NCBI GenBank assembly: GCA_021805865.1
Contig: JAJZDX010000017.1
Span: 1-64,000 of the forward strand
Reading direction: 5' to 3'
DNA: 64,000 bases
From: Pseudomonadota bacterium
GTDB taxonomy: Bacteria > Pseudomonadota > Gammaproteobacteria > Steroidobacterales > Steroidobacteraceae
A model generated the notes under the pieces. It worked only from the letters and a program-made list of their open reading frames with translations, was not told the DNA's origin and ran no database searches. The position numbers and the translations under genes were made by a program. Shown piece by piece: positions 1-64,000 of the stretch (position 1 is its first letter; every line of letters starts with the position of its first letter).

Positions 1-95
1 CCGCCGCTCGCCGCCTTCCGTCTTGATCCTCGCCATCTGCGCCACCCCGTACGTTCTCGCTACGACGGGCTCATCATCCTCCTCGCGCGAGGCAC

Positions 96-458
96 CTATC
101 CATGGGCCACGGCCACACGGTTACGATCTTCGTAGTCAAAGCGGTAGCGCCGCCCCGAGCTGCGCCTGGCGTGCAGATACGGCGGATCGCAGTAAACGAG
201 TTCCCGCCCCTGATAGTCAAAGTCCGCCAGGAAGCGATGCGCACAGCCATGCACCCGCTCCACCGGATAGGGGCACTCGAAGGCCTGCAGCGCGCGCTCA
301 TTGCGCTCGATGCCGATGTTGCGCAGCGCGGGGGGCTTGCGCTTCATGATCGCCCCGCCGCCGAGGTGACTCTCGATATAGGTATCGTGCGGCGGCATCA
401 GCGCGATGATCGCCTGGCACAACCCCGAAGTCGCCTTGGAGCCGAAATATGCGCCCAC
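96..458 (-). pseudogene. Truncated D12-class adenine-specific DNA methylase
   Basis: N-terminal part of a Dam/D12-type N6-adenine methyltransferase, which transfers a methyl group from S-adenosylmethionine to adenine in DNA. Visible are the YFGSK start, the AdoMet-binding loop YIESHLGGGA at about residues 27-36, and the catalytic motif DPPY at residues 91-94, followed by the usual RRYRFDYED stretch. The frame then hits a stop about 26 residues after DPPY, although the family normally continues for roughly another 80-100 residues. The protein should therefore be inactive. On the same strand a different frame is open to the left edge, with an ATG at position 36 behind a GGGGTGG motif, so an unrelated gene may begin there. 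The gene lies at the edge of a pseudogene-rich zone. Confidence 0.7.
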
Positions 459-656
459 CGCCGCCGAACCCGTGCCCTCCCGAAGATGGGGCGGAAGCGT
501 AGGATCAAATCGCTACGTTGTCAAGCATCCGTTCAACGACGCGGGAGCGTTTAGGCGTGAGCAGTTACTATTCGCCATCGTAAATCGCACAGAAAAATCT
601 GTGTAACTTTATAGCGGGTCTGGATGGGAGCGGAGGCGATAAGTTTCCGAGATCGG

Positions 657-1781
657 TCAAGTCGGCAGATTTCCAGATATCGTTTCGATGGCCTGTCGAT
701 ATTCTGCCATTGGGATGATGCGATGAGCATCTCGGTCCCAGAGAATACACTTCAGCGCCCCAAGGACTTCGCGTAGCTTCACGCGGGTGACGCGTGCAAA
801 CAGGTGTTCATACTCCCGGTGACATTCGGCGAGGCGGTAATTCGGGATGCCGGCAGAAAGATGGTGAATATGGTGATAGCCGATATTGACGGTGCACCAA
901 TTCAGCCAACGGGGCAACACCAGAAAACTCGTGCCCTCGATCGCCCCGGTATCGTGGTCCCAATTCGGGCTGTCGGTGGCGTAAGCATGCTCGAAGTTGT
1001 GCTGTACCGTGAACAGAACGATGCCCGCTCCGCCAGCGATCGATACGCTGAGGATATAGATCGAGAAAAACGTCGCGACACCGCACACGGTGCACAGTGT
1101 GACCCATACGCTCAGTAACATGAGGTTGTTCCAGAGCATATGCCGATACTCACGGACAGATTTCCAGTAGCGCGTTTGATAGGTTTCTGCATGAGCTTTC
1201 AGTGAGACGCTCGGCTCGGAGAGCTTTCGGCGTACCAGATGCATCACAAGACCGATTGTTCCCATTATCCAGGTAAAGCGTGGGTTGAAGATCAGATATA
1301 CGAACCCTGCCAGCGGTGCAGCCAGCACGCTGCACTTTAGCCGGTATGCCCGTTGTTGCGCGCGGCTCAGTGCCGTGTACTCAACGACTGAAAGTGTCGA
1401 GTAAGGGCCGCGGTACTTCTCCCAGTTGCCGTTGTGCGCATGGTGATAATTGTGATGTTGAGACCAGACGTATTGCGGCATTCCGGCGATAACGCCGAGG
1501 AGGAAGCCGGCGGCGCGATTGAGCCGGCAATTGCGAAAGAGACTCCCGTGCCCACACTCGTGCATTAGGCCGAAAACGCGCACCGTCACCAGGATGAGCG
1601 GCGCCAATGGGAACACGATAAGCCAGGGGGAAACGGTGGAAAGTCGCACGGCAGCCCACCAAAGAAGCCCTAGGAGTATCAGCGTGGTCAGAACCTGCAT
1701 CAATCCCTTGCGGTCTTCAGATTTGGCGTATCGGGCGATCATTTCGCACTTCTGGTGCCGCAGAGAGGCAATCGAATCCAC
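657..1781 (-). CDS. Membrane fatty acid desaturase
   Basis: Integral-membrane di-iron desaturase that would introduce a double bond into a lipid acyl chain. The three histidine boxes of the family are all present: HECGH at residues 74-78, HHNYHH at 109-114 and HHIHH at 303-307. Hydrophobic segments lie near residues 30-70, 88-105 and 225-255. The length of 374 aa is normal for the delta-12/omega-3-like bacterial family. I use the GTG start at 1781 because a GGGG motif precedes it; an ATG at 1742 is the alternative. The gene stands alone, with a broken methylase downstream and more than 1 kb without genes upstream, so it gives no pathway context. Substrate and regioselectivity cannot be read from the sequence. 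Confidence 0.85.
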   Translation of the reverse strand: MDSIASLRHQKCEMIARYAKSEDRKGLMQVLTTLILLGLLWWAAVRLSTVSPWLIVFPLAPLILVTVRVFGLMHECGHGSLFRNCRLNRAAGFLLGVIAGMPQYVWSQHHNYHHAHNGNWEKYRGPYSTLSVVEYTALSRAQQRAYRLKCSVLAAPLAGFVYLIFNPRFTWIMGTIGLVMHLVRRKLSEPSVSLKAHAETYQTRYWKSVREYRHMLWNNLMLLSVWVTLCTVCGVATFFSIYILSVSIAGGAGIVLFTVQHNFEHAYATDSPNWDHDTGAIEGTSFLVLPRWLNWCTVNIGYHHIHHLSAGIPNYRLAECHREYEHLFARVTRVKLREVLGALKCILWDRDAHRIIPMAEYRQAIETISGNLPT

Positions 1782-2957
1782 GTGCTACCCCGCATTTTGA
1801 TATTGCATTGATCAGGAATCGACGATAGCGATGATCGCTCTTGACGCGGGCAGGCCCCTTGGGTCGCCATGGCCGCGGCGGTTCAGTCAATATTCGACTG
1901 GGTGCCCGCGAGAGGGTTCATGCATGTCGGACGCAGGGCGGCGCGGTGAGGCCGTCGACCCGGCGGAGCCGGTCGAGCCCGGTGAGCGAATGGCAGAAAT
2001 GTCGCGGTAACGCTGGTTGGCGCGTATCGAATCCCCTCGTGCCGCCCGACAGCGATTAGACGTCAAGGGTGGAGTGTGGCCATCCTGGCGCGGCGGACGT
2101 GAGGATCACGTCGTAGTTTCTGTGTTCTGATAAGGCGTCGCCCGCGCGGTGCTCGGTGGTGAACCGCTGGAATTGTCGAGTGCGGATCGGACGCGGATCA
2201 TTCCGGCAGGCGCGGGCGGGCGGGTGCATCATTGCGGGACTCGCGCGGCCACGGAGACTTGTTCTCTCAATGCTGTGCTCGACGTGAGCTAGGGAGCGCG
2301 TCCAGCGCGGCCCCTGGGCTCATCGGGAGGATCAAGGGCGGTCCATCGATCTTGGTGGGCTCGCTGCTCGGCGCATAGGGAAGTGCCGGTGAGCACCGGA
2401 AAGGTCGTCGTGCTCGATATGGGGGCATGCGTCGGTGTGGCGACGGGCAGGGATTCAGGCCTGCCGACTACAGCCGCAGTCGCGCGCCCCGCGTTGCCAC
2501 GTGCAGTCAACCGCGAGGCGAGCCGCGTTCGGCGGCGCAGCGATATCGTCGCATGACGTCATGAAAGGCGTTCCAGCGTAGGGCTTTGTCACTGCAGTCT
2601 CGCAAAAAGTACACGCGGCGCGGCGGACGCAGTCGCCCCGCTCTATCGTTCGCGGAGTTCTGCAGCGTTGGTGTCACGATGGCTCGGAGCGAACTGCGAG
2701 CCACGTCCGTGGTCGACCAACTGATAGGTTACGGGCCAATGACACAGACTACAGCACCTCGTGCGAGCCTGCCAGCCTTTCGGCTCGCATGCCGGCTGGG
2801 CCACCTGGTGCGCATAAGAAGGTGCCTGAAAGCAGCGGGTGGCGGATGTCGCGTTGCTTCACCAAAAACATTACCGGATGGGGTCGTTGCCTCACGTGAA
2901 ATGCTACCGGTAGCCTGAGCTGTACCATGTTCCTCTCCATCACCTTGGGAGGGGTCC
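1782..2957. other. Gene-free stretch with no recognisable coding sequence
   Basis: About 1.2 kb in which no frame on either strand gives a recognisable or convincingly coding protein. The last part, from about 2820, directly precedes an insertion-sequence transposase fragment and is probably the non-coding left part of that element. I did not find matching terminal inverted repeats by eye. Confidence 0.5.
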
Positions 2958-3593
2958 ATGGGTACCCAGATGACGCACACGGCACGGGCGGAACTGGCCA
3001 ATGCTGTCCAGCAGCGCTACCGCGCGGCGCCCGTCGCTCAGAGGCGCAAGATCCTCGATGAATTCATTGCCGTAACTGGCTATCACGAGAAGTCTGCAAT
3101 CCGGGCGCTGAGCACTGAGCGCACGAACCGGGGCCGCCAGACCCGCGTTCGCCCGCCGCTGTACGACGGAGCGGCTCGGGCAGCGCTGATCGTGCTCTGG
3201 GAGGCATCGGATCGGGTCTGCGGAAAACGCCTACGCGCGCTCCTGCCGATTCTCTTGGCGGCGATGGAACGTAATCGGCACCTGAAGCTCAATGAACCGA
3301 TGCGGCAGAAGATCCTGCCGATGAGTGCATCGACGATCGACCGACGGATGCGTGCCGCGACCCGGCTCAAGAAGCGACACCGCGCCGTGCCTGAGCGGCG
3401 CAGGCGTGTGCCGGTGCGCACCTTTGCCGACCGGAACGACCCGCCGCCGGGCGGTATGGAGATGGATCTTGTCGCGCACTGCGGGGAGGTCAATCGCGGT
3501 AGCTACGTCAACAGACTTGTCCTGGCCGATATCGCCACCGGCTGGTCTGAATCCGCGCCCCTGGTGGTGCGCGAAAGCGGTCTAGTATGTTGA
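2958..3593 (+). pseudogene. Truncated integrase-type transposase (ISNCY/IS481-like)
   Basis: First 211 residues of an rve-type DDE transposase of the kind annotated as integrase catalytic region. Residues 10-60 resemble the N-terminal helix-turn-helix part, with RRKILDEFIAVTGYHEKSAI. The first catalytic aspartate lies in GGMEMDLVAHCG at about residue 170, and the following RLVLADIATGW is the usual beta-strand. The frame stops soon after, before the second Asp and the Glu, so the enzyme is incomplete. Start ATG 2958 has GGGAGGGG upstream. The downstream DNA up to 3710 shows no continuation, so this is a dead element that marks a past insertion or deletion next to the toxin-antitoxin pair. Confidence 0.75.
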
Positions 3594-3710
3594 TGGCGGG
3601 CTGAAAGGGTAGGCGGACGGGATTCTTACGGAGTACAACGGTATGATTGCTGACAACAGGTGGTGAGAGTCAACTAGACAACTCACCCAGGCATTGGGCA
3701 ATCGTCGCGG

Positions 3711-4353
3711 CTACCGTGGCCCGTACGAGAGGCGTAAGGCAATTCGTTGGAGCACGTCGACCAGCATGTCGTCGTTGAGGGCGTGGTGAAATTTCGGCTC
3801 CTTGGGCAGTGCTCCCAGCGCGCGGTCATTGAGCACGATCGCCGCGGCGTGTCCGTTCATCGATGCGCCGTATTGGAAACCTTGAATATTTGGATAGGCG
3901 TCGTACAAGTGCCGCGCCCAGGCGCGCGCGGGAGCGCGGCCCGGAATGAATGGCAGTGGAAGCGCCGATCCTCGTGGTGAAAGCGCCGCGCAGGTCAAGC
4001 ACGGTGACCGGCACGTGCAGGGCAAAGACGGCTAGGGCAGGCGCGTTGCGGATCCGGTCGATCCGACGGGTCGCCTGGAAGACTTCCGCCGTGCAGGTGT
4101 CCACCTCTGGCGCGCAGTAGAGCACGGCTCGGTCCTGCTCGGTCGGCGTATCGCTTGCACCCGGTAGATGATGGTCCCAGCGCACCGCGGCGGGTCCGGC
4201 ATGACGGAATCGGTTCCAATGCGAGGGATACGGGCCGGCGGAGAAATAGATGCGCGCCAAGGGCGTGCCGGCGGGCAGCTCGAGAGTCTCGGCTGCAATC
4301 TGGCATAGCGCATCGACACCGGGCGGCTCCGGGAACTCGCTTACCAGCGTCAG
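3711..4353 (-). pseudogene. RES-domain toxin, frameshifted
   Basis: Remnant of a RES-family toxin. Characterised members degrade NAD+ by phosphorolysis or hydrolysis and arrest growth. The first frame gives TLVSEFPEPPGVD, then RAVLYCAPEVDTCTAEVFQA with the conserved Glu. The second frame continues ARAWARHLYDAYPNIQGFQY and then YGASMNGHAAAIVL with the conserved Ser, ending at 3711. The switch falls in a GC-alternating run near 3920-3935 and amounts to one extra base (or two missing). The 5' end overlaps the antitoxin stop, but the expected start position reads CTG (4353) and no ATG, GTG or TTG occurs in frame there; the first in-frame ATG is at 4260, inside the domain. Both defects suggest the toxin is no longer made. 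A base-calling error at the GC run would be an alternative explanation for the frameshift only. Confidence 0.75.
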
Positions 4354-4991
4354 GCGTGCGTCAGGTCACGGGCGAGCCTCGCCACGGCCTCGATCGTCCG
4401 GCCCGAAAGCAGCCATTCGCGGGGGCTCAGAGGAGACGCGTCGCTGTCGGACTGCAATTCTGGTTCGGGTAGCAGGAACCAATCGACCACATCCAATGGG
4501 AATAGATCAGACGGAAGCGCCTTCAGGACTTGCGCGAGACCCGGGATGACGAGACGGCGTTCGAACTGAAAACGCGGCAGGCGCCAGGTCCCCTCGTATT
4601 CCAAGCCAAAGAGAGACCGCTCCCGCAGCCTCTGGCGCACGCGGCTCACGTCCACACGCAGGAGCTTGGCGGCCTCGGCTGCCGACAGGCTTTCCTCGAG
4701 CAGCGCCATGTACTGCGCTTGGCTGCGTATGAGTGGATCGCTATCGGCGCTGACGACCACATGGCTCTTGAAGGCGCCGACGCTGCGCAAGGCGTCAAGT
4801 TCGGCAGACGCGAGCTCCGCTGTGTGGTGGCGTCCGGGATGCGGGCTGGTCGCTGTGGTCAGAGGGCGATTACGTTCCAGCGCAAGCTTGGCAGCCGCGT
4901 ACCACTTGGCCAGCGAACGCTTCTCCGCCGCGCTGTCACTTGGCAGATAATCCAAGCCATCCGACGAGAGCGTCTCGGAATGCTCAGTCAT
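4350..4991 (-). CDS. HTH-containing antitoxin of a RES toxin pair
   Basis: Protein of 213 residues directly upstream of, and overlapping by 4 nt, the broken RES toxin. This position and the overlap identify it as the cognate antitoxin. A helix-turn-helix is visible at about residues 102-125 (AAEAAKLLRVDVSRVRQRL), followed by a wing-like strand and a C-terminal region likely to bind the toxin. This layout resembles other RES partner proteins but differs from the common Xre/MbcA (DUF2384) type. Start ATG 4991 is preceded by GAGGAG at a good distance; a TTG seven codons upstream is less likely. The frame is intact, unlike the toxin. A perfect palindrome sits just upstream and probably serves autoregulation. 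Confidence 0.7.
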   Translation of the reverse strand: MTEHSETLSSDGLDYLPSDSAAEKRSLAKWYAAAKLALERNRPLTTATSPHPGRHHTAELASAELDALRSVGAFKSHVVVSADSDPLIRSQAQYMALLEESLSAAEAAKLLRVDVSRVRQRLRERSLFGLEYEGTWRLPRFQFERRLVIPGLAQVLKALPSDLFPLDVVDWFLLPEPELQSDSDASPLSPREWLLSGRTIEAVARLARDLTHA

Positions 4992-5017
4992 CGGCTCCTC
5001 TTCAACCCTCAACGGGT

Positions 5018-5045
5018 ATTCTCAGTAATATATTACCAAGAGAAT
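5018..5045. promoter_or_regulatory. Nested palindrome upstream of the antitoxin gene
   Basis: A perfect 12-bp palindrome GTAATATATTAC (5025-5036) lies within an outer inverted repeat ATTCTC...GAGAAT (5018-5023 and 5040-5045), 27-54 bp upstream of the antitoxin ATG. AT-rich palindromes at this place are typical autoregulatory operators of toxin-antitoxin operons. Function is inferred from position. Confidence 0.5.
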
Positions 5046-5249
5046 GCGGGAGAGACATCAACTTGTGCCCGACCGGAATACGCGGTCACGTTCGTCCGGA
5101 ACCGGCGGTCACGATGGTCCGGAAAGCGTATCAATCGGGCCTACAAAGCTCGGAAGGCCGCTGGGCACTCCATTCCGGTGGGGCGCGGCGTCTGGGTCTC
5201 GCTCTACGACCGGGAAGCCTCCGATCCTGTCAATCGCATCGGGGCCGGG

Positions 5250-5444
5250 ATGGGCTTGGAATTTCCAACAATTTCAGTGGTCTCGCTCTCCTCAGAGCAG
5301 ATCGCAGCAGTGGGAGCTGACGATGACGAGGATGTCGCCTCGCCAGGGGAGGAGGTTCCTCTCTCGGTTGCAGAAGCCAAGTGCCGACTCGCTCTCTCCC
5401 TCGGGGTCGGTCCCGCCAATATCAAAATCACCGTGGAGGCCTGA
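5250..5444 (+). CDS. Small conserved-looking protein of unknown function
   Basis: 64-residue frame starting MGLEFPTISVVSL. The N-terminal half is acidic (ADDDEDVASPGEE). The C-terminal half, PLSVAEAKCRLALSLGVGPA followed by NIKITVEA, has the look of a helix, a turn and a strand, as in small conserved proteins. I do not recognise the family. The Shine-Dalgarno is weak (GGGGCCGGG). It is followed after 7 nt by the next small gene on the same strand, so the two may form an operon. An upstream extension in the same frame exists but looks non-coding. Confidence 0.4.
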   Translation: MGLEFPTISVVSLSSEQIAAVGADDDEDVASPGEEVPLSVAEAKCRLALSLGVGPANIKITVEA

Positions 5445-5451
5445 CTCAACC

Positions 5452-5751
5452 ATGAGCGTTGTCAAACCCACTCGCTTGCCCCACCACGGAACAGTCTCCA
5501 ATCCCAAGTCGTATCGCGCCGCATATGCTTAGGTGAAAAGCAACCCGAACCGGACATACAAAACGGCCGTGAACGGCACGCCGTTCACGGCGTCGGCCCA
5601 GACTGCGGCGCGCGGACGACACCGCGACGAGAAGGTGCTGATCTTTCGGACGCTCGAGGGCGCCGAACGAGCCAGGGCATACCAAGACTGCTGGGGACAC
5701 AAGACCAACTGCAATCGAACCTGGATCGATTGCTACACGAAGCAAATCTGA
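5452..5751 (+). pseudogene. Small gene interrupted by an in-frame amber codon
   Basis: Starting at ATG 5452, 26 codons (MSVVKPTRLPHHGTVSNPKS...) run into TAG at 5530-5532. The same frame continues without a gap at GTG 5533 for 72 more codons, ending NRTWIDCYTKQI. Read through, the product is about 99 residues and looks continuous: the sequence around the stop is YRAAYA-stop-VKSNPNRTYKTAVNG. A single C-to-T change in a CAG glutamine codon would produce this stop. The second half, KVLIFRTLEGAERARAYQDC, reads as a folded domain. Function is unknown. The alternative is two separate small genes, the second started by GTG immediately after the stop. Confidence 0.45.
5566..5591. repeat. Perfect 12-bp inverted repeat, itself palindromic
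   Basis: Arms GCCGTGAACGGC and GCCGTTCACGGC separated by 2 nt. Each arm is also a 5-bp inverted repeat around 2 nt, so the DNA can form one long or two short hairpins. It lies inside the second half of the interrupted small gene. No T-run follows, so it is not a standard terminator. The function is unknown. Confidence 0.55.
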
Positions 5752-6012
5752 TCCTCGGCGTCCCCATGGAAGGCTGACCGCACCGGCCATCGGCACCGCC
5801 ATTGTTTGCGGCTCCGCAGCGGAGCAGGCGGAGCTGGATAGGATCGAGAAGGGGCGCGAGCAGCTCGAGCGTCATGAAGATGATCATGGCGAAGCTCGCG
5901 AGGCGCCCCGTCTATGACGCTGGGTCTTCTGGAGCGACGAGCCGCCAGGTTCCAGCCTGCGTGTCTTTCCTTTCAATATCGGGTCAATATCGAGCGCTCG
6001 GGCGGAATGCCC
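5752..6012. other. Short stretch with a possible degraded reading frame
   Basis: No complete gene is visible. On the plus strand one frame ending at TGA 5917 reads AELDRIEKGREQLERHEDDH, a charged helical tail that may be the end of a decayed protein. It has no start or domain that I can identify. Confidence 0.3.
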
Positions 6013-6396
6013 CTAAACGGCCTCGAGTTGGCGCGCAGCCGCCTCCGCGGTATTTTCCGGCTTGGTGTTGAACGCGATTGCCGCCCCTGGCGCCGCCTTG
6101 TGAACCACGTTCACCACCATCTCGAACAGCGGGAGGCTTTTCGGCGGAAGCCTGAGTCCACCGCCAATCACCACGCAATCGTAGGCGATGGCCTTAAGCG
6201 CTTTCTCAAGCATTGCGCGACCCGCCGCGTCCGGGGTGATCATGCAGGTGTCGCCCTCCCAGCCGCGCGCCTTGATCTGCTCGAGCGCAATGGCGATGCC
6301 GGCGTTGATCATCTGGGCGTTAAAGCCAGGCGGCAGGGACGGGTCCGTGAAATCGACGGTCTCAGGCTTCTGGCCGACAAAGAGGATGCGGGTCAT
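6013..6396 (-). CDS. Small conserved hypothetical protein
   Basis: 127-residue protein starting MTRILFVGQKPETVDF. An alternating strand and helix pattern is visible: an N-terminal strand ILFVG, a helix INAGIAIALEQIKARGW, a strand TCMITP, a helix AGRAMLEKALKAI, a strand YDCVVIGGGL, and a final strand GAAIAFN before a C-terminal helix. This resembles a small receiver- or flavodoxin-like alpha/beta fold, but I do not recognise a named family. I chose the ATG at 6396 over one ten codons upstream because the extra N-terminus (CDSHSRRPP) looks non-coding. It lies 29 nt downstream of the esterase gene on the same strand and could be cotranscribed with it. Confidence 0.65.
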   Translation of the reverse strand: MTRILFVGQKPETVDFTDPSLPPGFNAQMINAGIAIALEQIKARGWEGDTCMITPDAAGRAMLEKALKAIAYDCVVIGGGLRLPPKSLPLFEMVVNVVHKAAPGAAIAFNTKPENTAEAAARQLEAV

Positions 6397-6425
6397 TGGG
6401 GGTCTCCGTGAGTGGGAATCACACA

Positions 6426-7382
6426 TTACGCGGGGGCTTGGCTGACGAGGTTGTGGCGCAAGAACTCGCCGATGTTGTCCAGGGCTTCACGCGCGGCGTG
6501 AAGCAGCGCCACGTTGGCGGGGAACACATGCACCATGCCCTGCCAGACGTGCAGCTCCCCGAGCGACCCGGCGCGCTTGATGCGCTGAGCAAACCGGCGC
6601 GCGTCGTCCAGCAGGATCTCATCCTCCCCCACGTGCAGCAAGACGGGCGGCAAGTCTGCAACATCGCCATAGAGCGGTGAGGCCCGCTCATCTTTGACGT
6701 CGACCTCGACGAGATAGCGTCGCCGAGCTTGGTCGAGCGCTTCGCGCGTCAGCAGTGGATCGTGCCTGGCGCGCGTCGCATAGCTTTGACCGCTGAGCGC
6801 GAGGTCGGTCCAGGGCGACATGGCGACGGCGGCCGCAGGGCGGACCCCACCGTCTCGGGCGGCCGAGGTCATGCGGGCAGCCGTGACCAAGGCCAATCCG
6901 CCGCCGGCGGAATCGCCCACTATACCGATCCTCGCCATGCCCGAGTCGGCAAGGGCCCGATAGGCTGCCTCGGCGTCTTCGACTGCGGCGGGAAAGGGTC
7001 GTTCCGGCGCGAGGCCATAGTCCGCGACAAAGGCTGCAACATGAGCGCGCGCTGCGATCTGTCCGGCGAAGTTGCAGTACGCCCGGGCTGAGCCCACCAC
7101 ATAGGCGCCGCCATGGAGATAGAGAATCGCCGTCCCGTCCTGGGGATTGACCGGTCGACACCACCAGCCCGACACACCGCCGAGCGTCCCGGCCTCGTGG
7201 GTGACTCCCTCGGCTGGCGGCGTCCTGCCGAGCAGCTCGTCGAACGCGGCGCGGCCCTCTGGACCCAGATCGGCGGCGGGATGGGTGGCGATCGCTGCGC
7301 GCATGGCGAGCATCGCCGCGCGATCCGCCAGGTGCTCGCGGTGATAGATGGCGTCGGCTTCGATCGGGTCAATGCTGATCAT
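6426..7382 (-). CDS. Alpha/beta-hydrolase, HSL-type esterase
   Basis: 318-residue carboxylesterase of the hormone-sensitive-lipase family. The oxyanion-hole motif is YLHGGAYVVGS, the nucleophile elbow is GDSAGG with the catalytic Ser, the acid lies in VGEDEILLDD, and the catalytic His is in QGMVHVFP near the C-terminus. The length is typical. No signal peptide is seen, so it is probably cytoplasmic. It would hydrolyse short-chain acyl esters or lactones; the natural substrate is unknown. The start codon overlaps the stop of the small broken gene upstream (ATGA), which places it in an operon with that gene and the NmrA-like reductase, next to a divergent LysR regulator. Confidence 0.88.
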   Translation of the reverse strand: MISIDPIEADAIYHREHLADRAAMLAMRAAIATHPAADLGPEGRAAFDELLGRTPPAEGVTHEAGTLGGVSGWWCRPVNPQDGTAILYLHGGAYVVGSARAYCNFAGQIAARAHVAAFVADYGLAPERPFPAAVEDAEAAYRALADSGMARIGIVGDSAGGGLALVTAARMTSAARDGGVRPAAAVAMSPWTDLALSGQSYATRARHDPLLTREALDQARRRYLVEVDVKDERASPLYGDVADLPPVLLHVGEDEILLDDARRFAQRIKRAGSLGELHVWQGMVHVFPANVALLHAAREALDNIGEFLRHNLVSQAPA

Positions 7383-7601
7383 GCAGTCACCCTCTTCGGT
7401 TCAGACCTCTGGGCGCTCAGCTCGATCATCCGGCAGACCACGAACACCGGCCGCGCCATCGATGCGCAGTTCGAGGGGGATCGGAAAATCGCCACGGCCT
7501 GAGGCAGGAGAAACTTCCGGCCGCCGGAATCGCCGACGGCGCGACGGGCATGTGCCATCAGATCCGAGGGTGTTGATGGCGACGGTGTTGTCGGTTTTCA
7601 T
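7379..7601 (-). pseudogene. Small frameshifted gene between reductase and esterase
   Basis: The reductase stop overlaps an ATG (7601) that opens MKTDNTVAINTLGSD, and the esterase ATG overlaps a TGA (7379) that closes a different frame on the same strand: LMAHARRAVGDSGGRKFLLP and so on to EPKRVTA. Both junctions are ATGA overlaps, as expected in a tightly coupled operon, yet they belong to frames that differ by one base. The second frame is rich in G or C at third codon positions, like true genes here. The simplest reading is one gene of about 74 codons with a single-base insertion near 7550. The family is not recognised. Confidence 0.5.
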
Positions 7602-8449
7602 GACGGGTCTCCGGGGTTGCGAGCCGCCTGCTCCTCGAAGAAGGCGCGAAGCGTTCTCGGCTCGCGTCCGAGGATCGCGGTCAGGGTCAGCGGATTTCCG
7701 CGCAGCCCGATGCGGTCGTAGTGATCGAACATGGGGCGCAGGGTCTGCGCTTCGGGAGGCAGGGAATCCGGGTCGATCCGGCGCGGCGTAATCCCGCGGC
7801 CCAGCACCTCGCCGATCAGCGCAGCGACCTCATGCCGGTCGAGCCATCCCTCGGCGCACAGCTCGAAGGTTCCATAGAGCAGCCGGTCCTCGGTCAGCGC
7901 GATCGCCGCCGCCTCTGCGACGTCGCGATAGTCGACGCGACTGAAGCGCGTGTCGTTGGACCACGGCTCGGCGACGACGCCGGTCTTGACGATGCCGTCC
8001 CATGCCGCCGCATAGTTCTGGAAGAGCACGGTCGGGTGCAGGAAGGTGTACTCGAGATCCGAGTGGAGCACCGCCTCCTCGACCGGCGTCTTCAGCGCGT
8101 GGTTGGGCAGTCCGGCGAGCACCGGGTGGATCACGGAGGAGAACACCAGCCGCCGCACGCCCGCGTCGATCGCCGCAGCCACGAAGGCTCGGCCGACATT
8201 GGCTTCGTCGGCAAGCGCCGCTGGCGCGATGTAGAAGACGTGGTCAACTCCACGCAGCGCCGCAGCGATGCTGGCGGTGTCCCTGAGATCGCCGACCACC
8301 ACCTCCTTTGCGCCGGCGGCGCCCACCGCGGGGGCGTGCGCAGGACTGTGGACCAGTCCGCGCACCATTGCACCGCGTTTGGCGAGCTCCGGAATGACCA
8401 TGCCGGCGAACTTGCCGCTTGCTCCTACCGCCAGGATTGTCTCGTTCAT
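7598..8449 (-). CDS. NmrA-like NAD(P)-binding reductase
   Basis: 283-residue atypical short-chain dehydrogenase of the NmrA/YtfG (quinone oxidoreductase) type. The N-terminus ILAVGASGKFAG carries the GxxGxxG dinucleotide-binding motif, followed by the expected helix and the VVVGDLRDTASIAAAL segment. The substrate region contains FLHPTVLFQNY. Start ATG 8449 is chosen because the upstream extension is poor coding sequence. It is the first gene of a minus-strand unit with a broken small gene and the esterase, and lies divergent from a LysR regulator, which is the classical arrangement for LysR-controlled targets. It could reduce quinones or other electrophiles, or act as a redox sensor. Confidence 0.8.
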   Translation of the reverse strand: MNETILAVGASGKFAGMVIPELAKRGAMVRGLVHSPAHAPAVGAAGAKEVVVGDLRDTASIAAALRGVDHVFYIAPAALADEANVGRAFVAAAIDAGVRRLVFSSVIHPVLAGLPNHALKTPVEEAVLHSDLEYTFLHPTVLFQNYAAAWDGIVKTGVVAEPWSNDTRFSRVDYRDVAEAAAIALTEDRLLYGTFELCAEGWLDRHEVAALIGEVLGRGITPRRIDPDSLPPEAQTLRPMFDHYDRIGLRGNPLTLTAILGREPRTLRAFFEEQAARNPGDPS

Positions 8450-8515
8450 CGGTTCAATTCCTTTCCGGCACGCCCCGTTGCCTGCCGTGAAATCAATATA
8501 GTGCACCGACCAGCA

Positions 8516-8532
8516 GATAGCTTGTCTCTATC
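8516..8532. promoter_or_regulatory. Inverted repeat, candidate LysR-type operator
   Basis: GATAG-N7-CTATC in the 121-bp region between the divergent reductase and LysR genes. It is an interrupted dyad of the size bound by LysR-family regulators, located 38 bp before the regulator start. Assigned by position and symmetry only. Confidence 0.45.
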
Positions 8533-8570
8533 GCTGGACAGACTGTGCCGGAAACTGCGACAATAGCGTC

Positions 8571-9482
8571 TTGCTCGACCTCAATAGCTTTCGCGTGTTC
8601 GAACGAGTCGCCGCCCTCAAGAGCTTTACGGCCGCGGGGCGGGCCCTTGGGATGCCGAAGTCCAACGTGAGCCGCTCGATCGCGAGGCTCGAGGCTGAAC
8701 TCGGCGCTCGCCTGTTTCAGCGCACCACACGCGAGGTGGTCCTGACGCTCACGGGTCAAGCCCTGCTCGAGCGGAGCGCGGAGATCACCCGCGCGCTCAA
8801 CGAGACTTTGGACTATGTGGGGGGGCTCTCGGGACAACCCCGCGGGGTGCTCAAAGTCAGCGCGGGGATGGGGTTCGGCGTCAATGTCCTGGCCGAGCAA
8901 CTGCCCGACTTCCTGCTGCGCTATCCCGACATAGACATCGCGCTCGACCTGGAAAGCCGGACGGCCGACCTCGTCGGCGAGGCGATCGACGTAGCCGTTC
9001 GCCTGGGCCCGCTCCCAGACTCCGGCCTGGTCGCGGTGAAGCTCGGCGAGATGCACCGCTATCTCTGCGCCACGCCCGCTTATCTGGAACGACGCGGAAC
9101 GCCGAAGTCCTTCGACGAGCTATCGCTCCATGACACCATCGAGATGCCCTCACCGGAGGGTCGCGTCAGGCCGTGGATCTTCTCCCGTGGGGAGGAGACG
9201 GCCCGACTCGAGATGGCGCCGCGCGTCTCGGTCAACGAAGCGTTGACGATTCATCGGCTGGTCATGAATGGCGCCGGCCTGGGCATCCTCACGGGGTACA
9301 TCTGTGGACCTGAAATCGCGGCGGGGCGGTTGGTCCGCCTTTTCCCGGAATGGTCGATAAACTCCGTCGAGGTAAATTTGGTCTTCCCCTCGCGGCGCGA
9401 ACTTGCACCGGCTGTCCGGGCCTTCGTCGACTACATGAAGGAAGTCAATCGATCGGGTTCATTGTGGATGAGTCGATCGTGA
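8571..9482 (+). CDS. LysR family transcriptional regulator
   Basis: 303 residues. The N-terminal winged helix-turn-helix (residues 1-60) contains FTAAGRALGMPKSNVSRSIA and RLEAELGARLFQRTTR, and is followed by the effector-binding domain from about residue 90 to 295. The sequence is closest to the LysR subgroup that regulates neighbouring oxidoreductases. The start is TTG at 8571 because the conserved DLNSFRVFERV begins immediately; no upstream ATG fits. It is transcribed away from the NmrA-like reductase and probably controls it and the following esterase through the dyad between them. The inducer is unknown. Confidence 0.88.
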   Translation: MLDLNSFRVFERVAALKSFTAAGRALGMPKSNVSRSIARLEAELGARLFQRTTREVVLTLTGQALLERSAEITRALNETLDYVGGLSGQPRGVLKVSAGMGFGVNVLAEQLPDFLLRYPDIDIALDLESRTADLVGEAIDVAVRLGPLPDSGLVAVKLGEMHRYLCATPAYLERRGTPKSFDELSLHDTIEMPSPEGRVRPWIFSRGEETARLEMAPRVSVNEALTIHRLVMNGAGLGILTGYICGPEIAAGRLVRLFPEWSINSVEVNLVFPSRRELAPAVRAFVDYMKEVNRSGSLWMSRS

Positions 9483-10126
9483 ACCCTCTCCACCGGTGAT
9501 TGAGCGCCGTGCTTTTCGGCGCGGGGTTGCACGGCCCGCTCGAGAGCCCGGGTTGCGGGCTTCGGGTGCTCCCTGTTCGAGCCTCTCTTGGCGAAGTTCT
9601 CGCATTCCTCGACGTCTTCAGTTTGGTGACTCCGGGGTCCGCCGTCTGCACTCTCTAGTGCTTTCGCCGCGGCGTCCCTATTCTGCTCCGGTCGGTCATT
9701 CCTGATGCGTCGCCGGCAATTCGGCGCGACAGGCGCCGGTGCACCCCAGTGCCCGGCGAAACTGCTTGCGGCTCGTGGTAGCGCCAATGCCGCGCATCCG
9801 CGCGGCCTCACGCACGAAGGTCTTTCGAAGTCGCCCACGGGGGATTTCACCGTGAGTGTCCGGTAGCCCACATCGCTTGTCGGCCGACGATTCACGGTGC
9901 GGCTGGCACCGGCCCGGTCACCGGCACGCCGGGGGACGGCATCGTGCCGGCACAGCCTTGCGAGCGATCCCCGGACGTCGGGGAAGCGGTCAGAAGCGGA
10001 ACGGACCGAAAGCTGTCCGATGACCTCGGGCATCGTCGGTAGCATTCGCAACTTCTCGATTGATCGGCGCTCCCTACGGGATTCGAATCCGTGTGACAGC
10101 CTCGAGAACGTAAAATCACCTCGAAT
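9483..10126. other. Gene-free stretch of about 640 bp
   Basis: No convincing coding sequence on either strand. A short palindrome GGATTCGAATCC near 10079-10090 resembles a tRNA T-arm, but no tRNA surrounds it. Confidence 0.4.
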
Positions 10127-10562
10127 TTGACGGAGAGTGCCAGGTCTGCCGCCATTGGTTCTCGGGATTTCGCGCAGGAGCTGCAGGAGCCCAGTCATCC
10201 GTTCATTTCACCGACGCGGTTCGCATCCGCCTTTGGTTTGAGGCAACAGGAATTGGCAGATCTGGCCGGCGTGCACCGCGCCACCGCGGACGCCGCGCCC
10301 GGCAATGCGAGGCTCCGGAAGTTCATGCGAGACGCATTGCGCGTGATCCCGGCGGCGATGGAGATTTGAGCCCGACAGGTCGCGGGCGCTCTATTGGTTT
10401 CGCAATGCCCCGATGCCGGAGTTCTCGCACCGCACGGCGGAACAGCTGGCTTCCCGGGGGAAGGTTGACGCGGTCATCCTGTACCTGGATTCGATCTCAT
10501 CCGGATCGACCGGATGGTACTCACCGATCTGGGTCCCGACGCGCCATCCTGCCGCGCGTTGA
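10127..10562 (+). pseudogene. Orphan MbcA/Xre-type (DUF2384) antitoxin, frameshifted
   Basis: The first frame ends RVIPAAMEI-stop near 10366 and contains FISPTRFASAFGLRQQELAD and LAGVHRATAD, the HTH part of Xre/MbcA antitoxins. A second frame resumes at about 10380 with SRALYWFRNAPMPEFSHRTA and EQLASRGKVDAVILYLDSI, which is the C-terminal DUF2384 part that plugs RES toxins; it ends at 10562. Joined, they give a protein of the usual 140-145 residues with a one-base shift around 10366-10380. No RES toxin follows, so the antitoxin is both orphan and broken. It is a different antitoxin type from the one at 4.3-5.0 kb. Confidence 0.7.
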
Positions 10563-10684
10563 CGCCGCGTTGGGCGCATGCCGCGCAAAGTGGAGCGGGT
10601 GCGGGTATTGTGCATCTGCCGCCGGGAGCGCCCCCCGCTTCGGAAGGGCGCTCCAGCCGGGATCGCAGGATGGGGGGCACTTGC

Positions 10685-11302
10685 TCAGGCCGGCGCGGTT
10701 TTCTTCCAGGCATCCAGCCCCCGCATGCGGGCGAACCAGCGCTGCAGATTTCCAAGCGCGGTGACGGGCAGCCTGGCGCGCTCCGTGTCCGCAAGCGGCG
10801 CGGCAATGGAGAGGTCCGCAAGCGAAAGCGCATCCCCGCAGATCCAGTCGCGGCCGGCGAGATGTGCATCGAGAATGCCCGCGAGCTCCCGGATCAGACC
10901 CTCCCCGCGCCCGATCTCAGCCGGATCCGGTCCGCCCAGACCCAACAGCTCCTTGATCCAGTGCTCCCAGTTGAGCAGCTCGACGGCGGGACCGAAGTGC
11001 TGCGCGCACCAGAAAAGCCAGCGGTTCACGTCTGCCCGCGCCCGATTCGCCGCTGGGTAGACCGTCTGGCGTGGCGCCGTATCGCACAAGTACTGCATGA
11101 TGGCGTGTGATTCCCACAACACAAAGCCGTCGTCATCGAGGACCGGGACCTTGTGGTTGGGATTGAGCTTCAGGAATGGCGGTTGACGTTGCTCGCCCTT
11201 GGCGAGATCAACCGTGACCAGGCTGACCGGCACGCCGAGATGTACGGCGGTCATCACGGCACGGCGGGCGTTCGTCGACAGCGGATGATGATAGAGACGC
11301 AT
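10685..11302 (-). CDS. Glutathione S-transferase family protein
   Basis: 205 residues with the two-domain GST layout. The N-terminal thioredoxin-like half has RLYHHPLSTNARRA (Ser as the likely glutathione-activating residue), the cis-proline motif HKVPVLDDDGFVLWESHAIM, and ESxAI-type glutathione contacts. The all-helical C-terminal half has the conserved ALSLADLSIAAPLA segment. It would conjugate glutathione to electrophiles or act as a peroxidase. It has no obvious operon partner; a WYL-type regulator starts further upstream on the same strand and ends 92 nt before it, so coexpression is possible. Confidence 0.87.
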   Translation of the reverse strand: MRLYHHPLSTNARRAVMTAVHLGVPVSLVTVDLAKGEQRQPPFLKLNPNHKVPVLDDDGFVLWESHAIMQYLCDTAPRQTVYPAANRARADVNRWLFWCAQHFGPAVELLNWEHWIKELLGLGGPDPAEIGRGEGLIRELAGILDAHLAGRDWICGDALSLADLSIAAPLADTERARLPVTALGNLQRWFARMRGLDAWKKTAPA

Positions 11303-11393
11303 GGGTTCAGCTCCGAGCAGTGTTGGGACGCGCCCATCGTGCTCCGCACCCGTGACAGGTTCTGTCAGCAGCCCGCGGCCGGCAGCGGTTCGC

Positions 11394-12083
11394 TCAGGCG
11401 GGGTCGGGAAGCCTCTGTGCGCGGCGCCAGTCCTTTTCGAGCGCGCGCCGGGAGCTCGGGTATGGGATGTCCGTCAATTCGAGCCGTACGATGCGGTCGG
11501 CCCGGAAATGGCGGAAGTCTCCGCGCAGCTCGCACCAGGCGCCAATCAGCCGCACGCCCTCGAAGAATGCCAACACGACCGGCCAGATCGTACGGTGGGT
11601 CTGCTCGCCGGCCGCATCGACGTACGAGATGGCCAGCTTGCGCTCGCGGCGAATCGCCGCGCGGATGAGGGCAAGGTCCGGCATCGGCGGCGTGCCATTG
11701 AATCTCGGCGCCCAGAGCCCTGTCTCGGCCAGCTTGTCCCGCAGGTCCTGTGGCGAGGCCGTCGCGATCTTCGCCAGAGCCGAATCGGCCGCCCGCGCGA
11801 GCGCCGGATCTCCCTGCCCCTTGACCCACCGAGCGCCGAGCACCAGAGCCTCGAGCTCCTCCTCGGAGAACATCAGCGGGGGCAGGAAAAACCCTGCCCG
11901 CAGCAGATAGCCGACGCCCGCCTCCCCCTCTATCGGCGCACCGAGATCCGCCAGCGCCTGCATGTCGCGGTAGACGGTGCGCACCGAAACCGCGAGCTCC
12001 TCGGCAAGACGTGCGGCGCTGACCGGCCGGCGCCGGCCGCGCAAGGCGTCCATCAGCCTGAACAACCGGGAGGTCCTGTTCAT
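11394..12083 (-). CDS. WYL-domain (YafY-type) transcriptional regulator
   Basis: 229-residue regulator. The N-terminal DeoR-like helix-turn-helix is at residues 1-60 (SAARLAEELAVSVRTVYRDM), followed by the conserved GVGYLLRAGFFLPPLMFSEEE. The C-terminal WYL domain lies at about 140-215, with HRTIWPVVLAFFEGVRLIG-type strands and the RADRIVRLE motif. WYL domains sense ligands such as nucleotides or single-stranded DNA. It lies upstream of the glutathione transferase on the same strand, which is a plausible target. A second frame on the same strand is also long but lacks family motifs. Confidence 0.85.
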   Translation of the reverse strand: MNRTSRLFRLMDALRGRRRPVSAARLAEELAVSVRTVYRDMQALADLGAPIEGEAGVGYLLRAGFFLPPLMFSEEELEALVLGARWVKGQGDPALARAADSALAKIATASPQDLRDKLAETGLWAPRFNGTPPMPDLALIRAAIRRERKLAISYVDAAGEQTHRTIWPVVLAFFEGVRLIGAWCELRGDFRHFRADRIVRLELTDIPYPSSRRALEKDWRRAQRLPDPA

Positions 12084-12119
12084 GCCTCGCTTGCCCGCTG
12101 GGTGGCACTGAACCGGGTG

Positions 12120-12379
12120 GCGCTGCCACGCGGGCCGGGGTAGGAGGCCCTCCGCCCGAGCCAGCTCATCATCACCAGGACCCTAGTGGCCTTGAGCGCC
12201 GCGCCGTTATCACCGTGCAGCACCGGCGGCTTGCAATCGAGCGTGTGCAAGTCCTTGGCGAGGGCAGTGCGGCGCAGCAGGTTCACGGCATGCTCGGAGC
12301 GGTCGGTCTCGTGCATCTCGAAGCCGATGAGCCTGCCGCTAGACAGGCCCGGGATCAGGTACAGGCGATTATGCCGCAT
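12120..12379 (-). pseudogene. IS3-family transposase fragment (rve core)
   Basis: The segment reads RLYLIPGLSSGRLIGFEMHE, TDRSEHAVNLLRRTALAKDL and VLHGDNGAALKATRVLVMMS. This is the catalytic core of an IS3-group OrfB, including the second catalytic Asp in HGDNG. The N-terminal half and the C-terminal Glu region are missing, and changes such as LGRRASYPGPRG suggest drift. It is cut at its 5' side at the point where a second, oppositely oriented transposase fragment begins. Confidence 0.65.
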
Positions 12380-12460
12380 GCGGCAGCAGCACCTCTACTA
12401 CCTGATCCTCGACATCTTCAGCCGCTCCGTGGTCGGCCGGATGGAGCCTCTGGCGGGCCC
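12365..12460 (+). pseudogene. Second transposase fragment in opposite orientation
   Basis: A short plus-strand segment reads QHLYYLILDIFSRSVVGRM, which matches the strand LYVILDIFSRYVVGW near the first catalytic Asp of rve-type transposases. It abuts the minus-strand fragment head to head. Only about 30 residues are recognisable, so the family cannot be refined. Confidence 0.4.
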
Positions 12461-12589
12461 GGCGTCAAGCGACGAGCACTTTGCGCGGATAGACCTCCGG
12501 ATTGAGCCGGAAGGAATCGTTCTCGAACCGTCGAAACAGGTCCGGCGGCAGAATCGTGTCGCGCCTCGTGGAGGCTGAGCTCGCCCGCG

Positions 12590-12990
12590 ATAGAACCTCG
12601 TGCCGCCCCGCAGGTGCCGGTCCGCTCCTCGTGGGCGCGTGCATCGAAGCTTACGGCCTCGAAGTCGCGCTTGAAGCGTGGCGAGCCGATGAATTCGTGC
12701 AGCGCGTCGAGCGCGCGGCGATGAGCGTTGGATACTGAAGGAGCATCAAACGCCCGGCATTGGCTCCGAAGAACGCTTCCGTCAGCGCGTTGATTTTCTC
12801 CTCGAGCATCCCGGCGCACGCCTGCGCCTCGCCTCGGCCCATATCTTCCCGGAGGAACCGGGTCGAGCCACAGTCTGGCGGAATCGACCCGACCTGATCG
12901 CCCGCGGTGTTCACCTCGGTCGTCGACCCCAGGTGGAAACTCACGTGGCACATCCGCTGGCACAACAATGTCTCGCGCCGTGAGTTGGAA
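12590..12990 (-). pseudogene. Unrecognised frameshifted coding remnant
   Basis: On the minus strand one frame reads CAGMLEEKINALTEAFFGAN and ends around YPTLIAA. A neighbouring frame continues AHRRALDALHEFIGSPRFKR and DFEAVSFDARAHEERTG. Joined, they look like one helical protein with a frameshift near 12735. I do not recognise the family. Both ends fade into non-coding sequence and the region is bordered by transposase debris. Confidence 0.3.
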
Positions 12991-13035
12991 GTACTGCGAC
13001 CCATACAGGTGTCCCGGCACACATTCTGCTGTCAC

Positions 13036-14149
13036 AGGCCGTTGACCGTGGCATTACGCACGCGGTGTGCAGCGGCTCCGCTCGGAGCCAAATGCCGCGC
13101 TGCGATCGAGGCGTGAAGGGAATGGAGCGCCACTCCCCACGTCTTCACCCGGCGTACGGGTGTGCGTCCGATCCGAGCCGATACGGAGTACGCGCACATC
13201 GGGCGGGCGCGCACCGGATCGAAGACGCGGCTGTCACAATATCTTCATGTTCCTGCCGTACGCTCTTGGACCAACATAAATAATCGGGGGCATCCGAGGA
13301 TCCCAATGGACATTGCGGGGATCAAATACCTGATTTCCCGGCCTCATCGAGTGAAGACACTTGCTCGGTGGCGGAGCGGTCCTGCGGATTCCCGCATCGT
13401 CCGCAGGCCAAGTCGGCCCATCGATCCGTTGCAACAGGCTCCGTCGGGGCAAACGGGCGGACGGGAGCGGCGATCTCCCATGGATCCACGCAGGAGACCG
13501 GTTTCCGCCGAACTCCGTGCCGCCCTGGAATCGCCCGCGGCCGGAGTGCCCCGTAAACCATCCGATCGGCGCCTCGGCACCCGCGGTATTGGCCGAAGAT
13601 TCAACAGGCGCAGTGAGTCTCTGCGCAGATACCCGGGTTGCAGAAGCCAGTGGTGTGCGCGGCCTTGTGATCCACCCCTGGCTTGTAATGAAGAGGCTCA
13701 TCTCGGAAAAAGACAGAGCGATCAGCGTGCAATGAGTCGATGCCACTCGACGCCGTTACCTGCGGACCTTCCGTAAGGTGATGAGCAGGCCCGTCTCACG
13801 CCCGCCCAATTCACGATAACGCAGCCGCTCACGGCTCATCCGTGCGAACTCGTGGATCAGGACGCCCTGCACTCGCACCCGGGACTCGACGGAAGCAGTG
13901 TGCCGAAGAACAACTCCCTTGCAGCCTGCGCATGCGGGCTGCGCAGGGTGTCATCCCGGGTCAGGACGGATCGCCGCGCCGGATCCGCGTCACGATCCGG
14001 ATGACGATTCAAGCCGAGCCGGCTCCCGGTGCCGGAAGCGCATTCCGAGCCGGATGAGAGCCGCGATTGCAGGGCACAGGCTCAGTTTTCAGATCTCCGT
14101 ATCGTTGCATTCACATTTTGTACGGTAAACCAGCTGCAAAGGAGCAGAA
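13036..14149. other. Gene-free stretch before the TonB receptor
   Basis: About 1.1 kb with no recognisable protein on either strand. The last 60 bp contain the leader of the TonB-dependent receptor with the ribosome binding site AAAGGAG at 14138-14144. No promoter hexamers stand out clearly. Confidence 0.45.
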
Positions 14150-16597
14150 ATGAGGAAATTGCCCTCGTACAAGCCAATCGGGCTCGCGATCGCCGCTGCC
14201 ACGGGAATTTGCGGCATGTCGGCCAGCCTGTACGCGATTGCCGGCGTGCCCGGACCGGCGCCGGCATCGACGCCGACGGGACATGCTCTAGCAGTAGATC
14301 CGGGCACTTCGGGCGAAGATCCCGCCGCGATGCTGAGCACGGTGCTGGTCTCGGCAACCAAGGCGCTGGACACCCTCGACTCGCTGCCGACGAAACAGCA
14401 GATCTTCAACTCGACACAGTCAATCAAAGTCATTGGACGAAAGCAGCTCCAGACAGGCGGGCCGGCGGCAGGAGCCACTCAGGTGCTTGCGGTGGCGCCG
14501 GGGGTCAACACCAGCACCGATTCGCCGGCAGGCGCCACCCGCGGCAGCGTCAGTATAAATGGCATGAAAACCGGCTGGTCCGGTGCCGCAGGAAATGGCA
14601 ACGACGGGACCGTCATGGTTACCTTCGATGGCGTGCCCATGGTGGATCCGGCCTACGCGGTGTGGGGGACAAACGAGATTCCGAGCATGTCGCTGATCAA
14701 GGGAATCAGCGTGACTTATGGCCCCGGATATCCCGTAAATCGCTGGTTTGAAAATATCGGCGGATCGGTCAATTTCGTGCCCCTCCAGCCCACCCGCAAG
14801 GCCGGAGCAACCGTCGGCGGATATTACGGAAGCTACAACAGCAGCGGCATCAACTTCAGCCTGCGCTCGGGCGAAGTCGACGGCTGGTCCGCCATTATTG
14901 CCGGTGGAACCTCGAGTTCAAACAACTATGTCAGCGGCTACGGCTTTAACAATCCAAGCTCGAGCTACGCATACTATTTCAAGTTGCGTCACAGTTTCCG
15001 TCACGGGCATTTTAGTGTTGGCGCATACATCGCCAGAAGCTCCGGATACCGACCGGTAAACATACCCGTGCATGCGCGGGCGGGCGGCCCCACCGTCAAC
15101 GGCGTTCTGCTCAGCCAGCAGACGACCGGATTTTACACGACGCTGCCGTACTCGATGTACTGGAAAAAGGATATCAACAAGAGCTACATCATCTATTCGA
15201 AATTAGAGGAGCGGCTGCAGAAAAAGCTCGATCTGCACAATCTGCTCTGGTTCCGGCGCGGGATGCGCGAGCACCTTCACCAGGATCCCACATATTCCAC
15301 GAACCAGCAGCGGCAGTATTACCGCGCGACCGACGATACCTACGGCGACAAGATCTATCTGACCGCAAAGCTTCCCTGGAATACCGTATCGTTCGGCGGC
15401 TATTTCCTGAACAACACCTATTACTCGCTGCTGGACTTCTGGACTCCGGGTGAGCCGGCCACATCTCTCGATGGCCAGGGGGTCGACGTCAATGACCTTG
15501 AAGTCGGCGAAAGCCCTGCGCCGGGCAATCTGTACTACAGCTTCAACATTCCCTGGCACTTTCACAGCAATTACCTCTATATCACGGATCTCGCCGCCTT
15601 CATCCAGGACAATGTCCGGCCGACTCGCGATCTGCGTATAACCCCTGGAATACGCTTCGTGAAATTCCAGACCACTTACAACAGCGACGTCAACAGCAGG
15701 TGGCCATTGAACGTCCAGTACGATCTCGGCGGCAACGACGGCGACTATTTCCTGAATTCGAGCACCGATTTCTCGAAAGTAGAGCCTTCGGTGGGTATCA
15801 ACTGGAAGGCGCTTCCCTCTCTTTCCCTGTATGCCAACGTGTCCCGATCCTACGCCGCAACGGCGGGAGCCTCGGGAACCTACGCCCACTATGTCGCCTC
15901 CAGCCTCCAGCCCCAGGCCTCCACCCAGTACCAGTTCGGCGTCAAGTCCTATGTCCGCCACGACCTGCTGCTTCATGACGCTTCCTTCGGAATCAATTAC
16001 TACCATCTGGATGACACCAACCAGAGGCTCGCCGTCTCTCTCGCCAATGGAACCAATGAGTTCTCCTCCGGCTCATCGGTGTTTAAAGGGGTGAACATGT
16101 ATTTTGACGACGATCCTGTCGGCAATCTCTATGTGTTCACGAACCTGAGCTTCGAGAAGGCCAATTATTCAAGCTACAAGAACAGCCATGGAAGCTATAG
16201 CGGGCTGCCGGTAGCCAACGTTCCGGCGCAGACCGCCAATGTCGGCGCCTTCTACAAGCTGTATCGCAGCGGAGTCATGCTTGAACCCCGCGCCTGGTGG
16301 ACGTATACGGGACCGCAGACGATTTTCGACAACTACACGGACAAGCCAAGTTCGACGAAGCTTCCGGCCTTCGGGATATGGAACGCCGCTTTGAATGTGA
16401 ATGTCGGGCGGCGGTACTTCTTCGACGGACTGCATGATCTCTCCATCAACTTCGATGTTCTCAATCTTCTCAACAAGGAATATAACGTCTTCGAATACCG
16501 GTCCGGCGGCGGGTTCGGATTGAACAATGGACAGCTCGCGGGAATGCCCGGAGCGCCGAGAACCTACTACATGAGCGTCGAGGCCCGTTTCGGCTGA
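14150..16597 (+). CDS. TonB-dependent outer-membrane receptor
   Basis: 815-residue TonB-dependent transporter. It begins with a Sec signal (SYKPIGLAIAAATGICGMSA), followed by a linker and a TonB-box-like strand STVLVSATKAL near residues 63-73. The plug domain spans about 80-215 and includes RGSVSINGMK, VMVTFDGVPMVDP and GGSVNFVPL. The remainder is a 22-stranded barrel with many alternating aromatic residues, ending LSINFDVLNLLNKEYNVFEY and MSVEARFG. It would import a siderophore, cobalamin, metal chelate or oligosaccharide using TonB energy. Its ribosome binding site is strong. It stands alone, with no Fur-like box seen nearby and no inner-membrane partner, so the ligand is unknown. Its lower GC than its neighbours at several barrel positions reflects Asn/Tyr/Ser richness. 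Confidence 0.93.
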   Translation: MRKLPSYKPIGLAIAAATGICGMSASLYAIAGVPGPAPASTPTGHALAVDPGTSGEDPAAMLSTVLVSATKALDTLDSLPTKQQIFNSTQSIKVIGRKQLQTGGPAAGATQVLAVAPGVNTSTDSPAGATRGSVSINGMKTGWSGAAGNGNDGTVMVTFDGVPMVDPAYAVWGTNEIPSMSLIKGISVTYGPGYPVNRWFENIGGSVNFVPLQPTRKAGATVGGYYGSYNSSGINFSLRSGEVDGWSAIIAGGTSSSNNYVSGYGFNNPSSSYAYYFKLRHSFRHGHFSVGAYIARSSGYRPVNIPVHARAGGPTVNGVLLSQQTTGFYTTLPYSMYWKKDINKSYIIYSKLEERLQKKLDLHNLLWFRRGMREHLHQDPTYSTNQQRQYYRATDDTYGDKIYLTAKLPWNTVSFGGYFLNNTYYSLLDFWTPGEPATSLDGQGVDVNDLEVGESPAPGNLYYSFNIPWHFHSNYLYITDLAAFIQDNVRPTRDLRITPGIRFVKFQTTYNSDVNSRWPLNVQYDLGGNDGDYFLNSSTDFSKVEPSVGINWKALPSLSLYANVSRSYAATAGASGTYAHYVASSLQPQASTQYQFGVKSYVRHDLLLHDASFGINYYHLDDTNQRLAVSLANGTNEFSSGSSVFKGVNMYFDDDPVGNLYVFTNLSFEKANYSSYKNSHGSYSGLPVANVPAQTANVGAFYKLYRSGVMLEPRAWWTYTGPQTIFDNYTDKPSSTKLPAFGIWNAALNVNVGRRYFFDGLHDLSINFDVLNLLNKEYNVFEYRSGGGFGLNNGQLAGMPGAPRTYYMSVEARFG

Positions 16598-16632
16598 GGA
16601 GCATTCCCGGAGGCAGGACCCTTCGGTGCCCA

Positions 16633-16660
16633 CCCATCCTTCCCCCCGGGGAAGGATGGG
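16633..16660. terminator. Strong hairpin downstream of the TonB receptor
   Basis: A perfect 13-bp stem CCCATCCTTCCCC / GGGGAAGGATGGG with a 2-nt centre, 36 bp after the receptor stop. No long T-run follows, only GCGCTTTGGTT, so it may be a weak terminator or a 3'-end stabilising hairpin. Confidence 0.55.
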
Positions 16661-17118
16661 GGTTCGCGCTTTGGTTCGGGCGTCATCATCCGGCTTCCCC
16701 GCAAGTGATCCTTCCGGCCTGCTTCTCCCACATCGCCGGGGCGGGTTTCGCCCTCGGACTCACCTGTTCCCCGACGATCGGTCGTGTCTCAAGCGATTGA
16801 GTAGCCCGCGCGCCGCCGGGGGCGGTGGTCAGCGCCGCAACCTCATCCGGCAGCCGCCGGGTGATGGCCTTGTGGTGGGCATTGGCGGTCACGCGGGCCG
16901 GTTCGATCGTAGGAGCGCACACCGATTCCCGGACTTTCGTTCTCAATTCGATCCTCGAGCACCGCTGCGGTGATCGGCGCTCCCCGATCAGGAGTGTCGG
17001 CGCGCGGCGCCGGGTCGAGCAAAGTCGCACAGACCCTTCGCGCGCGATGCTCTGTGTCTTCAGAAGGGGGGGGCGGGCTGGGGTGAGGCTGAGCGCGCTG
17101 CGCTCGCGTGCGGCGCGC
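16661..17118. other. Intergenic region without a recognisable gene
   Basis: About 460 bp between the receptor terminator hairpin and the 3' end of the molybdenum hydroxylase gene. Frames here are open on both strands, as expected at this GC content, but none has family features. Confidence 0.4.
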
Positions 17119-19368
17119 TCAGGTCGCGGTGGCGCGCAGCAGGTGCGCATCGATCGGCAGCGTGCGGATGCGCTTGCCGGTGGCGGCGAAGAGCGCGTTG
17201 CCGAGCGCCGGCAGGACAGGCGGCAGCGCGGGCTCTCCAAGGCCGGTCGGATCATGGTCGCTGCGCAGGAAATGCACGTGCACCGGCGGCGCTTCGCGCA
17301 TGCGCAGCAGCTGATACGTATCGAAATTGCGCTGCACGATGCGTCCGTTCTCCAGAGTGACCGCCATGTGCAGGGCCTGTCCCAGTCCGTCGAGGATCGC
17401 GCCCTGCGCCTGATTGTAGGCGCCGGCGGGGTTGATGATCTGGCGGCCGATGTCGATCGCCGCCCAGATCTTGTGCACCTTGGGTGTTCCATCCGGGTTC
17501 ACGCTTGCCTCGACGACCTCGGCCACATAGCCGAAGTGGCTGTAGTAGAAGGCGAGACCCATGCCCGTGCCCTTGGGCAGCCTGTTGCGCCGGCTCCAGC
17601 GCGACTCTTTCGCGACGAGCTCGAGCACCCCGCGGACTCGGCCGGTGTCGAAAGGCGGAATTCTCATCCCGTAGCTCGGCGGCGGAGGCGCGAACGCGCG
17701 CGGCGGACCGTACAGGTCGAGCCGCAGCGTGAGCGGGTCGCGGCCGCCGGCGTGCGCCAGCTCATCGAGAAACGATTCGAAGGCGAACGCCAGGGCGTTG
17801 CCGCCCGGGTTGCGCATCGAGCCGGTGGGCGCGCTCAACTCGATCATGGACTGACCATATTCCAGGCTGGGGATGAAGCCGGCCGGAAAGTGATCGCGCG
17901 GCAAGCCAGCGGAAGAGGCGACGCGCCCGTTGTGACCGAAGGTGACGAAGTGATCCCGGAAGGCGATCGGGCGGCCCGATGCGTCGAGTCCCGCCTTGAA
18001 GTAATGAAATCCCGCCGGTCTGTAGGCATCGTGCTGGAGGTCCTGCGTGCGGTCCCAGAGCAGCTTCACGGCGCGGCCGGCGCGCTTGGAGATCATCGCC
18101 GCCTCGACCATGTAATCGTTGTACGATCGCCGTCCAAAGGCGCCGCCGGCCCGGATCATGTGCACGCGGACCCGGTCCGGGTCGATGCCGAGGGTTCGCG
18201 CCACCAGTTTCGCACCGGCGCGGGGGTCCTGCGTGGGGGCCCAGATCTGCACGCTCCCGTGTTCGAAGTGAGCAGTGCAGTTCTGCGGCTCCAGGGTCGC
18301 GTGGGCGAGGAACGGATAGGCGTAGGAGGCCTCGAGGACTGTGGCGGCGTGTGCGAGCGCCGCATCGACATCCCCGTCGCGGCGGAGAATCGATTGTGGT
18401 GGCGCTTGCGACAGTTGCTCGGCCTGGCGCTCGAACGCCTGTGTGCTCTGCCCCGGGACGGCCCGGGGTGACCAATCGACACGCAGTGTTCTGCGCGCCT
18501 TGTCCGCGTCCCACCATTTGTCGGCAATGATGGCGACGCCGTCGACCAGCCCCATCTTGATGGCCGCGTCGGCCTCGGAGCCGCGCACGATGAACGCATC
18601 GCGGACGCCCGGGAGCCTTTTGATCTCCTCGATATTGGCACTGACGACTCTGGCGCCGAACACCGGCGACTTCTCATACATGGCATAGCTCATCTCAGGC
18701 AGCGTCACGTCGATGCCGAACAGAGGCTCGCCCTCGAGCACCGCCGGGCTGTCGACGCCGCCGATGGCCTTGCCGATGATGGTGTAATTCCCGGGGCTCT
18801 TGAGCGTGACGGAGTCCAGCTCCGGCGCCGGCAGCGCCGCGGCTTTACCCGCCAATGCGCCGTAGGTCAGCGCCCGGCCGCTCGGCCGATGCCGCACCAC
18901 GCCCGCGCGGGCCTCGCACTCTGCGCTCGGGACGCCCCAGGTGCGGGCAGCAGCGGTGATGAGCATCTGCCTCGCCGCGGCGCCGACGCGCTGCATCGGA
19001 ATCCAGTTGAGCGGCGTGGCGAGGCTGCCTCCGGCGAACTGCGGTCCGTAGATCGGATCGAGCATGGCCTGTTTGACGCGGACACTCTTCCACTCGACCT
19101 CGAGCTCGTCGGCGATCAGCATCGGCAGAGTGGTTTTCATGCCCTGGCCGATCTCGGGATTCTTGGCGACGATCGTGACGATGCCGTCCGGGGCGATCGT
19201 GATGTATGCGCCGATCCGCCCGTCGCGCGCGGAGGCCTTGCCGGCGAACTTCAACGTCAACAGCAATCCGCCGCCCGCGGCGAGTCCGGCGACGAGAAAG
19301 GCGCGACGCGAGATACGCGGGCCCGCGGAGCCTGCCGCCGGTTTCCGCGCCTTGCCGCCGCCGGTCAT
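17119..19368 (-). CDS. Molybdopterin-binding subunit of a Tat-exported aldehyde/xanthine-type hydroxylase
   Basis: 749-residue large subunit of the xanthine dehydrogenase family, in the isoquinoline/aldehyde oxidoreductase (IorB-like) group. The N-terminus carries a twin-arginine signal ([20 protein letters not shown]). The aldehyde-oxidase a/b hammerhead domain follows, with molybdenum cofactor motifs such as [12 protein letters not shown] and [16 protein letters not shown]. The catalytic Glu lies in [19 protein letters not shown] near the C-terminus. It hydroxylates aldehydes or N-heterocycles using water, passing electrons to the 2Fe-2S subunit. The start ATG overlaps that subunit's stop (ATGA), so the two are translationally coupled. 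No FAD subunit is present, as in other two-subunit periplasmic members, and an external cytochrome is the likely acceptor. Confidence 0.92.
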
Positions 19369-19850
19369 GTCTGCACCTGCAGCGTGTCGGTGGTCGGAAG
19401 GCCGGCCGCCCGCTTGATGGCCGCCCGAATGCGCGTGTAGGTGCAGCAACGGCAGATGTTGCCGTTCATCGCCGCGTCGATGTCCTCATCCGAAGGTCTG
19501 GGATTGCGTGCCAGCAGATTCACCGCCGCCATCACCTGTCCCGCCTGGCAATAGCCGCATTGCATGACATCGAGCGCGAGCCACGCATCCTTGACCTTCC
19601 GGCCCCACTCGCTTTCGCCGATTCCCTCGATCGTGACGACCAGGGCGTCGCCTACGCTCGAGATCGGTGTCACGCACGCGCGTGCGGGAACACCGTTGAG
19701 GTGCACGGTGCAGGCGCCACAGAGTGCAATGCCGCAGCCGTACTTGGTGCCCGTGAGGTGCAGGTCATCGCGCAACACCCACAACAGGGGGGTGTCCGGA
19801 TCGCTCTCGATGCTCCGGCGCCTGCCATTGACCAGGATGGAATACCTCAT
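19365..19850 (-). CDS. (2Fe-2S)-binding subunit of the molybdenum hydroxylase
   Basis: 161-residue small subunit with two 2Fe-2S clusters. The plant-type ferredoxin motif is [18 protein letters not shown] with a fourth Cys in RACVTP. The C-terminal four-helix domain holds QCGYCQAGQ and [11 protein letters not shown], which ligate the cluster nearest the pterin. The length is typical for CoxS/IorA proteins. I use ATG 19850 because GGAGG lies at the right distance; the GTG four codons upstream is part of that Shine-Dalgarno. It has no signal of its own and probably travels through the Tat system with the large subunit. Confidence 0.93.
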
Positions 19851-20083
19851 GAGGTCCTCCACTCAGATTGGCGTCGTCTGCCAGTGCGGGCTTTCGCCGG
19901 CGAGAGCAGTATACCTGCAAAAGGCGGATCGCCCACGGTGCGGAGTCAAGTGCCTGCGCCTGCGGGTGAAGTCGGCCGGGCGTCCTGGAGGATCCTGGGC
20001 GTGCGCGCCGCCGCGTTCGAGTCTTCGGCAGCCCGCGGGGGAGGCAGCGCGCCGGCTGCCTGGCAGGTATCCGCCGCTCTCAG

Positions 20084-20869
20084 TCAAATCTCCGCGTATC
20101 CTTCCAGATAAAACACACAGGCACCTTCCAGCTCGACACGCTCGCCGCGCATCCGGCAGGTCATCTCGCCGCCGCGCCTTGACACCTGACAGGCCCGCAG
20201 CACCGGCTTGCCAAGCCTCTCGGCCCAGTAAGGCGCGAGGGCGCAATGCGCGCTGCCCGTCACGGGATCCTCCGGTATGCCCCGCGCCGGTGTGAAATAG
20301 CGGCTCACCATGTCGTAATCGCCGCCGCCCGGCCCCGTGACGATCACCCCGCTGCGGTCCAAGCGGGCGATGGCGGCAAGGTCCGGCGCGAGATTTCGCA
20401 CGTCGAACTCGCTGGCGAGAACCACGAGGTAGCCGGCGCCATCGGCGCGCACTTCCTGCGGCTTAACGCCCAGGGCTTTCAGCAAGGCCGCCGGAGCCGG
20501 CGCAGGCGTCGTGGGTCTCAGAGGGAAGTCCATCACATAGCCCGTGGAGGTGCGCTTCACCGCGAGCGCTCCGCTGGCGGTGCGGAAGGTCACTTGCGCT
20601 CTGTCCGGCTCGAGCCTCTCCATCACCACCGCCGCGCTGGCGAGAGTGGCATGCCCGCACAGCGGCACCTCCACCGCGGGTGTGAACCAGCGCAGTCGAT
20701 ATTCGCTCCCCTCGGGAACCAGGAATGCCGTCTCGGACAAGTTGTTCTCGGCTGCGATCGCCTGCATCAGGGCTTCGGGCGGAAAGTGCTCCAATGGCAC
20801 CACCGCAGCCGGGTTGCCGCTGAATCGCCTTGAGGTGAATGCATCGAGTTGAAAAAGAGGGGCTCGCAT
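20084..20869 (-). CDS. PhzF-family isomerase/epimerase
   Basis: 261-residue member of the PhzF (diaminopimelate-epimerase-like) fold, consisting of two similar alpha/beta halves. Family hallmarks are FQLDAFTSRRFSGNPAAVV at the start, the catalytic Glu in ENNLSETAFL, the WFTPAVEVPLCGHATLASA segment, and FTPARGIPEDPVTGSAHCAL in the second half. True PhzF isomerises a phenazine precursor, but no other phenazine gene is nearby. Most genomic members like this one are of unknown substrate (YddE/YHI9 type). It is followed on the same strand after 221 bp by the hydroxylase operon, without evidence of a link. Confidence 0.9.
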   Translation of the reverse strand: MRAPLFQLDAFTSRRFSGNPAAVVPLEHFPPEALMQAIAAENNLSETAFLVPEGSEYRLRWFTPAVEVPLCGHATLASAAVVMERLEPDRAQVTFRTASGALAVKRTSTGYVMDFPLRPTTPAPAPAALLKALGVKPQEVRADGAGYLVVLASEFDVRNLAPDLAAIARLDRSGVIVTGPGGGDYDMVSRYFTPARGIPEDPVTGSAHCALAPYWAERLGKPVLRACQVSRRGGEMTCRMRGERVELEGACVFYLEGYAEI

Positions 20870-21087
20870 GGATGTGGGATCCTCCGAAGGACTGCCTTGG
20901 AGCGGGCTGCGGCCCCGCTGCGCCGGGCCGCAAGCGCGTTCGGGGCGAAGCTGAGACGTCCCGAAGGCGGGCGTTCTGCCCGGGACTATATCCCCGCCCG
21001 GAGAGAGAGCAAGCCGATAGACGATGTCAGTGCGATGAAAGGCCCGGATTTGTGCCCGATTCCGGGTACAAAAAAGCGGCTCCCCGA

Positions 21088-21750
21088 ATGCGACCCGCGC
21101 AAAACCGATCCCGCAGGTCCGATCCGGGAGAGCTCGAGGAGCCGATCGCGTATCTCACTCGAGCCAGCCACCTGACCTCCCAGGAGGCTCGGCGCGTGGT
21201 CGAGGAGGTGCTGAGCTACGTGCGGGAGACTCCCGAGGATTTCGTGCGCTGGCGCCAGCGCACATTGCAGGCGAAGGGGCCGTCGAATTCCACGATCTGC
21301 GTGCGACTCGCCGCGGCGCTGCGGGCGCAGCTGGTCGCGAAGGGCGTGTCATTGCGCGACGTGTATTTCGTGGGGGCGCGCGCCACCGAGATCGGCCAGC
21401 CGGGGAGTCCTGTCAAGTCCGTGACGGCCGAGTCGGCAGGCGCATCCCGGTGTGGGCGACGATGGCGAAGCAGTGTCGAAGTCCGATCCGCATCATCGCT
21501 CGCTCAGAGGACGAGCGGAGCAGCGAGAAGCGCAGCACGGATGCGATCGCGCACGGTGCAGACCGTATGCCTCGGCCGGGTGCCGGCCAGCGAGGCACGG
21601 CCGCACGCGGTCAGCCGTGCGTGGGTCGGGTCAGGGCCCGCGGGGATCGGCCGGCGCGGGCTTCGTCCTGCTCGAGGAGGAGTGCTGCGCACCCGATCCC
21701 CCCGCGCAGCGCGGCGGGGTGCAGCGAGGGGAGGTGTGAGCCGAGGGTGA
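21088..21750 (+). CDS. Hypothetical protein with a coding-like N-terminal part
   Basis: From ATG 21088, the first about 115 residues look like a genuine helical protein: EEPIAYLTRASHLTSQEARR, VVEEVLSYVRETPEDFVRWR, then LRAQLVAKGVSLRDVYFVG. After about position 21420 the composition changes to Arg/Ser/Gly-rich sequence without structure. This tail overlaps the 3' end of the L,D-transpeptidase gene on the other strand. I therefore believe only the first two thirds, and a frameshift or truncation near 21410-21430 is possible. No family is recognised. It lies about 220 bp from the divergent PhzF gene. Confidence 0.4.
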   Translation: MRPAQNRSRRSDPGELEEPIAYLTRASHLTSQEARRVVEEVLSYVRETPEDFVRWRQRTLQAKGPSNSTICVRLAAALRAQLVAKGVSLRDVYFVGARATEIGQPGSPVKSVTAESAGASRCGRRWRSSVEVRSASSLAQRTSGAARSAARMRSRTVQTVCLGRVPASEARPHAVSRAWVGSGPAGIGRRGLRPARGGVLRTRSPRAARRGAARGGVSRG

Positions 21751-22959
21751 GGGCCTGGGGAGACTGTCGACGGCCGCGAGTGCTTTCTTCTGCTCCGGCG
21801 TGAGGATTCCGGCGTAGAACTTTCGGAACTGCGTGTTGGTCGCCGGCAGGTCGGTGCTGCCGTTCCAGGTCGAGCCGGCGGGGAGCCGGTTCTGCACCCG
21901 GGGCGCATCGGCGAGGACCTGCTCGAGGCCGCTGCCTTCGTTCCCCGAGACCGGCACGGGCACACCGCGCGGGGAGGCCACGAGCCGTGCGACCCTGGCC
22001 CAGTCGATCTTCTGCCGGTGTCTGCGCAGGTCCACGCGCTCGGCATGGGTGAGCAGCGTCGGCACGAGCCGGCGCCAGTCTTTCCTCCACGGCCGCTTGT
22101 CGCCCTTCAAAGGCCCGTAGGCGACCATGTAGAGCCTGCCGTTCTTCCAGCCGAAGAGGTACGGCTGATCGACGATGCGTACTTCAGTGCCGTTCGGCAC
22201 CATGTAAAAGAGCTGCCTGATATCCTCGGGGAAGAGGTGGATGCAGCCATGGCTCACCCGCCATCCCACGCTGACCGGCTTGTTGGTGCCGTGGATCAGA
22301 ATCTCGGGCCAGCTGGTCTGCAGCGCGTAGTTCCCGAGAGGGTTCAAGGGGCCGGGTCCGACCACTTTGGGCAGCGGTGCGCCCTCCTTGGCGTGCTCGG
22401 CGAGAATCGATCGCGGCACCACCCAGACGGGGTTCTTCTGGTGGTCGATGATATGGCCCACCCCTTGGGGTGTGACGAAACCGCGCCTGCCGATGCCCAC
22501 CGGGTGTGTGAAGACGATCTGCGGCTGGCCCGGCTTGTGCGGCGGAAAGTAGAAGATCCGCAGCGCCGCGAGATTGACGACGATGCCGCGGTGCGGGGCA
22601 TCCGGAAGGATGAACTGTGTAGGCAGGACCACCGGGGTGCCCACAGGCGGAAGCCAGACACTGACGCCGGGATTGGCGCGCCGCATCTCCTCGTAACCGA
22701 GGTTGAAGCGCCGGCCGATGTCCGTCAGGACCTGCCCCTTCAGGACCTTCACCACCTGCACGGTGCCGACGACATCCTGTCCCGGCGCGAGCACGAACTT
22801 TTCCGTCTGGACGGGAAGCGGCAGCGGCGGCTCGGGGCGCACCACCATCGGTGGCGGCGGCGGCGGCGGCGGGCGCAGCGGAGGTCCCATCAGCGAGCAG
22901 GCGCCGGCGGCGAGCGCCAAGCCCGCGGGCAGCGCGAGGCGGATGCGGGAGATGCTCAT
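21631..22959 (-). CDS. Lipoprotein L,D-transpeptidase (YkuD family)
   Basis: 442-residue cell-wall enzyme. The start ISRIRLALPAGLALAAGAC is a lipoprotein signal with lipobox LAAGAC. It is followed by a proline run (eight consecutive prolines) and then a LysM-like segment with LKGQVLTDIGRRFNLGYEEM. The YkuD domain carries the catalytic pattern HGTNKPVSVGWRVSHGCIHL with the nucleophilic Cys at about residue 240. Such enzymes form 3-3 peptidoglycan cross-links or attach outer-membrane lipoproteins. Start ATG 22959 is chosen to begin the signal peptide. The C-terminal 40 residues are Ser/Pro-rich and overlap the hypothetical gene on the other strand, so the true end may have been altered by a frameshift. 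Confidence 0.88.
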   Translation of the reverse strand: MSISRIRLALPAGLALAAGACSLMGPPLRPPPPPPPPMVVRPEPPLPLPVQTEKFVLAPGQDVVGTVQVVKVLKGQVLTDIGRRFNLGYEEMRRANPGVSVWLPPVGTPVVLPTQFILPDAPHRGIVVNLAALRIFYFPPHKPGQPQIVFTHPVGIGRRGFVTPQGVGHIIDHQKNPVWVVPRSILAEHAKEGAPLPKVVGPGPLNPLGNYALQTSWPEILIHGTNKPVSVGWRVSHGCIHLFPEDIRQLFYMVPNGTEVRIVDQPYLFGWKNGRLYMVAYGPLKGDKRPWRKDWRRLVPTLLTHAERVDLRRHRQKIDWARVARLVASPRGVPVPVSGNEGSGLEQVLADAPRVQNRLPAGSTWNGSTDLPATNTQFRKFYAGILTPEQKKALAAVDSLPRPSPSAHTSPRCTPPRCAGGSGAQHSSSSRTKPAPADPRGP

Positions 22960-23126
22960 CCGGTCATTATGACACCCCATGCCGGCGGCGCACAGCCTGT
23001 CGGCGATCCGCTACAGCCCCGGGAGCGTCCCGGCCCGTGACGTTGAGGCCGCCCGGTTCCGGGCAGTCGGGGAGGGGAGCGGCACGATCCCGGTCTTGCC
23101 ATGCGCCTCGCAGGAGTATTACCATT

Positions 23127-23144
23127 TATATAACTAGCTATATA
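23127..23144. promoter_or_regulatory. AT-rich dyad in front of the MarR gene
   Basis: TATATA-A-CTAG-C-TATATA, an 18-bp palindrome with one central mismatch, ends 10 bp before the MarR start codon. It is striking in GC-rich surroundings and is placed where MarR proteins bind to repress their own gene. Confidence 0.5.
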
Positions 23145-23154
23145 TCTATCCGGT

Positions 23155-23664
23155 ATGACCGAGGATGTCGTCAAGCGGCTGGGCTATCTCACGCTCGGGA
23201 CACGGCTGAAGCGTCTCGGGGAGCGCCTGCAGTCGCAGACCCAGGTCCTGCTCGAGGGCGCCGCCATCGATCTTCCGGCCTCCTACTTCCCCTTCCTCGC
23301 CGCGTTGGACAGGCTGGGCCCCCTCCGTGTCGGGGAGCTCACCGAGGCCATCGGTGTCAGTCAGCCGGCTGTTACGCGTGTGCTCGAGAAGCTGGCGGAC
23401 GAGGGTCTGGTGCGGTCCCGGCAACATGCCGACGATCGCCGGGTGCGGACGGTCGCGCTGAGCAGATCGGGGCGGCAGCTCGTCTCGCGCGCCAGGCGCG
23501 CCGCATGGCCTGTGATCGCCGCCGCGGTCGCGGATGCGTGCGAGGGCTCCGCCGGATCGCTGCTCGGGCAGCTGACCGCCCTCGAGGAGGCGCTCGAGGC
23601 GACGCCCCTGACTGTTCGGGCCCGGCGCTTGCGCGCGCAAGGCAGGGCGAATGCGCTGCCTTGA
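23155..23664 (+). CDS. MarR family transcriptional regulator
   Basis: 169 residues with the MarR winged helix-turn-helix fold: dimerisation helices at the N-terminus, the recognition region LRVGELTEAIGVSQPAVTRV, and the wing with RSRQHADDRRVRTVALSRSG. Start ATG 23155 lies just after an AT-rich palindrome that is probably its operator. Its stop lies 14 nt inside the following acetyltransferase gene, so the two are translationally coupled. The efflux operon 300 bp further downstream is a possible second target. The effector is unknown. Confidence 0.88.
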   Translation: MTEDVVKRLGYLTLGTRLKRLGERLQSQTQVLLEGAAIDLPASYFPFLAALDRLGPLRVGELTEAIGVSQPAVTRVLEKLADEGLVRSRQHADDRRVRTVALSRSGRQLVSRARRAAWPVIAAAVADACEGSAGSLLGQLTALEEALEATPLTVRARRLRAQGRANALP

Positions 23665-24328
23665 CCGACCCGTCTGGGCGAGCCTCACCACCCACCACGC
23701 CCGTTTCGCCGAAGGGGATGCCCTGGCGCGGCGGTTTGTCCGGGATGTAAACGTCTTCGCCGCGTCTTGCGATGACAGCCCATCGGCGCTCGCTTCACTC
23801 GCCGGCCTGGTGTCGCCGGGTGAGAGCGTCCTGCTGCTCCAGACCGCCCGCATCGCCATCCCGAGCGGACTCGTTCCCATCCGGGAAGCCCAGGGCGTGC
23901 AGCTGCTTGCCCCTCGCGGGACGGCATTCGAATCCCCTGGCGGGGACATTGTGTCACTCGGGGATGCCGATGCAGCGGAGATGCTCGCCCTGGCGAAGCG
24001 TACTCAGCCCGGACCGTTCCTGACGCGCACGCACGTCATGGGGTCGTTCCTCGGCATCCGCATCGAGGGACGGCTGGCCGCCATGGCCGGCGAGCGCATG
24101 CGCTTCCCGGGCTTCACGGAGGTCAGTGGAGTCTGCACTCATCCGGAGTTGCGCGGCCGCGGCTTCGCGCGCCGGCTGTCAGCCGCGGTTGCCAGTCGCA
24201 TTCAGGCTCGCGGCGATCAGGCCTTCCTGCACGCCTGGGCAAGTAACCGCGCGGCGATCTCCCTTTACGAGAGCCTCGGGTTCGAGCTGCGTGCGGAAGT
24301 GAGCGTGGCGGAGCTCGGACGGATCTAA
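23651..24328 (+). CDS. GNAT family N-acetyltransferase
   Basis: 225-residue acetyltransferase. The C-terminal half has the GNAT acetyl-CoA pyrophosphate loop HPELRGRGFARRL and the later strand and helix HAWASNRAAISLYESLGFEL. The N-terminal 110 residues form a substrate-specific extension seen in FR47-like members (GVCTHPELRGRG with VSGV before it). It is coupled to the MarR gene by a 14-nt overlap. The pair could detoxify an amine-containing compound sensed by MarR. A gap of about 300 bp without genes separates it from the efflux operon. Confidence 0.88.
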   Translation: MRCLDRPVWASLTTHHARFAEGDALARRFVRDVNVFAASCDDSPSALASLAGLVSPGESVLLLQTARIAIPSGLVPIREAQGVQLLAPRGTAFESPGGDIVSLGDADAAEMLALAKRTQPGPFLTRTHVMGSFLGIRIEGRLAAMAGERMRFPGFTEVSGVCTHPELRGRGFARRLSAAVASRIQARGDQAFLHAWASNRAAISLYESLGFELRAEVSVAELGRI

Positions 24329-24627
24329 CCTCGGTCGCGCGGCGCCGCCCGTGTCACCTCGCGCCAACGGGAGCAGCGGCGGCAATCCAAGGAAGACTGA
24401 CACAAGCATCTTGAGTGGTGTCGCGCCATCGGATCCGTCGAGTCGCGACGGCCGCCGGGTGTCATCCACAACCGACTCCCTATTTCGAGAGGCGCGGGTC
24501 CCTGCCCGCCGGGGGCTCGTGCCTGCCCCTCGCGAGCCATACGCATACGTAGATCCCGCACATACATTCGTCAGACGCACTTCCGCTGGAGCGGCGTGTG
24601 GGTCAAGGACAAATCGGGGAGACCACA

Positions 24628-25872
24628 GTGCACAATCGTTTCAACTTTTCCACGGCCATTCTGGCCGCGATCGCGGGCTCGATCCTGCTCTCGGGCTGCA
24701 CGCGGGATCAGGCGGCCGAGCGGACCGCATTGCAGCCGCCACCGCAGGTCGAGGTGGCTCGTGTCCTCACGAGGACGGTGAGGGACTCGGAGATCTTCAC
24801 GGGCCGCTTCGAAGCGGTGCACCACGTGAATGTCCGTCCGCGGGTCACCGGATATATCTCGTCGGTGGACTTCACCGACGGCAGCGAAGTCCACAAGGGG
24901 CAACTGCTGTTCGTCATCGATCCACGTCCCTATCGGGCGGTGTACTTGCGTGCGAAGGCGCAGCTCGATCAGGCGCGTGCGGCGCTCAGGCTCGCTCGCG
25001 CGGAACGAATACGCGCGGTGAAACTGCTGGCGGCCCGGGCGATGTCCAGGGACGAGTACGACACCCGCATCGCCGATGCCAGCCAGGCCGCGGCCGATGT
25101 CGAGGCGGCCCGGGCGGCGGTCGATGCAGCCGCCCTCAATCTGACCTTCACCCGCGTGACGGCCCCGATCTCGGGACGGGCGAGCCGCGCGATCGTCACC
25201 GCGGGAAACCTCGTCACCAGCGGTCACACCTTGCTCACCACGATCGTCTCGCTCAACCCCATCTACGTGACGTTCAACGCGGGCGAGCAGGCGTACCTTA
25301 AATTCGAGAAATATGCCCGCCTCCATCACCGGGCGGCATCCGGCGGCGGGCTTGGCGGCCTGGGGAACCCGGTTTACGTCGGCCTGGCGGACGAGCACGG
25401 CTACCCACACGAGGGCCGCCTCGTCTTCATGAACAACGTGCTCGATCCGAACACCGGCACCATTCTCGCGCGCGCATTGCTGCCGAACCCCGGCGATCGG
25501 TTCGTTCCCGGGCTGTTCGCGCGCGTGAAGCTCATGGGCAACCATCGATATCACGCCGTTTTGATCGATGGCAGTGCGGTCGGAACCAATCAGACCGTGC
25601 AGTACGTGTTCGTCCTCGGCCCCGATGACGAGGCGCGGTACCGTGCCGTGAAGCTCGGTCCGATGGTCGGCGGTCTGCGCGTGGTGCGCAGCGGGCTCAC
25701 GCCCGGAGAGACCATCGTCGTCAAAGGCCTGATGCGGGTGCAGCCCGGGATGCGGGTGAGCCCGGAGCGCATCGCAATGGGCCACGCCCGTCCCGCGGCC
25801 GGTACGATGCTGGCCCGCAACGACCCGCACGACAGCCGGCCGGCCGGAGACGGCGCTGGGCGGCGCCCGTGA
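24628..25872 (+). CDS. RND efflux periplasmic adaptor (MexE-like)
   Basis: 414-residue membrane fusion protein linking the inner-membrane pump to the outer-membrane channel. The lipoprotein signal ends at lipobox LLSGC near residue 26. The biotinyl-lipoyl half-motif VRPRVTGYISSVDFTDGSEV and KGQLLFVIDPRPY are conserved, followed by an alpha-hairpin (about residues 95-160), then TFTRVTAPISGRASR and the beta-barrel with MNNVLDPNTGTILARA. The start is GTG 24628 with GGGGAG 6 nt upstream; a GTG ten codons earlier is less likely. The stop overlaps the pump start (GTGA). It is closest in pattern to MexE-type adaptors. Confidence 0.92.
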   Translation: MHNRFNFSTAILAAIAGSILLSGCTRDQAAERTALQPPPQVEVARVLTRTVRDSEIFTGRFEAVHHVNVRPRVTGYISSVDFTDGSEVHKGQLLFVIDPRPYRAVYLRAKAQLDQARAALRLARAERIRAVKLLAARAMSRDEYDTRIADASQAAADVEAARAAVDAAALNLTFTRVTAPISGRASRAIVTAGNLVTSGHTLLTTIVSLNPIYVTFNAGEQAYLKFEKYARLHHRAASGGGLGGLGNPVYVGLADEHGYPHEGRLVFMNNVLDPNTGTILARALLPNPGDRFVPGLFARVKLMGNHRYHAVLIDGSAVGTNQTVQYVFVLGPDDEARYRAVKLGPMVGGLRVVRSGLTPGETIVVKGLMRVQPGMRVSPERIAMGHARPAAGTMLARNDPHDSRPAGDGAGRRP

Positions 25873-28800
25873 AGCTGTCGCACTATTTCATCGACCGCCC
25901 GATCTTCGCGGCGGTGCTCTCCACTTTCATCACGATCGCCGGTCTGATCGCGATGTTCAAGCTGCCGATCAGCGAGTACCCGCAAGTGGTGCCGCCGTCT
26001 GTCATCGTGCGCGCGTCCTACCCGGGCGCGAACCCGAAAGTCATCGCCCAGACGGTCGCCGAGCCGCTCGAGCAGGCCATCGTCGGCGTCAAGCACATGC
26101 TCTACATGCACTCGACCTCGGCGATGGACGGCTCGCTTGCGCTCACCGTCACCTTTCGCGTCGGCACCGACATCGACCGGGCCCAGGTGCTCGTGCAGAA
26201 CCGCATCGCGCAGGCCCTGCCGCGGCTGCCTGCCGAAGTCCGGGCGCTCGGCGTCACCACCACGAAGAGCTCGCCGAACCTGACGATGGTGGTTCACCTC
26301 TATTCGCCGGACAACCGCTACAACACGCTGTTTCTCCGCAACTACGCGGTCCGCAACGTTCGCGACGTGCTCAAGCGCCTGCCGGGCATGGGGGATGTGC
26401 AGATCTTCGGCGGGGGAGATTACGCCATGCGGATCTGGCTCGATCCGCAGAAGCTCGCCGCGCTCGATCTTACGGCGGGAGACGTCGTCAGGGCCGTCCG
26501 GGCGCAGAACATCCAGGTCGCGGCCGGCCAGATCGGAGCGCCGCCGGACCCCGGCGCGCAGTTCCAGCTGGCGCTCGATGTCAGGGGGCGGCTCAAGACC
26601 CCGGCGCAGTTCCGTGACATCGTGCTGAAGACCGGGCGCGACGGCCAGGTGGTGCGGCTGGGCGAGGTGGCGCGCGTCAGCATGGGCGCGCAGTCCTACG
26701 GCATCCGCAGCTACCTCGACAACAAGAGCGCGGTGGCCATCCCGATCTTCCAGGCCCCCGGCTCGAACGCGCTGCAGCTGTCCGCCGAAGTGCGCGCCAC
26801 CATGGCGAGACTCGCCAGGGATTTCCCCCAGGGGATGCGCTACGCGGTCGTGTACGACCCGACCGTGTTCGTGCGCAAGTCGATCGATGCGGTCGTGCAC
26901 ACCCTGCTCGAGGCGGTGCTGCTGGTCGTGCTCGTGGTGATCCTGTTCCTGCAGACCTGGCGCGCCTCGCTCATCCCGCTCATCGCCGTGCCTGTATCGA
27001 TCATCGGCACCTTCGCGGTGCTGCTCGCCTGCGGGTTCTCCATCAACACGCTGTCGCTTTTCGGCCTGGTGCTCGCCATCGGCATCGTGGTCGACGATGC
27101 CATCGTGGTGGTCGAGAACGTGCAGCGGCACATCGAGAGCGGACAGGCGCCGCGTGCGGCAGCCAAGGCTGCGATGAGCGAAGTGAGCCGTCCGATCATC
27201 GCCATTACGCTGGTGCTGAGCGCGGTGTTCGTGCCCGCCGCATTCGTGAGCGGCCTGACCGGCGAGTTCTACCGCCAGTTCGCCCTCACGATCGCGATTT
27301 CCACGGTCATCTCCGCGTTCAACTCCCTGACGCTGTCTCCGGCGCTGGCCGCACTGCTGCTGAAGCGGCACGGGGCGCGGCCCGACCGGCTCTCGAGGGG
27401 GATGGACCGCGTGCTCGGCGGATTCTTCCGCAGGTTCAATCGCGGCTTCGATCGTGCCGGTAGGACCTATCAGCGCGGGCTCGTCGGCACGGTCCGGCGC
27501 GTCGGCGTCGCCCTCGCGGTGTATGCGGGCCTGATCGGGCTCGCGTATCTGGGCTTCGCAAGCGTACCGGGCGGCTTCATCCCGCAGATGGACAAGCAGT
27601 ACCTCGTCGCGGTCGCGCAGCTGCCGCCGGGCGCCTCGCTCGGGCGCACGGCGAAGGTCATCAAGGAGGTCGGTGCGATCGGCCTGCGCCAGCCCGGGGT
27701 CGCGCACGCGGTGCAATTCGCGGGCATGTCGGTGAACGGGTTCGTGCCGAGCTCGAGCGCCGGCCTGGTGTTCTTCCCTCTCACGGCCTTCAGTCAGCGG
27801 CGCTCGGAGGCGCTGTCGGCACCCGCCATCGCCGCCGCGCTCAACCGCAAGCTCGCCGCCATCAAGGGCGCGATGGTGGAGGTGTTTCCACCGCCACCGG
27901 TGCTCGGGCTCGGGACTCTGGGCGGGTTCAAGCTGGAAGTCGAGGATCGAGGTGATCTCGGCTCCACCGCGCTCTATGACGCGGTGCAGCGGGCGCTGCA
28001 GGCGGGCTACCGCAATCGGGCGCTCTCAGGCCTGTTCAGCAGCTACCAGGTGAACGTGCCGCAGCTGAACGTGAACGTGAACCGGGTGAAGGTCATGCAG
28101 GAGCATGTGAACCTGGACAGTGTGTTTCAGACGCTGCAGGTCTACCTCGGGTCATTGTACATCAACGACTTCAACCGATTCGGACGGACCTACGAGGTGC
28201 TCGCCCAGGCGGATGCGCCTTTCCGCTCGCGTATCAGCGACATCTCGATGCTGCAGACGCGCAACGCGTCCGGTCGAATGGTGCCGCTCGGCTCCTTCCT
28301 CACGGTCAGCCGCACATTCGGCCCGGATATCGTCCAGCGCTACAACGGCTACCGTGCCGCCGACATCAACGGTGGGCCCGCGCCCGGCTACAGCTCCGGG
28401 CAGGCGCAGGCGGCGATGGCGAGGATTCTGCGACGGACGCTGCCGCGGGGCATGCACTTCGAGTGGACCGATCTCGCCTACCAGCAGCTCATCTCGGGCA
28501 ACACGAGCGAGATCGTCTTTCCGCTGTGCGTGCTGTTCGTCTTCCTCGTGCTCGCGGCGCAGTACGAGAGCCTGACCCTGCCGCTCGCCATCATTCTCAT
28601 CGTACCGATGTGCCTGCTCGCGGCCATCACCGGAGTATGGCTGGACCACGGCAGCAACAACATCTTCACCCAGGTGGGACTGCTCGTCCTGGTCGGACTC
28701 GCCTGCAAGAACGCGATCCTCATCGTCGAGTTCGCCAAGCATCTGCAGGAGGACCGCGGGCAAGATGCGGTGACCGCCGTGCTCGAGGCCGCCCATCTGC

Positions 28801-29048
28801 GCCTGCGGCCGATCCTGATGACCTCCTTCGCCTTCATCATGGGCGTCGTGCCGCTGATGCTGGCGAGCGGCGCGGGCGCCGAGATCCGCCACGCGCTCGG
28901 CACCGTGGTGTTCTCCGGGATGCTCGGCGTGACGTTCTTCGGACTCCTCCTGACTCCGGTCTTCTACGTGCTCATCCGCAGGCTGACGGACCCCCGCCCC
29001 GAGGCGCTTGCGGACCGGCTGCTGTCCGAGGACATTCAGAATGCATGA
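25869..29048 (+). CDS. RND multidrug efflux pump (MexF/AcrB-like, HAE1)
   Basis: 1059-residue inner-membrane proton/drug antiporter with 12 membrane helices and two large periplasmic loops. It starts MKLSHYFIDRPIFAAVLSTF. The proton-relay residues are present: the Asp pair in GIVVDDAIVVVENVQRH (about 409-410) and the Lys in LACKNAILIVEF (about 947). The substrate half-domains contain ASYPGANPKVIAQTVAEPLE and GFIPQMDKQYLVAVAQLPPG. The start is GTG and overlaps the adaptor stop. The gene is followed by its own outer-membrane factor with an 8-nt overlap, giving a complete tripartite operon. MexF-type pumps export phenicols, quinolones and quorum-related quinolones; the real substrate here is not known. 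Confidence 0.94.
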   Translation: MKLSHYFIDRPIFAAVLSTFITIAGLIAMFKLPISEYPQVVPPSVIVRASYPGANPKVIAQTVAEPLEQAIVGVKHMLYMHSTSAMDGSLALTVTFRVGTDIDRAQVLVQNRIAQALPRLPAEVRALGVTTTKSSPNLTMVVHLYSPDNRYNTLFLRNYAVRNVRDVLKRLPGMGDVQIFGGGDYAMRIWLDPQKLAALDLTAGDVVRAVRAQNIQVAAGQIGAPPDPGAQFQLALDVRGRLKTPAQFRDIVLKTGRDGQVVRLGEVARVSMGAQSYGIRSYLDNKSAVAIPIFQAPGSNALQLSAEVRATMARLARDFPQGMRYAVVYDPTVFVRKSIDAVVHTLLEAVLLVVLVVILFLQTWRASLIPLIAVPVSIIGTFAVLLACGFSINTLSLFGLVLAIGIVVDDAIVVVENVQRHIESGQAPRAAAKAAMSEVSRPIIAITLVLSAVFVPAAFVSGLTGEFYRQFALTIAISTVISAFNSLTLSPALAALLLKRHGARPDRLSRGMDRVLGGFFRRFNRGFDRAGRTYQRGLVGTVRRVGVALAVYAGLIGLAYLGFASVPGGFIPQMDKQYLVAVAQLPPGASLGRTAKVIKEVGAIGLRQPGVAHAVQFAGMSVNGFVPSSSAGLVFFPLTAFSQRRSEALSAPAIAAALNRKLAAIKGAMVEVFPPPPVLGLGTLGGFKLEVEDRGDLGSTALYDAVQRALQAGYRNRALSGLFSSYQVNVPQLNVNVNRVKVMQEHVNLDSVFQTLQVYLGSLYINDFNRFGRTYEVLAQADAPFRSRISDISMLQTRNASGRMVPLGSFLTVSRTFGPDIVQRYNGYRAADINGGPAPGYSSGQAQAAMARILRRTLPRGMHFEWTDLAYQQLISGNTSEIVFPLCVLFVFLVLAAQYESLTLPLAIILIVPMCLLAAITGVWLDHGSNNIFTQVGLLVLVGLACKNAILIVEFAKHLQEDRGQDAVTAVLEAAHLRLRPILMTSFAFIMGVVPLMLASGAGAEIRHALGTVVFSGMLGVTFFGLLLTPVFYVLIRRLTDPRPEALADRLLSEDIQNA

Positions 29049-30516
29049 CGTTGACTCGAAAGCCGCGGGCGCCCGCCGCGCCGTGCCGTGGATCGCACCG
29101 CTCAGTCTGCTGCTCTTCGCGCTCTCCGGCTGCACGGTCGGCCCGAACTACGTCCGTCCGCGGACGCCGGTGGCGTCGCAGTTCGCAGCCGCCGAGCCCG
29201 ACGTCTACTCCTCCGAGCGCGCCCAGATCGCGTTCTGGAGGCAGTTCGACGACCCGATTCTCGAGCGGCTGGTGGGCGATGCGCTCACGGCCAACTACAG
29301 TCTGCGCATTGCTCTCGGGCGCCTGGTGCAGGCCCGCGCCCTGCGCGACCAGTCGCGGTTCAACCTTGCCCCGACGGTGACCGCCTCCGCAGGCTACACC
29401 AGGCAGAGGGCGGCCGCGGCACAAGATCCCTTCGGCGGTGTTCCCTACACCACGCGCTACTACGCTGCCGGATTCGATGCAACATGGGAGCTCGACTTCT
29501 TCGGCGGGGTGCGCCGGGGCTTGGAGGCGCGCAACGCCGCGCTCGAGCGGCAGGTCGCCAACCTGCACGATGCGCAGGTCTCGGTCATCGCGGCGGTCGC
29601 CCGCAACTATTTCGAGCTGCGCGGTGGGCAGGCCGAGCTCGCCGTCGCCCGCGCCAACGCGCGCAATCAGCGGCAGGCGCTCGCGCTCACCCGGGCGGAG
29701 CTCGCTGCCGGCAGCGGCACGGAGTTCGATGTGGCGCGCGCAAGGGCGCAGTTGAGCACCACGCTGGCGGGCATCGGACCTCTCGAGGCGGCAGTGGCCC
29801 GCTCCATCCACCGGCTGAGCGTGCTCATCGGCCGCCATCCCGATGCGCTCACGGGACTGCTGAGCAAGCCTCGGCGCCTGCCGCCGCTCCCCCGCATCAT
29901 TCCGGTCGGCAGCCCGGAGCAGATGCTGAGCCGCCGGCCGGACATTCGCGCGGCGGAGCTCAACCTCGCCGAATCCACAGACCTGGTGGGCGTGGCGATC
30001 GCGAACCTGTTCCCGAAAGTCACCTTCACCGGCAGCATCGGCTATGACGCGCTCTCGCCGGCGGGTCTCGGGGTCGGCGGCTCGCGCAGCTACCTGATCG
30101 GACCCGGCATCTCCTGGGCGGCGTTCGACTTGGGAAGGGTGCGCGAGCAGATCGCCGGGGCCCGCGCCGGCGAGGTCGTTGCGCTCTATGAATACCGGCA
30201 GACCGTGTTGAATGCGCTCGAGCAGACCGAGGACGCGCTGGTGACGCACACCAGAGATCTCGATCAGCTGCGGCACGCCGAGGAGGCTGCCCGGGCGAGC
30301 GCGCTCGCGGCGCACCTCGCCACCATCCGCTATCGGGGCGGACTGATCGGGTTCCTGCCCGTGCTCGATGCCGAGCGCACCGAGCTTCAGGCCGAGGACG
30401 CGCTTGCCCGGGACCGTACCGCGGCGGCGACGAGCCTGATCGCGGTCTACCAGGCGCTCGGCGGCGGCTGGGAGGTTGCTCCTTTGCCGAGGTACACCGC
30501 GGACGCCTCGAGATAA
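29041..30516 (+). CDS. Outer-membrane efflux factor (NodT/OprN-like lipoprotein)
   Basis: 491-residue TolC-type channel protein. The signal IAPLSLLLFALSGC ends in a lipobox, then CTVGPNYVRPRTPV is the family start. The two OEP repeats follow, with long coiled helices (AAVARNYFELRGGQAELAVA and NLAESTDLVGVAIANLFPKV). The start ATG 29041 overlaps the last codons of the pump gene. It completes the adaptor-pump-channel set. The second RND system in this window lacks its own channel and might share this one. Confidence 0.92.
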   Translation: MHDVDSKAAGARRAVPWIAPLSLLLFALSGCTVGPNYVRPRTPVASQFAAAEPDVYSSERAQIAFWRQFDDPILERLVGDALTANYSLRIALGRLVQARALRDQSRFNLAPTVTASAGYTRQRAAAAQDPFGGVPYTTRYYAAGFDATWELDFFGGVRRGLEARNAALERQVANLHDAQVSVIAAVARNYFELRGGQAELAVARANARNQRQALALTRAELAAGSGTEFDVARARAQLSTTLAGIGPLEAAVARSIHRLSVLIGRHPDALTGLLSKPRRLPPLPRIIPVGSPEQMLSRRPDIRAAELNLAESTDLVGVAIANLFPKVTFTGSIGYDALSPAGLGVGGSRSYLIGPGISWAAFDLGRVREQIAGARAGEVVALYEYRQTVLNALEQTEDALVTHTRDLDQLRHAEEAARASALAAHLATIRYRGGLIGFLPVLDAERTELQAEDALARDRTAAATSLIAVYQALGGGWEVAPLPRYTADASR

Positions 30517-30610
30517 GGAGCGCGACGGACGTTGTGCGTGTGAGCCGGCGCGAGCGATCCGGGGCCGGCTGGACTAGAATTGGCTCTCGCTGAAACCCAG
30601 GACGCCGACC

Positions 30611-31036
30611 ATGAGCGCGCCTCCTTTTTCCATTGCCGGAATCGACCACATCGTGCTGCGGGCTCGCGAGCCCGGCCGGCTCGTCGCGTTCTACCGGGAC
30701 GTGCTCGGCTGTGTGATCGAGCGCGAGCAGACCGGGATCGGCCTGACCCAGCTGCGCGCCGGGCGCAATCTGATCGACGTGGTGCCCGAAGTCGCTCTTG
30801 CCGGCGCGAGCCCCGGGGCGGGGCCGGGCCAGAACCTGGATCACGTGTGCCTGACCATCTACCCGTTCGAGGAGGAAAGCCTGTGCGCTTACCTGCGCTC
30901 GCGCGGAGTGAGTGTCGGGCAGATCGCCTCGCGCTATGGAGCCGAGGGGCAGGGGCCGTCGCTTTACTTCCAGGACCCGGAAGGCAATGGAGTCGAGCTG
31001 AAAGAAGCTTTGAAATTCTCCCAGCGCGGCCCCTGA
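30611..31036 (+). CDS. VOC family (glyoxalase-like) protein
   Basis: 141-residue protein of the vicinal-oxygen-chelate superfamily, built of two beta-alpha-beta-beta-beta units. It begins IAGIDHIVLRAREPGRLVAF with the first metal-ligand His, followed by FYRDVLGCVIEREQ. The second unit is LDHVCLTIYPFEEESLCAYL, ending LYFQDPEGNGVELKE with the conserved Glu ligand. It may act on a glutathione or diol substrate; specificity cannot be read. It lies 94 bp after the efflux operon and could be its last gene or independent. The 300 bp downstream to the tRNA contain nothing recognisable. Confidence 0.88.
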   Translation: MSAPPFSIAGIDHIVLRAREPGRLVAFYRDVLGCVIEREQTGIGLTQLRAGRNLIDVVPEVALAGASPGAGPGQNLDHVCLTIYPFEEESLCAYLRSRGVSVGQIASRYGAEGQGPSLYFQDPEGNGVELKEALKFSQRGP

Positions 31037-31338
31037 GGCGCCTGCCACCGCTGCGCTCATCGACAACTTAGGATGGCCAGGGGGAGTGCGGATGACCGGT
31101 GCGCCTGAGCCGCGCTCTATCGCGGGCTGCGTGCCCCCGGTCCCGGCCTGCGTCGGGCCAGCGCTTTCGGGCGGGCCTGAGAATCAGTACGGGCCCCTTG
31201 TCCAATGCCGAGAAATTTTGCGTGCCCGGCCCGCGTCCATGCTAGGATTCACGGCTCGGCGCAGCGGGCCAGGCGAGAGACGTTCCGGGCTGGCCCCCAG
31301 ACTGGCCATCGGTGGCCAGTTGCGCACCGCTTCGCGGC

Positions 31339-31415
31339 GCGCCCGTAGCTCAGTTGGATAGAGCGCATGGCTACGAACCATGAGGTCGGGAGTTCGAATC
31401 TCTCCGGGCGCGCCA
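31339..31415 (+). tRNA. tRNA-Arg (anticodon ACG)
   Basis: A full cloverleaf can be folded by eye: acceptor GCGCCCG/CGGGCGC, D stem GCTC/GAGC, anticodon stem CATGG/CCATG with loop CTACGAA (anticodon ACG, which inosine modification lets read CGU, CGC and CGA), T stem GGGAG/CTCTC with loop TTCGAAT, discriminator G and an encoded CCA. Its 3' end is duplicated 1.1 kb downstream. Confidence 0.97.
31398..31414. repeat. 17-bp direct repeat, copy 1 (tRNA 3' end, attL-like)
   Basis: ATCTCTCCGGGCGCGCC, covering part of the T loop, the T stem and the acceptor stem of tRNA-Arg. An identical copy lies at 32536. tRNA 3' ends are classical attachment sites for tyrosine integrases. Confidence 0.7.
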
Positions 31416-32535
31416 ATCACTTCAGTCAATTTCGAACGCGGCGAAAAGCCGCGGCCCGAAGGGCACCCGCCGGGGAGCTCGAGCGGGTCCCGGGGACCGG
31501 GCGGGCAGGGATCAGCGATGCCGGTGGTGACTGTCGCCCAAGAGCGGTCCTCGAGTGCCGGCCGGGCATCTCCCGGATGCCAATCTTCAGTTCCTCGAGG
31601 AGCGACAAGCAACGCCAGGATTGTTGCCCTCGATGTCTAGGAAGTGCGCGCCGGAGTCGTTGACGGGGCACTCGGGCTGGAGTCCCGGTGTGCCCTCGTG
31701 CGCGAACGCTGCGGCGCAGGCTTGATCGACGATGAAGCGAACCGGGAGGTGAGCGACCCCGGCAGGTTCCATCTCCGCGCGGCTGTATAAAATCTCAGCC
31801 AGGCGAAAGCCTCTACCGCCGAACAGACGCAACGGGAAGCGTATGGAGCGGATCGGAGAGGCCGCCTGGCCCGGCCGGGCGAGGCAAGTCCGACCGCTGA
31901 GAAGCGCGAACCGGATGGAAGGTCCTGCGGGACCGAGGCCGTGCGCGTGCTGTTGGGAACAGCTGAGCGCAGGGGCCAAGTCTGGATGCTACCTTGTGCT
32001 GCTGATATCCCCTTTGGGGCTCGGAAAGGGCAAAAAGCTCTTCGGACCCGCCACGCGTCCCGCAGTCGCGATGAAGCTTGTCACGAGCGAAGCGACCTCG
32101 ACTGGCGTCCTCCTGGCGACTTGCGAGCGGAGTCGTCGAGCATGCTGACGGAAGATGATGGGAGAGCGGGGAAGCGTCCGAGCGGTCCATCCCTGAAGCA
32201 ACTCGACGTCATTCTGCGGGAGCGCATCGATTGTTTGGCTTCAAACCTTATCCTGAAGGCCGGAGCTTCCCGCGCATCCGGGTAATCTCGCTCGATCGGC
32301 GGGGGGCGGGAGCAGTGCGCCGCGGGGGATCCGGCGATGCCTGAGCAAGCCGCGTTCCGCTCACCGACGTACGGAAGGCACCGGATGGTATCCTGGTGCG
32401 GCAGGCCGGCGTCCGGGAGTTCCGTTGGCCGTGCGAGTGATCATGGAGTGACCCGAAAGGGAGTGTGCTTGAGCGTATCTGGAACGGCAATGGCGCAGAA
32501 GCGGTGCGGTAAGGTAATGAAATTACAATGGCATG
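31416..32535. other. 1.1-kb islet between tRNA and att-like repeat
   Basis: Bounded by the two 17-bp repeats. No integrase, transposase or other recognisable gene is present. On the minus strand a frame around 31590-31800 reads VAHLPVRFIVDQACAAAFAH and looks weakly coding but matches no family I know. This is probably the stub of a deleted or decayed integrative element. Confidence 0.5.
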
Positions 32536-32552
32536 ATCTCTCCGGGCGCGCC
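32536..32552. repeat. 17-bp direct repeat, copy 2 (attR-like)
   Basis: Exact copy of the tRNA-Arg 3' segment, in direct orientation and without the rest of the tRNA. It is followed by CGAATC, similar to the CAATC after the first copy. It lies 62 bp before the formyltransferase start. Confidence 0.65.
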
Positions 32553-32614
32553 GAATCGACCGGCCGCTCGCATCTGAACGCCGGGCTCTTCCGCCTCAAC
32601 GGGCGGAGCGGCTG

Positions 32615-33487
32615 ATGCGCTTCGCCATCGCCACCTACGACCGGTACCTCGGGGTGTTCGAGGCGTTCTGCCGCGCCGGATGGATTCCGTTGAAGCTGTT
32701 CACCGTGCCCTTGAGAGATCCTGATTTCGGCAATCAACGGGCCTCGATAGCCCTTGCGGAGCAGCTGGGCGCGTCGATTCAGCTCTCCCGAATATCGCAG
32801 AGGGACATCGCCGACATCGGAATTGCCGGGTGCGATGTGCTCATCGTCGCGGGATATGACTGGAAGATCCCCGATTGGAATGCGCTGCTGAAGTATGCGA
32901 TCAACTTTCACCCCTCCCCACTGCCCATGGGACGCGGCGCGTATCCGTTGCCGCGCGCCATTCTCGAGAATCACCCTTCCTGGGGAGTGACCTGTCATCG
33001 CCTGACCGCTGAGATCGATGCGGGGGAGATCCTGGCTGCGGAGCATTTTCCGCTGCGCGCGGATGAATGCCACGAAAGCCTCGATCTGCGTGTTCAGATC
33101 GCCGGCAAGCGCCTGGCGGACCGGGTCGCGCGCGATTTCGACGAGCTGTGGCGCGCCGCGTCGCCGCAGGGGGCTGGAACGTACTGGCCGAAGATTACGC
33201 TTGCGGACAAGTGGATGGATTTTTCCAAGCCCATCGACGATCTGCTTCGCCACATTCGCGCCTATGGGCGAACGGGGAGCATCGCGAATGTCGAGGGGAC
33301 GTGGCACATCGTGAAATGCGCCGTCGGTTGGCAGCAGACGCACGAGCACCAGCCGGGTACGCTCGTCCATACTCACGGACGAGCGGTCGTCGTCGCGGCG
33401 CCGGATGGCTATCTTGCGATTCTCGAAAGCGAGGCCGTGCCGCCCCACCTTGCCGTTCAGATAGCGGGGGCCCTGGGAAGGTCCTGA
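32615..33487 (+). CDS. Formyltransferase-fold protein (Fmt-like)
   Basis: 290-residue protein of the 10-formyltetrahydrofolate-dependent formyltransferase family. The catalytic Asn-His-Asp set is visible: INFHPSPLPMGRGAYPLPRA gives Asn and His at about residues 97-99, and GVTCHRLTAEIDAGEILAAE gives the Asp. A C-terminal OB-like domain follows (about 200-285). It is shorter than Met-tRNA formyltransferase, and its N-terminus (MRFAIATYDRYLGVFEAFCR) is divergent, so it probably formylates a sugar-linked or small amine rather than initiator tRNA. It stands alone downstream of an att-like repeat. Start ATG 32615 has GGAGCGG upstream. Confidence 0.75.
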   Translation: MRFAIATYDRYLGVFEAFCRAGWIPLKLFTVPLRDPDFGNQRASIALAEQLGASIQLSRISQRDIADIGIAGCDVLIVAGYDWKIPDWNALLKYAINFHPSPLPMGRGAYPLPRAILENHPSWGVTCHRLTAEIDAGEILAAEHFPLRADECHESLDLRVQIAGKRLADRVARDFDELWRAASPQGAGTYWPKITLADKWMDFSKPIDDLLRHIRAYGRTGSIANVEGTWHIVKCAVGWQQTHEHQPGTLVHTHGRAVVVAAPDGYLAILESEAVPPHLAVQIAGALGRS

Positions 33488-33738
33488 CGTTCGAGCCGGG
33501 TTGACCTCAGGCGCTCTGTCGTGCCGGTCCGCCATACTTGTGACTGCCGCCGTTAGATGCGCGGGCATCGATGAGCGTCACTCGGGGCGGCCGGGCCGTC
33601 GCGATCATCCCGTCGGAGCGTGGAGGCTGGCTCTCGCACGACGCAGTCGTGGATCAGCTCAAGTTCATCATCCTTTCCTGGATGAGAAGCTCGCAACAGT
33701 CGCGCTATCGTCTTCCCTTGGTGCCATAATCGGCGCCC

Positions 33739-35190
33739 ATGCGGACAAGGCATGTTCCTCTTCTATTCGCGTTGCTGGTCGCGGTATCGATGGTGCCGGC
33801 GCACGCCGAGTGGCGCGCGCTGGGGCGCCTTCAGCGCCAGGGGGCGCTCGTGTCCGCGGTGGCGGTGGACCTCAAGACCGGGCATGTCATCGAGCAGCTG
33901 AACCCTTCGCTGCGTCTCACCCCGGCATCGCTCACCAAGCTGGCGACCGCGGCCGAGGCGCTGCGGGAGTGGCCGCCGAACGCGCAGTTCCAGACCCGCC
34001 TGTTGTCCGCGCAGCCGATCCGGGGTGGTGTGCTCAGGGGCAACCTGGTTCTTGCCGGCGCGGGTGATCCCTCGCTCGATGACCGATCCCTGTGGGAGCT
34101 GGCGGCCGAGGCGCGCGGCGCCGGGCTGCATGAGGTCACCGGGGCGCTGCTGGTCGATCCGCTGCCGTTCGGAACGGTCGCCTGCGGGAACACCGATCGC
34201 TGCGCCGCGCTGCTGCGCAGCGACAACGCCTACAACGCGCCGGTCTCGGCGATCGGCGTGGACTTCGGTACGTGGTGCGTGCGGGTCATACCCACGACGC
34301 CGGGGCGCAACGCCCGCATCGACGGTTGCGGCGTGACCCATCTGCCGATCCCGGTCATGGGGCATATCCGCACCGTTCCGCGGGGCTACCGGCAGACGTT
34401 CTGGGTGGAGCGGCGCACGCAGGACGGCAACGATGCGCTGGCGGTCGGGGGTAATGTGCCGATGGACGACGGTCAGCGCGTCTATCGAGCCATGTCCGAT
34501 CCGGCGCGGGGCACCGGGTTGCTGCTCAAAGAGGCGCTGGGCGAGATCGGGGTGCGGGTTGCGGGCCCGGTGGTGGTGCGCTTCGAGCCGCTGCCCGCGG
34601 GGACGCATCTGCTGGCGCGGGTCGACGGTCTGCTGGTGCGCGAGCAGCTGTGGCGGATGCTGCAGTATTCCAACAACTACATTGCCGATGTGCTCACGCT
34701 CGACATGGGCGCGGTGACCCAGCCGCACGAGACGCTCGCCTCCGCCAGTCGTCTGCTGTCGAATTTCGTCGCGCGCACCGAATATGGTGATCCGCCGGAT
34801 CTGGGCCCGCCGCCGCTTTATTCAGGCAGCGGCCTGACCACCGACAACAGACTCTCGGCGAACGATCTGGTGCGGCTGCTCATGTACGAGTATCACGACA
34901 CCCGCCGCTTCCCGGCGTTCTACGCCGGTCTGGTTGCGCCGGGCGATGCGCCGTTCCTCTTCCTGCGCCAAGGTGATCCCGCTTGGCTGAACCGCGTGGC
35001 CCTGAAGACCGGCACGCTCAACCAGCCGCGCTCGGTCTGCGGCATCGCCGGCTACTTGCGCAAGCGCGACGGAGGCTGGATTGCCTTTGCCGCCATCGTC
35101 AATGGCGGCCCGCGGCTCAGACACGTGCCGCTCTACGAGGCGATCGGCGCGGAGCGCAGCGACGTCGAGGCGCTGCTGCGGCAATACTGA
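33739..35190 (+). CDS. dacB: D-Ala-D-Ala carboxypeptidase/endopeptidase (PBP4, peptidase S13)
   Basis: 483-residue low-molecular-mass penicillin-binding protein with a Sec signal ending AHA near residue 23. The three active-site motifs of the serine penicillin-binding fold are present: SLTK at 64-67, SNN in QYSNNYIADVL near 311, and KTG in LKTGTLN near 422. The insert between SxxK and SxN, with VSAIGVDFGTWCVRV, is typical of class C type 4 enzymes. It trims stem peptides and opens cross-links in the periplasm. About 250 bp without a recognisable gene precede it. The APC permease follows on the same strand after 82 bp. Confidence 0.92.
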   Translation: MRTRHVPLLFALLVAVSMVPAHAEWRALGRLQRQGALVSAVAVDLKTGHVIEQLNPSLRLTPASLTKLATAAEALREWPPNAQFQTRLLSAQPIRGGVLRGNLVLAGAGDPSLDDRSLWELAAEARGAGLHEVTGALLVDPLPFGTVACGNTDRCAALLRSDNAYNAPVSAIGVDFGTWCVRVIPTTPGRNARIDGCGVTHLPIPVMGHIRTVPRGYRQTFWVERRTQDGNDALAVGGNVPMDDGQRVYRAMSDPARGTGLLLKEALGEIGVRVAGPVVVRFEPLPAGTHLLARVDGLLVREQLWRMLQYSNNYIADVLTLDMGAVTQPHETLASASRLLSNFVARTEYGDPPDLGPPPLYSGSGLTTDNRLSANDLVRLLMYEYHDTRRFPAFYAGLVAPGDAPFLFLRQGDPAWLNRVALKTGTLNQPRSVCGIAGYLRKRDGGWIAFAAIVNGGPRLRHVPLYEAIGAERSDVEALLRQY

Positions 35191-35272
35191 ACGGCTTTCC
35201 GCCGCGGCGCCGCGGGCGCTATCCCCGCTTGGATATCCTGAGCCATCCTGCGCTCATCAGCCGGAGGGCATT

Positions 35273-36652
35273 TTGTCCCGAGTCGCCGAAGAAGAAAAGC
35301 AGGTCGAACCGGACCAGTGGGGCGAGCGCATGCCGCGCACCATCGGGCCGTGGAGCGCGGCGGCGGTGGTCGTGGGAATCACGATCGGCAGCGGGATCTT
35401 CCGGGTGCCGGCGACCATCGCCGGTCAGCTCCATGCCGCCGGGACCGCGATGCTCTGCTGGCTGCTGGGCGGCCTCGTGGCGCTCTGCGGCGCGCTCTCG
35501 GTCGCGGAGCTCGCCGCGGCCCTGCCCCGCTCGGGCGGGATCTTCGCCTACCTGCTCGAGAGCTATGGGCCGTTGCCGGCATTCCTCTTCGGATGGACGG
35601 AGCTCGCGGTGGTCCGCGCGGCTGCCCTCGGCGCCACGGCCACCATCTTCGCCGAGTATCTCGGGTATTTCATTCCGCTCACGGCGCATGAGGTGCGCTA
35701 CGTCGCCGCGCTTGCGATCGTGGTCATCGGCACGATCAACTACGCCGGTGTCCGGCGCGCCGCGGCCGTCATGAGCCTGGCAACCGCCACCAAATACGCC
35801 GCGCTGTTGGGGTTGGGGCTGTTGGCGTTCACCGTGGTCCGCGGCGCCGCCTCTCCTGCACTTTCGCTTGCGCTGTCCGATCGCGGCGTCTCGGTGTCGC
35901 TTCTCGCGACGGCGCTGGTTCCCGTCATGTGGACCTACGACGGCTGGGCGGATCTGTCCTTCATGGGCGGCGAGGTGGCGCGCCCGCAGCGTACCCTGCC
36001 TCTGGCGCTCACCCTCGGCGCCGTGTGCGTGATGCTGGTCTATCTGCTGGTCAATCTGGGCTTCTGGTACGCGCTGCCGGCCGCGCAGATGGCGGCTTCT
36101 CCGCTCGTCGCAGCGACGGTGGCGGCTCGTATCCCCGCCTTCGGCGGAGCCGGCGCGGCGGTGATCGCGGGTGTCGTGGTGCTCGCGACGTTCAGCGGCT
36201 TGAACGGCTCGATGATGACCGGTCCCCGCGTACTGTTCGCGATGGCCGACCGGGGTCTGCTCTTCCGATCCATCGCCAGGGTCTCGCCGAGATTCCACAG
36301 TCCCTCGGTGGCGATCTGGCTTGCGACGGCGCTCGGTTGCGTCTATGTGCTGGAGAACGACTTCGCGCAGCTTGCCGACCGCTTCATCCTCGGCATCTGG
36401 CCATTTTACGTGCTGACCGTGGCGGGGGTGTATGTGCTCAGGCGCAAGCGCCCGGATCTGCCCCGGCCGTACCGGACCTGGGGCTACCCGGTGGTGCCGG
36501 CGCTGTTCCTGCTCGCATCGCTCTGGATGCTCGGCAACTCGCTCGTCACCGACCCGCGCGACACCGGCATCACGCTGCTCGTGATCGTGATCGGCATACC
36601 GATCTATTATGTTTGGCGGGCGTTTACGCTTCGCCGGGCGGAGGCGCCGTGA
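35273..36652 (+). CDS. APC family amino acid permease
   Basis: 459-residue transporter with about 12 membrane helices. The first helix contains the substrate-binding bend GITIGSGIFRVPATIAGQ, the family signature. Later segments include WTYDGWADLSFMGGEVARPQ and the sixth-helix break. The C-terminal portion (TWGYPVVPALFLLASLWMLG) matches the LAT/amino-acid-transporter branch. The start is TTG 35273, preceded by GGAGG at a good distance; the earlier in-frame sequence overlaps dacB and looks non-coding. The last 29 bp overlap the end of the convergent RND pump gene. Substrate unknown. Confidence 0.9.
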   Translation: MSRVAEEEKQVEPDQWGERMPRTIGPWSAAAVVVGITIGSGIFRVPATIAGQLHAAGTAMLCWLLGGLVALCGALSVAELAAALPRSGGIFAYLLESYGPLPAFLFGWTELAVVRAAALGATATIFAEYLGYFIPLTAHEVRYVAALAIVVIGTINYAGVRRAAAVMSLATATKYAALLGLGLLAFTVVRGAASPALSLALSDRGVSVSLLATALVPVMWTYDGWADLSFMGGEVARPQRTLPLALTLGAVCVMLVYLLVNLGFWYALPAAQMAASPLVAATVAARIPAFGGAGAAVIAGVVVLATFSGLNGSMMTGPRVLFAMADRGLLFRSIARVSPRFHSPSVAIWLATALGCVYVLENDFAQLADRFILGIWPFYVLTVAGVYVLRRKRPDLPRPYRTWGYPVVPALFLLASLWMLGNSLVTDPRDTGITLLVIVIGIPIYYVWRAFTLRRAEAP

Positions 36653-39600
36653 CTGGCGATCCTTCAGAGGCTCCCGGACCGTGGCCGGGCTCCTCGTCGA
36701 GCTTGTCACCGAGGATGCGCCGTACACTCACATAGCACAGCGGGATCAGCAGTACGCCGAGCACCACCGCGGTCAGCATTCCGCCGACGACGCAGGTGCC
36801 GATGTCATGGCGCGCATTCGCCCCGGCGCCCGTCGAGACCACCATCGGAAGCACGCCCAGGATGAAGGCGAAGGACGTCATGATGATGGGCCGGAATCGC
36901 ATCCGGGCCGCCTCGAGCACGGCTTTGTGCAGGCTTAGGCCATTGTGCTGCCCGGAGACCGCGAATTCCACGATCAGGATGGCATTCTTGGCGGTAAGAC
37001 CGATGATCGTGACGAGGCCGATCTTGAAGAACACGTCGTCCGTCAGGCCGCGCAGGCTCGTCGCCGCGGCGCTGCCGATGATGCCGATCGGCACGGCGAG
37101 CAGCACCGCCGCCGGGATGCTCCAGCTCTCGTAGAGCGCGGCGAGCGCGAGGTAGACGACCAGAACAGAGAGCGCGAACAGCGTGGGCGCCTGCGCGGCG
37201 GAGCTGATTTCCTGCAGCGATTGACCCGCCCAGTTGTACCCGAATCCGTGCGGCAGATAGCGCCTGACGATGTGCTCCATCTGGGTCATGGCCTGCCCGG
37301 AGCTGTAGCCGCGGGCCGCGGAGCCCACGATCTCCACCGCCGGGTATTCATCGTAATCGCTCAAGGTCGGCGAGGCTGTCATCCACTGGGGACGCACGAA
37401 GTCCGACAGCGGAATCATCGTGCCGCTCGGGTCAGCCAGGGTGCCCGAGCCGGCGGCGCTCGCGGTGGCCGGGCCATCGACATAGAACTGATGCAGACTC
37501 TCGGGGCTCATGCGGTACGGCGCGGCGGCCTGCACCAGCACCTGCTCGACCCGTCCGTCGTAGATGAACTGGTTCGCAAACACCGGCGCGAGCATGAGCT
37601 GCAGCGACTGGTAGACCTGCTCGGGCGACACGCCCATCGACTCGGCCTCGACTCGATTGACGTGCAGCATCAGTTCCGGCTGCGGCGGCAGGCTGTTGAC
37701 GCGTACGTCGTAGAGCTCCGGATCCTTGGCCGCCTTGGCAAGCAGCGTGTGGACCGCCGAGCTCAGCGCCGAGCGTCCGAGCCCCGCCCGGTCCTCCAGG
37801 TAGAAGTCGAATCCGCCGAACTGCCCCAGGCCCTGGATGGTCGGCTTGTTGACCACGAAGATGCTCGCATTGTGGATCTGGCTGGCCGCCTGCCTGTTGG
37901 CCCAGCGGATGACCTGCGAGGCCGTTTGGCTGCGCTCGCTCCACGGAATGAGGTGGATGAATGCCCTGCCGGCGCTCTCGGCGTTGCCGGCGAAGCCGCT
38001 GCCGGCAACCTGGAAGACATCGTGCACGGCCGGGTTCTTGATCATCATCCGGTAGAAGTGATGCAGCACCCCCTCGGTGCGCTGCAGGCTCGCGCCCGGC
38101 GGCAGCACGACGTTCGCCATGATGTCGCCCTGGTCCTCCTCGGGCACGAAGCTGCCCGGGAGCCTGGCGAGCAGGAACATGCCGAGAGCGACCACCACCG
38201 CAAAGGCCGTCATCCACCGGGGCAGGTGCGCGACCGACTGGAACACCCGTCGCACATACGCCGCGCGTGTTCCCTCGAAGAGGCGGTTGAAGCCCCGGAA
38301 GATCACGTTGTTCAGATGCGCCGGCCGCATGAGCGAGGCGCACAGCGCTGGCGAGAACGACATGGCGAGGAACGCGGAGAACACCATCGAGATCGAGAGC
38401 GTGAGGGCGAACTGACGGTAGATGACTCCGGTGCTGCCGGTCTGCAGGGCGCTCGGGATGAACACCGCCGCGAGCACGAGCGTGATCGCCACGATGGCGC
38501 CGGTGATCTGGCGCATGGCTTTGCGAGCGGCCTCCTTCGGCGGCAGGTGCTCCTCGCGCATGATGCGCTCGACCGCCTCGACCACCACGATGGCGTCATC
38601 GACCAGAATGCCGATGGCGAGCACCATGGCGAAGAGCGTCAGCTGATTGATCGAGTAGCCGAGCGCGTACATGCCGATCAGCGCGCCGGAGAGCGCCGTC
38701 GGCACGACCAGCATCGGGATCAGGGTCGTCCGGAAGCTCTGCAGGAAGATCAGCATGACGACGAAGACCAGCGCGAAGGCCTCGGCGATCGTCACCATCA
38801 CGTCCTTGATCGCCGCTTTGATGAAGACCGTGGAGTCGACCGGCGCGAACCAGGTCACCCCCGCCGGGAAGGTCTTCTGCAGCTGGCCCATCTTCTCCTT
38901 GACGAGCTTCATCACCTTCAGGCTGTTTGCGCCCGGGAGCAGCTGGATGCCGAAGGCGGCCACCGGGGTCGTGTTGACCTTGGTCGCGAAGTCATAATTC
39001 TGCAGGCCAAGCTGCACCTTGGCGACATCTTTTACGTACACCGAGGTCCCGTTTGGATTGGTGCGCAGCAGGATGTTGCCGAACTGCTTGGGCGAGTCGA
39101 ACCAGCCCTGGGTCGTGACCGTGGCGGTGCTCTGCTGGCCGGACACCGCCGGGGCGGCGCCGATCGCGCCGGCGGCGATCTGGATGTTCTGTCCCTGGAT
39201 CGCCTGCAGTACCGTCGCGGAGGAAAGTCCGTAGGCATGCAGCTCGGTCGGGTTCAGCCAGATGCGCATCGCGTAGTCGGAGCCGAAGAGCGTCGCGGAG
39301 CCGACTCCGGGGATGCGCTCGATCTGGTCGAGCACGTGCGAGGCGACCCAGTGATTGAGCGCGGCCCGATCCGGGCCTCCCGCCGCCGAGCGCAGCGCGA
39401 TCGCCGCGAGGAACCCGGCGCTCGACTGGTTGACCTGGATGCCCTGCTGAGTGACCTCGGTTGGCAGCAGCGGCTCGGCGAGCGACACGCGGTTCTGCGT
39501 CTGCACCTGGGCGATGTTCGGGTTCGTGCCGGTCTGGAAGGTGAGGGTGATCTGCGACTGGCCGTAGCTCGATTGCGCGGTGAAATAGAGCAGGTTGTCG

Positions 39601-39815
39601 ATGCCGGTCAGATCCTGCTCGATGACCTTGGTGACCGTGGACTCGACCGTGCTTGCGTTCGCGCCCGGGTAGCTTGCGGTGATGGTCACCTGCGGCGGGG
39701 CGACCACCGGGTAGGAATCCGTGGGCAGGCGGCTGAGGGCGATGCCGCCGCCGAGCAGGATGAGCAGGGCGATGACCCAGGCGAAGACCGGGCGGTCGAT
39801 GAAGAATTGCGGCAC
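36624..39815 (-). CDS. RND multidrug efflux pump (AcrB-like, HAE1), second system
   Basis: 1063-residue pump beginning MPQFFIDRPVFAWVIALLIL. The proton-relay Asp pair is in LVDDAIVVVEAVERIM (about 404-405) and the Lys in IGLTAKNAILIVEFAVSG (about 941). Periplasmic motifs ASYPGANASTVESTVTKVIE and SFVPEEDQGDIMANVVLPPG are as in AcrB and MexB. Its adaptor gene lies 9 bp upstream on the same strand, but no outer-membrane factor follows, so it should use a channel encoded elsewhere, possibly the OprN-like one at 29-30.5 kb. The 3' end overlaps the APC permease gene tail to tail. Confidence 0.94.
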   Translation of the reverse strand: MPQFFIDRPVFAWVIALLILLGGGIALSRLPTDSYPVVAPPQVTITASYPGANASTVESTVTKVIEQDLTGIDNLLYFTAQSSYGQSQITLTFQTGTNPNIAQVQTQNRVSLAEPLLPTEVTQQGIQVNQSSAGFLAAIALRSAAGGPDRAALNHWVASHVLDQIERIPGVGSATLFGSDYAMRIWLNPTELHAYGLSSATVLQAIQGQNIQIAAGAIGAAPAVSGQQSTATVTTQGWFDSPKQFGNILLRTNPNGTSVYVKDVAKVQLGLQNYDFATKVNTTPVAAFGIQLLPGANSLKVMKLVKEKMGQLQKTFPAGVTWFAPVDSTVFIKAAIKDVMVTIAEAFALVFVVMLIFLQSFRTTLIPMLVVPTALSGALIGMYALGYSINQLTLFAMVLAIGILVDDAIVVVEAVERIMREEHLPPKEAARKAMRQITGAIVAITLVLAAVFIPSALQTGSTGVIYRQFALTLSISMVFSAFLAMSFSPALCASLMRPAHLNNVIFRGFNRLFEGTRAAYVRRVFQSVAHLPRWMTAFAVVVALGMFLLARLPGSFVPEEDQGDIMANVVLPPGASLQRTEGVLHHFYRMMIKNPAVHDVFQVAGSGFAGNAESAGRAFIHLIPWSERSQTASQVIRWANRQAASQIHNASIFVVNKPTIQGLGQFGGFDFYLEDRAGLGRSALSSAVHTLLAKAAKDPELYDVRVNSLPPQPELMLHVNRVEAESMGVSPEQVYQSLQLMLAPVFANQFIYDGRVEQVLVQAAAPYRMSPESLHQFYVDGPATASAAGSGTLADPSGTMIPLSDFVRPQWMTASPTLSDYDEYPAVEIVGSAARGYSSGQAMTQMEHIVRRYLPHGFGYNWAGQSLQEISSAAQAPTLFALSVLVVYLALAALYESWSIPAAVLLAVPIGIIGSAAATSLRGLTDDVFFKIGLVTIIGLTAKNAILIVEFAVSGQHNGLSLHKAVLEAARMRFRPIIMTSFAFILGVLPMVVSTGAGANARHDIGTCVVGGMLTAVVLGVLLIPLCYVSVRRILGDKLDEEPGHGPGASEGSPVTAPPPGEA

Positions 39816-39824
39816 GCGCGCCTC

Positions 39825-40964
39825 CTAGCGGCCAGGTCCCGGGACACTGCGCAGGGACCTCACGGTGACCTTCTTGCCCGGCCGGGCCTCCTGGATCCCG
39901 CTGACGATCACGCGCTCGCCGTCCACCAGGCCCTTCGAGACGATCCAGTCTGTGCCGCTCGTTCCCTCGGTCTGCACATTTTTCTCTACGACCGTGTCTT
40001 CGGGCGAGACCGTGAGTACGTACGGGTCTCCGGAAGCGTTGCGCTGCACCGCCGCCTGCGGCAGCAGAAAGGCATGAATCGCGGTGCCGACCGCGAGGCG
40101 CACATTCACGAACATGCCCGGCAGCAACTGGTGGCTTGCATTGGGCAGGATGGCGCGCAGGGCGATCGTGCCGGTGGTGGGGTCGACGGTGGCGGCGCGG
40201 AAATCGAGCCTGCCGGGCTGTCCGTACGGCTGGCCATTCGGCAGGGTCAAGCGCACCTTGGCCCGGGAGCTCGCCGGCGTAAGGAGTCCGGCCTCGGCGT
40301 CCGCGGTGAGCTGCTCCTGCTCGGTGGCGGGCTCGTTGAAATTGACGTAGATCGGATTGATCTGATCCACCGTGGCGAGCAGTGTCGGGGTGCCCTGCCC
40401 GACCATCGCCCCTTCGGTGACCTGCTGCTCGCCGGCAATACCGGCGATCGGGGAGGTGACATCCGTGTAGCCGAGATTGATCCGCGCCGATTCCACGTTG
40501 GCCCGCGCCTGTTGGACGAGCGCGGCGGTGGAGCGCTCGGCCGCCTCGTCCGTATCGAGTTGGGATTCCGACACGAGGTGGGTCTTGATGAGCACCCGGT
40601 CGCGTTGCGCGGTGACGTGAGCGTTGAGGGCATTGGCCTTCGCCTGGGCGAGCGTCGCCAGGGCGGCATCGAGCGCCGCCCGATAGGGCGCCGGATCGAT
40701 CTCGAACAGCGCCTGGCCCGCGTTGACCTCGGAGCCTTCCCGGTACCAGCGCTTGAGCAGGACGCCCGGCACGCGGGCGAGCACGTTGGCTTCACGATAG
40801 GCGGACAGCCGGCCGGTGAACTCGCGCGTCAGCGGGATCTGCTGCGACCGCGCGATCGTCACGATCACCGGCGGGGGAGGCGATGCTTTCTTGGGGGCGG
40901 ATGAGCCGCAGCCGGCAAGCAGCGAGGCGGCCGCGCCGAGCGCCGCCAGGGCAGCAACCTTCAT
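39825..40964 (-). CDS. RND efflux periplasmic adaptor (AcrA-like), second system
   Basis: 379-residue membrane fusion lipoprotein. MKVAALAALGAAASLLAGC is a compact lipoprotein signal, so I use ATG 40964; an ATG 12 codons upstream is possible. The sequence then shows TREFTGRLSAYREANVLARV, the lipoyl part with KRWYREGSEVNAGQALFEID and PAPYRAALDAALA, an alpha hairpin, then YTDVTSPIAGIAGEQQVTEG and the barrel with DPTTGTIALRAILPN. It pairs with the AcrB-like pump immediately downstream. The divergent MarR gene and a tandem decamer lie in the 160-bp promoter region. Confidence 0.92.
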   Translation of the reverse strand: MKVAALAALGAAASLLAGCGSSAPKKASPPPPVIVTIARSQQIPLTREFTGRLSAYREANVLARVPGVLLKRWYREGSEVNAGQALFEIDPAPYRAALDAALATLAQAKANALNAHVTAQRDRVLIKTHLVSESQLDTDEAAERSTAALVQQARANVESARINLGYTDVTSPIAGIAGEQQVTEGAMVGQGTPTLLATVDQINPIYVNFNEPATEQEQLTADAEAGLLTPASSRAKVRLTLPNGQPYGQPGRLDFRAATVDPTTGTIALRAILPNASHQLLPGMFVNVRLAVGTAIHAFLLPQAAVQRNASGDPYVLTVSPEDTVVEKNVQTEGTSGTDWIVSKGLVDGERVIVSGIQEARPGKKVTVRSLRSVPGPGR

Positions 40965-40989
40965 CCGATGATCAGCGGCTCGGAACGGA

Positions 40990-41009
40990 TTTCTTGACAT
41001 TTCTTGACA
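40990..41009. repeat. Tandem decamer in the adaptor/MarR promoter region
   Basis: Two adjacent copies of TTTCTTGACA. Each contains TTGACA, the consensus -35 hexamer reading toward the MarR gene. It may be a promoter element or a direct-repeat operator. It sits within 30 bp of the adaptor start, so a bound regulator could block that gene. Confidence 0.45.
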
Positions 41010-41126
41010 AACAGGATGGAAACGGCGACAAATAGCGGTCCGGAAAATCACTGCCGTGACAGTAGACTGCAAGGCAGAAATAGCCGGAGCAGCCATCTTA
41101 GGGCAGCACCGTCCATAAGCCAATGC

Positions 41127-41708
41127 ATGATCGATAAACGGAAAGTTTCACGCGACGACATACCGATCCTGGCGCGGCGGGACGCGAAGTCCCGGCGCGC
41201 ATCCAGGCCGGTGCCGGCCCCGGCTCAGCCGAAGGAAGAGCTCGGGGTCCGTACGCTCATCACCCGGGCGAGGGGCTCGGTGCTCTTGAGCCTCGACACC
41301 GAGCTCGAGCGCTACGGCGTGACGGGCGCGCAGTTCGAGGTCCTGAAGAATCTCTTCCGCAACACCATCGAGACCGGCGCGAGCCTCTGCCGGGCGCTGC
41401 ATTACGATACCGGCTCGATGACCCGCATGCTCGATCGGCTCGAGGAGAAGGGACTGGTCCGCCGCGAGCGCGGCGCCCGTGATCGGCGCATCGTGCTGCT
41501 GCGCCTGACCGATGCCGGGGAGCGACTCCTGCCGCGCATCCGTCCCGCGGCGCGGCGCGCGCTTCGCCGCCACCTCGCCGGCTTCGCGCCCGAGGAGATC
41601 GAATGCCTGAAGGACTATCTTGGGCGGATCATCGCCAACGGCCGGCGCCAGGACGTCCCGGCGCCGGCTGCCAGCCCGGGCCGCTCAAAAGGCGGGGCGG
41701 TGCGCTGA
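41127..41708 (+). CDS. MarR family transcriptional regulator of the second RND system
   Basis: 193 residues. A basic N-terminal extension (about 35 residues) precedes the MarR fold with LITRARGSVLLSLDTELERY, then RALHYDTGSMTRMLDRLEEK as the recognition part and the wing RRERGARDRRIVLLRLTDAG. Start ATG 41127 is chosen within CAATGCATG; the ATG two codons earlier is out of frame. Divergent placement next to an adaptor-pump operon strongly suggests it represses that operon. Its last 24 bp overlap the end of the convergent trehalase gene. Confidence 0.88.
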   Translation: MIDKRKVSRDDIPILARRDAKSRRASRPVPAPAQPKEELGVRTLITRARGSVLLSLDTELERYGVTGAQFEVLKNLFRNTIETGASLCRALHYDTGSMTRMLDRLEEKGLVRRERGARDRRIVLLRLTDAGERLLPRIRPAARRALRRHLAGFAPEEIECLKDYLGRIIANGRRQDVPAPAASPGRSKGGAVR

Positions 41709-43352
41709 GGCGGCCGGCGTGTGCGCCGGGTGTACGGCGGACGTCCTGGGGGCGGACCGGGAAACGAGACTCGGATAGAGCGTCAGCAGCGCCTCGGTGA
41801 CACCGTTGGTCCAGCCGAAGCCGTCCTGCAGCGGATACTCCCCGCCGCCGCCCGGCAACTCTTGCTCGACGTTGTATTTCTCCACCAGCTTGCCGGTGTT
41901 GTCGTAGACGCGCCGTACCGTGGTGATCCAGCGGCGCGCGATGCCGTAAGCGAGTCGATCGTGGCCGTAGCGGCGCAATCCGCGGATGGCGATCCACTGA
42001 AGAGGTGCCCAGCCGTTTGGCGCATCCCACTGCTGGCCGGTCACGATGGTCGTGGTGACCAGGCCGCCGCGCTGCAACAGGCGTGCGCGGGTGACGGCGG
42101 CCACGGCGCTCGCCTGTCGGTCATCCGCCAGGCCCACGAACAGCGGATAGAGCGTGGCGGCGGTGAGCTCGCCGGTGCGCTTGCCGGTGTGCCAATCGTA
42201 ATCGGAGAAGTAGTCGAGGCGCCGATCCCACAGGTAGCGGTCGATGGCCCGCCTGCGCCGCCGGGCCCGCGCAAGGAACCTGCGCGCGCAGGCTGACTCG
42301 TGCCGCGCCTCGCAGCCGTGCGCGATCGCCTCCTCCAGGCCGTAGAGCAGGCTGTTGAGATCCACCGGCACGATATCGGTGGTGCGGATGGTCGTCAGGT
42401 GATGCTCGTCCCCGAGCCAGCGCGAGCTGAAGTCCCAGCCGCTCTCCGCCGCCGCGCGCAGGTCGCGATAGACTCGCGCCGGCGGCCGGCCGGAGGCGCG
42501 CGCGGTGAGCACATCGTCCCTGTAGGACTCATCCCGCGGCGTATCGGCATCGGCCCAATAGCGGTTGAGCAGGGCGCCGTCGGGCATGGCAACGACATTG
42601 CGGCGCGCCTGTCCCGGGTGCAATCCGGCCGCTCCCTTCATCCAATAGGCGTACTCACGCTTCAGCTCCGGCAGGTGGTCGGCCCAGGCGTGCGCCGGAT
42701 CGCGCGCATCGAGCAGACCGACCATCAGGTAGTAGACCGGCGGCTGGGAGCGCGACAGGTAGTAGGTGCGATTGCCGTTGGGGATGTGGCCGTACGTGCG
42801 GATGAGATAGGAGAAGTCATCGACCATGTCGCGCGCGCTCACCATGCGCCCGTCCGGGATCAGCCCCAGCATGGTGAAATAAGAGTCCCAGTAGTAGAAC
42901 TCCTGAAAGCGCCCGCCCGGGATGATGTAGGGCTTGGGCACGTAAAGGAGCGACGAGTACGGAGGAGGTACCGTCGCCGGCCGGGTGAGCAGCGGCCACA
43001 GCAGCGCGATATGCGCCCGCAATGTCGGGGCCGGCGGAACGTGCGTGTGATCCGGCGGGGGCAGGGTGAAGTTGCGCTGGACGAAGCGCAACAGCGCGGC
43101 GCGGGTACGGGGATCGTCCTTGCGGTAGCGCCGCAGGATGATCCGGGGAGCCGTCTTGGGTACCGCGTCGACGAAGGTCATGCCGTCGGGGAAAATCGCA
43201 TCCATCTGGACGCGAGTGAACAACGGGCCGAATAGCCGGGCCGGGGTTGGGTAGAGCCACTGCGCCCTATCGGCATGGGCCAAAGGGGCGGTGAGCAGAC
43301 CGATCAGCGCCGCAAGGCGCCAGAGTGAGGGATGGGAAGTCCTGAATGGCAT
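41685..43352 (-). CDS. treA: Periplasmic trehalase (GH37)
   Basis: 555-residue glycoside hydrolase family 37 enzyme that splits trehalose to two glucose. A Sec signal (LWRLAALIGLLTAPLAHA) precedes the mature protein. Both family signatures are clear: PGGRFQEFYYWDSYFT at about residues 145-160 and QQWDAPNGWAPLQWIAI later, together with RPESGWDF-like AESGWDFSSRW carrying the catalytic Asp. Length and order match TreA. Its promoter region is shared with the divergent glycosidase and holds a tandem palindromic operator. Glucose released outside the inner membrane could be taken up by transporters not present here. Confidence 0.94.
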   Translation of the reverse strand: MPFRTSHPSLWRLAALIGLLTAPLAHADRAQWLYPTPARLFGPLFTRVQMDAIFPDGMTFVDAVPKTAPRIILRRYRKDDPRTRAALLRFVQRNFTLPPPDHTHVPPAPTLRAHIALLWPLLTRPATVPPPYSSLLYVPKPYIIPGGRFQEFYYWDSYFTMLGLIPDGRMVSARDMVDDFSYLIRTYGHIPNGNRTYYLSRSQPPVYYLMVGLLDARDPAHAWADHLPELKREYAYWMKGAAGLHPGQARRNVVAMPDGALLNRYWADADTPRDESYRDDVLTARASGRPPARVYRDLRAAAESGWDFSSRWLGDEHHLTTIRTTDIVPVDLNSLLYGLEEAIAHGCEARHESACARRFLARARRRRRAIDRYLWDRRLDYFSDYDWHTGKRTGELTAATLYPLFVGLADDRQASAVAAVTRARLLQRGGLVTTTIVTGQQWDAPNGWAPLQWIAIRGLRRYGHDRLAYGIARRWITTVRRVYDNTGKLVEKYNVEQELPGGGGEYPLQDGFGWTNGVTEALLTLYPSLVSRSAPRTSAVHPAHTPAASAHRPAF

Positions 43353-43577
43353 GGCTTTGGGTCCCGGTTGGCTCGCGAGAGCGGCTCTTCTTGGACGAAG
43401 GGTGAGTGGGCGCATCAGGCGGCAAAAAAATCAATTGGTTAGAGGATCGTGCATCTCGAGCGACGATCCGAAGGCAACCGGCTTGATCCTTTCCCCCTCA
43501 TGCCTCTCGGAGGACCGGCGGACCTCTCATACCGTAAAAATCTCCCCGCCCGAAGGCTCGGCAGTTGCCTGTCTCGA

Positions 43578-43610
43578 ATGACATCGATACCATCATGATA
43601 TCGATGTCAT
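43578..43610. promoter_or_regulatory. Tandem LacI-like operator between trehalase and glycosidase
   Basis: Two 14-bp half-palindromic sites with CG centres, TGACATCGATACCA (43579-43592) and TGATATCGATGTCA (43596-43609), separated by 3 bp. The outer 11 bp on each side (ATGACATCGAT / ATCGATGTCAT) are perfect inverted repeats. The pair lies 53 bp before the glycosidase start. The same double site occurs at 49571-49602. CG-centred palindromes of this type are typical of LacI-family regulators. The rest of the roughly 310-bp region between the two genes has no coding sequence. Confidence 0.7.
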
Positions 43611-43662
43611 GTGAAGCTGGCAATACCATCCAACAGCCCCCGGGACCCTTGGCGTTACACCC

Positions 43663-45726
43663 ATGATGATTCCCATTACCTTCCGAAAGCTGCGGACCGC
43701 GCTTGCGATCGTGGGCTGCGCCGCGCTCGGGATCGCTGCGGCGGCGCCCGCGCCTCTGGTTTTTACCGTTCACCAGGGGCGCTTCTTGAATGCATTCCTG
43801 CGCCAGGGGCCGGTAGCCGGCGATCTGGTGCTGCGTTCCGGGCCGGATCCGCGCATCGTCGTCGCCTTTCCCGCCGGCGACAGCGGGGTCGGCGTCTGGT
43901 TCGCGCCGACGCCGCAGTGGGCGAGCTGGCATCTGCTCGGTCACCCTCGCCCGGTCCATGCGCATGACTGGCGCGGCCGTCCGCTCTATGGCCTCTCGGC
44001 CGTGGTCGAGCTGACAGGCGATCGGGCGGTGCAGGTGCACCGGGCGGTGCTCTCGAGCATCCGTGTGCTGCGTGACTTCAATTCGCGCGGCAAGCTGCCG
44101 CCGGCCATCGTGACGGCACCCCGCGTCCAAGGTCAGCGTCTCGCCTGGGCGCGCCAGCGCCTCGATGGCGCCGTGAGCTACCGGCTTTCGCTGCGCGTGT
44201 TGCAAGGTCATTTGCGGGGTACGCGCATCGTCGCCGACCGCCGCGGAGTGATCCGCCTGCGCGTCACGGGCCTGACGGGCGAGCGGCCCCTGACGCCGCT
44301 CTCGGGGCGGCAGCTGTTGCGCCATCCGCACCGGGGCAGCGCCGCGGCGCGCGATACCCTGACCTTCCTGGCCTATCGTCAGAAGCTGCTCGCCGGCTCG
44401 TGGCGCTTCGACACGTACTTCGGACGCGATACCTTGATGAGCGTGCGACTGCTGATGCCCGCGCTCACCGCCCAGGCGATCGATGATGCGCTCGGCTCGG
44501 TGTTGGCAAGACTCTCGCCGCACGGACAGGTGGCGCACGAGGAGCTCATCGGCGAGGAGGCCGTGCTCGAGAACCTCAAGCACGGCGTGCGCTCGGCGCG
44601 GCCGAGCTACACCTACTTGATGATCGACGAGAACTACATGCTCGCCCCCGACGCGGCCGCCTGGCTGCTCAGCCCACGGGGCAGGGCGCGGGCGGCGGCA
44701 TATCTGGCCGCCCCGGTGGGCGGACCTCTGCACCGGCGCATCACCCGGGGTGCGGCGCTGGTGAAGAACCTGCAGTTCGTGCTCGAGAGCGCCTCGGCCT
44801 TCGCGCGCAGGCCCGAGGTGGCGCACCTGATCGGCCTCAAGCCCGGGATGTCGGCCGGGGACTGGCGGGACAGCAACACCGGTCTCGGCGGCGGCCACTT
44901 TCCGTACGATGTCAACGCGGCGCTGGTGCCGGCGGCGCTCGAGGCCGCAGCCCGCCTCGGGGCGAGCGGTCTGCTCACGCCCTACTTGAGCCCGTCTGAG
45001 CGCACGCTGCTCTCGCGCGCAGCGCGCATGGCGGCGGTGTGGCGCGAGAAGGCGCCTCCGCTCTTCGACGTGACCGTGGCCCACGCGCAGGCGGTCCGCG
45101 ATATCAAGACCTACGCCGCCTCGCAGGGAATCCTGCCGGGGCCGGCGCTCGCCGCATTGGGGCCGGGCGAGGTCCACTTTCACGCGCTCGCACTGACTCT
45201 TCCGGGTAGACCTGTCCCGGTCATGCAGTCGGACGAGGGCTACCGGATGCTGTTCGGGCACCCCGACCCGCGCAGCCTCGATCGGATCGCCGCGCTGATC
45301 CGTCCCTTCCCGGCGGGCCTGCTGACGGGCGCCGGCATGCTGGTCGCCAATCCGGTGTTCTGCGGGCCGAAGCTGCAGGCGATGTTCACCCGGCACGCCT
45401 ACCAGGGCACGGTCGTGTGGTCGTGGCAGCAGGCCTTGTTTGCCGCGGGCCTGGCACGCCAGCTCGAAAGAGGCAATCTGCCGCCGGCCGTGCGCGCGCA
45501 CCTGCGCCAGGCCCAGCGGCGGCTGTGGCGGGTCATCGAGGCCACGCGCGCGCTGCAGAACACGGAGCTTTGGTCCTGGAGGTACTCCGCCGGGCGCTAT
45601 CACGTGAGACCATTCGGGTCCTCCAGCTCCGATGCGACCGAGGCCGATGCCGCGCAGTTGTGGAGCACGGTGTACCTGGCTGTCCGGCCGCCGTCGGCAT
45701 CGGTGCGCAACGCCGCGGCGCGATGA
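43663..45726 (+). CDS. Secreted six-hairpin glycosidase-like protein
   Basis: 687-residue exported protein with a Sec signal (ALAIVGCAALGIAAAAPAP). The central and C-terminal parts resemble (alpha/alpha)6-barrel glycosidases: GSWRFDTYFGRDTLMSVRLL at about 246-265, a candidate general acid region HEELIGEEAVLENLKHG, MSAGDWRDSNTGLGGGHFPY and VWSWQQALFAAGLARQLERG. The first about 200 residues form a beta-rich domain. The amylo-1,6-glucosidase, GH15 and GH63 groups share this architecture, but I cannot assign a family. It is divergent from the trehalase and shares its operator, so it probably acts on a glucose oligosaccharide in the periplasm that feeds the same pathway. Confidence 0.75.
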   Translation: MMIPITFRKLRTALAIVGCAALGIAAAAPAPLVFTVHQGRFLNAFLRQGPVAGDLVLRSGPDPRIVVAFPAGDSGVGVWFAPTPQWASWHLLGHPRPVHAHDWRGRPLYGLSAVVELTGDRAVQVHRAVLSSIRVLRDFNSRGKLPPAIVTAPRVQGQRLAWARQRLDGAVSYRLSLRVLQGHLRGTRIVADRRGVIRLRVTGLTGERPLTPLSGRQLLRHPHRGSAAARDTLTFLAYRQKLLAGSWRFDTYFGRDTLMSVRLLMPALTAQAIDDALGSVLARLSPHGQVAHEELIGEEAVLENLKHGVRSARPSYTYLMIDENYMLAPDAAAWLLSPRGRARAAAYLAAPVGGPLHRRITRGAALVKNLQFVLESASAFARRPEVAHLIGLKPGMSAGDWRDSNTGLGGGHFPYDVNAALVPAALEAAARLGASGLLTPYLSPSERTLLSRAARMAAVWREKAPPLFDVTVAHAQAVRDIKTYAASQGILPGPALAALGPGEVHFHALALTLPGRPVPVMQSDEGYRMLFGHPDPRSLDRIAALIRPFPAGLLTGAGMLVANPVFCGPKLQAMFTRHAYQGTVVWSWQQALFAAGLARQLERGNLPPAVRAHLRQAQRRLWRVIEATRALQNTELWSWRYSAGRYHVRPFGSSSSDATEADAAQLWSTVYLAVRPPSASVRNAAAR

Positions 45727-45829
45727 GACGCCGCGGCGTTGCGCTGCGGCGGAGGGATTACGATTACCCCGCCCCTCCGGATTCGGCGGCAGCGGTGGGC
45801 GGGCTCAGCATGGGCATCCTGCCTCGGAT

Positions 45830-46350
45830 GGTAGGAGTCGTAGGTGAATCCCGCGGGACGCTGGCCGCGGGCGCTCGAGAAGTAGCCGCCGACATTGAAT
45901 GCCAGGTCATGCGCACTGGGGGCCGAGTAGTACGCGTCCACACGCCGCTCGTCGTAGGTGGTGGCGGTGAGCTCGACGATCGCCTTGGTCCCGCGGAAGT
46001 CGGGCTTGCGAGTGATGAAGTTGACGGCGGCGCCGAGGATGCCGGCGACGACAACGGCGACTCTATCGTGTGCCGCGCCTTTGCGGCCCGCCCGAGGGCA
46101 GCTGCGCAGGGGTGCGGCAGGCGCCAATGAGGAGCGTGTCGGCCGGCTGCCGGGGCGGGGTCTGCGGGCAGGACATCTGCGGGTGCGTTGCAGTCATCCA
46201 ACGTCCTCCTGTGGGGGGAGCGAGCGCAGCCCGTGCCGCGCGGCCGCTCCTGCCTTCGCCGACACGGGCAGCGAGCGCAGCTCACCGGAAGAATTGGTTG
46301 GCATGGCGGTCCGTCCCGAAACACCGCCGGATGACCGATGCCATGCGTCG
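45830..46350 (-). pseudogene. Decayed TonB-dependent receptor with its leader
   Basis: A minus-strand frame reads AGILGAAVNFITRKPDFRGT, KAIVELTATTYDERRVDAYY and LAFNVGGYFSSARGQRPAGF, which is the end of the plug and first strands of a TonB receptor. It aligns in order with the intact receptor downstream (QIGATVNYILRH... HWYFSVGGFYRES). The rest of the barrel is gone. At 46290-46350 the DNA resembles the leader of the intact receptor near 49510-49600 (GCATGGCGGT, then CCGAAA-ACCGC, then GATG), including a degraded operator. It is therefore an internally deleted paralogue. Confidence 0.6.
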
Positions 46351-46648
46351 ATACGTCGATGACGTCAATGCAATCGAGCTGTCGCGCCTAGAGCACCGTG
46401 CCGGTCCATTGTAAAAACCCCAAATCTGCCAATTGTAGGCAAAAGGAAACAGCGAGTGCCGTGGGTCGGCATGGAAGGCTGCCTGAGGCACGGAACCCTT
46501 CTCGGCGTGCCGCGGATGTCGCATAAGGCCCGCAAGATCCTTCCCGAGGCAGCTCCGGGTCGGTGTGAGCGCGGCCGCCTGCGCCGTGAGGACGAGTGTT
46601 GGGGCTCCCTCGCCGTGGCGGCCGGGATTGCCGCCACGGCGCCGCCGC

Positions 46649-46686
46649 GAATCCCCCACGCGCCGGGGGAGGGCGCGGGGGGATTC
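46649..46686 (-). terminator. GC-rich hairpin after the second TonB receptor
   Basis: Arms GAATCCCCCACGCGCC and GGCGCGGGGGGATTC with one bulged base and a 7-nt loop, beginning 15 bp after the receptor stop. No T-run follows, so termination strength is uncertain. Confidence 0.5.
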
Positions 46687-46700
46687 ATCCCGGGGCGGTT

Positions 46701-49280
46701 TCAGAACAGATACTTCAACTGGGCCTGTATCTCGCGTCCGAAGATGGGCCGAGCCATCTCGAAGCCGTTGGCGATCCCGGAGCTGAGGACGCGCGCGTTG
46801 CCCTCCGTGAGCCCGATGGTGTCGGTGAGATTCGTGCCCTGCACGCGGACCTCGAAATGCGAGCCGATATCACCGACGATGCCCGCGCTCACCGTGTTAT
46901 ACGCGGGCAGAAGCTGCTGGTTGCCCGGATTGGAATAACGCAGATCGATGTGCGTGAACGTGGTGAAGACGGTTACCGCGCCCCAGTACATCGGCACGGT
47001 GTACTGCGGCGTGAAGCGAAACTGCAGGCGCGGCTGGCGCTGCAGGTAGCTGCCATTGTTGTTGAAGCCGGGCGCGCAGCCTCCGTTGGCCTGGAACTCG
47101 GTGCAGAAGTGCGTGTACTTGGAGTCCTGCCAATCGCCGGTCAGCTGCAGCTGCAGATTGTTGATCGGGCGCCAGTCGCCGGAAAAGAGCAGGCCGTTGG
47201 AGTTTGATCCATAGGTGTAGCTCGCCTGAATCAGCGATCCACCGGGACCGGACAGGAACGCCTGGAACGGCACGCCGAAGAACTGGCGGTGGAAGAGCGT
47301 CAGAGACGTGAAGAACGTGTTTCCCGCCATCTTGAATCCCATTTCGTAGTTCTTGACCTGCTGGGCATCGGGCGTGCCGCTGCGCAGATCGTCGAAGCTC
47401 GGGAAGTGGTAGCCGGAGTTGACGCGAACGTACGCGCTCATGTGGTTGTTGAAATCGTAGTTCGCGCCGACGCTCCAAGCGCCCAGCGTATGGTCATAGT
47501 TGGATGGTGTCCATTGACCGGTAACCACGCTGACGTTGTTGTTGTAGAATGTCAGCCAATTGCCGTCGAGATTCTCGTTCTGCGTGTTCTCGATGCTGCC
47601 GCTGATGTTGTCGTTCTCCACCCGGAATTCGGCGTCGAGCAGCCAGGGTCCGGTATGCCACTGATCCGAGAGGTACTCGGCGATGTTGCGGCCGCTGTAG
47701 TGGTCCTGCAGGCTGTAGAACGATCCGCTCAGGATGCCGTTCTGGGTCGCGTAGCCGGTGCAGGCGCCGCCGGGAGTCCCGGCAGTCGGGCAGCCCCCGG
47801 CCGTGGACAGCGTCACGTTCACGAGCGGCGCGTTCGGCTGGGCGAGCATCAGCTCGTTGTTGCCCAGATACCAGGTGTCGTTCGCGGAGTAGCTGGCGAA
47901 GTAAGTGCCCAACGTGACCGTATTGCCGGTGAATACCTTGCGGCTCAGGCGGATCTCGTTGGTGAACGACTGTATCCGGTTGTCGACGATCCAGAATCCG
48001 AGCGAGGCGACCTCCGTGCTGGGGCTGAGGGTGCTGCCGTTCAGGAGGGTGCCCGTTCCGCTGATGAAGGGGCTGCCGCCGGTGGCGGCCATGATGCCGC
48101 TGGTGCCGTTGGCGCTCGAAATCTCGCTGGAGATGAAGCTCGAGAGCGTCTCGGGCGAGAGGTTGTTGAACAGGGCATTGGTTGGCATGTAGCCGCCGGT
48201 GTAGCCCATGTTGTCACTGAGCGCCCACTTGCCGATATGGAGGTTGAGGTCGGCGCCGAACATGTGGACGTGGGAGCCGCGGCCGTTGGCGAGGTCGGCG
48301 CTGATGGTGCCGGGGGCGCAGCCGTTCGCCGGCTGGCCGGGCTGGACGCAGGGGAATTCCTGGACCGTGATCGCACGGTTGGCGTTGCCCGCGAACGTGC
48401 CGGTGTTCGGATTGAAGCCCGGGAAAGCCGACACATTCTCGCCGTTCGGACTGACCGCGACCGGGATGTCGGTGATGAACAGGTTCTTGTCATTGAGCTC
48501 CCGGCCCCAGAGCAGCAGGTTGCCACCGTGCCAGGTGTGATACAGGGTGGCGGTGAGCTGCCCGCCGCTGTTGGCGGGGAATTGGGAGTTGCGGATGCCG
48601 TCCGACTCGCGGTAGAAGCCGCCGACGCTGAAGTACCAGTGATGGGACAGCGGTCCGCCGTAGAAGCCGTCCAGGCGGTACAGGCCGTCGGTGCCGAGCG
48701 TCAGGCCGAGCTCGCCGTGCGGCGTGGGGGTGCCGTGACGCAGAATGTAGTTGACGGTGGCGCCGATCTGGCCGCTGGAGTACACGACCGACGGTCCGCC
48801 CTGCACGACCTGCACCCGTTGCACGGTGTCGTCGAGGCGGATGAGAGAAGAGTTGTCCATGAAGGAGATCGTCGGGGCCGGGTAGACCGGCGTGCCGTTG
48901 ATCTGCATCGTGACGTAGGGCGCATCGCCGCCTCCGGGAAAGCCGGCGATCTCGATGTTCGGTCCGGTGTCACCGCCGCTCGCCTCCGGCCACAGGCCCG
49001 GCACGATCTTGAGCAGATCGGCGGCGCTGGAGGGCATCGCATCGTGGATCTGGGTGAGGTTGGCCGTGGTGACCGAGAAGCTGGCGTTGAGCAGCCGCAC
49101 GCCGCTCGCCATGGGTGTGGCGGTCACGATGACCGTTTGCAGCGAGGGCAGAACCGGCGCGCCGGCGCCCGGCGTTGCCTGAGGGGTTGCGGCCGCCGGA
49201 TCGGGCGTCTTGGCGTGGACGCTGCCTGCCGCGAGCGTCAGTAGACCGGCGGCGTAGGCCGTCAACGGGTGACATTTCAT
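46701..49280 (-). CDS. TonB-dependent outer-membrane receptor, candidate oligosaccharide transporter
   Basis: 859-residue TonB-dependent transporter. It has a Sec signal (AYAAGLLTLAAGSVHA), a Pro/Ala linker, and a TonB-box-like strand LQTVIVTATPMASG near residues 50-63. The plug follows with MPSSAADLLKIVPGLWPEAS, MQINGTPVYPAPTISF and QIGATVNYILRH. The barrel ends in IFGREIQAQLKYLF with a terminal Phe, the standard assembly signal. I use ATG 49280 (AGAGG upstream) since it opens the signal peptide. The operator 290 bp upstream is shared with the trehalase/glycosidase pair, so the ligand is likely a glucose-containing oligosaccharide. The gene-free leader region between them has no other recognisable gene. 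Confidence 0.92.
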   Translation of the reverse strand: MKCHPLTAYAAGLLTLAAGSVHAKTPDPAAATPQATPGAGAPVLPSLQTVIVTATPMASGVRLLNASFSVTTANLTQIHDAMPSSAADLLKIVPGLWPEASGGDTGPNIEIAGFPGGGDAPYVTMQINGTPVYPAPTISFMDNSSLIRLDDTVQRVQVVQGGPSVVYSSGQIGATVNYILRHGTPTPHGELGLTLGTDGLYRLDGFYGGPLSHHWYFSVGGFYRESDGIRNSQFPANSGGQLTATLYHTWHGGNLLLWGRELNDKNLFITDIPVAVSPNGENVSAFPGFNPNTGTFAGNANRAITVQEFPCVQPGQPANGCAPGTISADLANGRGSHVHMFGADLNLHIGKWALSDNMGYTGGYMPTNALFNNLSPETLSSFISSEISSANGTSGIMAATGGSPFISGTGTLLNGSTLSPSTEVASLGFWIVDNRIQSFTNEIRLSRKVFTGNTVTLGTYFASYSANDTWYLGNNELMLAQPNAPLVNVTLSTAGGCPTAGTPGGACTGYATQNGILSGSFYSLQDHYSGRNIAEYLSDQWHTGPWLLDAEFRVENDNISGSIENTQNENLDGNWLTFYNNNVSVVTGQWTPSNYDHTLGAWSVGANYDFNNHMSAYVRVNSGYHFPSFDDLRSGTPDAQQVKNYEMGFKMAGNTFFTSLTLFHRQFFGVPFQAFLSGPGGSLIQASYTYGSNSNGLLFSGDWRPINNLQLQLTGDWQDSKYTHFCTEFQANGGCAPGFNNNGSYLQRQPRLQFRFTPQYTVPMYWGAVTVFTTFTHIDLRYSNPGNQQLLPAYNTVSAGIVGDIGSHFEVRVQGTNLTDTIGLTEGNARVLSSGIANGFEMARPIFGREIQAQLKYLF

Positions 49281-49570
49281 GTTTGTTGCCTCTTCATGTG
49301 GGAGATGAGCGGGAAGTGCGGCAGGGAAAATTCCGCGGCGAGACTCGAGCCGACGGCCGGGCGTTGCGGCCCACGGAGCGGGGTGTTGGTGTTGGGCCGA
49401 GGCGGGATCGATGCGCTCCCGTCCGGCACGGTCGTGCCGTGAGGGCGAACCGCGCCGACATCCTGCCTCGGCGAGGCGGCACTGCCGTGGGTTCGTACCC
49501 GGCGACCAAGAGCATGGCGGTTCCCCCCGAAATACCGCAGATGAAACCGATGTCCCCTCCCGCTGGGAGA

Positions 49571-49602
49571 ATGACATCGATATCAAATGATATCGATGTC
49601 AT
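49571..49602. promoter_or_regulatory. Perfect tandem LacI-like operator upstream of the TonB receptor
   Basis: ATGACATCGATATCA and TGATATCGATGTCAT form a perfect 15-bp inverted repeat around AA. Read another way, they are two 14-bp CG-centred sites, TGACATCGATATCA and TGATATCGATGTCA, with centres 16 bp apart. It is nearly the same as the element at 43578-43610. It lies about 290 bp before the receptor ATG and 170 bp after the 3' end of typA, so it serves the receptor. Confidence 0.72.
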
Positions 49603-49769
49603 CGTAACATTGCAATACTTCCTGCGATTTGCGCCACAGCAAATTCACGCGGAAAGCCGGGTTCGCCGAATACTGTTGCTAAATTACAACAAAAATCAAG
49701 GCAGGCGATCGGGTGCTCAGCTCCTCAGGGCCGAAACGGGGGCGACAAAGCAGGGCCCGCCGTTGTGCT

Positions 49770-51605
49770 TCAGGCGGTGAGGGCCTGGGGATCCTGGTCC
49801 GTGTCGCGCTGCGCGCGGCGGCGCTCCTGGTCGGTGAGATGGCGCTTGCGGATGCGGATCGAGGCCGGCGTCACCTCGACGAGCTCGTCGTCCGCGATGA
49901 ACTCCACGGCGTATTCCAGCGTGAGCTCGATCGGCGGGGTGAGCAGGATGGCATCGTCCTTGCCGGCGGCGCGGATGTTGGTCAGCTTCTTGGTCTTGAT
50001 GGGGTTGACCACCAGATCGTTGTCGCGGCTGTGGATGCCGATGATCATCCCCTCGTAGAGCTTCTCCCCGGGACTCACGAACAGCCTGCCGCGCTCTTGC
50101 AGGTTGAACAGGGCGTACGCGACGGCTTCGCCTTGCTCATTGCTCACCAGCACGCCGTTGCGCCGCTCGGGTATCTCGCCCTTGACCGGAGCGAAGCCGT
50201 CGAAGATGTGGCTCATCAGGCCGGTGCCGCGGGTGAGGGTGAGGAACTCGCCCTGGAAGCCGATCAGGCCGCGCGCGGGAACTCGGTAATCCAGGCGCGC
50301 CCGGCCGTTGCCGTCGGCGGCCATGTCGGTGAGCTCGGCGCGGCGGCGGCCCAATGCCTCCATCACCGCGCCCTGGTGCGAGTCTTCGACGTCGACAGTG
50401 AGGGCCTCGTAGGGCTCCTGCACCTCGCCGCTCACCACCCGGGTGAGCACCTGCGGGCGGGAGACGGCGAGCTCATAGCCCTCGCGTCGCATGTTCTCGA
50501 TGAGAATGGTGAGGTGCAGCTCTCCGCGGCCGCAGACCCGGAACATGTCCGGAGAGTCCGTGTCCTCGACGCGCAGCGCCACGTTGCTTTGCAGTTCCCG
50601 CTGTAGTCGCTCGCGCAGCTGGCGGCTGGTCACGAACTTGCCTTCCCGGCCGGCGAACGGCGAGGTGTTGACCTGGAACTGCATGGCGAGCGTCGGCTCA
50701 TCGATCCGGATCGGCGGCAGGCCTTCGGCGCATTCGCTGTCGCAAACGGTCAGGCCGATATTCACTGCCTCGACGCCGGTGATGGCGACGATATCGCCGG
50801 CGCCCGCCTCCTCGGCCGGTTGGCGCTGCAGGCCGGTGAAGGTGAGCACCTGAGCGACCTTGGCAGATCCCCGGTCCTGCTCGCCGTAGCGCAGTGCCAC
50901 GGCCTGGCCCGGGCGGACCGAGCCGCGGCGAATGCGCCCGATGCCGATGCGGCCCACGTAGCTGTTGTAATCGAGCGTCGAGATCTGCAGCTGCAGCGGA
51001 CGGTCGCCTTCGGCGGCCGGCGGCGGCACGTGCTCGAGAATGGCCTCGAACAGCGCGGTCATGTCGGTCCCCGGTGTCTCGTGATCCTTGCCGGCCCAGC
51101 CCTGCAGCGCAGAGGCGTAGATCACCGGGAAGTCGAGCTGCTCGTCGCTGGCGCCGAGCTTGTCGAACAGCTCGAAGGTCTGGTCGATGACCCAGTCGGG
51201 GCGGGCGCCCGGACGGTCGACTTTGTTGACGACCACGATGGCCTTCAAGCCGAGCGAGAGCGCCTTGCGCGTGACGAAACGGGTCTGCGGCATGGGGCCC
51301 TCGACCGCATCGACCACCAGCAGCACCCCGTCGACCATCGAGAGCACGCGCTCGACTTCGCCGCCGAAGTCCGCGTGTCCCGGGGTATCGACGACGTTGA
51401 TGCGGGTGCCGCGGTACTCGATGGCGCAGTTCTTGGCGAGGATCGTGATGCCGCGCTCGCGCTCCAAGTCATTCGAGTCCATGATGCGCTCGGTGAGCTT
51501 CTCATGGGCGGCGAAGGTGCCGGATTGCTTGAGCAGGCAGTCGACCAGGGTGGTCTTGCCGTGATCGACGTGGGCAATGATGGCAATGTTGCGGATGGGC
51601 TTCAT
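49770..51605 (-). CDS. typA: Ribosome-associated GTPase TypA/BipA
   Basis: 611-residue translational GTPase. G-domain motifs are in place: AHVDHGKTTLVDCLL (G1), RERGITILAKN (G2), DTPGHADFGGEV (G3) and NKVDRPGARPDWV (G4). The EF-Tu-like domain 2, EF-G-like domains and the BipA-specific C-terminal domain follow, with GRGELHLTILIENMRREGYE and SPGEKLYEGMIIGIHSRDND. The length is standard. TypA aids ribosome assembly and growth at low temperature or under stress. It is a single-gene unit in conserved core context. Confidence 0.97.
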   Translation of the reverse strand: MKPIRNIAIIAHVDHGKTTLVDCLLKQSGTFAAHEKLTERIMDSNDLERERGITILAKNCAIEYRGTRINVVDTPGHADFGGEVERVLSMVDGVLLVVDAVEGPMPQTRFVTRKALSLGLKAIVVVNKVDRPGARPDWVIDQTFELFDKLGASDEQLDFPVIYASALQGWAGKDHETPGTDMTALFEAILEHVPPPAAEGDRPLQLQISTLDYNSYVGRIGIGRIRRGSVRPGQAVALRYGEQDRGSAKVAQVLTFTGLQRQPAEEAGAGDIVAITGVEAVNIGLTVCDSECAEGLPPIRIDEPTLAMQFQVNTSPFAGREGKFVTSRQLRERLQRELQSNVALRVEDTDSPDMFRVCGRGELHLTILIENMRREGYELAVSRPQVLTRVVSGEVQEPYEALTVDVEDSHQGAVMEALGRRRAELTDMAADGNGRARLDYRVPARGLIGFQGEFLTLTRGTGLMSHIFDGFAPVKGEIPERRNGVLVSNEQGEAVAYALFNLQERGRLFVSPGEKLYEGMIIGIHSRDNDLVVNPIKTKKLTNIRAAGKDDAILLTPPIELTLEYAVEFIADDELVEVTPASIRIRKRHLTDQERRRAQRDTDQDPQALTA

Positions 51606-51888
51606 GGGAGGCCGGTGGGGCTGGCGGTATTGCCGGGTGGCAAAGACTTCGAACTATAGCAGATTGATGTCCGGCCTGCTTTGGGGAATCCCCGCTCGGT
51701 CGGGCGCTCTGCGATCCTCCCCAGTGCGATGCCGATATCCAGCCTGGGCGGTGGCCTCGCAGGTGCGGCCGGTGGCAGCCGCGCCGGAGGCCGTCGCGAA
51801 CGCGAGGCGAGGGCGGTCGATGCGCTGAGGCGCCGCAGGCTCGACCTGGGCCTTGGAATCGCCGGCCGATGGCCCCACACTTCTTTTA

Positions 51889-53742
51889 ATGTCCATTGCC
51901 GCACGCGCCCGCCGCGAGGCGCTCTCTGCGCCTCCTTCCGAGCCGCTGACGCTGCGCGGATTCCTCGGTGTATTCCGCTACAGCCGCCGTGCCATCGAGC
52001 TCGTCTGGAGCACCAACCGGGCGCTCACCGTATGGTTTGCCCTGCTGACGCTCGTGGCCGGTGTGTTGCCGGCCTCGGTCCTCGGCATCGGCTCGCTGAT
52101 CGTCGATGGTGTCGTCGCCGCCATCCACAGCGCAGGCGCCGGCACCTCGCGCGTGATCGAGCTCGTCGTCATCGAGGGCGTGCTGGTCGCCTCGATCGCC
52201 GCCGCCCAACGCGGATTGACCCTGTCCCGCTCGCTGCTGCGCGTTCAGCTGGGGCAGCGCGTCAACGAGATGATCCTCGAGAAGGCGCTGACGCTCTCGC
52301 TCGGACAGTTCGAGGATTCGGAGTTCTACGACAAGCTTACCCGGGCCCGCCGCGAGGCCTCGAGCCGGCCGCTGAGTCTGGTCACCCGGACGTTCGGGCT
52401 GGCACAGAACGCCATCTCCCTGGTGAGCTTCGCCACGCTGCTGGCGCAATTCTCTCCCTGGGCGGTGCTCGTGCTGCTGCTCGCGGGTCTGCCGGCGTTC
52501 GTCGCCGAGGCCAAGTTCTCCGGCGATGCATTTCGGCTGTTCCGCTGGCGCTCGCCCGAGACGCGCATGCAGACCTATCTCGAGACGGTGCTCGCCCGCG
52601 AGGACTACGTCAAGGAGGTCAAGCTGTACGGGCTCGGGCCGAGGCTGCTCGACCGCTACCGCGGCATCTTCCACCGGCTGTATCGGGCCGATCGCGCGCT
52701 GACCGTGCGGCGCGACCTGTGGGGCTTCGCCCTCGGGTTGGTTGCTACATTGACTCTCTACGGAGCGTATGCCTGGATCGCCGTCAGCACCATCAGGCGG
52801 GTGATCACCCTCGGCGAGATGACGATGTACGTCGGGGCGTTCCGCCAGGGTCAAACCGCCGTCTCGGCGATGCTGTCGGCCGTCGGCGGCATGTACGAAG
52901 ACAACCTCTACCTCTCGACGCTGTACGAGTACCTGGAGACGCCGGTGCCCGCGCCATCCGGGGGCATGGTGCGCGGGCCGCACCCGGAGGATGGCATTCG
53001 CTTCGAGGATGTCAGCTTCATCTATCCGGGCGCGCGGACCGCCGCGCTCGAGCACGTCACCTTGCATCTGCCCCCCGGCACCAGCCTGGCGCTGGTCGGG
53101 GAGAACGGCTCCGGCAAGACGACGCTCATCAAGCTGTTGACACGGCTGTACGCGCCGACGAGCGGCAGGATCCTGCTCGATGGCCGCGACCTCGCCGACT
53201 GGGACGAGCAGGCGCTGCGCGGGCGGATCGGCGTGATCTTCCAGGACTTCGCCCGCTACCAGATGCCGGTCGGAGAGAACATCGGCGCGGGCGATGAGCG
53301 CTATTTCGAGGATGAGGCCCGCTGGCAGGAGGCGGCCCGCATGGGCCGCGCCGACAGCTTCATCGAGGCGCTGCCGGCGGGCTACCACACGCAGCTCGGC
53401 ACGTGGTTCCAGGACGGGCATGAGCTCTCCGGAGGACAATGGCAGAAGGTGGCCCTGTCGCGGGCTTTCATGCGCACGCGGGCGGATGTGTTGGTGCTGG
53501 ATGAGCCGACCGCCGCCATGGACGCGCAGGCGGAAGCCGAGGTGTTCGAGCGCTTCCGCCAGCTCGCCCGCGAGCGCATCACCATTCTCATCTCGCACCG
53601 CTTCTCCACGGTGCGCATGGCCGACCAGATCATGGTGCTCGACCATGGCCGCATCCTGGAGCGGGGGAGCCACGAGGAGCTCATGCGGCTCGATGGCCTC
53701 TACGCGCGTCTCTTCGCGCTGCAGGCGCGCGGGTATCGTTGA
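51889..53742 (+). CDS. ABC transporter, fused permease and ATPase (exporter type)
   Basis: 617-residue half-transporter. The N-terminal membrane domain (about 1-330) has six helices, and the C-terminal nucleotide-binding domain has Walker A GENGSGKTTL at about 404, the Q-loop in VIFQDFARYQMPVGENI, signature LSGGQWQKVALSRA near 515, Walker B VLVLDEPTAAMD near 535 and the H-loop ISHRFSTVRMAD. ATG 51889 is preferred to a TTG 12 codons upstream. It should act as a homodimer. It belongs to the MsbA-like/lipid or peptide exporter class; the substrate is unknown. The 220 bp after it contain nothing recognisable. Confidence 0.92.
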   Translation: MSIAARARREALSAPPSEPLTLRGFLGVFRYSRRAIELVWSTNRALTVWFALLTLVAGVLPASVLGIGSLIVDGVVAAIHSAGAGTSRVIELVVIEGVLVASIAAAQRGLTLSRSLLRVQLGQRVNEMILEKALTLSLGQFEDSEFYDKLTRARREASSRPLSLVTRTFGLAQNAISLVSFATLLAQFSPWAVLVLLLAGLPAFVAEAKFSGDAFRLFRWRSPETRMQTYLETVLAREDYVKEVKLYGLGPRLLDRYRGIFHRLYRADRALTVRRDLWGFALGLVATLTLYGAYAWIAVSTIRRVITLGEMTMYVGAFRQGQTAVSAMLSAVGGMYEDNLYLSTLYEYLETPVPAPSGGMVRGPHPEDGIRFEDVSFIYPGARTAALEHVTLHLPPGTSLALVGENGSGKTTLIKLLTRLYAPTSGRILLDGRDLADWDEQALRGRIGVIFQDFARYQMPVGENIGAGDERYFEDEARWQEAARMGRADSFIEALPAGYHTQLGTWFQDGHELSGGQWQKVALSRAFMRTRADVLVLDEPTAAMDAQAEAEVFERFRQLARERITILISHRFSTVRMADQIMVLDHGRILERGSHEELMRLDGLYARLFALQARGYR

Positions 53743-53962
53743 CCTTACCCTCGCGGAGCGACGGCAGATGCAGAGTGATCCCGATGCGCTCATGGCGGCG
53801 ATGATTGCGGGCTCCCGGCCCATGCCGGTCGAGCGGGGGCTCCCGCACGGGAGCGATGCGGCCTCGAGGCGGATGCGACACGGGTGACAGGCGAGCGGGA
53901 CGAGAGCTTCAAGCTGTTGAGGCGCGACAGCGGTCACGGACTTGAGTGTGTGCCGCAATCTC

Positions 53963-54286
53963 TCAACGCTCGAGCATCGGAAGCTTCTCTGGCGCACCGT
54001 CCCATTGTTTCGCATCCTCGGGCGCGGGAATCTTCTGCGCGAGGACGGGCCACTTCGGGGCGAGCTGCCTGTTGAGCTCAAGGAAGTGCTCCTGCCCCTT
54101 TGGCACCTCGTCCTCGGGGAATATCGCTTCGGCGGGACACTCCTGGACACACAGGGTGCAATCGATGCACTCGTCGGGGTCGATCACCAGCATGTTGGGA
54201 CCCGCGTGGAAACAGTCCACCGGGCACACTTCCACGCAGTCGGTGTACTTGCATTTGATGCAGTTTTCAGTGACGACGTGGGTCAC
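53963..54286 (-). CDS. fdxA: Seven-iron ferredoxin FdxA
   Basis: 107-residue ferredoxin of the Azotobacter FdI type, with one 3Fe-4S and one 4Fe-4S cluster. The ligands lie in [20 protein letters not shown] and [19 protein letters not shown]. The long C-terminal helical extension ending [17 protein letters not shown] is diagnostic of FdxA. It is a low-potential electron carrier, often induced under low oxygen or nitrosative stress. An FNR/DNR-type box lies 69 bp upstream of its start, at the right distance for activation. It is divergent from the Crp/Fnr-type regulator gene. Confidence 0.95.
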
Positions 54287-54354
54287 GGCTCACTCCTTGC
54301 CGCCTGCCGCGGCTCTCAGCGGGAAAACCTAGCGTTTGTGAGAGGTCGTGCGCC

Positions 54355-54368
54355 TTGATCAACGTCAA
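54355..54368. promoter_or_regulatory. FNR/DNR-type box upstream of fdxA
   Basis: TTGAT-CAAC-GTCAA with C/G flanks, one mismatch from a perfect dyad of the TTGAT-N4-ATCAA class. Centred 75 bp before the fdxA start. If centred at -41.5 it would place transcription start about 34 bp before the fdxA ATG, and a TAGGTT hexamer lies in the -10 position. It may also serve the divergent regulator gene. Confidence 0.65.
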
Positions 54369-54504
54369 GCTGTTCCCGCCGTACCGGCGGAGGAGAAGCC
54401 GTGGGCATCGGGTCGCTCGCTCTCGATAATGCGGGCTCGTGTGATAAAGTAGGTGAGAATCGTCTCTCATCGATGCCCCCCTGGACCGTCCGCTACGAGG
54501 CAGC

Positions 54505-55191
54505 ATGCAGGCAGACAGGGCGCTGGCCCTCGAGCTGAGCCACCATTACCTGTTCTCCGCATTGTCGGAGGCTCAGCAAGAGCGGCTGCTCGCGACCGCG
54601 GTATCGCGGCAGCTTTCCCCGGGTGAGCGCCTGTTCACCCACGGGGAACGCGCGGGACAGTTTTTCCTGGTGCGGCGCGGCTGCGTGAAGCTGTATCGTC
54701 TTTCGCCTGAGGGGGACGAGAAGATCATGCGGCTCATCCGGCCTTCCCAGACGTTTGCCGAAAGCATCCTGTTCATGGACGCGCCGCAATATCCGGTGCA
54801 TGGGGAGGGCGTGGAGGCCGCCGAGCTGATCGCTTTCGATCGCGAGACATTCCTTGCAATCCTGCGGGAGTCTTTCCCCACCTGCCTCGCGGTGATGGCG
54901 CAGATGACTCGGCGGATCCAGGCGCACTGGGATGAGATTGAGACGCTGGCTCTGCAGAACAGCCGCTACCGTGTGGTGCACTACCTGCTCGGGCTCCTGC
55001 CTCAGACCGCTCAAGGCCGGGTTACCGTGACACTTCCGGCGCGCAAGATGGTGATTGCGGCGCACGTGGCCGTCACGCCGGAGACGCTCTCCCGGACGCT
55101 GCGGGGCCTCAGCGACGAGGGCCTCATCGAGGGTGCGGGGGAGGAAGTTACGATTGTCGATGTGGAAAGGCTCCGTCGCCACATGCGCTGA
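54505..55191 (+). CDS. Crp/Fnr family regulator, Dnr-like
   Basis: 228-residue regulator. An N-terminal cyclic-nucleotide-binding-type beta-roll (about 20-130) contains SPGERLFTHGERAGQFFLVR and GCVKLYRLSPEGDEKIMRLI. After the long dimer helix comes the HTH with MVIAAHVAVTPETLSRTLRG, in which the TPETLSR helix fits TTGAc/t boxes. It lacks the N-terminal Cys cluster of FNR, so it more likely senses via heme or another cofactor, like Dnr, a nitric-oxide responder. It is surrounded by three matching palindromes. The next gene starts about 50 bp later with a box in between. Confidence 0.87.
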   Translation: MQADRALALELSHHYLFSALSEAQQERLLATAVSRQLSPGERLFTHGERAGQFFLVRRGCVKLYRLSPEGDEKIMRLIRPSQTFAESILFMDAPQYPVHGEGVEAAELIAFDRETFLAILRESFPTCLAVMAQMTRRIQAHWDEIETLALQNSRYRVVHYLLGLLPQTAQGRVTVTLPARKMVIAAHVAVTPETLSRTLRGLSDEGLIEGAGEEVTIVDVERLRRHMR

Positions 55192-55194
55192 CGC

Positions 55195-55208
55195 TTGACG
55201 GCCGTCAA
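55195..55208. promoter_or_regulatory. FNR/DNR-type box between the regulator and the membrane protein
   Basis: TTGAC-GGCC-GTCAA; with its flanks CTTGACGGCCGTCAAG is a perfect 16-bp palindrome starting 3 bp after the regulator stop. Its centre is 41-42 bp before the ATG of the membrane protein, so activation from the usual -41.5 position would give a leaderless or nearly leaderless transcript. Confidence 0.65.
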
Positions 55209-55242
55209 GGCGCAAAAGGAGGGTTGCGAGGACGCTTCGCCC

Positions 55243-56592
55243 ATGGCCGCGCTCAGCAATCGACTTTCGCGCTGGACCTTGCCGATGTTCGCCTGCGCAC
55301 TCGTGAACTTCCTGGTGGCCCAGGGATGGATGCTCGCCGGTATGACCTGGCCCGCACAGCCCGTCTCCACCGCCGGAACACTTGCCGCGGTGCATCTGCT
55401 GGTGATCGGCTGGCTATTGTTCCTGATGCTGGGGGCGCTCTTCCAGTTCGTTCCGGTCATCACGTCCCGCCCACTCGTGAGCCAGTCCCTGGCACTCGCG
55501 ACGCTCATCGCTCTCGAGAGCGGCCTCGCCGGCATGGTCGGCGGGTTCTTCGGCATCGGCGCCGGATACCCGGGGCTCGCGATGGCCCTGCCGGCCGGCG
55601 GTGCCGCCGTGTTTTTGGGGGTACTGATCGCGTGCTGGAACATTGGGGTACCGCTGCTTCGCTCGCGACCGTTGTCGCTCCCCGGGCGAATGGTACTCAC
55701 GGGATTGGCATTCCTGGTCCTGACCGTGACGCTCGGACTCTCGTTCGCCTTGGCCCTTGCGGCGCCGGCACTTGCGCCGTACCTGGCGCCGCTTCTTGCC
55801 GGTGTAGGCGATCACGCGCTCGCCGGTCTCGGTGGATGGTTCACGCTCACCGCCATGGCGGTGAGCTACAAGCTGCTGCCCATGTTCATGCTGGCTCCGG
55901 AGGAGCGCGGAATCGCGGGGAATTCCGTTCATGTCCTCGCGACAGCGGGGTTCGCTCTGGCCGTCGGCGCGGGTCTTGCGCGGGTGTGGAGTGCTGCCGA
56001 GCCCTTGCGGGTCGCAGAATCGTCGGGATACGCGACGGTCGCCATCGCCGTGGCCCTCTATCTGTGGGACATCGTCCGGATCTATCGCACGCGCAAGCGC
56101 CCCGTCATCGAAGCGCACAACCGGGCCGCCATTGCCGCCTTCGCCTTCCTGGGGCTTGGCTCGGCGCTCGCGATCGGTTTGCGGTTGACGGCTCATACCA
56201 GCGCCGGCGCACCGGTGATCGTGTTTCTCACCGTGTTCGGCTGGCTCGGTGGCCTCGGACTCACCCAGCTCTACAAGATCGTTCCCTTCCTCACATGGCT
56301 GTCCCGCTACGGCAGCAGCCTCGGGCGGGGGGGAGCCGTGCCGCGTGTCCAGGATCTGGTCCTCGAGCGACGCGGCTATCCGTGGTTTGCACTGTATTTC
56401 CTCGGCGTGCTGCTGGGCGCCGTTGCCGGCCTGCTCGGCAGCTCGCGCGGGTTTCGGGCATGCCTTGTGCTCGTGACGCTTGCGACCTTCGGTCTTGTCA
56501 TCGAGTACTGGCGCGCCTGGCGTGGTCACTACGCGCAGTTGCGCCACCACGAGCCCGCCAGATCCCCGCTCCTACCAACTCAGAAAGGCTGA
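55243..56592 (+). CDS. Polytopic membrane protein, heme-copper-oxidase-subunit-I/NnrS-like
   Basis: 449-residue protein with about 12 membrane helices. Two segments resemble the histidine-bearing helices of cytochrome-oxidase/nitric-oxide-reductase-like subunit I and NnrS-type proteins: TLAAVHLLVIGWLLFLMLGA with FQFVPV, and GDHALAGLGGWFTLTAMAVS with YKLLPMFMLAP. A further His is in EAHNRAAIAAFAFLG. Catalytic copper and heme ligands cannot all be matched, so enzymatic activity is unproven. ATG 55243 is chosen because upstream codons lie in a regulatory palindrome. It is the first gene of a unit with a DUF2249 protein (2-bp gap) and a DUF59 protein, and probably handles nitric oxide or electrons in the membrane. 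Confidence 0.7.
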   Translation: MAALSNRLSRWTLPMFACALVNFLVAQGWMLAGMTWPAQPVSTAGTLAAVHLLVIGWLLFLMLGALFQFVPVITSRPLVSQSLALATLIALESGLAGMVGGFFGIGAGYPGLAMALPAGGAAVFLGVLIACWNIGVPLLRSRPLSLPGRMVLTGLAFLVLTVTLGLSFALALAAPALAPYLAPLLAGVGDHALAGLGGWFTLTAMAVSYKLLPMFMLAPEERGIAGNSVHVLATAGFALAVGAGLARVWSAAEPLRVAESSGYATVAIAVALYLWDIVRIYRTRKRPVIEAHNRAAIAAFAFLGLGSALAIGLRLTAHTSAGAPVIVFLTVFGWLGGLGLTQLYKIVPFLTWLSRYGSSLGRGGAVPRVQDLVLERRGYPWFALYFLGVLLGAVAGLLGSSRGFRACLVLVTLATFGLVIEYWRAWRGHYAQLRHHEPARSPLLPTQKG

Positions 56593-56594
56593 CC

Positions 56595-57107
56595 ATGTCC
56601 GAGCCGCTGACACTTGATGTTCGCGAAGAGCTGCGCAACGGAGGGGAGCCGCTGCCGCGGATCCTTAAGGCCGTAGCGAGTCTCGCGCCGGGGCAAGCGC
56701 TGCGCCTGCTCGCCACCTTCGAGCCGCTGCCGCTCTACGCCGTGCTCGGTCGCAAGGGATTCGATCACGAAGCGATGTGCCATGACGGGAAAAACTGGGA
56801 GGTGCTGTTCTCGCCGCAGGCGCCGCGGCCGGAGCCCGCCTCGCCCGCCGCTCCGGTTTCCAAGGAGTCCTGCGCGGGCGGGTGGCCCAAGCCGAGTACG
56901 TACCTCGACAACCGTGGTCTGGAGCCGCCTGAGCCGATGATCCGGATCCTCGATGCGCTCGAGCACCTGGGGCCGGGAGAGGTCCTGGAGGCGCTCAACG
57001 AGCGCGATCCGGTCTTTCTGTATCCCGAGCTGCAGGCGCGGGGCGCCGCAATCCACACCGAGAAGGTGGGTGAGGGCGTGCGGCTTTTGATCCGGCGCGC
57101 GGGCTGA
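56595..57107 (+). CDS. Tandem DUF2249 protein
   Basis: 170 residues containing two DUF2249 modules. The first (about 5-75) reads LTLDVREELRNGGEPLPRIL, ALRLLATFEPLPLYAVLGRK and GKNWEVLFSP. The second (about 105-168) reads EPMIRILDALEHLGPGEVLE, then LNERDPVFLYPELQARG. A short linker contains a Cys (SCAGGWPKPS) and the first module another (AMCHDGKNW). DUF2249 resembles the small TusA/SirA-type fold and is frequent beside denitrification and nitrosative-stress genes, but its activity is unknown. The start lies 2 bp after the membrane-protein stop. Confidence 0.8.
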   Translation: MSEPLTLDVREELRNGGEPLPRILKAVASLAPGQALRLLATFEPLPLYAVLGRKGFDHEAMCHDGKNWEVLFSPQAPRPEPASPAAPVSKESCAGGWPKPSTYLDNRGLEPPEPMIRILDALEHLGPGEVLEALNERDPVFLYPELQARGAAIHTEKVGEGVRLLIRRAG

Positions 57108-57112
57108 TCGCG

Positions 57113-57430
57113 ATGGACACTGGCATCTCCCCGAACCGGGACTTCGTGCTCGAAGCGCTGCGCGAAGTGCTCGACCCAGAGCTCGGGTACAACATCGTCG
57201 ATCTCGGCCTGATTTATGAGTTGGAGGTGGACGCCGGCGTCGTCGAGATCACCATGACCATGACGACGCCGGGGTGTCCCGCTCAGGATTACATCATGTC
57301 AGGCGTCCATGAGCGCTGCAGAAGCCTTCCTGGCGTCAACGACGCGAAAATCCATCTCACGTTCCTGCCGGCGTGGTCGCCGCGCCTGATGACGCCTGTC
57401 GCCAAAGCACATTTCGACATTCAAGAATGA
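57113..57430 (+). CDS. DUF59/MIP18 family Fe-S assembly protein (SufT-like)
   Basis: 105-residue single-domain protein. The conserved pattern EALREVLDPELGYNIVDLGL is followed by EITMTMTTPGCPAQDYI, where the Cys of TTPGCP is the hallmark of the family. Members assist maturation of iron-sulfur proteins (SufT, PaaD-like). It lies 5 bp after the DUF2249 gene, and its last 10 bp overlap the end of the convergent DUF2249-domain gene. Its presence suggests the cluster makes or repairs a metal-sulfur protein, plausibly the Rieske protein or FdxA. Confidence 0.88.
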   Translation: MDTGISPNRDFVLEALREVLDPELGYNIVDLGLIYELEVDAGVVEITMTMTTPGCPAQDYIMSGVHERCRSLPGVNDAKIHLTFLPAWSPRLMTPVAKAHFDIQE

Positions 57431-57897
57431 GCCGCCGCGGTGCGGCCGATCTGCACCTGCCAGGTAGCCGGTCCCTGCTCGAGGTAATTCCAGGAAAATT
57501 CGCCCGTGTGCTCGGCTTCGAACTGGTAGTAGAGCGGTTTGGGATCGTGGTCGTTGACCAACACGAAGCTTTCACCGGGGTTGAGTTTGCCATAGGTCTC
57601 GAAGATCAGGCGGTGTCGGTCCATGGGGATGAGCTTGCGGACATCGAGGGTTTTGGGTTGTGACACGGGTATCTCCTCATCAGGTGTGCCATGTCGAGCA
57701 CGGGTAAGACTGTGTAACACGCCGTTGAAGCGTTCGGCTTCGCGTGGTTGAGAACGGCGCAGAGCGGACCATGCGGAAGCGGCGAGCGTGCACGCCGAGC
57801 GACGCTGCGCCTCTCCGGCCTCGCCGAGCTCAAGCAGGGCGCGCAAGAGTAGACGGTTGACCGCTGCAAGGACCTCGTCCTCGTCATTCGCGGTCAT
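57421..57897 (-). CDS. Helical N-terminal domain fused to DUF2249
   Basis: 158 residues. Residues 1-75 form a helical part: MTANDEDEVLAAVNRLLLRA, QRRSACTLAASAWSALRRSQ and EAERFNGVLHSLTR. Residues 78-158 are a DUF2249 module: SQPKTLDVRKLIPMDRHRLI, FVLVNDHDPKPLYYQFEAEH and SWNYLEQGPATWQVQIG. The two parts are in one uninterrupted frame. However, a GTG with GAGGAG upstream sits exactly at the domain junction (57666), so the DUF2249 part may also be made alone. The 5' end overlaps the Rieske gene by 14 bp. Function unknown. Confidence 0.7.
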   Translation of the reverse strand: MTANDEDEVLAAVNRLLLRALLELGEAGEAQRRSACTLAASAWSALRRSQPREAERFNGVLHSLTRARHGTPDEEIPVSQPKTLDVRKLIPMDRHRLIFETYGKLNPGESFVLVNDHDPKPLYYQFEAEHTGEFSWNYLEQGPATWQVQIGRTAAAHS

Positions 57898-58201
57898 CGC
57901 AAACCCCGATGATTCCGTCGCGGATGCGCACCGGGAAGGTATGCACGCCAGCATACGCGGGCGCCTCGAGGGCCTTCCCGGTGCGAATGGAGAACTTGGC
58001 CATGTGCCATGGGCAGACCGCTCGGTCCCCCTCCAGCCAACCGCCGGAGAGATCCCTGCCGAGGTGGGTGCACAGGTCCTCGAGGGCAAAGTGCCCGCCG
58101 TCCGGATTGCAGGCGGCCGCATCGGCGCCGTTGAGCGCAACCACCGTGCAGCGGCGATTGGCGATCTGCCCGGCCCGAGCGGCTTTGGGCCACTGCGACA
58201 T
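57884..58201 (-). CDS. Small Rieske (2Fe-2S) protein
   Basis: 105-residue single-domain Rieske ferredoxin. Cluster ligands are Cys44 and His46 in LCTHLG and Cys63 and His66 in CPWHMAKF. There is no membrane anchor, so it is a soluble carrier, like those feeding oxygenases or nitrite reductase (NirD-like). Start ATG 58201 with GAGG upstream. The gene is first in a minus-strand unit with the DUF2249 fusion and lies 58 bp downstream of a perfect FNR/DNR-type box, the spacing expected for activation. Confidence 0.87.
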   Translation of the reverse strand: MSQWPKAARAGQIANRRCTVVALNGADAAACNPDGGHFALEDLCTHLGRDLSGGWLEGDRAVCPWHMAKFSIRTGKALEAPAYAGVHTFPVRIRDGIIGVCDDRE

Positions 58202-58259
58202 CTGTCATGTCCTCACGCTATTCCGGGGACACGGTACGGCGACCGGAGGCGCTGACGCC

Positions 58260-58273
58260 TTGACGATCGTCAA
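58260..58273. promoter_or_regulatory. FNR/DNR-type box upstream of the Rieske gene
   Basis: TTGAC-GATC-GTCAA, a perfect 14-bp palindrome. Placed at -41.5 it predicts a transcript starting about 24 bp before the Rieske ATG. It matches the box before the membrane protein in both half-sites. Confidence 0.7.
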
Positions 58274-58411
58274 GTGGCATCATGAGCGCCGGAGTGGCGG
58301 TGGGAATCCGAGGGGTCCCCGCCACGCGGAGTCAGGAGGGACCTGCCCCGCGGTCACGCTGTCGAAGCGCCTCCGACAGCCCCCCCCCGGTGCGCCACCC
58401 GATCGGTCATT

Positions 58412-58680
58412 TCAGGCCTCCGATGCCGGGATGGTGAGCTGAAAGGGCCAGGCGTCGAGGGTGATCAGTCGGTAAAGAGTACCGGCGTCGATCGAGATCT
58501 GATCGGCGCAATGCCTCAGCCGGCCGGGCAGGCGGGCGCGGATGCGCAGGCTCGCCGCTTTCCCATATTCCAACCTCTCCGGCGCTCGCCCGGTCGCCGA
58601 GCAACCGCTCATGCTGCCGGCGGTAGCCGCTGATGAGCTCCTCGCGGGATATTCACGGGGGCACCACGTTGGTATCGGGC
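58412..58680 (-). pseudogene. Unrecognised decayed gene remnant
   Basis: The minus strand shows SREELISGYRRQHERLLGDR in one frame and PERLEYGKAASLRIRARLPG followed by QISIDAGTLYRLITLDAWPF and QLTIPASEA-stop in another. The pieces look like one protein end broken by a frameshift near 58590. I cannot name the family. It is next to an aminotransferase remnant. Confidence 0.3.
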
Positions 58681-58819
58681 CTGGTGGGATCGCCGGCGCC
58701 TTCCCGCTCGCGCAGCCGCCGCGCGCCGGCCCCATGGCAAACCCTATGGGGGAAGCGGCGTCTCGTGCGCGGCGGCGTCTGCGGTGTAGCAGGTGATCCG
58801 CGACGAAAGTCTCATGGAC

Positions 58820-59127
58820 AACCCGCATCGAACGGACGAGCATCTGAAAAGGACGCCCCTTGCGCTCGGGAATCGCCGCCCTGCGATCCGCGATGTGCGG
58901 GGCGCGGGGCTGCGCATCGGCGTCGAGGCCGGCGCCCATCCGGCGAGCGGCCTGGGCGCGTCCGCCGAGACCCGGCGGGTGGTGAATGCCATGCGCCGGC
59001 ACGGTGTGCTGCTCGGGGCCGGGCCGCGACGGCAACGGGCTCAAGAGTCGTCCGCCGCTCGTTTTCGAGGCGCGGCACGCGGATCTGCCGGCGCAGGAGC
59101 TCGAGCGGACGCCGACGGAGGGCTGAC
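58820..59127 (+). pseudogene. C-terminal remnant of a class III aminotransferase
   Basis: One frame reads LALGNRRPAIRDVRGAGLRI, GVEAGAHPASGLGASAETRR and VVNAMRRHGVLLGAG. After a one-base shift near 59025 the next frame continues GRDGNGLKSRPPLVFEARHA and DLPAQELERTPTEG-stop. These match the last roughly 100 residues of pyridoxal-phosphate-dependent omega/4-aminobutyrate-type aminotransferases (GAGLMIGVEL ... LKIRPPLVF). The catalytic body with the Lys is absent. It lies just upstream of the acyl-CoA gene cluster and may once have belonged to the same amine pathway. Confidence 0.6.
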
Positions 59128-59219
59128 TCGATGCGGTGCGCTTCGCGAGGCTTTGGTGCAATCGTGCCGGCCGTCCGGGCCGGGCGCCGGTCCATTGGCG
59201 TCGGTCGGGTCTTTCGGGG

Positions 59220-59238
59220 TATTATCACAGTGATTATA
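59220..59238. promoter_or_regulatory. AT-rich palindrome upstream of the acyl-CoA dehydrogenase
   Basis: TATTATCACAGTGATTATA, a 19-bp dyad with a perfect core ATCACAGTGAT, ending 38 bp before the start codon. It has the same outer form (TATTAT-N7-ATxATA) as the element at 63542-63560, which suggests one regulator, possibly TetR-type. Confidence 0.55.
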
Positions 59239-59276
59239 AAATACGCCGGTCCGGCGGCTGCCGGGGGGATGAACCG

Positions 59277-60440
59277 ATGGAATTCGCGCTCAACGAAGAA
59301 CAGCAGCTCATCGTCAAGACGACCGGCGAGTTCGTGCGCCGGGAGCTCTACCCGCACGAGGCCGAGGTCGAGGAGTCCGGTCATCTGCGCGAGCCGCTGC
59401 GGCGTGAGCTCAAGGCCAAAGCCATCGACGCCGGGCTGTATGCCGCCAACATGCCGGCCGAGGTCGGCGGCGGCGGCCTCGATCCGGTGAGCTGGATGCT
59501 CTACGAGAAGGAGCTCGGGCGCACGAGCTATGCGCTGCACTACTCGTGCGTCGCGCGTCCTTCGAACATCCTGCTCGCCTGCGAGGGAGAGCAGCGCGAG
59601 CGCTACCTGCTGCCGGCGGTGCGTGGCGAGCGCACCGAGTGCCTCGCCATGACCGAGCCGGGCGCGGGCTCGGACCTGCGCGGCATGAAGACGACGGCGG
59701 TCCTAAAGGGCGGGGATCTGGTGTTGAACGGCACGAAGCACTTCATCAGCCACGCTGACCACGCCGACTTCGTCATCCTGTTCGCCGCCTCGGGGCAGGA
59801 GAGCACGCCGCGCGGCAGCCGCCGCCTCATCACCGCGCTGCTCGTCGATATGGGCACGCCCGGGTTCGAGGTCCTGCCCGGCTACCGCAACGTCTCGCAC
59901 AGAGGCTATACCAACAGCATCCTGAAATTCACCGATTGCCGGGTGCCGAAGTCGGCGGTGCTCGGGGAGCTGCACAAGGGATTCGATGTCGCCAACACCT
60001 GGCTCGGCGCGACCCGGCTGCAGGTGGCGGCCAACTGCCTGGGGCGTGCGGAGCGTGCGCTCGAGCACGCCAAGCAATGGGCGGTGGACCGCGTGCAGTT
60101 CGGCCAGAGCATCGGCAAATTCCAGGGCGTGGCGTTCAAGCTCGCCGACATGGCGGTCGAGCTGCGAGCCGCGGAGCTGCTGACGCTCGAGGCGGCCTGG
60201 AAGCTCGGCCAGGGCACGGCAACGGATCTCGATCTGTCGGTCGCCAAGCTCAAGGCCACCGAGATGCTCGCCATGGTGGCCGACGAGGCGCTGCAGATCC
60301 ATGGCGGCATGGGCCTGATGAGCGAGCTGCCGCTCGAGCGCATCTGGCGCGACGCGCGCATCGAGCGCATCTGGGACGGCACCAGCGAGGTGCAGCGGCA
60401 CATCATCTCGAGGGCGCTGTTGCGCCCTCTCGGGGGTTGA
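59277..60440 (+). CDS. Acyl-CoA dehydrogenase
   Basis: 387-residue FAD flavoprotein that oxidises an acyl-CoA to the 2-enoyl-CoA. Domain order is normal: N-terminal helices, beta domain with ECLAMTEPGAGSDLRGMKTT and NGTKHFISHADHADFVILFA, and the C-terminal bundle with RVQFGQSIGKFQGVAFKLAD and QIHGGMGLMSELPLERIWRD. At the position of the MCAD catalytic Glu (YEGT) the sequence reads IWDGTSE, so Asp replaces Glu, or the base lies elsewhere as in isovaleryl-CoA-type enzymes. ATG 59277 follows GGGGGGATG and starts MEFALNEEQQLIV. It is convergent with the hydratase/synthetase operon of the same pathway. Confidence 0.92.
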   Translation: MEFALNEEQQLIVKTTGEFVRRELYPHEAEVEESGHLREPLRRELKAKAIDAGLYAANMPAEVGGGGLDPVSWMLYEKELGRTSYALHYSCVARPSNILLACEGEQRERYLLPAVRGERTECLAMTEPGAGSDLRGMKTTAVLKGGDLVLNGTKHFISHADHADFVILFAASGQESTPRGSRRLITALLVDMGTPGFEVLPGYRNVSHRGYTNSILKFTDCRVPKSAVLGELHKGFDVANTWLGATRLQVAANCLGRAERALEHAKQWAVDRVQFGQSIGKFQGVAFKLADMAVELRAAELLTLEAAWKLGQGTATDLDLSVAKLKATEMLAMVADEALQIHGGMGLMSELPLERIWRDARIERIWDGTSEVQRHIISRALLRPLGG

Positions 60441-60637
60441 CCGCGGCCTTGTATCGCGGGCACGGCGTCCCGCGTAAGCCACGCTTTTTGCGCGCCGCCG
60501 CGCCGGACACGGCGCCCGCCGCCGGGTGCTTCCTGACGCATCAGTCATCCATCGCGTGCGGGCGAGCCCGCGGCGTGAGGCGCAGGGGCGACACAGGCAC
60601 AGGAACGTGCCCGCCGCCGCAGGCGGCTTCAAATCAG

Positions 60638-61429
60638 TCAGCGACCCTTCCAGGCCGGCTTGCGCTTCTCGGCGAACGCCCGGGCTCCCTCCCTGAGGTC
60701 CTCGGAGCGAATGACCCGTTGAACGGCCTCCAGGCTGTCGTGCAGCTCGAATGCCTGGTGCTCCGGGATCATCTCGGTGTGGCGCAGGAGCTGTTTGATC
60801 GCCGGGAACAGCAGAGGTGGGCCGTCGGCGAGCTGGTGGGCGATCTCACGCGCCTTGGCGAGCGCCTCGCCGCGCGCCACCACATGATTGGCGAGCCCCC
60901 AGTGCTTGGCTTCGGCGGCATCCATCCACCGGCCCGTCATCAGGAACTCGACCGCGACGTGATAAGGAATCCGTCGTCGCAGCTTGATCGTGCCGGCGTC
61001 CGCCAGGACGCCAACGTTGATCTCCGGCAGCGCGAAGCGGGCGTGCTCTTCCATCACGATGATGTCGCAGCCGAGGGCGATCTCGAAGCCGCCGCCGCAG
61101 GCGATGCCGTTGATCGCCGCGATGACGGGCTTGTCGAGATTGCGCGGATAGTTGAGGCCGCCGAATCCGCCGCTCCCCCAGTCCTCATCGGAGCGCTCCC
61201 CGTCCGCCGCGGCCTTGAGGTCCCAGCCGGGGCAGAAGAACCGGTCGCCGGCGCCGGTGACGATCGCGATGCGCAGCGCGGGGTCGTCGCGAAAGGCGCC
61301 GAATACCTCGTTCAGCCGCCGGCTGGCGGCGAGGTTGATCGCGTTCGCCTTGGGCCGGTCGATCCATACTTCGATGAGCGCACCATCCGTGACAGTGCGG
61401 ATCCCGTCTCTCTCGCTGATGTCGGACAT
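60638..61429 (-). CDS. Enoyl-CoA hydratase family, CaiD-like
   Basis: 263-residue crotonase-fold enzyme. Close in pattern to carnitinyl-CoA dehydratase: VWIDRPKANAINLAASRRLN, FRDDPALRIAIVTGAGDRFF, CPGWDLKAAADGE, NLDKPVIAAINGIACGGGFE, then FALPEINVGVLADAGTIKLR, ending AFAEKRKPAWKGR. The two catalytic Glu positions of hydratases are present (GGGFEIA and LPEINVG). Typical reaction: addition of water to crotonobetainyl-CoA or a similar 2-enoyl-CoA. The start lies 1 bp after the synthetase stop, so they form one operon. Confidence 0.85.
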   Translation of the reverse strand: MSDISERDGIRTVTDGALIEVWIDRPKANAINLAASRRLNEVFGAFRDDPALRIAIVTGAGDRFFCPGWDLKAAADGERSDEDWGSGGFGGLNYPRNLDKPVIAAINGIACGGGFEIALGCDIIVMEEHARFALPEINVGVLADAGTIKLRRRIPYHVAVEFLMTGRWMDAAEAKHWGLANHVVARGEALAKAREIAHQLADGPPLLFPAIKQLLRHTEMIPEHQAFELHDSLEAVQRVIRSEDLREGARAFAEKRKPAWKGR

Positions 61430-61430
61430 G

Positions 61431-63518
61431 TCAGTTTTCCTCGATGAGGCGGATCAATGCATCCACCGCGACGGCGCCGCGGCCGGCCGGGCGCACGATG
61501 ACCGGATTGAGATCGAGCTCGATCAAGCGATCGCGGGTGTCCCGAGCGTAGCGCGCGCACCCGAGGGCGGTCTGCACCAGCGCCGGGATGTCCCCTGGCG
61601 GGCCGCCGCGAAAGCCGCCGAGGAGCTTTGCCACGGCGAGTCGGCCGATCGCGCGCTCGATGTCCGCGGCCGTGAAGGGCGGCAGCAGAATCACGGTGTC
61701 TTTGAGCAGCTCCGTGAGGACGCCGCCCGCCCCGAGCACGAGCAGCTGGCCGAACTGGGCGTCGGTCTTGATGCCGATCAGGATCTCGGCGACTGCGTCG
61801 GTGACCATTTGCTCGACGAGCAGCTGGTCGGACAGGCGCGACAATCGGGCGGCCGCGGTATCGGCATCGGTGGGCGTACGCACGTTGAGAACCACGCCGC
61901 CGACATCCGACTTGTGCTCGAGCCCCGGTCCCGCGACCTTGATGACGACCGGGAAGCCGATGTCGGCCGCGGCATCGGCCGCGTCCGCGGGAGCGACGAG
62001 CCGCGACGCCGGGATCGGCACCCCGCAGGCCGCGAGCGCCGCCTTGCCCTGGTATTCGGTCAGTGTGCGCGCCCGCGGCTCACCGGCGGGGGCATGCGCC
62101 GGTGTATCGGCGGGCCCGGGCTTGACCAGTTCCACCCGCCCCCCGCGTGTCCAGGCCGCCCCGATTGCCGCTGCGAGATCGAGTGCCTCGAGCGCTTCGC
62201 GCTGACCTTGAAGCGGCGCGATCCCCGCGGCGAGGCAGCGGACGCGGACTTGCGCGGGGAGGGACTCCGGCAGCGAGCTGACGAGCGCGGTGCGCGCCCG
62301 CGTTTCTTTCGAGGCCGCCTCGAACTCCTCGATCACCGCGAGGTAGCTTGCCGCGTCCGCCTCCTGCTGCGGCGGACAGTCGATGAGCAGGCCCACCGCG
62401 TCGTATCCGGCGCTCTGCACGATCGAGAAAAGCGATCGCAGCCGCGGCCGGTCGAACCAGATGTGAGTGTGGAAATCGAACGGATTGGAGAGGGTGACGC
62501 GATCCGTCAGCAATGTGCCCAACTCCCCGGCCGGCTGCGAGGGAAGGGGCGGGAAGCGCAGCTGAAGTCCGCGGGCCGTGTCCGCGGCCATCGCGGTATC
62601 GCCGCCCGATGCGCCCATGAGCAACAGCCGGTGTCCGGGCAGAGGGCCCCCGGCATGCAGCACTTTCAGGGTTTCGCACAGCGTGGCAAGGGTGTCGCAG
62701 CGGGCGATGCCGATCTGCCGGCAGAACGCATCGAAGGCGGCGTCCGAGCCGGCGAGCGAGCCGGTATGACTGTGCACGGTGCGCGAGGCGGCCTCGGTGC
62801 GGCCGGTCTTGACCAGGGCAAGCGGCATGCCGGCGCGCCTCGCCTGGTCGATGGCCCGGGCGAAGCGCTCGGCATCCTTGATGCCCTCCACGTACAGGCC
62901 GAACGCCGTGACGCGCTCGTCCTGCGCGAGCGCTTCGATCAGATCCTCCACGGCGATGCGTTCCTGATTGCCTACCGTGAGTACGTAGCCGATCGGCAGC
63001 GAGCGGCGGTTGAACAGCAGATCGAGCGCGATCGTACCGCTCTGGCAGATGAGCGCCACGCCGCGCTGCGGCGGGACGCCGACGATCTGGTCCGGCCAAA
63101 GCGCCGCCCGATCGAAGAAATTGATGAAGCCGTAACAGTTGGGGCCGAGATACGGCAGTGCGCCGGCCGCGCCGGCGAGCTCGCCGGCGAGACGCCGGCC
63201 CTCCTCGGTGCCGGTCTCCGAGAATCCCGAAGCGAAACAGACGAATCCGCCGGCGCGGCGCCGCGCGAGCGCCGCCGTGATGGCGGGCGCTTCGCGCGCC
63301 GGGGCCGCAATGAAGGTCGCATCGGGAATCCCCGGCAACTCCTCGATCGAGCGGTAGTAGCACTGCTCGGCGCTCGATGGGCGGCTCGGGTGAACGCGCC
63401 ACACCTCACCGCGATAGCCGATGGCACGGCACGCCGCGGCGGCCGCATCCGCCCAGGCCCCGCCGCAGAGCGCGACGGTTCGCGGCGCCAGGAGGCGCTC
63501 CATCGCGCCGTCGATCAT
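61431..63518 (-). CDS. ADP-forming acyl-CoA synthetase (fused alpha/beta)
   Basis: 695-residue enzyme that activates a carboxylic acid to its CoA thioester with ATP, giving ADP and phosphate. The alpha part (about 1-450) has a CoA-binding Rossmann domain, YLGPNCYGFINF, ALICQSGTIALDLLF and the phosphohistidine loop TVHSHTGSLAGSDAAF. The beta part (about 475-695) is an ATP-grasp domain with LTEYQGKAALAACGVPIPAS, GFPVVIKVAGPGLEHKSDVG and ELDLNPVIVRPAGRGAVAVD. ATG 63518 has GGGAG upstream; a GTG five codons earlier is less likely. The gene is divergent from the aldehyde dehydrogenase and shares its AT-rich operator region. Its acid substrate may be the product of that enzyme. Confidence 0.92.
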   Translation of the reverse strand: MIDGAMERLLAPRTVALCGGAWADAAAAACRAIGYRGEVWRVHPSRPSSAEQCYYRSIEELPGIPDATFIAAPAREAPAITAALARRRAGGFVCFASGFSETGTEEGRRLAGELAGAAGALPYLGPNCYGFINFFDRAALWPDQIVGVPPQRGVALICQSGTIALDLLFNRRSLPIGYVLTVGNQERIAVEDLIEALAQDERVTAFGLYVEGIKDAERFARAIDQARRAGMPLALVKTGRTEAASRTVHSHTGSLAGSDAAFDAFCRQIGIARCDTLATLCETLKVLHAGGPLPGHRLLLMGASGGDTAMAADTARGLQLRFPPLPSQPAGELGTLLTDRVTLSNPFDFHTHIWFDRPRLRSLFSIVQSAGYDAVGLLIDCPPQQEADAASYLAVIEEFEAASKETRARTALVSSLPESLPAQVRVRCLAAGIAPLQGQREALEALDLAAAIGAAWTRGGRVELVKPGPADTPAHAPAGEPRARTLTEYQGKAALAACGVPIPASRLVAPADAADAAADIGFPVVIKVAGPGLEHKSDVGGVVLNVRTPTDADTAAARLSRLSDQLLVEQMVTDAVAEILIGIKTDAQFGQLLVLGAGGVLTELLKDTVILLPPFTAADIERAIGRLAVAKLLGGFRGGPPGDIPALVQTALGCARYARDTRDRLIELDLNPVIVRPAGRGAVAVDALIRLIEEN

Positions 63519-63541
63519 GATATGAGCTCCCACCCTTTAAA

Positions 63542-63560
63542 TATTATTTCGATAATAATA
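63542..63560. promoter_or_regulatory. AT-rich palindrome between the synthetase and aldehyde dehydrogenase
   Basis: TATTATT-TCGAT-AATAATA, perfect 7-bp arms, in the 86-bp region between two divergent genes. It has the same outer form as the palindrome in front of the acyl-CoA dehydrogenase. Probable shared repressor operator. Confidence 0.6.
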
Positions 63561-63604
63561 CGATACGACGCCAAAGCGCGGCAAGATCCGCGGGGGAGGC
63601 TGAC

Positions 63605-64000
63605 ATGCACGAGCGGTTGCTGATCGACGGGCGTCTGGTCGCGGGCGAGGGCGCCGAGGAGACCATCCTCGATCCAGCAAGCGGCGGGCGGCTCGCAGCC
63701 ATAGCCGGCGCGAGCGTCGGGCAGGTGAATGCGGCGGTCATGGCGGCCGAGCGGGCATTCGAGACCTGGCGGGCCGTGGCGCCGAAGGAGCGGGCGGCGC
63801 GCCTGCTCGCCATCGCCGCGCATATCGAGAGCGAGGCGCGGGAGTATGCGCAGCTCGAGTCCCGCAACACCGGCAAGCCCCTTGCGGCCGTGCTGGCCGA
63901 TGAGATTCCCGCCATCGCGGACGTCTTTCGCTTCTTCGCCGGCGTCTGCCGCAGCCCGCACGGCATCGCCGCGGGGGAATACCAGCCGGGGTGCACGAGC
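63605..64000 (+). CDS. Aldehyde dehydrogenase, PatD-like, cut by window end
   Basis: First 132 residues of an NAD(P)-dependent aldehyde dehydrogenase; the frame is open at the window edge. The start MHERLLIDGRLVAGEGAEET, the helix AAVMAAERAFETWRAVAPKE and especially AQLESRNTGKPLAAVLADEI with PAIADVFRFFAGVCRSPHGI and AAGEYQPGCTS match gamma-aminobutyraldehyde/4-trimethylaminobutyraldehyde dehydrogenases. The active-site Cys lies beyond the window. Start ATG 63605 has GGGGGAGG upstream. The divergent neighbour is an acyl-CoA synthetase, which fits an aldehyde-to-acid-to-CoA-ester pathway. Confidence 0.88.
   Translation, partial: MHERLLIDGRLVAGEGAEETILDPASGGRLAAIAGASVGQVNAAVMAAERAFETWRAVAPKERAARLLAIAAHIESEAREYAQLESRNTGKPLAAVLADEIPAIADVFRFFAGVCRSPHGIAAGEYQPGCTS

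Follow-up and report, generated by a model that had tools for sequence, protein, structure and literature searches.

A probable Dnr-type, nitric oxide-responsive regulon with predicted leaderless transcripts in a gammaproteobacterial genome

Genes and boxes at the locus

The window, that is, the whole stretch of 64,000 nucleotides that was analysed, carries near its end fdxA (53963-54286, minus strand), which codes for a 7Fe-type ferredoxin (NCBIfam FdxA_Protbact, 160.6 bits, cut-off 135), and a dnr-like gene for a CRP/FNR regulator (54505-55191, plus strand; PF00027 and PF13545). On the plus strand follow the genes for a membrane protein of 449 residues with 12 long helices (55243-56592), a protein with two DUF2249 domains (56595-57107; PF10006, which we take to be the COG4309 family) and a protein of the DUF59/PF01883 iron-sulfur assembly type (57113-57430). 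The DUF2249 and DUF59 genes adjoin the membrane-protein gene in 77/80 and 74/80 named loci, respectively. The Rieske unit, on the minus strand, consists of a Rieske ferredoxin gene (57884-58201; PF00355) and, as gene 2, an ORF of 158 residues (57421-57897) with a helical N-terminal part and DUF2249.

The first-pass annotation had placed palindromic boxes before fdxA, the membrane-protein operon and the Rieske operon, with the regulator gene between the first two, and both the letters and the arrangement proved exact. Box 1 (TTGATCAACGTCAA, 54355-54368) lies between fdxA and dnr; the first base of box 2 (TTGACGGCCGTCAA, 55195-55208) is 3 nt past the dnr stop codon, and box 3 (TTGACGATCGTCAA, 58260-58273) precedes the Rieske unit. 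Compared with the DNR consensus printed in the available part of PMC1274295, CTTGATnnnnATCAAG, the boxes are the same with Y/R at the inner positions.

The suggested genome-wide scan was run with the core pattern TTGAYN4RTCAA on 4,683,097 bases and gave 14 sites against 3 for the same pattern read backwards. Three of the 14 are those described here, and the probability of 3 of 14 random sites falling inside 3.9 kb was 7.6e-4 by simulation. With a GGCG tail (TTGAYNNNNRTCAAGGCG), the extended motif occurs nowhere else in this genome (control, 0). Across 30 tabulated promoters from this genome and relatives, GG stood 3' of the box in 30/30 and C 5' of it in 27/30.

A perfect box was found ahead of the membrane-protein gene in 9/9 same-genus loci and in 3/3 loci of genus g7, and the fdxA start and its distance from the box are kept in relatives; the perfect box is missing from the distant loci L053-L055, L057, L058 and L060. 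Of the genomes searched, the 12 that have an intact Dnr ortholog contained 31 extended sites in all, and the 9 lacking one contained 9. The GGCG tail was rejected as a Dnr-only mark: such sites occur in G145 (no close Dnr ortholog, 5 extended sites), G054, G066 and G119, none of which has an intact Dnr ortholog, whereas G091 presents the reverse, with Dnr and zero extended sites. In G127, the box is still present ahead of a broken Rieske gene.

The regulator

The best PDB match of the regulator was Pseudomonas aeruginosa DNR (3dkw, E 4.7e-49), the next non-DNR-named entries being at 1.8e-24. In a tree of 21 rows, with long branches elsewhere, it grouped with P. aeruginosa DNR (support 99/98), apart from FNR and CRP. 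Its only cysteines are at positions 60 and 127, so that the N-terminal cluster of FNR is absent, as had been claimed, and the missing 4Fe-4S cysteine cluster, which a protein on contig C62 does have, speaks against an identification as FNR. The recognition helix, TPETLSR, is of the FNR type, and the sites are CTTGATnnnnATCAAG-like. Membership of the Dnr subfamily of CRP/FNR regulators is thus a supported assignment. The regulator also keeps His at DNR position 187, as do 12/15 orthologs, while L049, L050 and L218 have Gln. We take His187 of DNR to be the heme ligand, a role for which a literature search found no paper.

Promoter geometry of fdxA and the Rieske unit

Centred at -41.5, boxes 1 and 3 had been predicted to leave leaders of 34 nt for fdxA and 24 nt for the Rieske unit. 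The arithmetic is correct, and a conserved -10 hexamer lies where these starts call for it, within one base. The predicted hexamers are TAGGTT for fdxA (54326-54331, minus strand; start near 54319-54320) and TACCGT for the Rieske unit (58231-58236, minus strand; start near 58224-58225). A TAnnnT beginning 24 nt past the box was observed in 9/9 fdxA and 8/8 Rieske promoters tabulated (17/17), at a background rate of 0.0024 per position; L215 and L217 were entered in the table because both carry boxes, and the eight Rieske promoters include those of a broken gene (L042) and of one split between two frames (L046).

Several promoters were viewed separately, outside the 30-promoter table. L218 fdxA and L052 Rieske have TACACT at 23 nt; no TAnnnT stands at 23 or 24 nt from the far box of L052, from the one at 7911 in L215 or from that at 4603 in L218; three genus-g7 membrane-protein promoters make up the remainder. 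Since the spacing of TAnnnT after the box is fixed in the fdxA and Rieske promoters, the geometry fits class II activation near -41.5. No such rule was found to link box 1 to the promoter of dnr: the candidate -10 of dnr begins 47 to 93 nt from box 1 in 10/12 loci, with none there in L217 and L218.

The membrane-protein operon and a hemerythrin gene

The leader argument held for fdxA and the Rieske unit but had left out its outcome at box 2, where the same arithmetic gives a leader of 0 nt. The A of the membrane-protein ATG (55243) lies 41.5 nt from the centre of box 2, so that only a leaderless message, as is predicted here, would put this box at -41.5. The candidate -10, GACGCT (55231-55236, plus strand; predicted start 55243), matches the consensus weakly; it is kept in 10/11 tabulated loci, with GAGGCT in L042. 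The ATG is at box end +35 in 10/11 tabulated loci, and the 34 nt between box end and ATG are constant in 9/9 same-genus loci. The three genus-g7 promoters have CATGAT at 22 or 23 nt and a gap to the ATG of 37-39 nt.

On contig C75, a hemerythrin gene has the same promoter as in the window, with the box-to-ATG geometry of the membrane-protein gene and a better -10 (TACGCT, TACTCT) in the same place. Judged by this promoter, it is very probably a fourth target, and its transcript is likewise predicted to start at the ATG. The regulon is compact in that three units surround dnr, as first described, but the window is not its limit.

Fold of the membrane protein

The membrane protein has no match in Pfam or NCBIfam, and a PDB sequence search with it returned nothing. 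Its predicted structure (pLDDT 86.8) has the 12-helix subunit I fold of heme-copper oxidases, with NorB as best Foldseek match in the PDB (3o0r_B, E 2.2e-6, TM 0.66), and it is thus predicted to be a heme-copper-fold protein. Heme-copper oxidases conserve a set of histidines that bind two hemes and Cu or FeB. This set was not found in the 80 membrane-protein sequences compared, in which only H51 and H191 are invariant. None of 17 family members matched PF00115. The protein did not match PF05940 (NnrS), and hhalign to the NnrS alignment gave a probability of 0.7%; homology by sequence to NnrS or qNor was thus not found with hhalign, using shallow alignments.

Nitric oxide genes in this genome and in relatives

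No NorB-type NO reductase, NirS, NarG/NapA or intact NirK was found in this genome, so that the control of nir or nor genes in the same genome, a trait of Dnr regulons, was not seen here. When positions 45001-64000 of the window were searched for a qNor or nnrS remnant, nothing better than a weak match (E 0.27) came up. Among relatives, G111, G018, G102 and G069 have both qNor (with PF22085) and NnrS next to fdxA-dnr, and NnrS is a neighbour of dnr in G127, in G133, in G091 and at a second locus of G111. These neighbours of dnr support NO as the signal. Since the NorB, NirS, NarG/NapA and intact NirK genes were not found, the regulon looks like one of NO defence rather than denitrification. 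The proposal of Dnr-type NO sensing is strengthened by the PDB match, the tree, His187 and the NO genes of relatives, and it is qualified in that FNR may read the boxes too.

Interpretation

Built on the observed boxes, their conservation and spacing, the protein families, the clade of the regulator and the gene neighbourhoods, the best reading, which we hold to be probable, is a Dnr-type NO-responsive regulon of three units plus the very probable hemerythrin target, with likely co-input from FNR. The regulator (54505-55191), as a heme-based NO sensor, would bind CTTGAYN4RTCAAGG boxes centred near -41.5 and activate, in class II fashion, fdxA, the membrane protein-DUF2249x2-DUF59 operon and the Rieske-DUF2249 unit; heme and NO binding and the activation itself are inferred. 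The fdxA and Rieske messages would have short leaders, whereas the membrane-protein operon and the hemerythrin gene would give messages with none. The products would form an NO-defence kit, in which the membrane protein of predicted heme-copper fold is joined by proteins that supply or repair iron-sulfur clusters, by small electron carriers and by a di-iron protein. The FNR of the genome probably reads the same boxes, which would tie the kit to low oxygen.

That the three boxes are chance matches deserves practically no credence. Within the 64 kb window alone, matches with at most one mismatch are no rarer than expected (4 against 2.29), and chance is not excluded at that scope; the genome-wide excess over the control, the clustering, the kept position in relatives and the fixed -10 spacing all speak against it, and the footprint in relatives already refutes it. 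More weight is due to the possibility, although we consider it less likely than not, that box 2 and the hemerythrin box are repressor sites or belong to an unused promoter, the membrane-protein genes being read through from dnr. Box 2 begins 3 nt after dnr, leaves no leader at -41.5 and is followed by a weak -10, all of which would suit read-through. Yet the 34 nt gap is constant in the same-genus loci, GACGCT is kept in 10/11 loci, the hemerythrin gene has its better -10 at the same position, and in G127 and G133 the box precedes the membrane-protein gene while an intact dnr lies elsewhere.

The part played by FNR is a matter of degree. The true FNR on C62 has a C-x2-C-x5-C cluster and a recognition helix (GLTLETVSRAL, with LETVSR) similar to that of the regulator, and two boxes lie at the locus that encodes it; these were found in G119 as well. 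The membrane-protein, Rieske and hemerythrin boxes are intact in G119, where only a decayed dnr was found. FNR may thus read the same boxes as Dnr, and the similar helix together with the G119 boxes makes a dual input likely. The same facts, and the overlap of Anr and Dnr sites in P. aeruginosa described in the accessible part of PMC12403760, could also be taken to mean that FNR is the main reader, with Dnr minor or redundant and the regulon answering low oxygen. We consider this improbable, since dnr is part of the cluster and nnrS and qNor accompany its orthologs. Moreover, the boxes here are flanked by C..GG, although the hemerythrin box is without the flanking C, whereas C..G flanks occur among the other 11 genomic sites in L013 only; and in G028, G014 and G066, sorted by Dnr only as having no close ortholog, the membrane-protein orthologs are without an adjoining box.

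For the proposed NO-responsive regulon under Dnr with likely FNR co-input, control by box and Dnr is of a known kind; it is unusual here because the usual denitrification genes for making and destroying NO were not found in the genome. A Dnr regulon without its known denitrification genes points to NO defence as a separate role. Box, GG, a gap of 22-23 nt and TAnnnT offer a promoter model for finding more targets. The leaderless transcripts are a sharp, testable prediction. The membrane protein-DUF2249-DUF59 block is conserved in many proteobacteria, in several of them adjoining NO-related genes, and has at its centre a protein outside the Pfam and NCBIfam families. That it is a widespread NO-handling system around a reduced version of a heme-copper-fold protein that keeps two histidines, driven here by Dnr from a leaderless message, is a speculative extension that we rate as doubtful. 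If it is true, an NO-defence regulon is retained even where NO reductase is missing, and it could work under impaired ordinary translation initiation.

Comparison with known systems

The membrane protein shares its predicted fold of 12 long helices with NorB and CcoN, heme-copper oxidase subunits I, but differs from them in having no detectable sequence similarity and only two invariant histidines. In the DNR regulon of Pseudomonas and beta-proteobacteria, as far as the part of PMC1274295 available to us covers it, the regulator subfamily and the motif CTTGATnnnnATCAAG are the same as here, and NnrS and NO reductase, partners there, appear here in relatives. An FNR/Anr protein in the same genome is likewise a feature of the Anr-Dnr cascade in the portion of PMC12403760 at hand. 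What differs is that NorB-type, NirS, NarG/NapA and intact NirK genes were not found in this genome and that the targets are fdxA, the membrane protein-DUF2249-DUF59 operon, the Rieske unit and the hemerythrin gene, with leaderless messages predicted for two of the four. In Thermus thermophilus, the DUF2249 protein of DrpA/DrpB is under a nitrate-respiration regulator, a likeness to the present case, although that protein is associated with the nar operon (PMC6282519) and here NarG and NapA were not found. COG4309 genes adjoin NO reductase genes in the accessible text of PMC1274295, and DUF2249 genes are induced in denitrifying Haloferax mediterranei in that of PMC11218638; both tie these genes to nitrogen-oxide metabolism and its regulators, as here. 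The present DUF2249 gene differs from the others in that it belongs, behind Dnr-type boxes, to a constant gene block together with DUF59 and the membrane protein of predicted heme-copper fold.

Boxes and Their Genes

The three palindromes reported by the first-pass annotation, all of the form TTGAY-N4-RTCAA (box 1 at 54355–54368, box 2 at 55195–55208 and box 3 at 58260–58273), are present in the sequence exactly as given. In the window alone, 4 one-mismatch matches were observed against 2.29 expected, a scale at which chance could account for them. Genome-wide, the count was above that of the control: TTGAYNNNNRTCAA has 14 sites in 4,683,097 bases versus 3 for the pattern read backwards, and the probability of 3 of 14 random sites falling within 3.9 kb is 7.6e-4. 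Since the whole-genome counts settle what the window leaves to chance, the three boxes are considered real. With the tail GGCG added to the core pattern, they are the only sites in the genome (control, 0).

Box 1 precedes fdxA (53963–54286, minus strand), assigned as FdxA by the curated cut-off, and the CRP/FNR regulator gene dnr (54505–55191) lies between boxes 1 and 2. After box 2 come the membrane-protein gene (55243–56592), whose product belongs to no Pfam or NCBIfam family, a gene for a protein with two DUF2249 domains (DUF2249 being the COG4309 family; 56595–57107) and a PF01883 (DUF59) gene (57113–57430). The Rieske gene (57884–58201), on the strand opposite to the membrane-protein operon, is followed on its own strand by an ORF ending in DUF2249 (57421–57897).

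Conservation and Promoter Geometry

The membrane protein was found in 21 of 150 sampled genomes of the family (own genome counted), and nine of these belong to the 14 listed genomes of the same genus. Of the 20 other genomes with the protein, all except G029 and G039 were read, giving 19 stretches from 18 genomes. A perfect box stands before the gene at 9/9 same-genus loci (window included) and at 3/3 loci of another genus, g7. Among the stretches read, L053, L054, L055, L057, L058 and L060 lack a perfect box. In L051 such a box separates the membrane-protein gene from a divergent DUF2249 gene; in L056 it lies about 800 bp upstream. In L052:6412–7705 (genome G139), the box is intact, yet the membrane-protein gene is split over two frames, by gene decay or assembly error.

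Thirty promoters were tabulated (11 membrane-protein, 9 fdxA, 8 Rieske and 2 hemerythrin). GG follows the box in 30/30 and C precedes it in 27/30. TAnnnT, with a background of 0.0024 per position, starts at a constant 24 nt past the box in 9/9 fdxA and 8/8 Rieske promoters. Outside the table, it starts at 23 nt for the L218 fdxA and L052 Rieske promoters, and three further boxes have no TAnnnT at that distance. Judged from sequence, this fixed spacing matches class II activation from a site near −41.5, which makes the leaders of 34 nt (fdxA) and 24 nt (Rieske) predicted earlier plausible to within one base. From box 1 to the candidate dnr −10 sites (window 54355–54505), the distance differs widely among loci, a spread that fits no spacing rule for self-regulation of dnr by this box. 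An intact Rieske-unit box and −10 also occur in L042:1899–2300 (G127), before a Rieske gene broken after its first codons.

Regulator Identity and Probable FNR Input

The regulator lacks the cysteine cluster, and its earlier assignment as Dnr-type is borne out. Its top PDB match, P. aeruginosa DNR, has an E-value of 4.7e-49, against 1.8e-24 for the next entries under another name. In the tree, the protein shares a clade with DNR (99/98), separate from both the genome's FNR and regulators near alpha-proteobacterial copies. At position 187 it carries His, like 3dkw, and 12/15 orthologs do so too.

A search with the regulator protein returned two other relatives in the genome. The one on contig C53 has a CRP-like helix, as judged by eye; the other, at C62:123508, is a true FNR with C-x2-C-x5-C, a central Cys and the helix GLTLETVSRAL. 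At its locus (L059:7410–12147, C62), the FNR gene adjoins an SCP2 protein gene (UbiT-like), with a ubiV-like gene and a UbiD gene nearby. The locus carries two boxes, TTGACCCGTGTCAA and TTGATCCCCGTCAA, both kept with it in the relative G119 (L160). Since the genome encodes FNR besides Dnr, two proteins are expected to recognise TTGAY-N4-RTCAA. G119 (96% complete) retains the membrane-protein, Rieske and hemerythrin boxes although only a decayed end of dnr was found in it, a pattern that speaks for FNR input or else for recent loss.

Across 21 genomes, the extended motif occurs 40 times: 31 sites fall in the 12 genomes whose Dnr ortholog is intact (2.6 each) versus 9 in the 9 others (1.0 each), of which 5 are in G145 and 2 in G119. 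Because some genomes lacking an intact Dnr ortholog have such sites and G091, with Dnr, has none, the tail is a mark of the window cluster in its own genome and not proof of Dnr. In L207 (G145 contig C210), three extended boxes lie within 14 kb, near genes with no obvious NO link; no close Dnr ortholog is found in G145.

The Second Box and Hemerythrin Genes

When the spacing rule of the fdxA and Rieske promoters is applied to box 2, the predicted transcription start of the membrane-protein operon coincides with the first base of the ATG (55243), leaving no leader. This ATG is the right start, because the RLSRW just downstream is conserved and L043 and L044 have an in-frame stop between box and ATG. 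The box end lies 34 nt from the ATG in 9/9 same-genus loci and in L217, 41 nt in L215 and 37 to 39 nt in g7; GACGCT, a weak −10, occupies +23 to +28 in 10/11 loci.

A hemerythrin gene (PF01814) on contig C75 (L161:8031–8567, about 130030–130566) and its G119 ortholog (L212) have a box after a Rieske-like gene, TAC[GT]CT at +23 and the ATG at +35. On C75, as in G119, the box directly follows the stop codon of this second Rieske-like gene; the C75 −10 is TACGCT, and the hemerythrin gene is a likely fourth target. No well-spaced ribosome site was seen by eye in this layout. Either the membrane-protein and hemerythrin units are leaderless, a reading we favour slightly, or the box acts otherwise. 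Upstream of a second hemerythrin-domain gene (L162:6597–7132, contig C77) is TTGATTTTTATCAA, which lacks the C..GG flanks.

Probable Link to Nitric Oxide and Comparison with Known Systems

The neighbours of fdxA in G111, G018, G102 and G069 include nnrS and a quinol-NO-reductase-like gene; those in G111 were confirmed as PF05940 and PF22085, respectively. In G127, G133, G091 (nnrS in two pieces) and a second G111 locus, nnrS is found a short distance from dnr, and a box adjoins dnr. Near the membrane protein in the best 80 of 446 loci, the DUF2249x2 protein occurs in 77 and DUF59 in 74; within 5 kb, 17 of these loci have NnrS matches and 9 have NorB-type matches, some weak. Read by eye, a Rhodanobacter copy (L255) has an Rrf2-type regulator resembling NsrR in its vicinity, and UbiD and ubiTUV-like genes occur close to a Bradyrhizobium copy (L251). 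A 2005 comparative study (PMC1274295) derived CTTGATnnnnATCAAG for DNR and linked COG4309 to NO reductase. Within the accessible open literature on DUF2249/COG4309, no description was found of the membrane protein–DUF2249 block with DUF59.

In the own genome, a COX1-family search gave two matches (538 and 502 bits), as oxidases score, and none qNor-like, the relatives' qNor genes scoring 176 to 189 bits. No NirS was found there, nor an intact NirK; the best NirK match is a short stretch on contig C81 (L208:3436–3684; 37% over 83 aa against a G080 protein) whose family match is interrupted by a stop. It is possibly a remnant, though it may be another cupredoxin. Of the eight molybdopterin enzymes, a formate dehydrogenase and a NuoG are over the cut-off and none passes that for nitrate reductase. 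One NnrS lies on contig C78, which has zero exact boxes. Since the assembly is 98.75% complete, a gene may have been missed. On this sequence evidence, the earlier finding is sound, with Dnr and NO as the best reading and FNR cross-talk a likely addition.

The AlphaFold2 model of the membrane protein, built from 17 sequences, has a pLDDT of 86.8 and 12 long helices, and its top Foldseek PDB matches are NorB (3o0r_B, E 2.2e-6, TM 0.66) and CcoN (3mk7, E 4.3e-6). The His residues invariant across 80 sequences are just two, H51 in the second long helix and H191 in the sixth, so the full NorB ligand set is absent. The protein is heme-copper-like in predicted fold but has neither that ligand set nor a sequence match to PF00115 (0 of 17 members). 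A protein of this predicted fold outside any named family, the predicted leaderless targets and a Dnr-type regulon in a genome where no NorB-type gene, NirS, intact NirK or nitrate reductase was found are unusual.
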